From an uncultured Alphaproteobacteria bacterium (lineage in GTDB: Bacteria > Pseudomonadota > Alphaproteobacteria > RF32 > CAG-239), in assembly GCA_944391705.1 (NCBI GenBank), contig CALXUN010000017.1, forward strand, positions 1 through 35,690: a stretch of DNA of 35,690 nucleotides. Reading direction: 5' to 3'. The translations under genes and the position numbers were made by a program. Under the pieces are notes generated by a model, which did not search any database, was not told where the DNA came from, and saw nothing but the letters and a program-made list of their open reading frames with translations. Below are positions 1 through 35,690 of this stretch, in pieces (the first letter of the stretch is position 1; every line of letters begins with the position of its first letter).

Positions 1-1
1 A

Positions 2-1192
2 ATGGCGAAAGAGAAATTTGAGCGGAGCAAGCCGCACTGCAACATCGGGACGATCGGTCACGTGGACCACGGAAAGACGACGTTAACAGCGGCGATAACG
101 AAAGTATTGGCGGAACAGGGCGGAGCAAGCTTTACGGCGTATGACCAGATTGACAAGGCGCCGGAAGAAAGAGCCCGCGGTATTACGATTTCGACGGCAC
201 ACGTTGAATATGAGACGGCGAACCGCCACTATGCGCACGTAGACTGCCCGGGTCACGCGGACTATGTTAAGAACATGATTACGGGTGCAGCACAGATGGA
301 CGGTGCGATATTGGTGGTGAGTGCAGCCGATGGTCCGATGCCGCAGACGCGTGAACATATTTTGTTAGCCCGCCAGGTAGGTGTTCCTGCGATTGTTGTA
401 TACATGAACAAAGTAGACCAGGTAGATGATCCGGAATTATTGGAATTGGTTGAGATGGAAATCAGAGATTTGTTAACATCATATGGTTTCCCTGGAGATG
501 AGATTCCGATTATCAAAGGATCAGCTTTAGCGGTCTTAGAGAACGGAGATCCGAAGATCGGTCATGATTCGATTATTGAATTGATGAATGCGGTAGACAG
601 CTACATTCCGCAGCCGGATCGTCCGAAAGACAAACCGTTCCTGATGCCGATTGAAGACGTATTTTCAATTTCCGGCCGTGGTACGGTTGTGACGGGCCGT
701 GTTGAAAGAGGCGTCATCAAAGTCGGTGATGAAATTGAGATTGTTGGTATTAAGCCGACGCAGAAGACGACGTGCACGGGCATTGAGATGTTCCGCAAGT
801 TGTTGGATGAAGGCGAAGCCGGCGACAACATTGGTGTGTTGCTGCGTGGTACGAAGAGAGAAGAAGTTGAGCGTGGTCAAGTATTGGCAGCTCCCGGCTC
901 GATTACACCGCACACAGACTTCACCTGCGAATGCTATATTTTAACGAAAGAAGAAGGCGGTCGCCATACACCGTTTTTCTCGAACTATCGTCCGCAGTTT
1001 TATTTCCGCACGACGGATGTAACCGGTTCGATTGAACTGCCTGCAGGAACGGAAATGGTTATGCCTGGTGACAATGTGACGATGACGGCGAAATTGATTC
1101 ACCCGATTGCGATGAACGAAGGATTACGCTTTGCTATTCGTGAAGGCGGCCACACGGTTGGCGCCGGTGTTGTTTCCAAAATCTTGAAGTAA
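2..1192 (+). CDS. tuf: Translation elongation factor Tu
   Basis: EF-Tu carries aminoacyl-tRNA to the ribosomal A site as a GTP complex in the cytoplasm. The 396-residue product is the normal family length. GTPase motifs are all present: GHVDHGKT at residues 19-26, the switch I RGITI at 59-63 with its Thr, DCPGH at 81-85, NKVD at 136-139 and SAL at 174-176. The two beta-barrel domains follow, ending in the typical [10 protein letters not shown]. The start ATG is the second base of the window, so its ribosome binding site and any upstream gene are out of view. A strong intrinsic terminator follows directly, so this is either a single gene or the last gene of an operon. Identification is essentially certain. 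Confidence 0.99.
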
Positions 1193-1220
1193 GATTGAAA
1201 AAAATAACCCAAAGCAAACA

Positions 1221-1253
1221 AAAAATTCCCGAATTTATTTCGGGAATTTTTTT
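1221..1253 (+). terminator. Intrinsic terminator of tuf
   Basis: The arms AAAAATTCCCGAA and TTCGGGAATTTTT enclose a short loop and the stem runs into a T tract, about 30 bases after the tuf stop codon. This is a canonical Rho-independent terminator. The flanking A and T runs would also let it work in the opposite direction. Confidence 0.9.
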
Positions 1254-1301
1254 AATGTCTTACAGCCAATCTCTGATTTGCCGGAAAGTATTCATTAATC
1301 C

Positions 1302-1331
1302 TAAAAAACTCCCGCATTTAAATGCGGGAGT
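1302..1331 (-). terminator. Intrinsic terminator of the cysteine-rich protein gene
   Basis: The inverted repeat ACTCCCGCATTT / AAATGCGGGAGT has almost no loop. Read on the minus strand it is followed by GTTTTTTAG. It lies about 20 bases beyond the stop of the minus-strand gene at 1353-2537 and should end that transcript. Confidence 0.8.
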
Positions 1332-1352
1332 ACAATAAGAGCAATCAATATT

Positions 1353-2537
1353 TTACCATAAATGCTCGTTCATGTTTTCGCTAGTGCAATCTGGACCACT
1401 AGGGCAGTTGTAACAATATCTATTGTTGCTGCCAAACAGGCAAGGTGACACTAAGCTGCCGCTATAGTAATTTTTGCAGTATACAAAACAGCTATTATCG
1501 GTTATCAGATTGCCATCCTTATCAACGGTCTGGTGATGATAATCCACACACCCGTAATACCGTCTGCTATAGCAGGTTTCACAAGTATAACAATTCGGAT
1601 CTTTGGATGAAACAACGGCTTTTTGGTTTGTACTGTTACATTTAGTGGATGTTGAATAACCGTTATCCGGACAGGTTGTACATTTAATACACTGGGTATT
1701 GCCCTGGTAATAATTTGTCGTGCCGCTTTTATAGGAATATATACTACAACCTACACTCGTGCCTGTCGGACAGGTCTTCTTCTCACACTTGAAGCAGCCG
1801 GCAGCATCTTGTTTTTCAGCATTAAGCGTCCAGCCTTTTGATCCTGAGCTGCCGCACTCGGCGACTGTTTTCTTATAGCCTGTGGAACATTTGGTGGTTA
1901 CGCATTTATAACAGGCGCTGTTGCCGGCATAATCACCGGTGGCCTGAGCGGTCTGACTGGCATTAGAGCAGGTTTTGCTGGTTGATGTTCCGGACGGGCA
2001 GGTTTTTTGTTCACACTTATAGCATCCGGCACTGTCTTTGTCATTTTCGTTAAGATACCATCCTTCTTCGTGGAAAGTGGTTGACATACTCGGCAAATCA
2101 ACACTGCCTAAATTGCCTCCTGAAATGGTTCCGGCTGTTCCGGCGGTCGCAGATGCTGCCAGAGAGGCTCTGTTTGTTGTGCCTGTTACTGTTCCCAGAT
2201 TGCCGCCTGGTTGTACAACAATGGACCCGCCGGTTCCGGGCTGTACTATGCTCGTCTTAAACGGATTACAGTCTGACAATATACGGGCATAACCATTGGA
2301 ACATTGTCCTTCGCCATATTTGACGCACCTTTTATAGGCCGTATCGAAAGGGCAGTAAAGATAGTGCTCACAACCGGAAACATTGTCTTTGGAATAACCT
2401 AAGGTAGTACAATCCCCGGCGGGGTTGGCGTTAGTACAGGAGCTGGTACCGCCGTAGTCGTTAAGACAACTTAAAGCGAAAGCAGAAGTTGTGGATAAAA
2501 GCGTTAAGACACCGCAAAGGGAAGATTTAATAAACAT
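1353..2537 (-). CDS. Secreted cysteine-rich repeat protein
   Basis: No named family is recognised. The 394-residue product starts with a Sec signal peptide (cleavage probably after AFA, residue 21). The mature part contains 34 cysteines, an even number that fits extensive disulfide bonding. Residues about 24-75 form a head with the pattern C..LGY....C....YCPFDT....C, which also occurs in the 765-residue protein at 3009-5306. A Gly/Thr/Ser-rich linker at about 95-160 is followed by imperfect repeats built around GCYKCEQKTCPSGT, GCFKCEKKTCPTGT and similar, usually as C-x2-C pairs. The start ATG has GGAGATGACGT just upstream. Expression is probably from the A-tract promoter at 2694-2728 through a structured leader. 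Export to the periplasm or cell surface is inferred, and no anchor is visible. Growth-factor-like or EGF-like folding is possible but unproven. Confidence 0.85.
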   Translation of the reverse strand: MFIKSSLCGVLTLLSTTSAFALSCLNDYGGTSSCTNANPAGDCTTLGYSKDNVSGCEHYLYCPFDTAYKRCVKYGEGQCSNGYARILSDCNPFKTSIVQPGTGGSIVVQPGGNLGTVTGTTNRASLAASATAGTAGTISGGNLGSVDLPSMSTTFHEEGWYLNENDKDSAGCYKCEQKTCPSGTSTSKTCSNASQTAQATGDYAGNSACYKCVTTKCSTGYKKTVAECGSSGSKGWTLNAEKQDAAGCFKCEKKTCPTGTSVGCSIYSYKSGTTNYYQGNTQCIKCTTCPDNGYSTSTKCNSTNQKAVVSSKDPNCYTCETCYSRRYYGCVDYHHQTVDKDGNLITDNSCFVYCKNYYSGSLVSPCLFGSNNRYCYNCPSGPDCTSENMNEHLW

Positions 2538-2539
2538 AC

Positions 2540-2690
2540 GTCATCTCCATTATAATAAAAGGGTCCTGCCGTAGATCCGGAGACGACATAATATAAGCAT
2601 GTGAGGAAATGACGCCTCAATCTGGAGTACGGCAGGAAGTATAAAAAGTTAAAAGACATAGTCTTTTCCTCGAAAAAATTGCTTATACGA
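2540..2690 (-). promoter_or_regulatory. Structured 5' leader with an overlapping small ORF
   Basis: The predicted leader of the cysteine-rich gene is about 150 bases long, whereas the other genes with this promoter type have leaders of only about 30-50. It contains an imperfect long inverted repeat: CCTGCCGTAGATCCGGA at 2565-2581 against TCTGGAGTACGGCAGG at 2621-2636. A 51-codon ORF (2659 down to 2504) begins ATGTCTTTTAAC behind a good GAGGAAAA site and ends 34 bases inside the downstream gene in another frame. Its predicted peptide has no recognisable family. It could be a leader peptide that couples or attenuates translation, or chance. Confidence 0.35.
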
Positions 2691-2693
2691 TTC

Positions 2694-2728
2694 ATTATAA
2701 ACCGTTTTTTTTTTTTGCAACTTTAAAG
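2694..2728 (-). promoter_or_regulatory. A-tract promoter of the cysteine-rich protein gene
   Basis: On the minus strand the order is CTTTAAAGTTGCAA, a run of 12 A, CGGTT and then TATAAT. The -10 occupies 2694-2699 and lies 17 bases from AGTTGC. The same arrangement occurs upstream of 32315 (also 12 A) and, with variations, upstream of 5306 and 35550. It reads as a sigma-70 type promoter whose spacer is a homopolymer. Confidence 0.65.
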
Positions 2729-2772
2729 TTTCCGGCAAAAAAAAGGCCTCCCCTTGGAGAGAAAATTTTTTT

Positions 2773-2995
2773 ATGCCTAATCCAAATCGCTTTGCGTTTT
2801 GTAGGCATGACATTTTCCCCTGTCACCCCTCCGACGTGCTTTAGCACGGAGGATTAGGGGTCCAAAAGAATATGGCTTGGGTGTTTGATTCGTGGATGCC
2901 TAGTACTCACTCACATTCGTTCGCTCGTAGGCGTGACAGAGAGGGAAGTGCCACAGACGCCTAACCTTGAGTGCGTGACGGAGAATAGGCGCGTC
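2773..2995. repeat. Mosaic of hairpin repeat modules, copy 1
   Basis: Four adjacent imperfect palindromes occupy almost all of the gap between two genes. Module a (2773-2811) has arms ATGCCTA/TAGGCAT. Module b (2822-2862) has outer arms ACCCCT/AGGGGT and inner arms CCTCCG/CGGAGG and GTGCT/AGCAC. Module c (2894-2937) has TGCCTA/TAGGCG and ends GTGAC. Module d (2956-2995) has GACGCCTA/TAGGCGCGTC. Modules b and c recur at 32423-32580 with the same outer arms but different inner stems. This is the structure of REP-like or MITE-like intergenic elements. They may also help end transcription from the gene at 3009-5306. Confidence 0.75.
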
Positions 2996-3008
2996 AACAA
3001 CAAGCCGA

Positions 3009-5306
3009 CTATTCACACGGCGTATAATTATCCGTCAAATCAACAATAGTATAATTATTACCATAAGCCAAGTCGCCGCACTGCCTGTTTGCGATCAGTT
3101 GGTTAAGATCCATGCCGCCATAAATAACGTATTGGCACATAGTCTCATCATTGGCATATTGTCCCTGATTAATGATTGTTGAGTTGGCAACAGATAGCCT
3201 GCCATTTGTAGTATAAGTGGCTAGAGCTGATAACCTATATAGACATAATTTTGTTGATAATGTCGGATGTTCAAACACGATATTGTTTTGTGTGACAACA
3301 GCATTGTCATAATTGCCGCCGTTTATCCCCAAAATGTAGGTGTTGTCGCTGCTATTATAAGAAATGTTCCAATCTGTCTGCGTAACGGAAATATCGCCAA
3401 CATGGACGTCTTCACCATTTGCAGCTTTCCAAAAACCTTCTATGCGTAAAGTGTTGCTGTTTTGATAATGGTTATATCCGCTCTGGATGATTTCAACGTT
3501 GTCGGCGCTGAAATTACCTGAGGCTACAATACCATAAACAGTAGGATACGAGGTTATCGATCCTAAATCATTCGTATTGTCTTTTTGCTCAATCTTAATA
3601 ACGCCGGCTAGTGAATCCTCACTATTTATCCCGGTTAAGCTTCCGCCAAAATCGTTGCCGATTTGTCGGATATCAATGTTATCACTCCGAAGTTCGTCCG
3701 TATCTATGGCGGTAATGTTATATGTTGGATTCGACAAAGATTTATCTTTGGTATTGTTTTCTTGCACGATTCGGATGTCAGCAAATGTAGGATTTCCATC
3801 GATGCCCTCTAAAACCCCTCTAACAATATTATTGGTTTGGTTAATGGTCAACACGGCCTTGCCGTCGGATGTGACGGCGCTGTTTATACCATATATTCTT
3901 CCTTTAGAGTTGTTGTTTTGGTTGATGGTAACCGGAAGATCCCCGATAAAACTTATACTAGAGGCATCAATACCATAGACAGTAGCGGAGGCTGTTTGGT
4001 TTATGGTCAGAGCGGCGTTTTCTATGGTAACGGTATCATTAGACATGATGCCCGTTGAGTTAGAATTGCTGTCCTGATTAATAACGATTTCCACGCCATC
4101 AGCCAGTGCTTTGACGGAAGACATCAAACCTTTGCTACTCATAAACTCTGATTGATTGTTACTTTGGTTGATAAGTATTTTCGCATTAGCTTTTGTCATA
4201 GTTATCCCCCCTTGCCATATACCCCGCAATTCTCCGTTACCACTATCATTGTTATTCTGCGTAATTTCGATGTTGCCCTCAATTGTGGCATTATTAATTT
4301 GAAATCCCTCTATAACACCATCTTTATTATTGCTTTGCACCATAGTAACATCACCCGTAACGTTAAGAAGGTTTAGCACCAGACCCACGAGATTACCGCC
4401 GCCGATATTTTCCTGAATAATATCGATGTTGTCGGTAGTAACAGTAGCAGCCATTTCAGGGGAAGGTATAATATCAAAAACACCTGCGACCATTTGCCGT
4501 CCTTTAATGTTTTTCATCTCAATGTAAGTATCACCCTCAAAGGCAATTTTGCCGCCCGGGTTAAACAACAAGACACCGGCAGAAACCATTTGTTCACTCT
4601 CTTCGTCTTTGCCGTCAATGACGATGCTTAGGTTGTTAAAAGTCGTGTCGCCGAGAGGAACTATCACCGCATCCACATTGTGCGTTGCCGCCACATCAAA
4701 GTGGATGTTGTCGATTCGACTTCCTGCCGCCGTGGTTAAGATAATGCCTAATTCCGTACCCAACAGTTGTGACAATTTCACTTTCATAGTTTGTCCGCCT
4801 TGGGATATTTCAAATTCCGGGTCGGAGGTTTGAATATCGCCGCTCGGATTAACGGTAATGGTATAAGTTTGTCCGTCGGCAGCTTTTAAGGTTTGTCCTT
4901 CTTTCAAATCCGGCAGTTTGTCGGTAATGGTGATGTCGTTTAAGACGGTGATAACCGGACAATCGTCGCATTGCAAAGCCTCAACCAGAGTTTGTTCGTC
5001 ATAAGCCGAGCAAATATCTTCTTCAACCGTCGCCACACAATCATAACAGGTCATATCTTTGTATTCGACTTCAAGGCAATTATCATTAATTCCTGCTTTG
5101 CTTTTGTATCTTCCGTCTTCGCAGGTCCACTGAGTACAAGACCACCGGGAAGTATCAAACGGGCAGGCAATGCCTCCGTATTTACATGAAGATTCGGTAT
5201 ACCCGAGCGCATCACACTTCATGGTATTGTTTTCAACACATACAGCAGCCAGCGCCGCGGCCGGAAATGATAAAACGGTTGAAAAAATCAAAAAAGATAC
5301 TTTCAT
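3009..5306 (-). CDS. Large secreted Asn/Gln-rich beta-solenoid protein with a cysteine head
   Basis: The 765-residue product has a Sec signal peptide (about residues 1-20, ending AALA). A cysteine-rich head at 23-116 contains CDALGY....C....ACPFDTSRWSC, the same motif as in the protein at 1353-2537. From about residue 118 a parallel beta-helix is likely. It opens with LKEGQTLKAADGQTYTITV and continues through many irregular 25-30 residue turns whose signature is I.I.Q.nN followed by a GI turn, for example TINQTNN, IVQENN and INQNNN. The C-terminus has three further cysteines. No autotransporter barrel, LPXTG or other anchor is visible. The start ATG follows CAGGGGATATTC, close behind an A-tract type promoter. 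A surface or extracellular structural role is inferred, and its family is not recognised. Confidence 0.85.
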   Translation of the reverse strand: MKVSFLIFSTVLSFPAAALAAVCVENNTMKCDALGYTESSCKYGGIACPFDTSRWSCTQWTCEDGRYKSKAGINDNCLEVEYKDMTCYDCVATVEEDICSAYDEQTLVEALQCDDCPVITVLNDITITDKLPDLKEGQTLKAADGQTYTITVNPSGDIQTSDPEFEISQGGQTMKVKLSQLLGTELGIILTTAAGSRIDNIHFDVAATHNVDAVIVPLGDTTFNNLSIVIDGKDEESEQMVSAGVLLFNPGGKIAFEGDTYIEMKNIKGRQMVAGVFDIIPSPEMAATVTTDNIDIIQENIGGGNLVGLVLNLLNVTGDVTMVQSNNKDGVIEGFQINNATIEGNIEITQNNNDSGNGELRGIWQGGITMTKANAKILINQSNNQSEFMSSKGLMSSVKALADGVEIVINQDSNSNSTGIMSNDTVTIENAALTINQTASATVYGIDASSISFIGDLPVTINQNNNSKGRIYGINSAVTSDGKAVLTINQTNNIVRGVLEGIDGNPTFADIRIVQENNTKDKSLSNPTYNITAIDTDELRSDNIDIRQIGNDFGGSLTGINSEDSLAGVIKIEQKDNTNDLGSITSYPTVYGIVASGNFSADNVEIIQSGYNHYQNSNTLRIEGFWKAANGEDVHVGDISVTQTDWNISYNSSDNTYILGINGGNYDNAVVTQNNIVFEHPTLSTKLCLYRLSALATYTTNGRLSVANSTIINQGQYANDETMCQYVIYGGMDLNQLIANRQCGDLAYGNNYTIVDLTDNYTPCE

Positions 5307-5341
5307 GAATATCCCCTGATAAAAGTCTTAAACTTAATTTC

Positions 5342-5378
5342 ATCATAGACTGATTTTTATTTTTTTGCAACCTTAAAG
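5342..5378 (-). promoter_or_regulatory. A-tract type promoter of the beta-solenoid gene
   Basis: On the minus strand CTTTAAGGTTGCAA is followed by an A-rich tract (seven A, a T, five A) and by TATGAT at 5342-5347. The upstream box matches those at 2715-2728 and 32379-32392. Here the tract is interrupted and the spacing from GGTTGC to the -10 is 19 rather than 17 bases. The start codon lies about 36 bases further on. Confidence 0.55.
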
Positions 5379-5425
5379 TATATTCAAGATGAGCTCTGCA
5401 CATCAGAATATGAAATTTTTCTGTT

Positions 5426-6169
5426 CTATAAAAATGTATCCAGAGCGCTCAAAATTTCCCGGATATCCGTATCTTCGTTTAAGCGGTGGGTGCTGTTTTT
5501 CAAGAGTTTGACCATAACGTTGCGGCTTCGGATTTTTTCGGCAATGTTCAAAGCTTTGGGCCAGTAAACCGAACTGTCTTCCATACCTTGAATTAAAACA
5601 ACCGGGCAGTCAATCGGAATAAGAGGCTTGTCAAGCAGCAGATTTTGCCGGCCGCTGTCTAAAAGTTTTTGTGTAATGACATAAGGAAAACCGTCTTTTT
5701 CAAACAAGATTTTCCCATCGCGTTCAAGTGCTTCTTTTTGTTCACTGGTGGCAAATTCTTCATTGTCTTTGGTAAAATCAGGTGCCGCAGCCAGACCCAA
5801 CACCCCCATAACCCGCTCCGGACGGCTGACGGCTGCCAATAAACTTATCCAGCCGCCGAGCGATGCGCCGGCAGCTAAAACAGGTCCTTTGATTTCCTGA
5901 TCAATGATTTCTAAAATCTGTTCTTTCCAGATATTTATATCGGCTTTTTCCAGATTGGCGGCATCCGAGCCGTGCCCGGCCAGTTCATACCGATAAAAGC
6001 TTATGTCATTCTTAATGCACCATTTTTTGATTTCTTCCGGCTTTCTGCCCCAGGGGTCGGCGGCGAAACCATGTGTATAAATCAGCGTAAATTTTTGAGT
6101 TTCGGAAGATTCTGCTTTAAAATAATCAAAATTTGTCGTAAAACCCGATGAAAAGGTGTGTTTTTGCAT
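5426..6169 (-). CDS. Alpha/beta hydrolase, ABHD10-like
   Basis: A 247-residue serine hydrolase of the alpha/beta fold. The oxyanion HG lies in LIYTHGFAADPWG. The nucleophile elbow is GASLGG (Ser103), and the other triad residues are Asp198 in QGMEDSS and His228 in NSTHRL. The order and spacing of HGF..D..G.K, ASLGGW, RPERV, PIDCPVVLIQGMED and STHRL match the ABHD10 group (depalmitoylase / acyl-glucuronide esterase relatives), which is widespread in Alphaproteobacteria. The substrate here is unknown; an ester or thioester is likely. It is cytoplasmic, with no signal peptide. It is transcribed divergently from the GT4 gene across a 49-base gap. Confidence 0.9.
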   Translation of the reverse strand: MQKHTFSSGFTTNFDYFKAESSETQKFTLIYTHGFAADPWGRKPEEIKKWCIKNDISFYRYELAGHGSDAANLEKADINIWKEQILEIIDQEIKGPVLAAGASLGGWISLLAAVSRPERVMGVLGLAAAPDFTKDNEEFATSEQKEALERDGKILFEKDGFPYVITQKLLDSGRQNLLLDKPLIPIDCPVVLIQGMEDSSVYWPKALNIAEKIRSRNVMVKLLKNSTHRLNEDTDIREILSALDTFL

Positions 6170-6218
6170 AAATCAAAACTCCGTCAGAAATAATATTTAA
6201 CAAGGATTGTAAAATAAA

Positions 6219-7373
6219 ATGGATAAAAATAAAGATAAAAAACCGGTTGTTCTACAAGTTTTGCCCGAACTTAACCAGGGCGGCGTCGAAATCGGCACCA
6301 TTGAAATTGCATCTGATTTGCAAAACCGCGGTATTAAAAATTTTGTTGCCTCGGCCGGCGGGCGTCTGGAGTATAATTTGGAACGCCTGAAAGTAAAGCA
6401 TTTTACGTTGCCGTTGAAGACTAAAAATCCTTTCAAATTATGGCTCAATTACCGCCGTCTGGTTAAAATTATTAAAGAAAACGGCATTAATATCGTCCAT
6501 GCCCGTTCACGGGCACCGGCCTGGAGTGCCTATTGGGCGGCCAAAAAAACCGGCGTCCGGTTTGTAACAACTTTTCACGGTACATACGGGCTGGGACCGA
6601 AAGGTATTAAAAAGTTTTATAACCGCGTTATGACATATGGTGACTTGGTTATTGCCGTGTCCAATCACATCAAACGCCATATTTTGCAAAATTATCGGTG
6701 TGATGAAAAGAAAATCAGAATGATTCACCGCTGTGTCAATATGGAAAAGTTTGATTTAAATGCCATGACGGCCGAACGCATGATTAAACTGATGGAAGAA
6801 TTTCATTTGCCCGAAGACAAGCCGATTATTCTGCTTATCGGCCGCTTAACGCGGTGGAAGGGTCAGCGTTTGATGATTGATGCTTTGGAAAAAATCAAAG
6901 ATATAGATTATTTCTGCGTATTTGTCGGCGATGATCAAGGCAGAGATTATTATACCAAAGAGTTAAAAGAAGCCATTGCGGCCAAAGGTCTGGAAGGACG
7001 TTTTGCTTTCATCCGCCATGTTACCGATGTTCCGGCGATGATGGCAGTCTCGGATGTCGTGGTCTCGGCTTCAACCGATCCGGAAGCTTTCGGACGCATT
7101 GCTGCCGAAGGGGAGGCAATGGGGCGGGTTGTCGTTGCTTCCAACATCGGCGGGTCATTGGAAAATATCGTTGACGGCGTAACCGGAAAGCTGTTTGAAA
7201 GCGGTAACCCGCAAGCCTTGGCCGATGCTTTGAAATGGGCGCTCGGGCTTTCGACCGAAGAACGTGAAAAAATCGGTGCGGCGGCAATAGAATATGTCAA
7301 ACAAAATTTCACCAAACAAATTATGTGTGATAAAACTGTTGCAGTTTACGAAGAATTGATTAATATGGATTAG
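6219..7373 (+). CDS. Glycosyltransferase family 4 (GT-B fold)
   Basis: A 384-residue GT-B enzyme that probably transfers a sugar from a nucleotide donor during polysaccharide or LPS synthesis on the cytoplasmic face. The N-terminal acceptor domain contains LPELNQGGVEIGTIEIA and the HARSRAPAW / TTFHGTYG segment. The C-terminal donor domain has LLIGRLTRWKGQ (about 206-216) and the EX7E pair Glu289/Glu297 in DPEAFGRIAAEGEAMG, followed by ASNIGGSLENIVDG. Length and motifs are complete. The ATG follows AAGGATTG. It lies far from the rfb operon, next to thrS, so the sugar and acceptor cannot be named. Confidence 0.93.
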   Translation: MDKNKDKKPVVLQVLPELNQGGVEIGTIEIASDLQNRGIKNFVASAGGRLEYNLERLKVKHFTLPLKTKNPFKLWLNYRRLVKIIKENGINIVHARSRAPAWSAYWAAKKTGVRFVTTFHGTYGLGPKGIKKFYNRVMTYGDLVIAVSNHIKRHILQNYRCDEKKIRMIHRCVNMEKFDLNAMTAERMIKLMEEFHLPEDKPIILLIGRLTRWKGQRLMIDALEKIKDIDYFCVFVGDDQGRDYYTKELKEAIAAKGLEGRFAFIRHVTDVPAMMAVSDVVVSASTDPEAFGRIAAEGEAMGRVVVASNIGGSLENIVDGVTGKLFESGNPQALADALKWALGLSTEEREKIGAAAIEYVKQNFTKQIMCDKTVAVYEELINMD

Positions 7374-7382
7374 TCGGACATT

Positions 7383-7440
7383 TTCCGGGAGGAATGTTTC
7401 AGGCTTCCCGGAAATTCCGATATCCGGATAAATTCCGGTC
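7383..7440 (+). promoter_or_regulatory. Inverted repeats in the thrS leader
   Basis: Between the GT4 stop and thrS there are stacked dyads: TTCCGGGA (7383-7390) with TTCCCGGAA (7405-7413), then the perfect palindrome TATCCGGATA, then a further CCGG box. No T run follows the first hairpin, so it is a poor terminator. A structured leader would fit translational autocontrol of thrS as known in E. coli, but this is speculation from position and symmetry. Confidence 0.3.
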
Positions 7441-7475
7441 AAAATAGCAAAACAATTGAAATGAAGGAAAAAATA

Positions 7476-9407
7476 ATGGTTAATATCAAGTTGCCTGACG
7501 GCAGTGTGATGAAAATGGACGACGGCGTCAGTGGTTATGACGTTGCGGCCAAATTGGGTGCCGGGCTGGCGAAAGCGGCTCTGGCAGTTAAAGTCAACGA
7601 TAAATTACAGGATTTGACAACCCCGATCACCACCGATGCAACCGTAACCGTTATTACCGCCAAAGATAAAGACGGGCTGCACATTTTACGTCACTCGGCA
7701 TCGCACATTATGGCTGAAGCGGTTAAAGAACTGTGGCCGGATGTGCAAGTGACCATCGGCCCGGCGATTGAAAACGGCTTTTATTATGATTTTGCCCGTA
7801 AAGAGCCGTTTACAACGGAAGATTTTGAAAAAATCGAAGCCAAAATGCATGAAATCGTCAAGCGTGATGAAAAAATCGAACGTTTTGTGCTGCCGCGTAA
7901 TGAGGCGGTTAAATTCTTTACCGATTTAGGCGAACATTATAAAGCAGAAATTATTAATGATTTACCTGAAGATGAGGTTATATCTCTTTATAAACAGGGA
8001 AACTTTACCGATTTGTGCCGCGGGCCGCATGTGCCTTCAACCGGCAAAGTCGGCGATGCCTTTAAATTAATGAAAGTTGCCGGTGCATACTGGCGCGGCG
8101 ATTCGAACAATGAAATGCTGCAGCGTATTTATGCCACGGCCTGGGCAGATAAAAAAGACCTGAAGGCTTATCTGGATATGCTGGAAGAAGCCGCCAAACG
8201 CGACCACCGCAAACTCGGCCGTGAGATGGACTTGTTCCATTTTGAACCGGAATATGCGCCCGGTGCAGTGTTTTGGCATGACAAAGGTTACAAAATTTAC
8301 CGCAAGCTGATTGAATATATGCGCAACCGACAGGAAAACAACGGTTATATTGAAATTTCCACCCCGCGGGTGATGGACAGATGTTTATGGGAGACTTCCG
8401 GCCATTGGGATAAATACGGCGCCCATAACTATTCCGGGCAAACCGAAGACAAAAAATGGTTCTGCATTAAGCCGATGAACTGCCCGGGCGGATTGTTGGT
8501 TTATAAGCAGGGAATTAAGTCTTACCGCGACTTGCCGTTAAGGATTGCCGAATTTGGTAAAGTCAACCGCTATGAAGCATCCGGCGCTTTGATGGGCTTA
8601 ATGCGTGTGCGCGAATTTACTCAGGATGATGCCCATATTTTCTGCACGCCGGAACAAATGGAAGATGAATGCATCAATACCTTAAAGCTGATTTTGGATA
8701 TTTATAAAGATTTTGGCTTTAATGAGGTCAAAATTTATCTTTCCACCCGTCCGGACAGCATTTACCGCATCGGTTCCGATGAAATTTGGGATTTGTGTGA
8801 AAACGCTCTGGCCAATGCGCTAACCTCGCACGGCTATGAATATGAGATTAATCCGGGTGAGGGAGCGTTTTACGGTCCGAAACTGGAGTTTATCTTAAAA
8901 GACGCCATCGGCCGTGAGTGGCAGTGCGGAACAATCCAGGTAGATATGAATTTGCCGGAACGTTTTGATATATCTTATATCGGCGAAGACGGCGAAAAAC
9001 ACCGTCCGGTTATGCTGCACCGTGCGTTGTTCGGTTCTATTGAACGTTTCTTAGGCATTCTGATAGAAAATCATGCCGGCAAACTGCCGCTGTGGCTGTC
9101 GCCGGAGCAGGTGGTTGTTGCACCGATTGTCAGTGAATTTGACGATTATGCTAAAGAGGTAGCCAAAACTCTGCGTAAAGCGGGAATAAGTGCCAAAACG
9201 GATTTGCGTAATGAGAAAATTAATTACAAGATTCGCGAACATTCGTTAGCTAAAATTCCGCTGATTGCGGTTGTCGGTGCCAAGGAGCAGGAAAACCGCA
9301 CGGTAACGGTGCGCCGTTTGGGCTCTGAAAAGCAGGAAGTCATCAAATTGGATGATTTTGTAAAAGCTTTGGTTGAAGAAGCAAAAATGCCGCATTTGGG
9401 CGAATAA
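7476..9407 (+). CDS. thrS: Threonyl-tRNA synthetase
   Basis: ThrRS charges tRNA-Thr and edits mischarged Ser. With the start at 7476 (MVNIKLPDGS) the product has 643 residues, against 642 in E. coli. An in-frame ATG 15 bases upstream is rejected because AAGGA lies between the two and is correctly spaced for the second. Order: TGS domain (about 1-61), the editing domain with HSASH and CRGPH, then the class II core. The core has the zinc ligands Cys in MNCPGG, His in DDAHIFC and His in LHRALFGS, and the anticodon-binding domain follows. All key residues are present. The gene stands alone and is followed by an intrinsic terminator. Confidence 0.98.
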   Translation: MVNIKLPDGSVMKMDDGVSGYDVAAKLGAGLAKAALAVKVNDKLQDLTTPITTDATVTVITAKDKDGLHILRHSASHIMAEAVKELWPDVQVTIGPAIENGFYYDFARKEPFTTEDFEKIEAKMHEIVKRDEKIERFVLPRNEAVKFFTDLGEHYKAEIINDLPEDEVISLYKQGNFTDLCRGPHVPSTGKVGDAFKLMKVAGAYWRGDSNNEMLQRIYATAWADKKDLKAYLDMLEEAAKRDHRKLGREMDLFHFEPEYAPGAVFWHDKGYKIYRKLIEYMRNRQENNGYIEISTPRVMDRCLWETSGHWDKYGAHNYSGQTEDKKWFCIKPMNCPGGLLVYKQGIKSYRDLPLRIAEFGKVNRYEASGALMGLMRVREFTQDDAHIFCTPEQMEDECINTLKLILDIYKDFGFNEVKIYLSTRPDSIYRIGSDEIWDLCENALANALTSHGYEYEINPGEGAFYGPKLEFILKDAIGREWQCGTIQVDMNLPERFDISYIGEDGEKHRPVMLHRALFGSIERFLGILIENHAGKLPLWLSPEQVVVAPIVSEFDDYAKEVAKTLRKAGISAKTDLRNEKINYKIREHSLAKIPLIAVVGAKEQENRTVTVRRLGSEKQEVIKLDDFVKALVEEAKMPHLGE

Positions 9408-9425
9408 AAAAGCAGTTGCACAAAA

Positions 9426-9452
9426 TGCCCGTTGCGAAAGCACGGGCTTTTT
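9426..9452 (+). terminator. Intrinsic terminator of thrS
   Basis: GCCCGT and ACGGGC pair around TGCGAAAGC, followed by TTTTT, about 20 bases after the thrS stop. Confidence 0.88.
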
Positions 9453-9461
9453 GTTGTATAT

Positions 9462-9492
9462 AGAAACCCACCGGCTAGGCCGGTGGGTTTCT
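9462..9492. terminator. Long bidirectional hairpin between convergent genes
   Basis: A perfect 14-bp stem, AGAAACCCACCGGC and its complement, closes a three-base loop. It lies between two further terminators in the convergent gap between thrS and the TlyC/CorC-type gene and can act on both strands. Confidence 0.75.
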
Positions 9493-9498
9493 GTTTAC

Positions 9499-9533
9499 AA
9501 AAAAACAACCGGGTGTAAACATCCGGTTGTTTT
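9499..9533 (-). terminator. Intrinsic terminator of the TlyC/CorC-type gene
   Basis: AAAACAACCGG and CCGGTTGTTTT form an 11-bp stem. On the minus strand it is followed by a T run (A run 9499-9505 on the plus strand). It lies about 20 bases past the stop of the minus-strand gene. Confidence 0.88.
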
Positions 9534-9552
9534 CAAATTAAAATATCAGGAC

Positions 9553-10914
9553 TTATTCTTTTTCGAATTCTGTTTCTTTGGCTTCTGCTTCTGATTCTGA
9601 TACCGGTGTTTTGACCCGAACGCGGACGCGTTTTATCCGCATTTTGTTGGCAGAAATAACTTCATAAGAACAAAATTCATCTTCAACCTTATCCCCGACT
9701 TTCGGCACCTGGCCAAGCAGGGTAAAGACATAACCGCCGATAGTGCTTTCTTCGCACTCCATTTCCGGCAGTCCCATACATTCAAAAGCGTCTTCAATTA
9801 AAACCTTGCCGTCAAATTCACATACGGTTTCATCAAGTTTTTTAATTTCTTCCGCTTCGGGCAAATCATGCTCATCCTGAATATCACCGACCAGTTCTTC
9901 CAAAATATCTTCCATGGAAAGCATGCCTGCCGTTCCGCCGTATTCATCAACCACGATGGCAACATGGGTGTGTTTACGCATCATCAAATGCAAAACTTCG
10001 GAAATGGACTGGTTTTCCGGTACAAACAAAATCTGTCGGGCAATTTTATTGAGCTGTCCTTTGCCCAAATGCTCATCACAATGTTCCAGCAAATCGCGGA
10101 TATGAATCATGCCCACCACATTATCGCGGTCTTTGTCACAAAGCGGATAACGCGTGTGTTTGGTTTTTTTAACAAAATCCATGACCTGTTCAAAACTGTC
10201 GCTTAAAAACAGACAATTCATATCTTGTCTCGGAATCATCACTTCATGAGCGCAAATTTCGGAAAAATCAATTGCGTTTTGGATGATATCGCGTTCGGTA
10301 TCATCAATAACGCCGCCGCGTTGCGACGCATTGACAATCAATTTGATTTCTTCTTCCGAATGCGCCATATCTTCTTCCGAGGCCGGCTGAACGCCCATCA
10401 TGTGCAAAATTTTAATGGTCAGCGTATCCAAAATCCAGATAAACGGATAAAAAATGCGTTTAAACATATAAAGCGGATAGGCAATCAGCAGAACAAAGGT
10501 TTCGGTTTTCTGAATGGCCAGAGATTTCGGAATAAGTTCACCCAAAACCACATGCAAAAGGGTGATAAAACTGAAAGCAATACCAAAGCTGACCGAATGC
10601 AATAAAATTTTGTTTTCGGCAAAATAACCGCCCAAAAGATTTTCGAGCAAGCTGGCAACAGCCGGTTCGCCAATCCAGCCCAAGCCGAGTGAGGCAAGCG
10701 TAATACCCAGCTGAATGGCGCTTAAATATGAATCCAGATGTTCGGTAATGCCAAGGGCAATTTTGGCGCGCTTGTTTCCGGCATGAACCATTTCCTCCAG
10801 TTTGGTGCGGCGGATTTTCACAATGGCAAATTCCGAAACCACGAAAAAAGCATTAAATAAAACTAAAATTAAGACCAGAATAAAATTAAGCGAATATATG
10901 TAAACAGAACTCAT
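9553..10914 (-). CDS. TlyC/CorC-family membrane protein (DUF21, CBS pair, CorC_HlyC)
   Basis: A 453-residue integral membrane protein of the CNNM/CorC-type family, often annotated hemolysin-like and linked to Mg2+/Co2+ transport or tolerance. The N-terminal DUF21 region (about 5-190) has hydrophobic segments beginning YIYSLNFILVLILVLFNAFF. Two CBS domains follow (about 222-280 and 288-345), including MIPRQDM and the family signature VVDEYGGTAGMLSMEDILEE at 321-340. The CorC_HlyC domain covers about 358-430, and a charged Glu-rich tail ends the protein. It appears complete and monocistronic. The ATG lacks a strong Shine-Dalgarno (only AGG about 13 bases upstream). The true substrate is uncertain. 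Confidence 0.93.
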   Translation of the reverse strand: MSSVYIYSLNFILVLILVLFNAFFVVSEFAIVKIRRTKLEEMVHAGNKRAKIALGITEHLDSYLSAIQLGITLASLGLGWIGEPAVASLLENLLGGYFAENKILLHSVSFGIAFSFITLLHVVLGELIPKSLAIQKTETFVLLIAYPLYMFKRIFYPFIWILDTLTIKILHMMGVQPASEEDMAHSEEEIKLIVNASQRGGVIDDTERDIIQNAIDFSEICAHEVMIPRQDMNCLFLSDSFEQVMDFVKKTKHTRYPLCDKDRDNVVGMIHIRDLLEHCDEHLGKGQLNKIARQILFVPENQSISEVLHLMMRKHTHVAIVVDEYGGTAGMLSMEDILEELVGDIQDEHDLPEAEEIKKLDETVCEFDGKVLIEDAFECMGLPEMECEESTIGGYVFTLLGQVPKVGDKVEDEFCSYEVISANKMRIKRVRVRVKTPVSESEAEAKETEFEKE

Positions 10915-11050
10915 TTTGATTAATTAACCTATGTCATTTACAAAAAAATCTAAAGCATGATATGTCTATAAAGAGTGATTGTCAATAATGATTGTGGATA
11001 TTACGCTATTGTTTGGTTTTCATCATTGGCCGTTTCCGAAGAAATGAATT

Positions 11051-11380
11051 TTAATGTTTTCGGCGCTGTCCGTCATCTAAATGATTATACCAGATATAGG
11101 GTGTTCCCAGCAAATTATAAAAAAAGCGCGGCAGAGTTAAAAATGCCTCTCCGAAGTCTGCAAGCTGAAAAACCGAAGTCTGCTGCACTAAAATCTTATC
11201 CAGTAGCGACCGGTTGCGAATTTTTAAAATCAGAGCGTTGATGTCTTCTGTTTTGGCATTAATCAACTCGATTCTGGCGATTTTAAATTTGTAATTTTCT
11301 TCTTCATTAGTAAATTCTTTGCGTTTGGCAGCAATTTCAGCCGGTTCTTTAATTCCGCTTTTATTCCAAATCCCGAATAT
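11051..11380 (-). pseudogene. Possible coding remnant downstream of opgH
   Basis: The 516-base gap between opgH and the TlyC/CorC-type gene contains one long open frame that looks protein-like. It reads from about GIWNKSGIKEPAEIAAKRK through ELINAKTEDINALILKIRN to NLLGTPYIWYNHLDD and stops at 11051. It has no in-frame ATG; the first usable start is TTG at 11266, giving 71 residues, and no Shine-Dalgarno is evident. A remnant of a gene that lost its start, or a frameshifted gene, fits best. Chance is not excluded. Nothing else convincing was found in 10915-11050 apart from upstream sequence of the neighbouring gene. Confidence 0.3.
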
Positions 11381-11430
11381 GCAGGATTTATGAACGGATA
11401 ATGATGTTTCAAGAGACGGATAAGATAAAA

Positions 11431-13485
11431 TTAAACAGCGTTTTCCAAATGATAAATCAGATTGGCATATTTCAAGACATCCGGACTATAAAGAAGAGAA
11501 ATCTTTTCTTCTCTGGACAGATTAAGCTCCGTTTTGTATTGAATATAATTTTCCAATTTCATTTTGGCCTGTTCCAAAGTTCTGAGACCAAATTCCGGAG
11601 CCGGACCGTTGACCGGAAGCATCAGGATATGCAAAGCATTTAAGGTATCATCGGCAACAACGTGTTGAATGTCAAAATCTTCAGGCAAAACAAACAGCTT
11701 TTTATTCTTGATAGCTTTTTTCAAGACTTCAGGCTGTTTAATTTCTTCCGGAATAATAAAATATTGTCGGGCTTTAGCCTTTAAGCCGTTTTGTTCGCGT
11801 GAAGAAAAGACGGATAACGGTATGGAAAAAATCAGTCCGAGCGTTACCGGCAACAGCCACCAGAACAATTCATGGGCATATTTCCATACAATGACGGTTG
11901 TTATAAGGCCTAAAAACATATGCCATTTATGGCGTTCCCAGGCCGTTTGCCACGGCGTTCCCGTTTCATCGCGGTTTTGGGTTTTCCAGCCTGAGTCGTG
12001 TCCGGTAAAAATATCAAAGACAAACTTACTTTGAAACATCATCATAACCGGTGCGGAAAGAGCGCTGAAAATGATTTCGGCAAAAACGCTTTTAACGGCG
12101 CCGAAGCGGCCGCCGATATCTTTGGCTTTGTTTTGAGCCAAATAAATAATAAGTCCCAGGAATTTCGGAAAGATAAGCATAAACAGGGAAAAGATAAACA
12201 TGGCAATAACACCGATTTTATCAAAAACCGGCCATGTCGGGAAAAGGGTGTAAGTAGTCGGAAAATATTCCGGCGGAAAAATATTGCGTCCCAGGGCAAC
12301 AGCCAGTCCGACAAGTAAAAAACCAAGCCATAAAGGCGATGATAAATAAGACATTATGCCGGTAATAAAATGGATGCGGCTGACCGGATGCAGGCCTTTT
12401 GAAAATAAAATTTTGATATGCTGCATATTTCCCTGACACCAGCGGCGGTCGCGTATGGCAAAATCAATCATCGAGGGCGGGCATTCTTCATAACTTCCAT
12501 TTAATTCCGGCAGCAGCCAGGCTGACCATCCGCCGCGCCGGATAAGCGCGGCCTCAACAAAATCATGGCTTAAAATAAAGCCGCCAAACGGTGCCCGGCC
12601 TTCTAAAACGGGTAATTTACAACAATCCATAAAGGCTTTAACCCTGATAATGGCATTATGTCCCCAGTAATTGCTCTCGCCAATCTGCCAATATGCAAGT
12701 CCGGCTGAAACAACCGGTCCGTAAACTTTTCCGGCAAACTGCTGAATCCGGGCAAAGAGGGAATTTTTATTAATGCACATTGGCGGAGCCTGAATAATAC
12801 CCGCTTTTTCATTTTCTTCCATTAAAAGCGTCATTTCGACCATTGTCCGGCCTTCCAGAAGACTGTCGGCATCCAAAACAATCATAAAATCATACAAGGT
12901 TCCCCATTTGTTGCAAAAATCTTCTATGTTGCCGCTCTTGCGTGCGGTGTTAACCGGCCGCCGGCGATAATACAATCCGATTTCTTGTGGTAAATTTTGT
13001 TTTGCCGTCAGCCAGCAGGCTTCTTCTTCAAGCCAGATTTTCGGATCGGTTGTGTCGCTTAAAACAAAAAAATCATAACCGGAAGCGTTTTTTGTTTCGG
13101 CAAGGCTTTCGGCCATAGCCAGAATGTTGGCATATACAGATGCCGGGGATTCGTTATATACCGGGACAAGAACGGCAGTCTTGGAAGTGGTTTTTTTATG
13201 TTCATCCGGCCAGCGTATGCCGGGGACATGTTTGCGCCGTAACAATTCAAAAAAGCCGAATATGCCGGACCAGAAAAAAAGTGCAATCCAGGCAAAAGTC
13301 AGAACAAACAAGAAAACCATTAAAAACTTCGAAAAGAAATTGGCATCTGTCGGTATAACGCTTGCCCATTTTAAGGTTGCAAAAAGCGTGCTCAAAAACA
13401 TCAACCCGAAAACATTTCGCCGTCTTTGTCTGATTTGACGGGCCGTAATCGGAATAAATTTTTCTTGTTTGGAAGATTTAATCAT
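11431..13485 (-). CDS. opgH: Periplasmic glucan glucosyltransferase
   Basis: OpgH (MdoH) is the inner-membrane GT2 enzyme that builds the beta-1,2 glucan backbone of osmoregulated periplasmic glucans from UDP-glucose. The product has 684 residues, shorter than the roughly 850 of E. coli, mainly because the N-terminal extension is short. Two membrane segments (about 28-45 and 52-80) precede the catalytic domain: VLVPVYNES at 105-113, SDT with Asp144, DAD at 205-207, SHDFVEA at 306-312 and RDRRWCQGN at 345-353. Further membrane spans follow. The start at 13485 is chosen because GAAGAAAAATC precedes it and it overlaps the stop of the upstream gene by eight bases. An upstream TTG is rejected. It is the third gene of the opgG operon. 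Confidence 0.95.
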   Translation of the reverse strand: MIKSSKQEKFIPITARQIRQRRRNVFGLMFLSTLFATLKWASVIPTDANFFSKFLMVFLFVLTFAWIALFFWSGIFGFFELLRRKHVPGIRWPDEHKKTTSKTAVLVPVYNESPASVYANILAMAESLAETKNASGYDFFVLSDTTDPKIWLEEEACWLTAKQNLPQEIGLYYRRRPVNTARKSGNIEDFCNKWGTLYDFMIVLDADSLLEGRTMVEMTLLMEENEKAGIIQAPPMCINKNSLFARIQQFAGKVYGPVVSAGLAYWQIGESNYWGHNAIIRVKAFMDCCKLPVLEGRAPFGGFILSHDFVEAALIRRGGWSAWLLPELNGSYEECPPSMIDFAIRDRRWCQGNMQHIKILFSKGLHPVSRIHFITGIMSYLSSPLWLGFLLVGLAVALGRNIFPPEYFPTTYTLFPTWPVFDKIGVIAMFIFSLFMLIFPKFLGLIIYLAQNKAKDIGGRFGAVKSVFAEIIFSALSAPVMMMFQSKFVFDIFTGHDSGWKTQNRDETGTPWQTAWERHKWHMFLGLITTVIVWKYAHELFWWLLPVTLGLIFSIPLSVFSSREQNGLKAKARQYFIIPEEIKQPEVLKKAIKNKKLFVLPEDFDIQHVVADDTLNALHILMLPVNGPAPEFGLRTLEQAKMKLENYIQYKTELNLSREEKISLLYSPDVLKYANLIYHLENAV

Positions 13486-13909
13486 GATTTTTCTTCTTTT
13501 TCGTATGGAAACTTTCAATTTTTTGAGGTTTCATGACTGCAAAATGATATTGCGGCGCATTAATGATAAAATGGTTTTGCATTTGTTTAATCAAATCTGC
13601 CGGAAGTTCGGTGTTTTTAAGATTTTCCAGGCTGCAAAAATCAGCACCGCGGCATAACAAAAAGCAAAGCTTAAACTGGGCAAGCAGCTGTTCATCAGAT
13701 AATGCGGCGGATTTAAAGACCAAACGGGCATTTTTTAAGATGATTTTGTCGGTATAAGAAATAAGTTTTTCCCCGTCTTTGGATGTCAATCCGGGAAGCT
13801 TTTGCAATAAGTTTTCTGACAGGGCTTTTAGTTTGTTTCCGCTAAAACCGAAACTTTTTAAATATGCGGTCAGAATATCTTCTTTATCTCTGATTTTTAA
13901 GGCAACCAT
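13478..13909 (-). CDS. Unknown protein encoded between opgG and opgH
   Basis: A 143-residue protein with no recognised family. It is mostly helical and cytoplasmic-looking, beginning MVALKIRDKEDILTAYLKSF and ending in a basic KKKKNHD tail. The segment FKLCFLLCRGADFCSLENL holds three cysteines. The start at 13909 has GGAG six bases upstream, inside the end of opgG; an ATG at 13921 is less well placed. It overlaps opgG by 13 bases and opgH by eight, so the three genes should be translationally coupled. That makes a role in glucan synthesis or its control likely, but this rests on position alone. Confidence 0.8.
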   Translation of the reverse strand: MVALKIRDKEDILTAYLKSFGFSGNKLKALSENLLQKLPGLTSKDGEKLISYTDKIILKNARLVFKSAALSDEQLLAQFKLCFLLCRGADFCSLENLKNTELPADLIKQMQNHFIINAPQYHFAVMKPQKIESFHTKKKKNHD

Positions 13910-15480
13910 TGATAACTCCATATTTCTGAGATGTTTTTGCCTTTTTTGGTGACGACGGCGCGCAATTCCGAAGTTTTTCCGTTCGGTACAAAATCAATAT
14001 AAGCCGTTAAGCCCTTGGTTACGGGATTATACATCAGATTTTTGCCTGAAATAGTCCCTTCACTGGCAGAAACTTCCAGTTGGGCAATACCTTTTTCAAC
14101 TTCCTGTTTCATATTAAGAATATCAAAATCAATGACGAATTTCCGTTTTTGTGTTTCAAGCATACCGGATACGCCGCCGATACCGGTATATGTTGCCGTA
14201 ATATCGCCGGGAATTTTTTCAACCGGAAGTTTGTTAAACCAGTGTAAGCGGTATTGGTAATGCAAAGGCTGCAAGGGGATAATCTTTTCCTGAGGTACCC
14301 AGTAAGCAACGACATTGTCATGAATTTCCTGTATGGAAGGGATTTCCACCAGCTCAACCCAGCCTTTGCCCCAGTTGCCCAAAGGCTCAACCCATACACT
14401 CGGTCTTTGTTCATAGTTGGCTTCAAAATCAAGATAATGTGCCGGATTATGATCACGCTGAAGCAGACCGAAGCCTTTGGGATTGTTGTCAACAAAAGCA
14501 CTGATACGAAGTTTTTTGGAGTTGTCAAGCGGCCGCCATAACCATTCGTTATTACCGTTTAAGATAAGCAGTCCGTCGCTGTCATGGACTTCCGGACGAT
14601 GATCGTCAAAGCGGTTTTTGGTATTTTCGCCAAACAAATACATAGATGTTAAAGGAGCAATTCCGAGTTTGGAAATTTCTTTACGCGGGAAAATGGTTGC
14701 ATCAACATCAATTGTCGTCGTTTCACCCGGTGTAATGATAAAAGTATAAGCACCGGTTGCCCGAACACTGTCAAGTAAAGCGTAAACGGTGACAGATTTA
14801 CTTTTACGGTCAGGACGTTCAATCCAAAATTCCCGGAAAATCGGGAATTCTTCACCGGTGGCGACAGCCGTATCAATGGCTAATCCTCTGGCAGATAGTC
14901 CGTATTTCTGTCCTTTTCCCAAAGCGCGAAAATAACTGGCACCCAGAAATGAAATCAGTTCATCATAATATTTTTTTGTATTAAGCGGATAATGCAGGCG
15001 GAAACCGGCATAACCCATATCAGAAAACAGAGAGGTATCAAATTTATTCCGTCCGTAGTTAAAATAGGAAGAGGAATAATTAAAAGGATGACTTTTTCCC
15101 TTTACGACCTGATTAACGGTCACCGGCGTTTGAAATAATCCGCCGCTGTGAAAAAACTGAATTTCAAACGGCAGTTTTTGCCCGTACCACGGGCCGTTTT
15201 CCCGGATAAAACGAATATCACGGTATTTGTCATAATCAAGATTTTTCAAATCTTCAGAGATAACGGAAACCGGGGCGACATAAGGCTTTTGTGCAAGAGA
15301 TTTTGCCATTTCGACTAATTTATGAGGGCTGAAAGCTTCATTATCGGTTGTAAGAGTTTGCACAAGTTTTTCCTGCTGATATTTTTGATATGATTCCCGG
15401 ATGAAATGATATCCCGGAAAGAGAAGAACCAGAAAAACAATCCATAGCAATAATTTGAGGTTTTTTTTCTTAAAACTCAT
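13897..15480 (-). CDS. opgG: Periplasmic glucan biosynthesis protein OpgG
   Basis: OpgG (MdoG) acts in the periplasm on beta-1,2 glucans; the OpgG/OpgD family includes beta-1,2-glucanases. The product has 527 residues, close to 511 in E. coli. Residues 9-28 form a hydrophobic segment after KKKN, with no clear signal peptidase site, so it may stay anchored in the inner membrane. Family hallmarks include FDTSLFSDMGYAGFR, the REFWIERP segment, FDDHRPEVHDSDGL at 291-304 and GFGLLQRDHNPAHYLDFEAN at 336-355 followed by PSVWVEPLGNWGKGWVEL. It is the first gene of a three-gene overlapping operon with the unknown gene and opgH, and is divergent from the autotransporter. Confidence 0.96.
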   Translation of the reverse strand: MSFKKKNLKLLLWIVFLVLLFPGYHFIRESYQKYQQEKLVQTLTTDNEAFSPHKLVEMAKSLAQKPYVAPVSVISEDLKNLDYDKYRDIRFIRENGPWYGQKLPFEIQFFHSGGLFQTPVTVNQVVKGKSHPFNYSSSYFNYGRNKFDTSLFSDMGYAGFRLHYPLNTKKYYDELISFLGASYFRALGKGQKYGLSARGLAIDTAVATGEEFPIFREFWIERPDRKSKSVTVYALLDSVRATGAYTFIITPGETTTIDVDATIFPRKEISKLGIAPLTSMYLFGENTKNRFDDHRPEVHDSDGLLILNGNNEWLWRPLDNSKKLRISAFVDNNPKGFGLLQRDHNPAHYLDFEANYEQRPSVWVEPLGNWGKGWVELVEIPSIQEIHDNVVAYWVPQEKIIPLQPLHYQYRLHWFNKLPVEKIPGDITATYTGIGGVSGMLETQKRKFVIDFDILNMKQEVEKGIAQLEVSASEGTISGKNLMYNPVTKGLTAYIDFVPNGKTSELRAVVTKKGKNISEIWSYQWLP

Positions 15481-15547
15481 CGCCTTTTATCCATTATATT
15501 GAAGTCAACCTAACTAGAGAACATTTTATATCCAAAGTCAAGCACCT

Positions 15548-15580
15548 ATAAACATTCCTGTGAGAAACACGAATGTTTAT
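15548..15580. promoter_or_regulatory. Palindrome in the opgG / autotransporter divergent gap
   Basis: Ten-base perfect arms ATAAACATTC and GAATGTTTAT flank a 13-base loop that itself has GTG/CAC. Directly after it comes TATTATAAAG. It could be an operator for the autotransporter promoter or a hairpin in its leader. No T run marks it as a terminator. Confidence 0.4.
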
Positions 15581-15655
15581 TATTATAAAGGGTGGTTATC
15601 TGCAAAATTATGAATATATATTTTGACTGAAACAAATTTAATCCAGGAGAAAACA

Positions 15656-18600
15656 ATGCGCCGGAAGATTGTTCTGTTTTTATCACTACTGCCGCAAAGT
15701 GCTTTGGCAATTACGACGACGGTTCCTGCCGGAACGACCGTCAGCGGGGGAGATGTCAACTCTGTTGTGACTCAGCAGGTTTACGGTACGGCAGATAATT
15801 TTACGGTTTCGGGTACGCAGCAGATTATGTCCGGCGGCATCAGCCACAACAGCAACTTGTATCCGTACGGCCAGCAGGAAGTTATGTCCGGAGGTGTTTC
15901 ATACGATACGCGAGTGCAATCTTCTGCCGTGCAGCGGATAAGGGGAACAGCCTATAATACGACCATAGATACCCGGGGTACGGCAAATGTTTACAGCGGC
16001 GGTTTGGCACAGGATACGGTCTTAAACGGTGGTTCGTTTTATGTTTTAAGCGGCGGCAGCGCTACCGGTACGATTGTAAATTCCGGGCACGGATACATTT
16101 CCGGCGTTGATGAAAATGCGGTTGTCAACGGCGGTATTCAGGAAATCCGCAGTGGTGGAAAAACGCTTGGAACAACTGTTTCCGGCGGGCGGCTTCAGGT
16201 AGATTCCGGCGCAACGGCTGAAAATACAACCGTATCGGGTGAAGGCAGTATGCGGGTTGCCGGCAGTGCTTCAGGTACGACCGTAAAAGATGATGCATCT
16301 TTAACTTTGACCGGATACGGCTGGGTTGAAGATACGGTTCTTTTAGACGGAACAATGGATGTCAATGATGATACATTATCGGAAAGCACAACGATATCCG
16401 GCGGCATTCAGTATGTTTATGGCACGGATTCGAAAAGTACACTCAATGGCGGGACACAATATGTCGGTAGCAGCGGTACGGCAGAAAATACGGAGATTAA
16501 CGGCGGAGAACAGCGGGTATACGGCACGGTAGAGAATGCCAAAATCACCGGCGGCATACAAAATATCAGAACCGGCGGACAAAGCCAAAACAGTGAGGTT
16601 TCCGGCAGCGGTATTATGAATGTGGCAGGAACGGCAAAGGGTACCACCATAACCGGCGGGACACAGAACGTTTTAGACGGAGGAACAGCTTCCCAAACAA
16701 CGATAATCAACTCCGGCACGCAAAATATTGAAAATGGCGGTGTTTCGAAAAATACGACGATTAATAACGGAATGCAGAATATAGGGCAGGGCGGACGAGC
16801 TTCTGATACGGAACTTAACAGCGGAACCCAAACCGTGTCTTCCGGAGGCGTTGCGGACGAAACGTCAATAGCAGCCGGAGCTGTTCAGAATGTGTCAGGC
16901 CGGGCAACCCGTACCACCATAACCGGCGGGACACAGAACGTCTTAAGCGACGGAACGGCTTCCCGGACGATAATCAACTCCGGCACACAAAATGTGGAAA
17001 GCGGTGGTTCTGTTTTACAGACAACAGTCAATGACGGGCTGATGAATGTTTTATCAGGAGCCGCAGCCGAGGAAACGGTTATCAATGGCGGAAGCATGGT
17101 TATAGCATCGGGCGGCACGGCTCAAAACACCAGCATTGTATCCGGAACACAGCAAGTTTCAGGCTCTGCCACAAATACGACAGTTGCCACCGGCGGTACA
17201 ATGAATGTTTTATCCGGCGGTACTTCGGCATCGGCTTTTGTTAACGGCGGCAGCATGAATGTGCAATCAGGCGCGTCAGCCGAAAACACAACAATATCCG
17301 GCGGCAACATGACGGTTGCGGTTAATGCGTCTTCCCTGAAAACAATTTTAAATGGCGGAACACAAGCGGTATACGGTACGGATTCCGGAAGCACAATCAA
17401 TGGCGGCGTCCAGAATATTGAAAGCGGAGCCTCTGTAACGGATGCTATACTTAACGGCGGAATACAAAACATATCCGGAACGGCGGAAGATATTACCATC
17501 AGCGGCGGCACGCAGAATATATCGGCAAATGCGTCGGCATCAGCAACAATGCTTAATTCCGGCACACAAAATGTGGAAAGCGGTGGTTCTGTTTTACAGA
17601 CAACAATTAAAGGAGGTTTGCAGAACATATCCGGTACGGCAACTGATACCGTCATCAGTGGGGGTACACAGACGATTCTAAATGGCGGAACATCAACATC
17701 GACAACAATTAACGGCGGAATACAAAATGTTTATGGCACGGTTTCTGAAACGACGATTAACGGCGGGACGCAGAATATTGAAAACGGCGGCGTTTCGGAA
17801 AATGTTGTTTTGTCAGGAGGGGTTGTTAATCTGTACACCGGGGGTAAGCTGCATGGAAACACGAAAATTCAGGGCGGCACCATGAATATTATCGGCAGTA
17901 ATCAGATTTCTGAAATAAACATGGACGGCGGACAAGTAAATTTATCATCCGATTCCGGTTATTCCGCACTTGATATCGGTGCCTTAAACGGCAGCGGCGT
18001 GTTTAATTTACAAACAGCGTTAAGCGAGGATATCTCGGATTATCTCAATATTCAAAGCGGGGAAGGTGATTTTGGATTAATCATACATGATTACAGCGAA
18101 GAAGGAAATTTGCCGAACAGTTTTAAAGTGATAGATGAAAATTCCGGCGCCACCGACAATTTTTACCTGGTTGGAAAATCGGTTGACGTCGGCGCATTTA
18201 AATACAATCTGGAGCAGCAGGGGAATGACTGGGTTTTGGTACGCACGCCGGAATTAACCGAAAGTTCGATAATTGCCAAAAATACATATTCTTCAATAGC
18301 CAGCCTGTTTTACACCCACCTTAATCCGGTATATAACCGTATCCGCAACAGCCATAAATTTTCCGAACATGATAATCATTTATGGTTCAAGGGGATAGGC
18401 GAGCGGGTTAAACTGCATTATAAAGATGAAAGCCGCAGCCGGCTGGATATATTCGGCGGAGAAATCGGGTATGATTACAACATCTGGCAATCAGGCGGCA
18501 ACGTGTTAAAACTTGGTGTTTATACCGGATATTCAGAATCTGAACAAAAATACGACCGGGAAGGCAAAGGCGATGCCGAAACCAAAAGTCTGGGTATTTA

Positions 18601-19171
18601 TTCGACAATAATGACGGAGACAAACTGGTTTTTTGATGTTGTCGGCACATATTTCTGGCATCATCAGCGGGTTAAGTCATATACGCCGGCCGGGTTCGAT
18701 GTACACGGAAAGTACGATACCAACGGCTGGCAGGGTTCGCTTTATGCCGGTTATCGATGGGAATTCGGCGGCAGCTGGTTTTTAGAACCCGCAGCAGGAA
18801 TAAATTATATTCATGTAGACGGCGTGGATTACCGCACCAATTTCAACACCAAGGTAAGTGCGGCGGATACGGATTATATCACCGGAAACATCGGCCTGTC
18901 CGGCGGTCGCGAATTAATACTTGAAAATCAGACGGTTTTGGATTTATACGGCCGCATCGGTCTGGTGCATGACTGGGACGGCAAAAGCACGATAGATGTG
19001 GCAAATTACCGGTTTAAAGAAGATATTTCTTCAACCCGTTATGAATTTGGGTTAGGGCTAAATGCCTTGTTTAATAACATAGGTTCGGCTTATGTCGAGG
19101 CATCAACACAATTAGGCGATGAGGTCAAAATCCCCTGGACACTCAACCTCGGCTGGCAGTTTGAATTTTAG
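15656..19171 (+). CDS. AIDA-type autotransporter adhesin
   Basis: A type Va secreted surface protein of 1171 residues. The start at 15656 follows AGGAGAAAACA; an upstream TTG at 15623 is rejected. The signal peptide is MRRKIVLFLSLLPQSALA. Residues about 20-740 are a run of roughly 19-residue AIDA repeats of the form GGTQNVLDGGTASQTTINSG, predicted to build a right-handed beta-helix stalk. Residues about 745-900 are the pertactin-like passenger end. The membrane barrel starts near DNHLWFKGIGERV (about 905) and finishes with aromatic FEF. The passenger contains only repeats, with no protease or separate tip domain. Adhesion or autoaggregation is the known role of relatives. A weak AAAGCTT/AAGCTTT hairpin follows the stop. 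Near-identical internal DNA repeats make length change by recombination likely. Confidence 0.95.
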   Translation: MRRKIVLFLSLLPQSALAITTTVPAGTTVSGGDVNSVVTQQVYGTADNFTVSGTQQIMSGGISHNSNLYPYGQQEVMSGGVSYDTRVQSSAVQRIRGTAYNTTIDTRGTANVYSGGLAQDTVLNGGSFYVLSGGSATGTIVNSGHGYISGVDENAVVNGGIQEIRSGGKTLGTTVSGGRLQVDSGATAENTTVSGEGSMRVAGSASGTTVKDDASLTLTGYGWVEDTVLLDGTMDVNDDTLSESTTISGGIQYVYGTDSKSTLNGGTQYVGSSGTAENTEINGGEQRVYGTVENAKITGGIQNIRTGGQSQNSEVSGSGIMNVAGTAKGTTITGGTQNVLDGGTASQTTIINSGTQNIENGGVSKNTTINNGMQNIGQGGRASDTELNSGTQTVSSGGVADETSIAAGAVQNVSGRATRTTITGGTQNVLSDGTASRTIINSGTQNVESGGSVLQTTVNDGLMNVLSGAAAEETVINGGSMVIASGGTAQNTSIVSGTQQVSGSATNTTVATGGTMNVLSGGTSASAFVNGGSMNVQSGASAENTTISGGNMTVAVNASSLKTILNGGTQAVYGTDSGSTINGGVQNIESGASVTDAILNGGIQNISGTAEDITISGGTQNISANASASATMLNSGTQNVESGGSVLQTTIKGGLQNISGTATDTVISGGTQTILNGGTSTSTTINGGIQNVYGTVSETTINGGTQNIENGGVSENVVLSGGVVNLYTGGKLHGNTKIQGGTMNIIGSNQISEINMDGGQVNLSSDSGYSALDIGALNGSGVFNLQTALSEDISDYLNIQSGEGDFGLIIHDYSEEGNLPNSFKVIDENSGATDNFYLVGKSVDVGAFKYNLEQQGNDWVLVRTPELTESSIIAKNTYSSIASLFYTHLNPVYNRIRNSHKFSEHDNHLWFKGIGERVKLHYKDESRSRLDIFGGEIGYDYNIWQSGGNVLKLGVYTGYSESEQKYDREGKGDAETKSLGIYSTIMTETNWFFDVVGTYFWHHQRVKSYTPAGFDVHGKYDTNGWQGSLYAGYRWEFGGSWFLEPAAGINYIHVDGVDYRTNFNTKVSAADTDYITGNIGLSGGRELILENQTVLDLYGRIGLVHDWDGKSTIDVANYRFKEDISSTRYEFGLGLNALFNNIGSAYVEASTQLGDEVKIPWTLNLGWQFEF
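16979..17026 (+). repeat. 48-bp internal direct repeat of the autotransporter, copy 1
   Basis: It starts TCCGGCACACAAAATGTGGA and ends TTACAGACAACA. It is identical by eye to 17558-17605, 579 bases (193 codons, in frame) away. A second identical pair, about 31 bases beginning GTACCACCATAACCGG, lies at 16641-16671 and 16911-16941. Confidence 0.85.
17558..17605 (+). repeat. 48-bp internal direct repeat of the autotransporter, copy 2
   Basis: Exact match to 16979-17026. Recombination between the two would remove 193 residues without changing the frame. Confidence 0.85.
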
Positions 19172-19187
19172 AAAGAAAAGCTTGGGT

Positions 19188-19267
19188 CTATAAAGAAAGC
19201 TTTCGTCCTTCTTTTTTGCCGTATTTTTCATAATTGCGACAATAGCTAAATCTGTTTTATTATCCAT
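19188..19267 (-). pseudogene. Scar of a deleted glycosyltransferase gene fused to a repeat fragment
   Basis: Directly after the 1252-residue gene a new start (19267), with AGGA upstream, encodes MDNKTDLAIVAIMKN. This is very like the opening of GT92-type or related transferases (usually AIVAIxKNE). From there the sequence matches, in another frame, the end of the neighbouring gene's repeat: YEKYGKKEGRKLSL and stop (19232-19188). The two pieces share TATGAAAAAT at 19232-19223. This looks like a microhomology deletion that removed the body of one or more genes at the end of the operon. The remaining frame runs on into antisense autotransporter sequence to 19112 and is not credible as a protein. 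Confidence 0.5.
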
Positions 19268-19271
19268 TTTT

Positions 19272-22200
19272 TCATTCCTGATAAATTTTAATTAATCCAT
19301 TAATTTGTTTATTTAACTCCTCCACAGTTTTCCAAACATTCATATCTTCACGAACTTTGGATAATTGATTACTCCATCTACGGCGGAAAATTTTTTGATT
19401 CTGTTCTAAAATTTCTTTCCTTTTTTCTGATGTAAAGGAAGCGTGACTTTTGTGATAAACAATCAGATTATCAATTAAAACTGTGCGGTAACCATGCAGC
19501 AAAGCACGCATATCCAAATCATCTTCTTCACAGTAGCCCATGCCGAAAATTTCATCCAATTTGCCGATTTTATCTGTTACTTCTTTACGGAGCGCGTAAC
19601 AAAAACCTTCCGGCGTTATCATCGGATATTTACATTCAGAAGTTTTTTGTACAATTTTATCTATTTGCGGCAATTTATATCGTTCATTTTCAGGAATTTT
19701 AAAAAAGCCGGAATGAATGCTTAAAGGTGAGGCCAGAGCAATGTTTTTATCTGATTTAAAACATTGTAAAACTCTTTTATCAAAGCCAAGCGGAACTTTT
19801 GTATCACTGTTTAACAAAACCACAATATCGCCTTTGGCTAAATCAATACCTTTGTTGCAGTTTTTGATAAAACCGAGATTTTGATTGTTACGGTATAACT
19901 TAAAGTTAGAATGTTTATTAGTGAATTTTTGTAAATAATTATAAGTTTCTTTGTTAGAACAATCATCCATCAATATAACTTTTGTTTGTTTCAATAAATT
20001 GGCTTCCAACAAACTGGCCAGACAATTTTTCACATCTGGTAACGCATTGTATATAGGCACAACAATCGTCAATTTTAAGTTTCTGTCATCAGGGATAACA
20101 GGCTTTGCTAAAATACTTTTAATATTAATTTTATTTGGTTTGTAACATTCTTCAGGCTTGCAATATATTTTACGATCTATATCATATGCCAGTTTGGGAA
20201 GTTTAATAAGTTTACCAAGTTTTAAGTCTTCCATTTCAGGACTAAATTCTCCTATTCCGCTCATTGAAGTAAAGGTCATCTCACCAAAATAAATATGGTT
20301 ATTAACATCATAGAAATCTACTCTGACCAATGCGAAACTTTTAGAGAGCGTTTCTGATAATTGTAACATTTTTTCTAAATTTTTTGGTTTTTCAATTTCT
20401 TTTTCTAATCTAGGCCATTTAACAATAACATCTAATTCATTCCAATTTTTATCATAAATTTTTCGTTGGTGATAAGGCGTTCCACTATATAAATCTAACC
20501 ATATTTGAATCACTTTTCCATTACTGCAGAAAAATCTATAATCATACAAAGCGTCTCCTATTTCTTGAATATATTCTTCAATAACAATTTTAGGTTGCAT
20601 ATCCCGATAATGAAGTTCAAAACCAGTTTTGAAAGCGAAATTTTCTTTCATCCAGGTATCAACTTTTTGCTTGGCGTCAGCTAAATCAAGTTTCGATTTA
20701 TCAGGAACAATAATATTATACCCAGAACCATGATTACACTTCATGACAAACCGGTCAGGCAGTTTATCAAAATCAATCTCATCAAAGCTGTCATAAACGC
20801 CCAATAAGGGAATAAGATATTGCTCACCGATTTTTTCTTTTACCCAGTCGCGCACCAGATATTTATCCGCCAAACGGGTTTTAAGCGGCGTCGAATCATA
20901 AAGTTTAAGCCACTGGATTTTTTCATTAAATGTTTGTGGATTATCCAAATTCAATGTTTTTCCGGTTCTTTCTTTAAACCAAAGAGCAAGTTCTCTTTTG
21001 TATTCTGAAATCGGCAAGCATTCATAAAATGAATAATCTTTAATATTTGAAAAAGAATTTCTTCCTTCATATTTGCCGTGTTTTTCATAATGAACAAGCG
21101 GATTGATTTTTGCTTCTTTGACATCTTTATAACGGTTTAAATACCAATTTGTATTAAACTTTGGTCCTGGGTTGCGTCCTTCTTTCCACCCGGATTTTAA
21201 ATAATGCTCAACCGGGTCAATACCGGATTTTTTAACATCCGGATAAGTTTTTAAATACCAGTGTTTGTCAAAGTATTCCGAACAGGCAATCAGCTTATAA
21301 TCATCTGTTTTATTCGCTTGTAGTACGGAATGTATCATAAGATTTAAAGCGGCAGAATATGCTTCAATGGAGTTGTTTTTTAAGTAAGCTTCACGGCATG
21401 ATTTTTCGATTTGTTCGGGATGATTTTCCAAATTATTTACCATTTTTTCTATGCGCAGAGCTAACTCTTGAGCATTTTCCGATGGAAACGTATAACCATT
21501 TTCACCTTCTTTTAACACATATCTAGCTCCAACGTGATCGGAAATAATTGCCGGCTTTCCCATCATCATGGCTTCCAAAGCTACACGAGATGTTGGCTCT
21601 TCACGAGACGGTACGACAACACAAGATATGTTCTCATAATATCTTATCATGGAATCAAAATCAGAAATGGGGTCAAGGAATTTAATATTAGTTTCGTCAT
21701 ATGAGGTTTTAATTAAATTTGAAAAAAAACTTTTATCATACGGCAAACCCAAAACATGAAATTCACATTTATCTTTTATCTTATGATTAACTAATTTAAT
21801 GCCGTCAATGAAAACATCTTGTCCTTTGCGTTTTCCAATAGTGCCGATAACAGTAAAAATAAATTTATCGTTTCCTATATGCACATGATGATAGTAATCT
21901 TTTATTCCATGTTTGATTACTTTAACTTTAGAATTATACGGAAGATATTCGTCACGTGAAAATTCTGACATAGTGTAAATATTGTCGGCGTTCATAAAAG
22001 AAATCCGCATAGAATTATTATCTTCAAGCAATCTCACTGGTTCTCTTATCCACCATACGGTCGGGATGAGATTTTTTAAGATATTATATTCATTATATAA
22101 TGTTATGGTATTAATAATAGCAAAATCGCAAAAGGAAGCGATTAAACAACTTTTATTTAAATTGTTTGAAATGAAAACTTTACCGATTTTTCTAAACTCT

Positions 22201-23030
22201 GCTGCTAACGGACCGTCTTTTATAGAAACGATAATAATTTGATAACCAAGTTCTTTTAAGCATTCTGCTGCTTTTAATAAAGAAAGCGGTGCGCCGGTAT
22301 AAGTAAGTTCATGGGAGAATAAAACAATCTTTTTAATTTTTTTATTCTTAAAAGTACGAATAAATTGCGCCAGCTTATAAAAAGCAGGTGAACATTTTTG
22401 ATTTTGAAATTTTCGTCCTTCTCTTTTTCCATACTTTTCATAATGCAAAAGCGGATTTATTTTAGCTCGTTTAACATCGGCATTTAAATCCAGATAATCA
22501 TTGGTACTAAACTTTTTGCTTGGGTTACGGCCTTCTTTCCAACCGAATTGTAAATAATGTTTAACAGGGTCAACACCGGCTTTCTTAACATCCGGATACA
22601 TTTTTAAATACCAGTGCTTATCAAAATACTTTGATTTGGCAATCAGTTTATAATCTGTACTTTCCGTTGTCTTTTTTGTTTTAGTCTTCTTTTCTTTAAT
22701 CTTGGTATTTGCTTTCTGCATCAGCTCTTTATGAGCCAGCATATAATGAAACAGCGGACACCATTTCTTTTCCAAAAGTTCCGGATACTGCTCCAGATAA
22801 GCTTCCGTGTCAAACTCCTTGCTCGGATTGCGGCCTTCTTTCCAGCCCCATTTAACGTAATGCCTGGCCGCACCGATTTTCTTGGCTTTAACATCCGGAT
22901 TTTGCTCCAAATACCATTTCGCATCAAACAGCGGCGAAGCCTTGACGATTTCAATTTGTCGTTTCTCATCATATTTTACTTTGCTTATTAAATGAAATAT
23001 CCTGCAAATCTTTAAAGTCCATAAGTTCAT
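19272..23030 (-). CDS. Giant three-domain polysaccharide enzyme: GT4, TupA-like ATP-grasp, GT2
   Basis: A 1252-residue cytoplasmic protein. Three modules of the type F(D/x)xxWYLxxYPDVKxxGxDPxxHYLxxGWKEGRNP...YLxxxxDVKxAxINPLxHYEKxGKxEGR lie at about 31-100, 126-206 and 578-657. A GT4 domain spans about 232-570, with TGAPLSLLKA, GTIGKRKGQDVFIDG and the acidic EEPTSRVALEAMMMGKP. A TupA-like ATP-grasp domain covers about 690-960, with FNEKIQWLKLYD, FVMKCNHGSGYNI and DYRFFCSNGKV. A GT2 domain covers about 985-1200, with TIVVPIYNALPDV, LLNSDTKVP and EEDDLDMR. It starts one base after the RgpF-like stop, behind AGAGGT. Base composition is visibly more AT-rich than the rfb genes, suggesting separate acquisition. 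It probably makes and decorates a surface glycan; the substrates are unknown. Confidence 0.92.
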   Translation of the reverse strand: MNLWTLKICRIFHLISKVKYDEKRQIEIVKASPLFDAKWYLEQNPDVKAKKIGAARHYVKWGWKEGRNPSKEFDTEAYLEQYPELLEKKWCPLFHYMLAHKELMQKANTKIKEKKTKTKKTTESTDYKLIAKSKYFDKHWYLKMYPDVKKAGVDPVKHYLQFGWKEGRNPSKKFSTNDYLDLNADVKRAKINPLLHYEKYGKREGRKFQNQKCSPAFYKLAQFIRTFKNKKIKKIVLFSHELTYTGAPLSLLKAAECLKELGYQIIIVSIKDGPLAAEFRKIGKVFISNNLNKSCLIASFCDFAIINTITLYNEYNILKNLIPTVWWIREPVRLLEDNNSMRISFMNADNIYTMSEFSRDEYLPYNSKVKVIKHGIKDYYHHVHIGNDKFIFTVIGTIGKRKGQDVFIDGIKLVNHKIKDKCEFHVLGLPYDKSFFSNLIKTSYDETNIKFLDPISDFDSMIRYYENISCVVVPSREEPTSRVALEAMMMGKPAIISDHVGARYVLKEGENGYTFPSENAQELALRIEKMVNNLENHPEQIEKSCREAYLKNNSIEAYSAALNLMIHSVLQANKTDDYKLIACSEYFDKHWYLKTYPDVKKSGIDPVEHYLKSGWKEGRNPGPKFNTNWYLNRYKDVKEAKINPLVHYEKHGKYEGRNSFSNIKDYSFYECLPISEYKRELALWFKERTGKTLNLDNPQTFNEKIQWLKLYDSTPLKTRLADKYLVRDWVKEKIGEQYLIPLLGVYDSFDEIDFDKLPDRFVMKCNHGSGYNIIVPDKSKLDLADAKQKVDTWMKENFAFKTGFELHYRDMQPKIVIEEYIQEIGDALYDYRFFCSNGKVIQIWLDLYSGTPYHQRKIYDKNWNELDVIVKWPRLEKEIEKPKNLEKMLQLSETLSKSFALVRVDFYDVNNHIYFGEMTFTSMSGIGEFSPEMEDLKLGKLIKLPKLAYDIDRKIYCKPEECYKPNKINIKSILAKPVIPDDRNLKLTIVVPIYNALPDVKNCLASLLEANLLKQTKVILMDDCSNKETYNYLQKFTNKHSNFKLYRNNQNLGFIKNCNKGIDLAKGDIVVLLNSDTKVPLGFDKRVLQCFKSDKNIALASPLSIHSGFFKIPENERYKLPQIDKIVQKTSECKYPMITPEGFCYALRKEVTDKIGKLDEIFGMGYCEEDDLDMRALLHGYRTVLIDNLIVYHKSHASFTSEKRKEILEQNQKIFRRRWSNQLSKVREDMNVWKTVEELNKQINGLIKIYQE
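21052..21305 (-). repeat. WYLxxYPDV module repeat, third copy
   Basis: DNA encoding residues about 576-660 of the giant enzyme is closely similar to 22412-22655. Shared stretches include TTTTTAAATACCAGTG and CTTCTTTCCA near the same positions. The repeat separates the GT4 from the ATP-grasp domain. Confidence 0.7.
22412..22655 (-). repeat. WYLxxYPDV module repeat, second copy
   Basis: DNA encoding residues about 126-206, closely similar to 21052-21305. The first copy (22730-22945) is more diverged. A fragment of a further copy survives at 19188-19232. Confidence 0.7.
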
Positions 23031-23031
23031 T

Positions 23032-23877
23032 TTATACCTCTGTTTTTTTCGAATAAACCGGGATTTTGCAGATTTTAATCAGCTTATTCCCGCTTGTTGT
23101 TATTTTTTTCTGGTAAAAAAAGCGTATGATGGCGCTCCTTAACAATAATATTCCGTAGCGCCATTGCCTGACGCCGTATGTTTCAAACCCTGATGCCTTA
23201 ACGACCGCTCCGAACAAACGCTCAAAAATATGCGCTTTTGTTCCTTCTTTGATTTTGCCGTCCGTCGGCTCAAAATCTTTTATGCCGTAACGCAAAAACG
23301 GCTTGAAAATTTCCGCCCGCGCCAAAAACATGGTGCCGGCCGCAAAAGAAAAATCCCGTACCGCCGGCAAATTCATTTCCAGCAAAAAGTTTTCAATTTC
23401 ATCAAGCCATTTATCATAAAGCTTGTGTTCGTTCGTGATGCAATAGGCCGCGGAAATCATGCCGGTTTGGGGATTTTGCGCCATCGTTTGCAGATTTTTG
23501 GCCACCTGTTGCGGGCTTTCAAGCAAGGCATCATACAATACTTTTGCCCACAAAGCGTTGTCAAACCGCCGTCCGTTAAGGTGCGTATAATTTCCTTTTG
23601 TGGTGTTCTTGGTGTGCAGCTTTAAAATATAATCGTAGTCATCAAGCTTGATCCGGTGTAAAAATTCCATAAACGGTGCCACGTCATAACCGCGGTTTTC
23701 AACTTTAATGATTTGCACATCGGGTTTAAAAGCTTTCAACCCGCTTTCCGCCGCGGCATCTTCACCGCACATCGTTACAATCAAATTATAATCAACGCCC
23801 GCCAAATTCTTCAGATATGCCAGAATTTGCGGCAGCTGCTCAAGATAGTATAAATGTAAATGCACCGCGAGCCGCAT
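23032..23877 (-). CDS. RgpF-like rhamnan synthesis protein
   Basis: A 281-residue protein of the RgpF family (PF05045-type), linked to rhamnose-containing polysaccharide assembly in streptococci and in many Gram-negative O-antigen clusters. Visible hallmarks are RLAVHLHLYYLEQLPQIL at the start, VENRGYDVAPFMEFL, YILKLHTKNT, AGTMFLARAEIFKPF and HIFERLFG near the end. The start at 23877 is preferred over an upstream in-frame start because GGAGG lies just before it and it begins two bases after the GT2 stop. It presumably transfers or processes rhamnose made by the rfb genes of the same operon. Confidence 0.88.
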   Translation of the reverse strand: MRLAVHLHLYYLEQLPQILAYLKNLAGVDYNLIVTMCGEDAAAESGLKAFKPDVQIIKVENRGYDVAPFMEFLHRIKLDDYDYILKLHTKNTTKGNYTHLNGRRFDNALWAKVLYDALLESPQQVAKNLQTMAQNPQTGMISAAYCITNEHKLYDKWLDEIENFLLEMNLPAVRDFSFAAGTMFLARAEIFKPFLRYGIKDFEPTDGKIKEGTKAHIFERLFGAVVKASGFETYGVRQWRYGILLLRSAIIRFFYQKKITTSGNKLIKICKIPVYSKKTEV

Positions 23878-23879
23878 TT

Positions 23880-24893
23880 TCAAGCCCTCCATTTCAACGC
23901 CAGATTGCACACATTGAGCCATAAATTGGCGTGTACGGGCAACGCGGTATTTTCTATAATTTTTTTGGAATTTATCCGTCCGTAAACGGCGGCGTTCAAG
24001 CAGCGTTTGATAAGATATTGCGCGCAAACTTGCGAAAATTCGGGTTCTGCCGCAAAATGCCGCGTTTGATTTTCTTGTTCCAGCTTTTCTAAAACATGTT
24101 TCAGCAAATCAAGCGTTGCCGCATCTTTAATCCGACAGCGACCGGTTGTCACAAAATTATCAAAAGCACTTTGTTCGTCGGCAGTCAACACAATGCCGTT
24201 TTTAGCAAACCATGCTTTATGAAATTCTTTCTGCTCATCGGAAATAACCTCTTTTAGGCGCTTGCTGACCATATCTTTATGAAAACGATATTTGTAAAGC
24301 ACGTCGCTGATGTTGGCAAGCCTGGTGATTTGGCCGAAATCGTCATAAAGTTGACGATCGTTTAGGCTGACAAAATTTTCATTGTAACGAATATTGTTGT
24401 CAACCGCCAAGGCGCGTCGAAACATAATCGTCGGATGATGAACGGGTGCCTTAAACAGCAAAGACGCCATGATTTCTTCATGTCGTGCGGGGTTTTGCAC
24501 CACTTTGAAACGGTTGATTTCGCCAAACTTTTTATAAGCCGTGCCAACAAGCCCGATTTCAGGATGAGCTTCCAGATATTCATACTGCCGCTGCAGGCGT
24601 TCGGGCAGGGAGATATCGTCATGATTCATCATTGCCGCATATTCCGCCGTTGCCAAATCCAGCAAACGGTTATAGCTTTTAGCCACGCCCAAACTTTCCG
24701 GATTTTCATAATATTTTATCCGTTCGTCATGATAGGTGCGGATAAACGCCTGTAGTGCCTTGTTACCGGGGCTGTCGTTTAAGATAATAAACTCAAAGTC
24801 CGTAAATGTCTGCCGCAACACGCTGTCCACCGCCGCGCGCAGGTGGGCGATGTGTGTGTTCCATATAGGCATCAAAACGGAAATCTTCGGCAT
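23880..24893 (-). CDS. Glycosyltransferase family 2
   Basis: A 337-residue GT-A enzyme. The N-terminus KISVLMPIWNTHIAHLRAAV is the nucleotide-binding strand-loop. AVDSVLRQTFTDFEFIILND follows, then the DxD-type acidic motif in MMNHDDISLPERLQRQ and the acceptor-side segment KAPVHHPTIMFRR. The C-terminal about 110 residues are less conserved. The start has AAGGAGAG just upstream, nine bases beyond the rfbB stop. As part of the rhamnose operon it probably adds one sugar of the repeat unit; donor and acceptor cannot be told from sequence alone. Confidence 0.92.
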   Translation of the reverse strand: MPKISVLMPIWNTHIAHLRAAVDSVLRQTFTDFEFIILNDSPGNKALQAFIRTYHDERIKYYENPESLGVAKSYNRLLDLATAEYAAMMNHDDISLPERLQRQYEYLEAHPEIGLVGTAYKKFGEINRFKVVQNPARHEEIMASLLFKAPVHHPTIMFRRALAVDNNIRYNENFVSLNDRQLYDDFGQITRLANISDVLYKYRFHKDMVSKRLKEVISDEQKEFHKAWFAKNGIVLTADEQSAFDNFVTTGRCRIKDAATLDLLKHVLEKLEQENQTRHFAAEPEFSQVCAQYLIKRCLNAAVYGRINSKKIIENTALPVHANLWLNVCNLALKWRA

Positions 24894-24902
24894 TTTCTCT
24901 CC

Positions 24903-25913
24903 TTATTTGTTTTCCAAATACCAGTTAACGGTTTTAACAATGCCGGAGGCAAAAGTTTCTTCCGCTTTCCATTTCAGTTCGGTTGAAAGTTTGGTTGCAT
25001 CGATGGCGTACCGCTTGTCATGACCGGCGCGGTCTTTGACAAAGGTGATTAAATCGGCATATTTTCCGCTCTTGCGCGGCCGTTTCTCGTCCAAAATGGC
25101 GCAAATCGTGTTGACGATTTCCAGATTGTTTTTTTCGTTATGTCCGCCGACATTATAAGTTTCACCGGCTTTGCCGTTATGAAAAATCAAATCTATCGCC
25201 TTGCAATGGTCTAAAACAAAAAGCCAGTCGCGCACGTTTTTGCCGTCGCCGTAAATCGGGATGGGCTTTTCGTTAAGACAATTATCAATAATCTTCGGAA
25301 TAAGTTTTTCCGGATGCTGTTTCGGACCGTAATTGTTTGAACAGTTGGAAGTTGTCACATTAAGCCCGAAAGTGTGGAAATACGCCCGCACCAAAAAATC
25401 CGAGCTTGCTTTGCTGGCCGAATACGGCGAGTTCGGCGCATAAGGCGTTGTTTCCGTGAAATATCCGTCAGCCCCGAGCGAACCGTAAACCTCATCGGTC
25501 GAGATATGGTGAAAACGGGCATTTTCATAACCTTCACGCGTTTGGCCTGGCGCCGTCATCCAGTTTTTCCGCGCCGCCTCCAACAAATTAAATGTGCCGA
25601 CGATGTTTGTTTCGATAAAAGCCCTCGGCCCCGAAATCGAGTTGTCCACATGGCTTTCGGCGGCAAAATGTATGACGCCGCGAACATCATATTTTTGAAA
25701 CAAATCTTCCACAAACCGGGCATCGCAAATATCGCCTTGGACAAAGCTATAATTTTCAAGCGTTGCACATTCTTTAAGGTTGTCCAAGTTTCCGGCGTAA
25801 GTCAGTTTGTCAAGATTAATAATCCGATATTGCGGATATTTCTTGGCAAAATAAGGCACAAAGTTTGAACCGATAAAACCGGCGCCGCCGGTAATTAAAA
25901 TTGTTGCAGGCAT
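24903..25913 (-). CDS. rfbB: dTDP-glucose 4,6-dehydratase
   Basis: RfbB converts dTDP-glucose to dTDP-4-keto-6-deoxyglucose, the second step to dTDP-L-rhamnose. The 336-residue SDR enzyme has the NAD motif TGGAGFIGSN, HFAAESHVDNSI, the STDEVYG segment and the catalytic YSASK (YxxxK). The family signatures SNNYGPKQHPEKLIP and YGDGKNVRDWLFV are present. The start at 25913 (MPATILITGG) has GGAGGG upstream and overlaps the end of rfbD by 19 bases; a start 33 bases earlier is less likely. Complete and confident. Confidence 0.97.
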   Translation of the reverse strand: MPATILITGGAGFIGSNFVPYFAKKYPQYRIINLDKLTYAGNLDNLKECATLENYSFVQGDICDARFVEDLFQKYDVRGVIHFAAESHVDNSISGPRAFIETNIVGTFNLLEAARKNWMTAPGQTREGYENARFHHISTDEVYGSLGADGYFTETTPYAPNSPYSASKASSDFLVRAYFHTFGLNVTTSNCSNNYGPKQHPEKLIPKIIDNCLNEKPIPIYGDGKNVRDWLFVLDHCKAIDLIFHNGKAGETYNVGGHNEKNNLEIVNTICAILDEKRPRKSGKYADLITFVKDRAGHDKRYAIDATKLSTELKWKAEETFASGIVKTVNWYLENK

Positions 25914-26716
25914 TTTTTCAAGCCCTCCTTCCAATGGGGAATGCAAAGATGAAATGTTTCTTTGATTTTGCTCTTATCCAAAACACTGTAAAACGGACGT
26001 TTGGCTTTGGTCGGGTAGGCTTCGGTCGGTATCGGCAGGACTTTGCACTTTAAACCGGACAAGGCCATGATTTCCACGGCAAAGTCATACCATGATGAGA
26101 CGCCTTCGTTGGTAAAATGGTAGATACCGCGTTTTTCAGAGCTCAGTTGCGGCAAAATATTGACAATGGCCTGCGCCAGATCAAAAGCATAAGTCGGTGT
26201 GCCGATTTGGTCGGAAACGACATTAAGGCTTTCTTTTTCAGCGCCTAAACGCCGCATGGTTTTTACGAAGTTATTGCCGAATTCGGAATAAAGCCAGGCG
26301 GTGCGGATAATAACGGCCGTTTCAGCACGTTCTAAAACTTTCTTTTCGCCTTCAAGCTTGGTTTTCCCGTAAACGGAAACAGGAGAGGCATCATCTTCCG
26401 GTTTGTAAGGCCGGTGACCGCAACCGTCAAAGACATAATCGGTTGAAACATGAATGATTTTTGCCCCGCTGGCCGCCAGGTTTGCCGGCCCGTCGACATT
26501 AATCCGCCGGGCAAGTTCCGGTTCATCTTCAGCCTTATCAACTGCCGTATAAGCCGCACAGTTGATAATCGTGCTTATTTTACGGCTTGAAACATAATCC
26601 TTAACGGCATCGGCATCAGTGATGTCAAGTTCATGAACATCGGCAAAAACCGCCTCCGGCAAAAGTTTCTTCAATTCCGAACCGAGTTGTCCGTTGCTAC
26701 CCGTTATCAGGAACAT
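25895..26716 (-). CDS. rfbD: dTDP-4-dehydrorhamnose reductase
   Basis: RfbD performs the last step, NAD(P)H reduction to dTDP-L-rhamnose. The 273-residue SDR protein begins MFLITGSNGQLGSELKKLLP and has NCAAYTAVDKAEDEP, STDYVFDG, the catalytic YGKTKLEGE and RTAWLYSEFGNNFVKTM, all family signatures. It overlaps rfbC by 20 bases upstream and rfbB by 19 bases downstream, so the rfb genes are translationally linked. Confidence 0.97.
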   Translation of the reverse strand: MFLITGSNGQLGSELKKLLPEAVFADVHELDITDADAVKDYVSSRKISTIINCAAYTAVDKAEDEPELARRINVDGPANLAASGAKIIHVSTDYVFDGCGHRPYKPEDDASPVSVYGKTKLEGEKKVLERAETAVIIRTAWLYSEFGNNFVKTMRRLGAEKESLNVVSDQIGTPTYAFDLAQAIVNILPQLSSEKRGIYHFTNEGVSSWYDFAVEIMALSGLKCKVLPIPTEAYPTKAKRPFYSVLDKSKIKETFHLCIPHWKEGLKKCLQQF

Positions 26717-27245
26717 CTTTTAATCCTTTCGCAATTCTGTCTTTTTCGGAAGTGATGACCTTGTCAGCCGGAATTTTCCAGTCTATGCCGATTTCCGGGT
26801 CGTCGTAACGAATGCCGAACTCGGCTTCTTTGCAATAAAAATTATCCACCTTATAAGCAAAAACCGCCGTTTCGCTCAAAACCGCAAAGCCGTGCAGAAA
26901 ATGCCGCGGAATAAACAACTGGCGCTGATTTTCAGCCGAAAGCTCAACAGCGACATGCTTGCCGAAAGTCGGCGAGCCGCGGCGGATATCCACCGCCACA
27001 TCCAAGACTTTTCCTTCCAGAACGCGCACCAGTTTGGCTTGCGAATGTTCGCCGAGCTGACAATGCAAACCGCGGATAACCCCGAAACACGATTTTGACT
27101 GATTATCTTGCACAAAGCGGCAGTCAATGCCGTTTTTAACAAACTCCGCCTCATTATAGCTTTCAAAAAAGTAGCCGCGGGCGTCCGTGAAAACACGCGG
27201 TTCGACAATAACGACCCCGTCAATTTCCGTTTTTATGAAATTCAT
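26697..27245 (-). CDS. rfbC: dTDP-4-dehydrorhamnose 3,5-epimerase
   Basis: RfbC epimerises C3 and C5 of the 4-keto sugar. The product has 182 residues with cupin-fold signatures: EPRVFTDARGYFFESYNEAEF, FVQDNQSKSCFGVIRGLHCQ, KLVRVLEGKVLDVAVDIR and FIPRHFLHGFAVLSE. The start at 27245 (MNFIKTEIDG) follows GAGGAGTATC; the longer frame start 60 bases upstream is rejected. It overlaps the 3' end of rfbA by 26 bases. Confidence 0.97.
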   Translation of the reverse strand: MNFIKTEIDGVVIVEPRVFTDARGYFFESYNEAEFVKNGIDCRFVQDNQSKSCFGVIRGLHCQLGEHSQAKLVRVLEGKVLDVAVDIRRGSPTFGKHVAVELSAENQRQLFIPRHFLHGFAVLSETAVFAYKVDNFYCKEAEFGIRYDDPEIGIDWKIPADKVITSEKDRIAKGLKDVPDNG

Positions 27246-28119
27246 GATACTCCTCATAAACTTTTTGAAGATAAGTTTTGTAATTTCCGTCTTTAAGTCC
27301 GTCAATCAGACTTTTCATTCCCGCGTCGTCGATAAAACCGCGCCGGTAGGCAATCTCTTCAATACAGGCGATTTTTAAGCCCTGACGCTTTTCAATCAGC
27401 TGCACATAAGTTCCGGCATCCATCAAGCTGTCGGGCGTGCCGGCGTCAAGCCAGGCATTACCGCGGTGCATCGGTACAACGTTTAAGCGTCCTTCACTTA
27501 AATAGACATTGTTTAAGTCCGTAATTTCCAGTTCGCCGCGTGCCGAAGGCTTCAAAGCGCGGGCTTTTTCCGCCACATCGCCGGGATAAAAATAAAGCCC
27601 GACCGAAGCATAGTTTGATTTCGGCTGTTTGGGTTTTTCTTCAATCGAAAGCACCCGGAAATCTTTATCAAACGCCACCACGCCGAAACGCTCGGGATCT
27701 GAAACGTGATAAGCAAAAATCGTGGCGTTTTTACCTTTGTTTTCCTCAATTTCTTTACGGAAATGATGAATTTGGTTACCCATATAAAAAATATTATCGC
27801 CCAATATCAGGCAAACATCATCGCCGGCGATAAAATCAGCACCTATGGTAAAAGCCTGTGCAATACCTTTGGGTTCGTTTTGGATGGCATAATGAATATT
27901 AAGCCCGATAAAATGCCCGTCGCCGAAAAGAGTTTGAATGTTGGGAATATCTTTAGGCGTCGAAATAATCAAAATATCTTTAATGCCAAATAACATTAAG
28001 GTTGACAAAGGATAATAAATCATCGGCTTGTCGTATACCGGCAGCAGTTGTTTTGAGGTTGTTTTTGTTAAAGGGTAGAGGCGTGTTCCGCTGCCTCCGG
28101 CTAAGATTATTCCTTTCAT
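27220..28119 (-). CDS. rfbA: Glucose-1-phosphate thymidylyltransferase
   Basis: RfbA makes dTDP-glucose from dTTP and glucose-1-phosphate, the first step of dTDP-rhamnose synthesis. The 299-residue product opens with KGIILAGGSGTRLYPLTKTT, the nucleotidyltransferase signature, then KQLLPVYDKPMIYYPLS, ILGDNIFYMG and LDAGTPDSLMDAG. The start at 28119 is chosen over an ATG six bases earlier because GGAG is then correctly spaced. It begins only two bases after the stop of the recombinase-like gene, so both must share a transcript. Confidence 0.97.
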   Translation of the reverse strand: MKGIILAGGSGTRLYPLTKTTSKQLLPVYDKPMIYYPLSTLMLFGIKDILIISTPKDIPNIQTLFGDGHFIGLNIHYAIQNEPKGIAQAFTIGADFIAGDDVCLILGDNIFYMGNQIHHFRKEIEENKGKNATIFAYHVSDPERFGVVAFDKDFRVLSIEEKPKQPKSNYASVGLYFYPGDVAEKARALKPSARGELEITDLNNVYLSEGRLNVVPMHRGNAWLDAGTPDSLMDAGTYVQLIEKRQGLKIACIEEIAYRRGFIDDAGMKSLIDGLKDGNYKTYLQKVYEEYHEFHKNGN

Positions 28120-28121
28120 TT

Positions 28122-28688
28122 TCATGCTCCGTTTGTATTTGTTAAAGAGCGCTCTTCAATAAAATGATAAAGCGTCACGCGGCTCACCCCTAATTCCCGC
28201 GCAATCTGGCTTTTATTCATGCCGTCCGTTAACATTTGACGGATTTGTTTTTCCTTGCCGTCCAACAATTTTTTAAGTTTTATTCCTTTAATCCGCCCGA
28301 GTTTGAAGCCTTTGTCTTTTTTTCTTTGCAGGGCAGCGGTTGTTGATTTGGAGGCAAGAGATTTTCGTATATTCATAACCAAATCCATGGTTTTTAACAA
28401 ATAATCCCCGAATTCATTTGCCAAAAATTCATAACGTTCAGCCAGAGAAATAACTCGGATCTGGCGTTTAAAGAAAAAATCAAGATTATCGCGAACTTCG
28501 CGCAAACAAGTACCCAGACAGGAAATATCACTGACAATCAGGATATCCTCAGGGTTTAAGGCAGTTTTTTTAATAGAGCTTAATGGTACACGGGTATAAA
28601 CACAGTCAGTCTGCAGCTTTAAGGATTCGTATATTTGCTGCTGGTAAACGTCTGAATCTGCTGGTGATAGTGTATACCCGATGATCAT
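28122..28688 (-). CDS. Catalytically dead Mpi-like serine recombinase homologue, probable operon regulator
   Basis: A 188-residue relative of Mpi-type DNA invertases. The resolvase-like N-terminal domain (about 1-135) keeps the fold signatures VISLAERYEFL and AALQRKKDKGFKLGRIKG. A C-terminal helix-turn-helix follows (about 155-180, MNKSQIARELGVSRVTLYHFI). The active site is gone. The usual YxRVS with nucleophilic Ser is YTLSP here. The usual (D/S)RLGR with two catalytic arginines is SCLGT at 56-60. DNA binding should persist while strand exchange should not. It is the first gene of the rhamnose polysaccharide operon, and two 23-bp repeats lie between its promoter and start. An autoregulator or operon regulator is the natural inference. 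AAGGA lies an unusual 12 bases before the ATG. Confidence 0.85.
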   Translation of the reverse strand: MIIGYTLSPADSDVYQQQIYESLKLQTDCVYTRVPLSSIKKTALNPEDILIVSDISCLGTCLREVRDNLDFFFKRQIRVISLAERYEFLANEFGDYLLKTMDLVMNIRKSLASKSTTAALQRKKDKGFKLGRIKGIKLKKLLDGKEKQIRQMLTDGMNKSQIARELGVSRVTLYHFIEERSLTNTNGA

Positions 28689-28711
28689 TTTAAATCATGT
28701 TCCTTTTTATT

Positions 28712-28765
28712 GGTCGTTTACGGCAAACCGTTAATTTTATCCGGTCGTTTAGTATAAACTGTTAA
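28712..28765 (-). promoter_or_regulatory. Two 23-bp operator-like direct repeats in the leader of the polysaccharide operon
   Basis: On the minus strand each copy is TTAAC(A/G)GTTT, four variable bases, then TAAACGACC (28765-28743 and 28734-28712). The repeats are 31 bases apart, about three helical turns, and begin about six bases after the -10. The TAAACGACC half recurs in the palindrome at 28912-28952. They are likely binding sites for the helix-turn-helix protein encoded just downstream, or for another repressor. Confidence 0.6.
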
Positions 28766-28770
28766 ATGGT

Positions 28771-28799
28771 AACATACCTAATAAAAGAAGTTTTTGCAA
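28771..28799 (-). promoter_or_regulatory. Promoter of the rhamnose polysaccharide operon
   Basis: On the minus strand TTGCAA (28799-28794), 17 bases, then TATGTT (28776-28771). It is a plausible sigma-70 promoter positioned just upstream of the paired operator-like repeats. No other strong candidate lies in the 281-base gap, which is otherwise AT-rich and non-coding. Confidence 0.5.
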
Positions 28800-28911
28800 G
28801 CAATATTTACAAGCCGTGTATTAAAATAAAAAACGATATAAATCAATATATTATTTCTATATTTTTAACAAACCGAGTTCCTGATTTCAGTGAATGCAAA
28901 AGTGTATATTT

Positions 28912-28952
28912 AAACGACCGTTTATGCTTAACACAAGCATAAACGGTCGTTT
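28912..28952. repeat. Perfect 18-bp-arm palindrome between the MATE gene and the polysaccharide operon
   Basis: The arms AAACGACCGTTTATGCTT and its exact complement flank the loop AACAC. It lies 18 bases past the MATE stop. Neither side has a clean T run directly after the stem on the MATE transcript, where TTTAAATATACAC follows, so it is a poor intrinsic terminator. Both arms contain AAACGACC, the core of the operator-like repeats 150-200 bases away. Confidence 0.7.
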
Positions 28953-28969
28953 GTAAAATAAAGTTTTTT

Positions 28970-30385
28970 TTATTCGGCAGGTGATTGATTAACCGTATTA
29001 ATGGCAGCTTTTACCCTGATGGCAGGGCCATAGTTCTTAAAATAATTTTTCAATTTTTTAGCTTTCAGGCCGCGGATGGTAAAAACATACCCGATCATGA
29101 CGACCATTGCCGCACCGAACCAACCGATCGGGCTGGCATAAAAAATCCCCGTGTAACCGATAATATGAGCCAGGTAAATGGCTGAAAATGAACGAGCGCC
29201 GAGTTCCACCAGGCTGGCAATCAGCGGAATAAGCGACCGGCCCATACCTTGCAGCGTGTTACGGAAAATAAAAATCATGCCTAAGAAGAAGTAAAACAGG
29301 GTGCTGATGCTTAAATATTTTTTACCCGTAGTAACAATAAACTGATTTTCATCTTTTAGGAAAATAGAAATCATTTCCTCGCCGACATACCTGACCAGCA
29401 AAGACATCAAAATGCTGATAACAAGTGAGGTCAGTCCGGCAATCATCACGCCTTTCCGAATACGGGCAATTTTCCCGGCTCCCCAGTTCTGAGCCGAAAA
29501 TGTTGCCATGGCAATGCCCAAAGCAAGCAGAGGCTGGGTTGCAACTTGCTCAATTCTTAAAGCTGCGGTAAAAGCGGCAATGATATCCGGACCAAAAGAG
29601 TTGCAAACGCTTTGCAAAACCATCATGCTTAAAGACAATACGGAAAATTGAATGGCCATCGGCACGGCAATATGCAGGTGTATTTTCATAAATTGGCGGT
29701 CATAAACCCAGTCCTGCCGGCTTAAATGCATAATCGGAAATTTTTTGTAAATATAAAACATACACAAAATAACGGCAATGCAGACTGAAGCAACCGTACC
29801 GATAGCCGAGCCGATAACCCCGAAACCGCAATAGTAAATCAGGATAAAGTTAAATAATATATTCAAAAGCGTTGAAAATATCAGAAAATAAAGCGGTGTA
29901 CGGCTGTCGCCCAAAGCACGGATAAAACCGGCAAGCAGGTTGTAAAAAACAATCATAACCAAACCACCGGTCAAAACAGCCATAAAATTATAGGCATCTT
30001 TCATAATTTCTGCCGGAACGTTCATTAATTGTAACAGCGGATGCAAAAATACAATCAGAAAAATCGTAATTAAAATACATAAAACAGCACTGGCCATCAG
30101 ACAGTGGGTAATGGATTTTCGCATACCGTTAAAATCCCCGGCGCCGAAACGCTGGGCGGTAATAACCGTCAATCCGCCGGTAAACCCGAAAGCAACAAGT
30201 AAAAAAACAAAGAAAATCGGTGCCGTTGCCCCGACGGCGGCCAAAGCATGAACCCCCAACAGGCGTCCGACAATCAGGATGTCTGAAATATTATAAAGCT
30301 GTTGAAACAGATTTCCGATTAAAACCGGAATTCCGAAAGCCAAAATTAATTTTGCCGGCGAACCGGTGGTCATATTTTGAATCAT
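28970..30385 (-). CDS. MATE family efflux transporter
   Basis: An inner-membrane Na+ or H+ coupled antiporter for drugs or other small molecules. The 471-residue product has about 12 hydrophobic segments and the two MATE halves. The first half starts with ILAFGIPVLIGNLFQQLYNISDILIVGRLLG and GATAPIFF. The second half starts near IAVPMAIQFSVLSLSMMVLQ. The start at 30385 follows GAGGTGT; a GTG six bases earlier is possible. A TTTACA-17-TATGTT promoter precedes it. The substrate is unknown. A flippase role for the neighbouring polysaccharide (which lacks a visible Wzx) is conceivable, but the sequence looks like an ordinary MATE. Confidence 0.93.
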   Translation of the reverse strand: MIQNMTTGSPAKLILAFGIPVLIGNLFQQLYNISDILIVGRLLGVHALAAVGATAPIFFVFLLVAFGFTGGLTVITAQRFGAGDFNGMRKSITHCLMASAVLCILITIFLIVFLHPLLQLMNVPAEIMKDAYNFMAVLTGGLVMIVFYNLLAGFIRALGDSRTPLYFLIFSTLLNILFNFILIYYCGFGVIGSAIGTVASVCIAVILCMFYIYKKFPIMHLSRQDWVYDRQFMKIHLHIAVPMAIQFSVLSLSMMVLQSVCNSFGPDIIAAFTAALRIEQVATQPLLALGIAMATFSAQNWGAGKIARIRKGVMIAGLTSLVISILMSLLVRYVGEEMISIFLKDENQFIVTTGKKYLSISTLFYFFLGMIFIFRNTLQGMGRSLIPLIASLVELGARSFSAIYLAHIIGYTGIFYASPIGWFGAAMVVMIGYVFTIRGLKAKKLKNYFKNYGPAIRVKAAINTVNQSPAE

Positions 30386-30413
30386 ATACACCTCGTTTTA
30401 TTTTGCGCGAGAC

Positions 30414-30442
30414 AACATATACCGATGTTTTTTAAATGTAAA
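30414..30442 (-). promoter_or_regulatory. Promoter of the MATE gene
   Basis: On the minus strand TTTACA (30442-30437), a 17-base spacer, and TATGTT (30419-30414), with the start codon about 30 bases further on. Confidence 0.5.
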
Positions 30443-30495
30443 CACTTATTTTTGTATTAATTTTTTTAATTTCTGACGTTTATTAAAAACAATAC

Positions 30496-30523
30496 TTGAC
30501 AAGTGTAATATATGTATTATATT
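30496..30523 (+). promoter_or_regulatory. Promoter of the 207-residue unknown gene
   Basis: TTGACA, a 16-base spacer and TATATT. The -35 is consensus. The start codon is 51 bases downstream, after TAAGGAG. Confidence 0.65.
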
Positions 30524-30573
30524 CTACATATAGAATTGTTAATATGTTCTAATCGACTGTTAAGGAGAAAAAA

Positions 30574-31197
30574 ATGGAAAAAGCCAAAAATGTTAAAGAG
30601 TTTGTTGAAAGAATGGATAATCGTAAAAAGGTAAATCCCAAAGATTTGTCATCAGACCAGGATTTAACGATAGCCATTATGAATCTGATTTCAATTGAGG
30701 AGCATCTGGTATTTTCCGGCGCCAAAACCGGCAAAACCTCATTTTATGATTTGATTGAAGAAGTCCGCGAAACCCGTAAACGCCTGATGCAAAAAGTAAT
30801 ACCGGCTTATGAAGGGGAGGTATGGTGTATATCCAAACACTTATTGGCCACCAGCATGCGTTTAATGGAGGTTGGCACCAAGCAGCAGAGCTTAGGCAAT
30901 AAAGAACAGGCATATGACTTGTTTAACAAAGCTTATGACATGTATTGTCTGTTTTGGGGATTAAATATGAATATGCTGCAGGTTGAAAATGCCAAATGGG
31001 TAACTGACAGCCTGGAAGATGTCAAAAAAATAACCAAAAAAACCGAAGAAGTATTAGGTTCATCTTCCGCAGAACCGGTTAAAGCCAAAGAAGCCGAAAC
31101 CGTTTTGGCGGCGGTAGAACAGCAAAATCAGCCCCAGGGTGCTTTGGCCAAGATGAAGGCCTTTGTCCGCAAAGCAGTTGATTGCTGCATTGAGTAG
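30574..31197 (+). CDS. Unknown helical cytoplasmic protein
   Basis: A 207-residue protein of no recognised family. It starts at an ATG behind TAAGGAGAAAAAA. Residues 1-155 look all-helical, with segments such as DLTIAIMNLISIEEHLVF, FYDLIEEVRETRKRLMQKVI and LGNKEQAYDLFNKAYDMYCLFW; the last resembles a TPR-like helix pair, but one alone is not enough to assign it. Residues 160-195 are Ala/Glu/Gln-rich and probably disordered, and the last 15 residues form a basic helix with CC. There is no signal peptide. It is followed after 15 bases by the lipoprotein gene, so the two are probably cotranscribed. Confidence 0.85.
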   Translation: MEKAKNVKEFVERMDNRKKVNPKDLSSDQDLTIAIMNLISIEEHLVFSGAKTGKTSFYDLIEEVRETRKRLMQKVIPAYEGEVWCISKHLLATSMRLMEVGTKQQSLGNKEQAYDLFNKAYDMYCLFWGLNMNMLQVENAKWVTDSLEDVKKITKKTEEVLGSSSAEPVKAKEAETVLAAVEQQNQPQGALAKMKAFVRKAVDCCIE

Positions 31198-31212
31198 AAG
31201 AGGGGAATTTTT

Positions 31213-31626
31213 ATGAAAAGTATTGTTTTTGCAAGTCTGGCAGCCGTTCTGATGTTAACGGGATGTGAAAAAGCATCAGATAAACAGTCGGCGGAAACCC
31301 AAACTGCGACGCAGGATGTTTCTCAACAACAGCTGGATTCGGATAAAATTTATTTTTTCTATTCCAATACCTGTCCGCATTGTCATGATGCTTTGGAATA
31401 TCTGAACAACAAATATCCGGATTTAGAGCTGACAATGGTCAATGTCGGTACGCCAGACGGTTATAATCTTCTAATTGAAAGTGCCCGGAAATTTAATTTG
31501 GGTAATATGATTGGGACGCCGTTGTTTGTCATGGGAGATGAGCATTTGATGGGCTGGGCGCCGGAATATGAAGCAAAATTTGATACTTATGTCAGGAAAT
31601 TTCAGGAACACAAGCACCAAAAATAA
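31213..31626 (+). CDS. Lipoprotein with a thioredoxin/glutaredoxin-like CPHC site
   Basis: A 137-residue lipoprotein. The lipobox is LTGC (Cys18). A Gln/Thr/Ser linker leads to a small thioredoxin-fold domain: KIYFFYSNTCPHCHDALEYL with Cys54-Pro-His-Cys57, and the cis-Pro loop in MIGTPLFVMGDEHLMGW. CPHC is the DsbA-type dipeptide, usually oxidising or isomerising, but the domain is short and glutaredoxin-like. Anchored in the inner or outer membrane, it would face the periplasm. It could act on disulfides of exported proteins such as the cysteine-rich ones in this window; that link is inference only. The start follows AGAGGGGAATTTTT. Confidence 0.88.
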   Translation: MKSIVFASLAAVLMLTGCEKASDKQSAETQTATQDVSQQQLDSDKIYFFYSNTCPHCHDALEYLNNKYPDLELTMVNVGTPDGYNLLIESARKFNLGNMIGTPLFVMGDEHLMGWAPEYEAKFDTYVRKFQEHKHQK

Positions 31627-31654
31627 TTATGTATAAAGTGATAAATAAAGAACT

Positions 31655-31688
31655 TTAAAAAAATCCCCGTATTACCGGGGATTTTTTC
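31655..31688. terminator. Bidirectional terminator between the lipoprotein and prepilin genes
   Basis: AAAAAATCCCCG and CGGGGATTTTTT enclose a short loop, with A and T runs on both sides. It follows the lipoprotein stop and immediately precedes, on the other strand, the stop of the convergent prepilin-like gene. Confidence 0.9.
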
Positions 31689-32315
31689 TTATTTAACCTT
31701 CCAGACGATTTTAAATTCGGCACTGTTTGTGCCGATATGTTTGGTACAGATTTCATAAATTTGGTCAAGCGTCACATTTTTTAAGCATGCTTGTCCGGTG
31801 CTGCAGCGTGAATCGCCGTATAATATACTGAGTTGCTCTTCATCGGTTTGGGAACTGCTTAAAGTTGATACGGAATAAATATTGGCGCTGTTTTCTTTGG
31901 CGGTAACAATCAAGTTGCGGCAAATTTCCAGATTTTGTGTGGAATTTTTGGTTAAAGAAGAGCTATTAAAGACAAGATTCATTGTCTCGCCATTATCATT
32001 ATACAAATAAAAAACATACCATTTGTTGCCGAAGATATCATAAATGTAGTTCGTATTGTTTTCCCTAATCATCTCAACAGGAATCTCACCAAGCTTGATG
32101 AAATAGGATGTTAAGTTCTGATTACGAAAATCTGTTGAAAAACCATGCACATAACGCGCCACGGCGTTAATCACCGTATTCATCTGTTCGGCGTGTTTGT
32201 TGAGCTTATATTTAAACATCGCCTTGGAATAACCGGCGATTGCGCCGACACTTAAAACACCGATAATCGCTAAAACCCCGAGCATTTCCACCATACTTCT
32301 ACCACATTCACGCAT
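31689..32315 (-). CDS. Type IV prepilin-like protein 1
   Basis: A 208-residue protein with a class III signal: MRECG, cleavage, then RSMVEMLGVLAIIGVLSVGA. Gly at -1 and Glu at +5 fit prepilin peptidase recognition, with Arg at +1 instead of Phe. The hydrophobic helix continues into GYSKAMFKYKLNKHAEQ. The globular part contains FIKLGEIPVEMIRENNTNYIYDIFGN, shared with the paralogue at 34867-35550, and several cysteines near the end. No pilus assembly gene lies nearby. The start has GGAGAGAATATT upstream. It is driven by an A-tract promoter. It is probably a minor pilin or pseudopilin of a pilus or secretion system encoded elsewhere. Confidence 0.88.
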   Translation of the reverse strand: MRECGRSMVEMLGVLAIIGVLSVGAIAGYSKAMFKYKLNKHAEQMNTVINAVARYVHGFSTDFRNQNLTSYFIKLGEIPVEMIRENNTNYIYDIFGNKWYVFYLYNDNGETMNLVFNSSSLTKNSTQNLEICRNLIVTAKENSANIYSVSTLSSSQTDEEQLSILYGDSRCSTGQACLKNVTLDQIYEICTKHIGTNSAEFKIVWKVK

Positions 32316-32357
32316 AATATTCTCTCCAAAATTGCAAAAAATACCTATTTGCTCGTC

Positions 32358-32392
32358 ATTCTAACCCGTTTTTTTTTTTTGCAACTCTAAAG
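32358..32392 (-). promoter_or_regulatory. A-tract promoter of prepilin-like gene 1
   Basis: On the minus strand CTTTAGAGTTGCAA, 12 A in all, CGGGT, then TAGAAT (32363-32358). Spacing from AGTTGC to the -10 is 17 bases, exactly as at 2694-2728. Confidence 0.65.
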
Positions 32393-32422
32393 ATTCTCCG
32401 CGGAATATATCCCATTCCCACC

Positions 32423-32595
32423 GTCACCCCTCTGACACGCGTCAGCGTGAAGGATTAGGGGTCTCCTCTTTGTCACCCCTATGAGGCAGACTTGTCTGCC
32501 GAATACCAAAGGGCCAGAAAAATTTGTGGATGCCTGATACTCAACAGCTGCGCTGTTTCGTAGGCATGACGGGTACGGGGCACGCTTAAGGCATG
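32423..32595. repeat. Mosaic of hairpin repeat modules, copy 2
   Basis: Module b (32423-32463) has GTCACCCCT/AGGGGTC outer arms and the inner stem CACGC/GCGTG. A second b-type module starts GTCACCCCT at 32472, with the inner stem GGCAGAC/GTCTGCC at 32485-32500. Module c (32528-32580) has GGATGCCT/AGGCATGAC with the inner stem AACAGC/GCTGTT. A fragment GGCATGACAGG follows. The outer arms match copy 1 at 2773-2995, and the inner stems do not. This fills the gap between prepilin gene 1 and the regulator gene. Confidence 0.75.
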
Positions 32596-32663
32596 ACAGG
32601 CGTGTGGCTGCCACCACACTTTGTACCATGGATTCTAATCGGATACAAAGTTCAGGCGCTGAT

Positions 32664-33308
32664 TTAAAATTCGCTTTTGTCTTTCAAACTGTCATAACGT
32701 TTACGGATACATTCAATGGCGGTTTTATGCACGCCTTTGGTAATATTGTAAAAAATAAATCGTCCGTCGCGCCGGCAGGTAACAAAGCCGTCATCACGCA
32801 GGCGTTTAAGATATTGGGACACTTTCAACTGTTCACAATCAATGCCTTTAATGATTTCCGATACATTGCTTTCACCGTTTATGGTCAAAAATTCCAAAAT
32901 CCGCATCTTGTCATAGTTGGCAAACAGTTTTATCTGGTTGGCAACCATACTGGTATAATCTTTGGGCAGCATGGCTTTATAGTCATCGGCCAGGTAACGG
33001 AAATCATTGCTCATATATCCGAACAGTTTGCGGATGCAAAAGAAAATACTGGCCGGATATTCTTCCTGAATGTTATAATAAATAAAAATTCCCCGCCGCT
33101 CGGTTTTCACCAAACCGGCCTCGCGCAATTTTCTGAGGCTTTGTGAAACAAACACCTGTTCGCCGTCAATGCCTTTGGTAATGGCAGAAACCGATGATGC
33201 ACCGTTGACATCCAGAAATTCAAGAATTCTCAGCCGTAAAGGATGGGAAATATAAGTAATGCCTTTGGCGGCCTTTTTCATCACGTTGACGGGAAGCTGT
33301 TCTAGCAT
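32664..33308 (-). CDS. Tandem ArsR-type winged-helix regulator
   Basis: A 214-residue protein made of two ArsR-like winged-helix domains in one chain, at about 18-82 and 127-190. The two copies align clearly: RLRILEFLDVNGASSVSAI..GIDGEQVFVSQSLRKLR against KMRILEFLTINGESNVSEI..GIDCEQLKVSQYLKRLR, each ending in a wing with FIYYNI or FIFYNI. ArsR proteins are normally one domain and dimeric, so this could bind DNA as a single-chain pseudodimer. The classical metal motif ELCVCDL is absent. The start has AGGTGA five bases upstream. An inverted repeat surrounds its -10 box, suggesting autorepression. Targets beyond itself are unknown; tolB is divergent. Confidence 0.87.
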   Translation of the reverse strand: MLEQLPVNVMKKAAKGITYISHPLRLRILEFLDVNGASSVSAITKGIDGEQVFVSQSLRKLREAGLVKTERRGIFIYYNIQEEYPASIFFCIRKLFGYMSNDFRYLADDYKAMLPKDYTSMVANQIKLFANYDKMRILEFLTINGESNVSEIIKGIDCEQLKVSQYLKRLRDDGFVTCRRDGRFIFYNITKGVHKTAIECIRKRYDSLKDKSEF

Positions 33309-33330
33309 AATATCACCTGTTTTTATACTT

Positions 33331-33359
33331 TTACAGTATTATATATAGCAAAACTGTAA
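33331..33359 (-). promoter_or_regulatory. Inverted-repeat operator over the -10 of the tandem regulator
   Basis: TTACAGT (33331-33337) and ACTGTAA (33353-33359) are perfect 7-bp arms separated by 15 bases. The minus-strand -10 TATAAT (33343-33338) lies between them. The 22-base centre spacing, two helical turns, suits a winged-helix pair. Confidence 0.55.
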
Positions 33360-33457
33360 TTTATTGCAATCAAAAAAACAAACTTTTTGCTAATTGAATT
33401 TTAACGATATTCAAATATTATGCTTTAAAATCAAAAAATAAGGGTAAGGTATTCAAG

Positions 33458-34792
33458 ATGAAAATAAAAAATTTAATTGCCGGACTTTTGTGCTTCATAA
33501 CTTTTCCGGCTTATGCCGAATTGGAAATTGATGTGACGGGTGCCATGCGCGAACCGGCACCGATTGCATTTCCCAAAATGATTCACGGTTCCAATGCTAT
33601 CGGCCAGTTGTTCGGCACCGGTTATTATGCCGGAAAAATCCGGGAAGTCGTCTTGGCAGACCTTGACCGCAGCGGCTTGTTCCGCTTAGTTGATGAGAAC
33701 AGCTATATTGAAGACCTGGATTCGGTCAATCAAAAACCTAATTTTACGGATTGGCAGGCAATTAAAGCAGATGCTTTGGTGCAAAGCGCCATTGAGGAAA
33801 CAGCGGATAAAAAGTTAAAAATCGAATTTCGGTTGTGGGATGTAATGTCCGGGGAACAATTGCTTGGGAAATCATATACAACCACCAAAGACAACTGGCG
33901 GCGGATTTCGCATATTATGGCCGATGCCATATATGAGCGTCTGACCGGCGAAAAGGGGTATTTTGACACCCGCATTGTTTATGTTTCCGAAAGTGGCCCG
34001 GCAACCCGCCGCGTCAAGCGTCTGGCCATGATGGACCAAGACGGTGAAAATCATAAGTTTTTAACCTCCGGCGCAGCTATGGCCTTAACCCCGCGTTTTT
34101 CGCCGAATATGCAGAAAGTAACTTATTTGTCTTTTTCCGGTTCGGCACCTAAGGTTTATATTATGGATGTTGAAACCGGGAAACAGGAACTTTTGGGTCA
34201 TTTCCCGGGTATGACGTTTGCTCCGGTGTTTTCACCGGACAGCAGCAAAGTCCTGTTGTCGTTTGCGGCCAACGGTAATACTGAAATTTATGAAATGGAC
34301 CTGGTTAACAAAACCAGCAGACAGCTCACCAAGCATCCGGCAATTGATACATCGCCGAGCTATTCTCCGGACGGTAAACAGATTGTATTTAATTCAGACC
34401 GCGGCGGCAATCAACAGCTTTACATTATGGATGCCGACGGTTCAAACGTCCGGCGTATCAGTTTCGGTAACGGGCGTTATGCCACGCCGGCCTGGTCACC
34501 GCGCGGCGATTATATTGCTTTTACCAAAATAGCGGGCGGACAGTTTTATATCGGCGTCATGCATCCCGACGGCAGCGGCGAACGGCTGCTTGCCAGCGGT
34601 TATCTTGTTGAAGGGCCGACCTGGTCACCCAACGGGCGTGTCCTGATGTACTTCCGCCAGGACAAAGGAACAGCGCGGAAAAATGCGCCGGTTAAGCTGT
34701 ATACGATAGATATAAGCGGTTATAATGAACGCATGGTCGTAACGCCGGCGGAAGCCTCCGATCCGGCCTGGTCGCCGCTATTGCCGCAATAA
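33458..34792 (+). CDS. tolB: Tol-Pal system protein TolB
   Basis: TolB is the periplasmic beta-propeller that links Pal to the Tol complex and supports outer-membrane constriction at division. The 444-residue product has a signal peptide ending FPAYA (about residue 20), then the N-terminal alpha/beta domain ([38 protein letters not shown]). The six-bladed propeller follows, with repeated [34 protein letters not shown] and [10 protein letters not shown] blocks. It ends PAWSPLLPQ. No tolQ, tolR, tolA or pal lies beside it, although these usually cluster, so tolB is detached here. AAGGGTAAGG precedes the ATG. Confidence 0.97.
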
Positions 34793-34806
34793 AATATGAA
34801 AAATTG

Positions 34807-34836
34807 TTGTAAAGCGGCACATTTGCCGCTTTACAA
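34807..34836 (+). terminator. Hairpin after tolB
   Basis: TTGTAAAGCGGCA and TGCCGCTTTACAA form a perfect 13-bp stem starting 15 bases after the tolB stop. Only TTC follows, so it is a weak intrinsic terminator. It may serve the convergent prepilin gene as well. Confidence 0.6.
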
Positions 34837-34866
34837 TTCACGGGAATAAAAACGTCATTATTTACA

Positions 34867-35550
34867 TTATCTGAAAGAAGCAGAAATGACAATTTGCGGA
34901 TAATCCTCTGCAAAGCCGCGGCACATATCGTCAATTTTTGTAAAAGTCAGGTCGCTGATACAATTGAATTCATCACAAGTGTCATAGCCGCTGTATATGG
35001 TATGTTTTGAAGGAGATAGCCCTCCGCCGGCATCAGCATCATGAGTCCCCATCCGGTAAAGTATCGCTGCATTTTCTTTGATGGCAATGATAACATTTCG
35101 GCACATGGCTATGTCGTTTGGATTTTCTTTATTATTGTATGTAATGCTGACTGACATAACATCGGGTTCGACATTTGCAGTTTTACCCCGTTTGGTAATA
35201 CTGATTTGGTTGTTAAAAATATCATAAATATAATTGGAATTACTGCCCTTAATCATCTCAACCGGGACAAGCCCGAGTTTGATGAAAGTTGGCGTAACAT
35301 AATTAGATTGGGAATTGTTAAAGGTGAATTGTTTGGCATATATCGCTGCCTCGTTAAATAAAGTTGATAACTGTTCGGCCTGTTTGTTTAATTTATATTT
35401 CATCATGGCTTTGGAATAACCGGAAATAGCACCGATGGATAAAACACCGATGATGGCAAGTACACCTAACATTTCGACCATGGAACGTCCGGATAAGGCG
35501 GCATTTGCTTGTAATTTTTTTGTGTGCTTGTTTTTGCTGATTTTTTCCAT
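34867..35550 (-). CDS. Type IV prepilin-like protein 2
   Basis: A 227-residue paralogue of the prepilin at 31689-32315. The leader is long and basic (MEKISKNKHTKKLQANAALSG), then comes cleavage before RSMVEMLGVLAIIGVLSIGA, with Gly at -1 and Glu at +5. GYSKAMMKYKLNKQAEQ and FIKLGLVPVEMIKGSNSNYIYDIFNN match the paralogue closely. The rest is diverged and ends with four cysteines. The ATG at 35550 has GGAGAAGTTT upstream; the TTG 12 bases earlier is rejected. The promoter is of the A-tract type. A minor pilin or pseudopilin is the likeliest role. Confidence 0.88.
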   Translation of the reverse strand: MEKISKNKHTKKLQANAALSGRSMVEMLGVLAIIGVLSIGAISGYSKAMMKYKLNKQAEQLSTLFNEAAIYAKQFTFNNSQSNYVTPTFIKLGLVPVEMIKGSNSNYIYDIFNNQISITKRGKTANVEPDVMSVSITYNNKENPNDIAMCRNVIIAIKENAAILYRMGTHDADAGGGLSPSKHTIYSGYDTCDEFNCISDLTFTKIDDMCRGFAEDYPQIVISASFR

Positions 35551-35602
35551 AAACTTCTCCAAAGTTACAACATAAATAAGAATACAATACGATTTGCGCG
35601 CT

Positions 35603-35690
<88 letters not shown>

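Follow-up and report, generated by a model that had tools for sequence, protein, structure and literature searches.

In a stretch of alphaproteobacterial DNA of 35,690 nucleotides (hereafter the window, meaning the whole stretch analysed), the first gene of a rhamnose and glycosyltransferase cluster encodes a catalytically dead paralog of the Mpi-type serine recombinases (28122..28688, minus strand, 188 aa), as assigned from family models, alignment and predicted fold. Judging from sequence, the reading towards which we lean on balance is that the cluster is a phase-variable surface-polysaccharide cassette, and that its first gene, made in the ON state only, would be a non-catalytic DNA-binding regulator. 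The loss of the catalytic residues, the conservation of the gene, its position at the head of operons and, for relatives, the inverted repeats and the earlier inversion are read directly from the sequences. We infer that the window segment would still be inverted by an acting invertase, and that the dead protein would bind DNA at a target and regulate it with one sign or the other.

Catalytic residues of the window protein

A preliminary description of this DNA had recognised by eye a relative of the Mpi-type invertases. The NCBIfam model of Mpi, NF009949, matched the window protein with an E-value of 1e-25 (90.6 bits), which bears out the relationship although the curated cut-off of 272 was not reached. 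In Pfam, the Resolvase domain match (26.6 bits) was confined to residues 44-127, and HTH_7 matched residues 147-174 (28167..28250, minus strand) with 31.6 bits, confirming that the helix-turn-helix is intact. PADLOC assigned no family to the window protein and gave two weak matches at L043, a locus of a relative.

We compared the window protein with intact paralogs of the same genus and found that R8 is replaced by L, S10 by P, R68 by C and R71 by T, and that the R45 segment is deleted (these labels, and E118 below, follow what we take to be gamma-delta numbering). The catalytic set (S10, R8, R45, R68 and R71) is therefore absent from the window protein, and all five residues are kept in 20/20 active paralogs. 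The alignment agrees with the earlier observation that SCLGT stands in place of SRLGR and YTLSP in place of YIRVS, and adds the deletion of the R45 equivalent, which had been overlooked; when checked for an intact Ser/Arg set, the window columns read P, L, gap, C and T. With these catalytic residues absent, the window protein is probably unable to invert DNA.

The predicted fold (pLDDT 86.6) is that of a small serine recombinase with a C-terminal helix-turn-helix. It matched the structures of Tn3 resolvase (5cy1, E 2.4e-9), gamma-delta resolvase (1gdt, TM 0.56) and also 2r0q, with whole-chain TM-scores of only 0.4-0.6. Tn3 and gamma-delta resolvase and Sin resemble the modelled protein in fold (5cy1, 1gdt and 2r0q), but they are catalytically active, and no transposase gene was seen beside the window gene. 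That a recombinase can act as a regulator has a precedent in resolvase, which represses its own gene from res sites.

Dead paralogs in related genomes

We searched 153 genomes of the window's family, 154 of its order and a sample of 385 of its class, and then inspected the loci. At least 51 dead paralogs were found among the matches listed, which is a lower bound because selected loci were read and low-scoring matches only partly: at least 47 come from 35 of the 154 genomes of the order, and at least 4 from other alphaproteobacterial families (L132 and L133 from G225, L134 from G512 and L138 from G242). Some family match at E<=1e-25 was present in 115/154 genomes of the order, dead members being found in 35 with low-scoring matches partly read. 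One further copy (L118) is split. Within the genus, two of the three other genomes carry copies 68-69% identical to the window gene at the same place. Frames longer than 160 aa were found in 50/51 dead members, and L052 is shortened by a stop. A scan of genome contigs that used only two peptide patterns gave 6 loci, and in viral contigs 151 matches to two peptide patterns of dead-gene relatives yielded 0 confirmed.

For alignment, 36 members were drawn from the first 39 dead genes, excluding L052 (stop), L062 (contig edge) and L078 (internal deletion). NF009949 matched all 36 at E<=0.001. The results showed that R8 is retained in 20/20 active versus 1/36 dead members, R45 in 20/20 versus 0/36, R68 in 20/20 versus 1/36, and R71 in 20/20 versus 0/36. 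E118 is kept in 20/20 active members, with R instead in 35/36 dead ones; in the S10 column, serine is still present in 8/36 dead members.

In ten pairs of dead genes dN/dS was 0.08-0.19, with dS saturated in some, which ruled against an orphan decaying gene; the value of the G000/G001 pair is a mixture, since identity jumps within the gene (see below). In a tree of 50 of the 51 dead members and 27 active rows, a single branch splits dead from active with support 98/94. After removal of the active-site columns two changes are needed, and 52% of bootstraps keep one. A single origin of the dead group is thus favoured with all columns and is not firm without the active-site columns.

Position ahead of polysaccharide genes

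In the window, the dead gene is followed on the minus strand by rmlA (glucose-1-phosphate thymidylyltransferase, 27220..28125), which overlaps its stop, rmlC (dTDP-4-dehydrorhamnose 3,5-epimerase by family model, 26697..27305), an rmlD-like gene (25895..26716; RmlD substrate-binding domain, 333 bits) and an rmlB-like sugar-nucleotide dehydratase gene (24903..25946; GDP_Man_Dehyd/Epimerase families, the name rmlB being given by position and eye). The next block (19272..24893, minus strand) encodes, according to Pfam, a GT2 protein (23880-24893), an RgpF-domain protein (23032-24027) and a 1252-aa protein with GT1, TupA-like and GT2 domains (19272-23030). The dead gene had been described as ending two bases before rfbA; this is right for the second ATG of rmlA (2 nt), whereas the first ATG overlaps the stop by 4 nt (ATGA).

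Across the family, 46/51 dead genes are followed on the same strand by an ORF that is 100 aa or longer and starts within 400 bp (none for L043, L044, L079, L121 and L138), and this ORF overlaps the dead gene in 27/46 when its first possible start is taken. By a Pfam scan of each protein, this next gene belongs to a sugar or polysaccharide family in 36/46: GT2 in 13, RgpF in 3, nucleotidyl transferase in 7, epimerase in 3, other glycosyltransferases in 6 (L041, L048, L066, L067, L068 and L125), UDP-sugar dehydrogenase in 1, UDP-galactopyranose mutase in 1, and DegT aminotransferase in 2. The remaining next genes encode a multi-HTH protein (3), a PEP mutase with a cytidylyltransferase domain (1), APH (1) or a protein of no family (5). 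The dead gene thus recurs beside sugar and polysaccharide genes, and in the window as in the family it stands first, ahead of polysaccharide genes. Taken together, catalytic loss, constraint, a kept helix-turn-helix and operon-head position form a family-wide pattern. The three multi-HTH proteins (L062:639-1637, L063:5380-6378 and L064:8809-9819) are 332-336 aa long with HTH matches along their whole length, and are possibly arrays of HTH units grown from a recombinase-type HTH.

The promoter segment, the dead gene and the rml/glycosyltransferase genes form a 9.8-kb unit (19172..28969) that is absent from G002 of the same genus. The genes on either side of this unit in the window, for an autotransporter and a MATE protein, abut in G002, so the unit was gained or lost together; no rmlA match at 1e-30 was found there, in a search run without a positive control in that genome. 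The search for the recombinase family in G002 gave an intact Mpi only. Between G000 and G001, identity is about 0.6-0.75 until nt 481-540 or so of the dead gene, where, at its HTH end, it rises to about 0.97; it stays high on through rmlA, pointing to an operon exchange with its junction inside that end of the gene. The autotransporter gene (window 15623-19171) encodes 1182 aa with AIDA-type stalk repeats (Pfam), its G002 counterpart having 1017 aa. Two prepilin-like proteins (window 31689-32315 and 34867-35562) have a common N-terminus, RSMVEMLGVLAIIGVLS, and similar ones occur in G002 (L140).

The upstream region of the window gene

The preliminary description reported two 23-bp repeats, 31 bases apart, between promoter and start codon. 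Both were found at 28712-28734 and 28743-28765, with 18/23 identical positions, 31 bp from start to start and a gap of 8 bp. They correspond to a degenerate recombination-site-like repeat (site copy A, 28709..28734) and to site copy B (28740..28765), which contains the gene-proximal arm CGGTCGTTTA at 28742-28751. On the other side of the promoter, at 28911-28920, the core GGTCGTTTA is found again in inverted form as TAAACGACCG, which had been overlooked. Four copies of the site core thus surround the promoter, two degenerate ones on the gene side (28709 and 28740) and a pair on the far side, copies C (AAACG-AC-CGTTT, 28912-28923) and D (AAACG-GT-CGTTT, 28941-28952). This pair (28912..28952) forms a perfect 18-bp hairpin with arms 28912-28929 and 28935-28952; judged by position, it is perhaps also the terminator of the MATE gene, and a terminator scan of it gave nothing at threshold.

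The candidate invertible promoter segment spans 28742..28920, with perfect 10-bp arms (28742-28751 and 28911-28920) 159 bp apart; an equal score was reached by 74/460 shuffles, and the arms are hence not significant alone. The promoter-like sequence TTGCAA-17-TATGTT described earlier is present facing the dead gene (28771..28799, minus strand; hexamers at 28794-28799 and 28771-28776), but it matches the consensus at only 8/12 positions and does not rise above noise alone. A scan of 28650-29000 requiring 9/12 found no promoter match, and in a looser scan of the window both directions scored alike. The block GGCTTGTAAATATTGCTTGCAAA, at and before the promoter, is kept in G001 and G003.

The three genus members with the locus (G000, G001 and G003) align in one orientation. 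G001 and G003 have a like arrangement with one downstream site copy, the second copy being absent downstream. A 40-bp stretch with two site copies lies downstream in G000 and upstream and inverted in G003 (31/40 identical; inverted score 35, direct 18, maximum of 500 shuffles 26). A stretch that changes sides in this way is what repeated inversion would leave. The proposal that the repeats are the gene's own operators is not the best one: their core matches inverted copies past the promoter, and relatives show promoter-flanking inverted repeats and past inversion. A tandem operator pair at 28712-28765 was rejected on the missing second copy in G001 and G003 and on the homologous stretch inverted on the far side in G003, and copies of the core of a recombination site are the better interpretation of the 23-bp repeats. 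Genome-wide, the 12-mer site gave 27 matches with at most one mismatch, versus 25 for a reversed-pattern control. No second genomic switch with the exact site was found, since the two exact copies outside the window (C2 and C5) sit within ORFs of 422 and 246 aa.

Inverted promoter segments in relatives

We tested 330 bp upstream of the dead genes for inverted repeats 80-200 bp apart, counting related rows apart. The test took in the 46 of 51 rows with at least 250 bp upstream and 98 control promoters, from L040-L079 and the window only. Repeats scoring at least 13 were found for 18/46 dead genes, versus 3/460 shuffles and 1/98 controls. No repeat scored 13 in 28/46 loci, among them L132, L133 and L138 from outside the order (scores 10, 8 and 6).

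Both orientations were observed, between species. The 131-bp interior is 0.95 identical between L043 (G020) and L045 (G014) when inverted versus 0.55 directly, and the flanks are collinear (0.84 and 0.98, direct). Inversion with respect to L043 is likewise seen in L044, L046 and L047 (interior 0.81-0.83; upstream flanks 0.61-0.65, downstream 0.96). In weaker, more distant pairs, L065, L070 and L071 against L077, the interior is 0.66-0.74 identical inverted versus 0.50-0.54 direct, and between L070 and L077 the flanks are not collinear on one side. Since such comparisons are between different species, they show inversion in evolutionary time. A TTGAAA-16-TATGAT match points towards the gene in L043 and away from it in L045, at loci where promoter matches are no more frequent than in shuffles. 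Apart from this type, consensus matches were discarded as a guide to promoter direction, being too noisy in AT-rich DNA. At L043, L044, L046, L047, L058, L062 and L134 no more than about 1.1 kb separates the dead gene from the end of its contig, for which repeats or mixed orientations in metagenome assemblies might be the cause.

Active Mpi partners and site classes

An intact Mpi gene lies 150-272 bp upstream in 20/51 dead loci. For 31/51 no Mpi was found within 1.5 kb, six of these having little upstream sequence (<900 bp). The window gene has no active Mpi alongside, the genome's two others being on other contigs. The preliminary description had proposed a dead invertase turned into a plain regulator of surface polysaccharide. 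Its first part is supported by the family-wide catalytic loss, constraint, retained helix-turn-helix and operon-head position; plain regulation, however, has probably not taken the place of inversion, since the dead gene of relatives adjoins an inversion system with an intact Mpi.

We classed the sites by eye, leaving out L120, L126, L132 and L133. Sites with the right half CCGTTT, CCATTT, TCATTT or GCGTTT go with active Mpi recognition helices ending H-R/K-Y/F, a class of ten Mpi genes (L046, L047, L049, L050, L053, L055, L056, L059, L065 and L070), and sites of the AACGAAC type are paired with Y-x-F helices (L041, L057, L063, L064 and L119). In paired loci, again by eye, the site type tracks the helix-turn-helix of the active partner and not that of the dead protein. 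The dead recognition helix is identical in L063 and L065, at which the site classes differ, the L063 sites being picked by eye with a repeat score of only 8. Because the site class tracks the active helix-turn-helix, the sites look like those of Mpi, and the target of the dead protein is probably elsewhere.

In the divergent pairs L046, L047, L055, L065 and L070, the start codon of mpi is closely preceded by a near-palindrome of about CTTATAAATAGTT..AACTATTTATAAG (L065:4851-4866 and L070:5643-5658). A similar palindrome occurs at L054, L061 and L069, with no adjacent mpi. Two of these pairs, L046 and L047, have their best promoter match directed at mpi. At L050:5862-8161, one active Mpi gene is flanked by two dead-headed operons, whose inverted repeats are not alike at the probable core of crossover.

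Discussion

According to the phase-variable reading, the promoter would lie between inverted recombination sites and be flipped by an active Mpi-type invertase, supplied by a neighbouring gene in many relatives and, at the window, probably by a distant genomic copy in trans. The dead gene would be transcribed only with the promoter facing the operon, alongside the polysaccharide enzymes. Its product has lost the catalytic pocket but retains the arm, the helix-turn-helix and the long helix that spans the DNA, and would most likely be a state-dependent DNA-binding regulator acting beyond its own crossover sites. Candidate targets are its own or other polysaccharide promoters, or mpi, and the protein might act either on polysaccharide transcription, in a UpxZ-like manner, or by restraint of Mpi. 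Against this reading at the window we counted the 10-bp arms, the weak promoter, the single orientation in the genus and the lack of an adjacent Mpi.

We give less than even odds to the idea that the dead proteins are a class of commitment factors built into phase-variable operons, in which a promoter flipped ON would yield a non-catalytic invertase twin that holds the switch, either by poisoning the complexes that Mpi forms or through repression of mpi and of competing operons, and a random flip would become self-locking memory. A little more doubtful is an inversion brake in which the ON-state paralog, in mixed dimers or tetramers with Mpi or by repressing mpi, would hold the promoter ON and turn a random switch into a committed one. 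The shared fold with its retained long helix, the 20/51 loci with Mpi beside the dead gene, and the near-palindromes upstream of mpi in five pairs, with the best promoter match towards mpi in L046 and L047, are consistent with a brake; but the dead helix-turn-helix does not track the site class (L063 versus L065), a search within 1.5 kb of 31/51 members found no Mpi (six with little upstream sequence), and the palindrome, which also occurs at three loci with no neighbouring mpi, may represent a hairpin in the leader of mpi.

Other readings of the dead gene fare worse. The position of the repeats 28712-28765 between promoter and start codon and the intact helix-turn-helix would suit a plain autoregulator binding them as operators, as first proposed; we consider this unlikely, given the second copy missing downstream in G001 and G003, the core inverted beyond the promoter, the homologous stretch inverted on the far side in G003, and site types that track active Mpi. 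It is still less probable that the protein is an accessory architectural subunit that inversion requires, for instance a partner of Mpi that binds an enhancer or the synapsis: linkage to Mpi and to the invertible segment, and the 18-bp hairpin at the far end of the window segment, would fit, but production of such a subunit would be restricted to the ON state, and dead members were found in 35 genomes against family matches in 115/154. A decaying invertase pseudogene kept by polarity at the operon head seems very improbable, for the low dN/dS in ten pairs and the long frames in 50/51 members outweigh the lost catalytic residues, the split L118 and the stop in L052.

TldR derives from a dead nuclease and is RNA-guided, with a fold unrelated to serine recombinases, and UpxY is akin to NusG. 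In Bacteroides capsule operons, UpxY and UpxZ are encoded by regulator genes at the operon start, as the dead gene is here, whereas the head gene here derives from a serine recombinase. In the parts of the sources consulted, UpxY prevents early termination and UpxZ represses non-adjacent capsules (PMC7315117), and TldR is a surface-structure regulator that resembles the protein proposed here in its mobile-element ancestry (PMC13418256). Bacteroides also has Mpi-controlled invertible promoters of polysaccharide operons, according to the sections consulted (PMC4747536). The recombinase family and the invertible polysaccharide promoters are alike in both, but here the operon's first gene is a dead recombinase copy, the bacterial class is another and the Mpi gene is often local. 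At IVp-I, an EPS locus of B. fragilis, promoter and gene are separated by a variable number of inverted repeats, a variation linked to reduced transcription, as far as the consulted text goes (PMC4747536); in the corresponding interval the window has two site copies and G001 one, but IVp-I is flipped by the tyrosine recombinase Tsr19/BF2766, and those sections mention no operon-head dead recombinase (PMC4747536). We found no description of dead serine recombinases heading polysaccharide operons in the portions of the open-licence literature consulted, in line with the earlier remark that no description of such a system was known.

These results suggest that a dead enzyme now takes part in switching the cell surface on and off. 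At least 35 species-level genomes in a single alphaproteobacterial order carry the family. Its active and dead copies come in pairs and its sites vary naturally, which offers a ready test linking site choice, switching rate and surface-polysaccharide choice. Catalysis-free recombinases acting as regulators could account for the way in which a phase switch senses or maintains its state.
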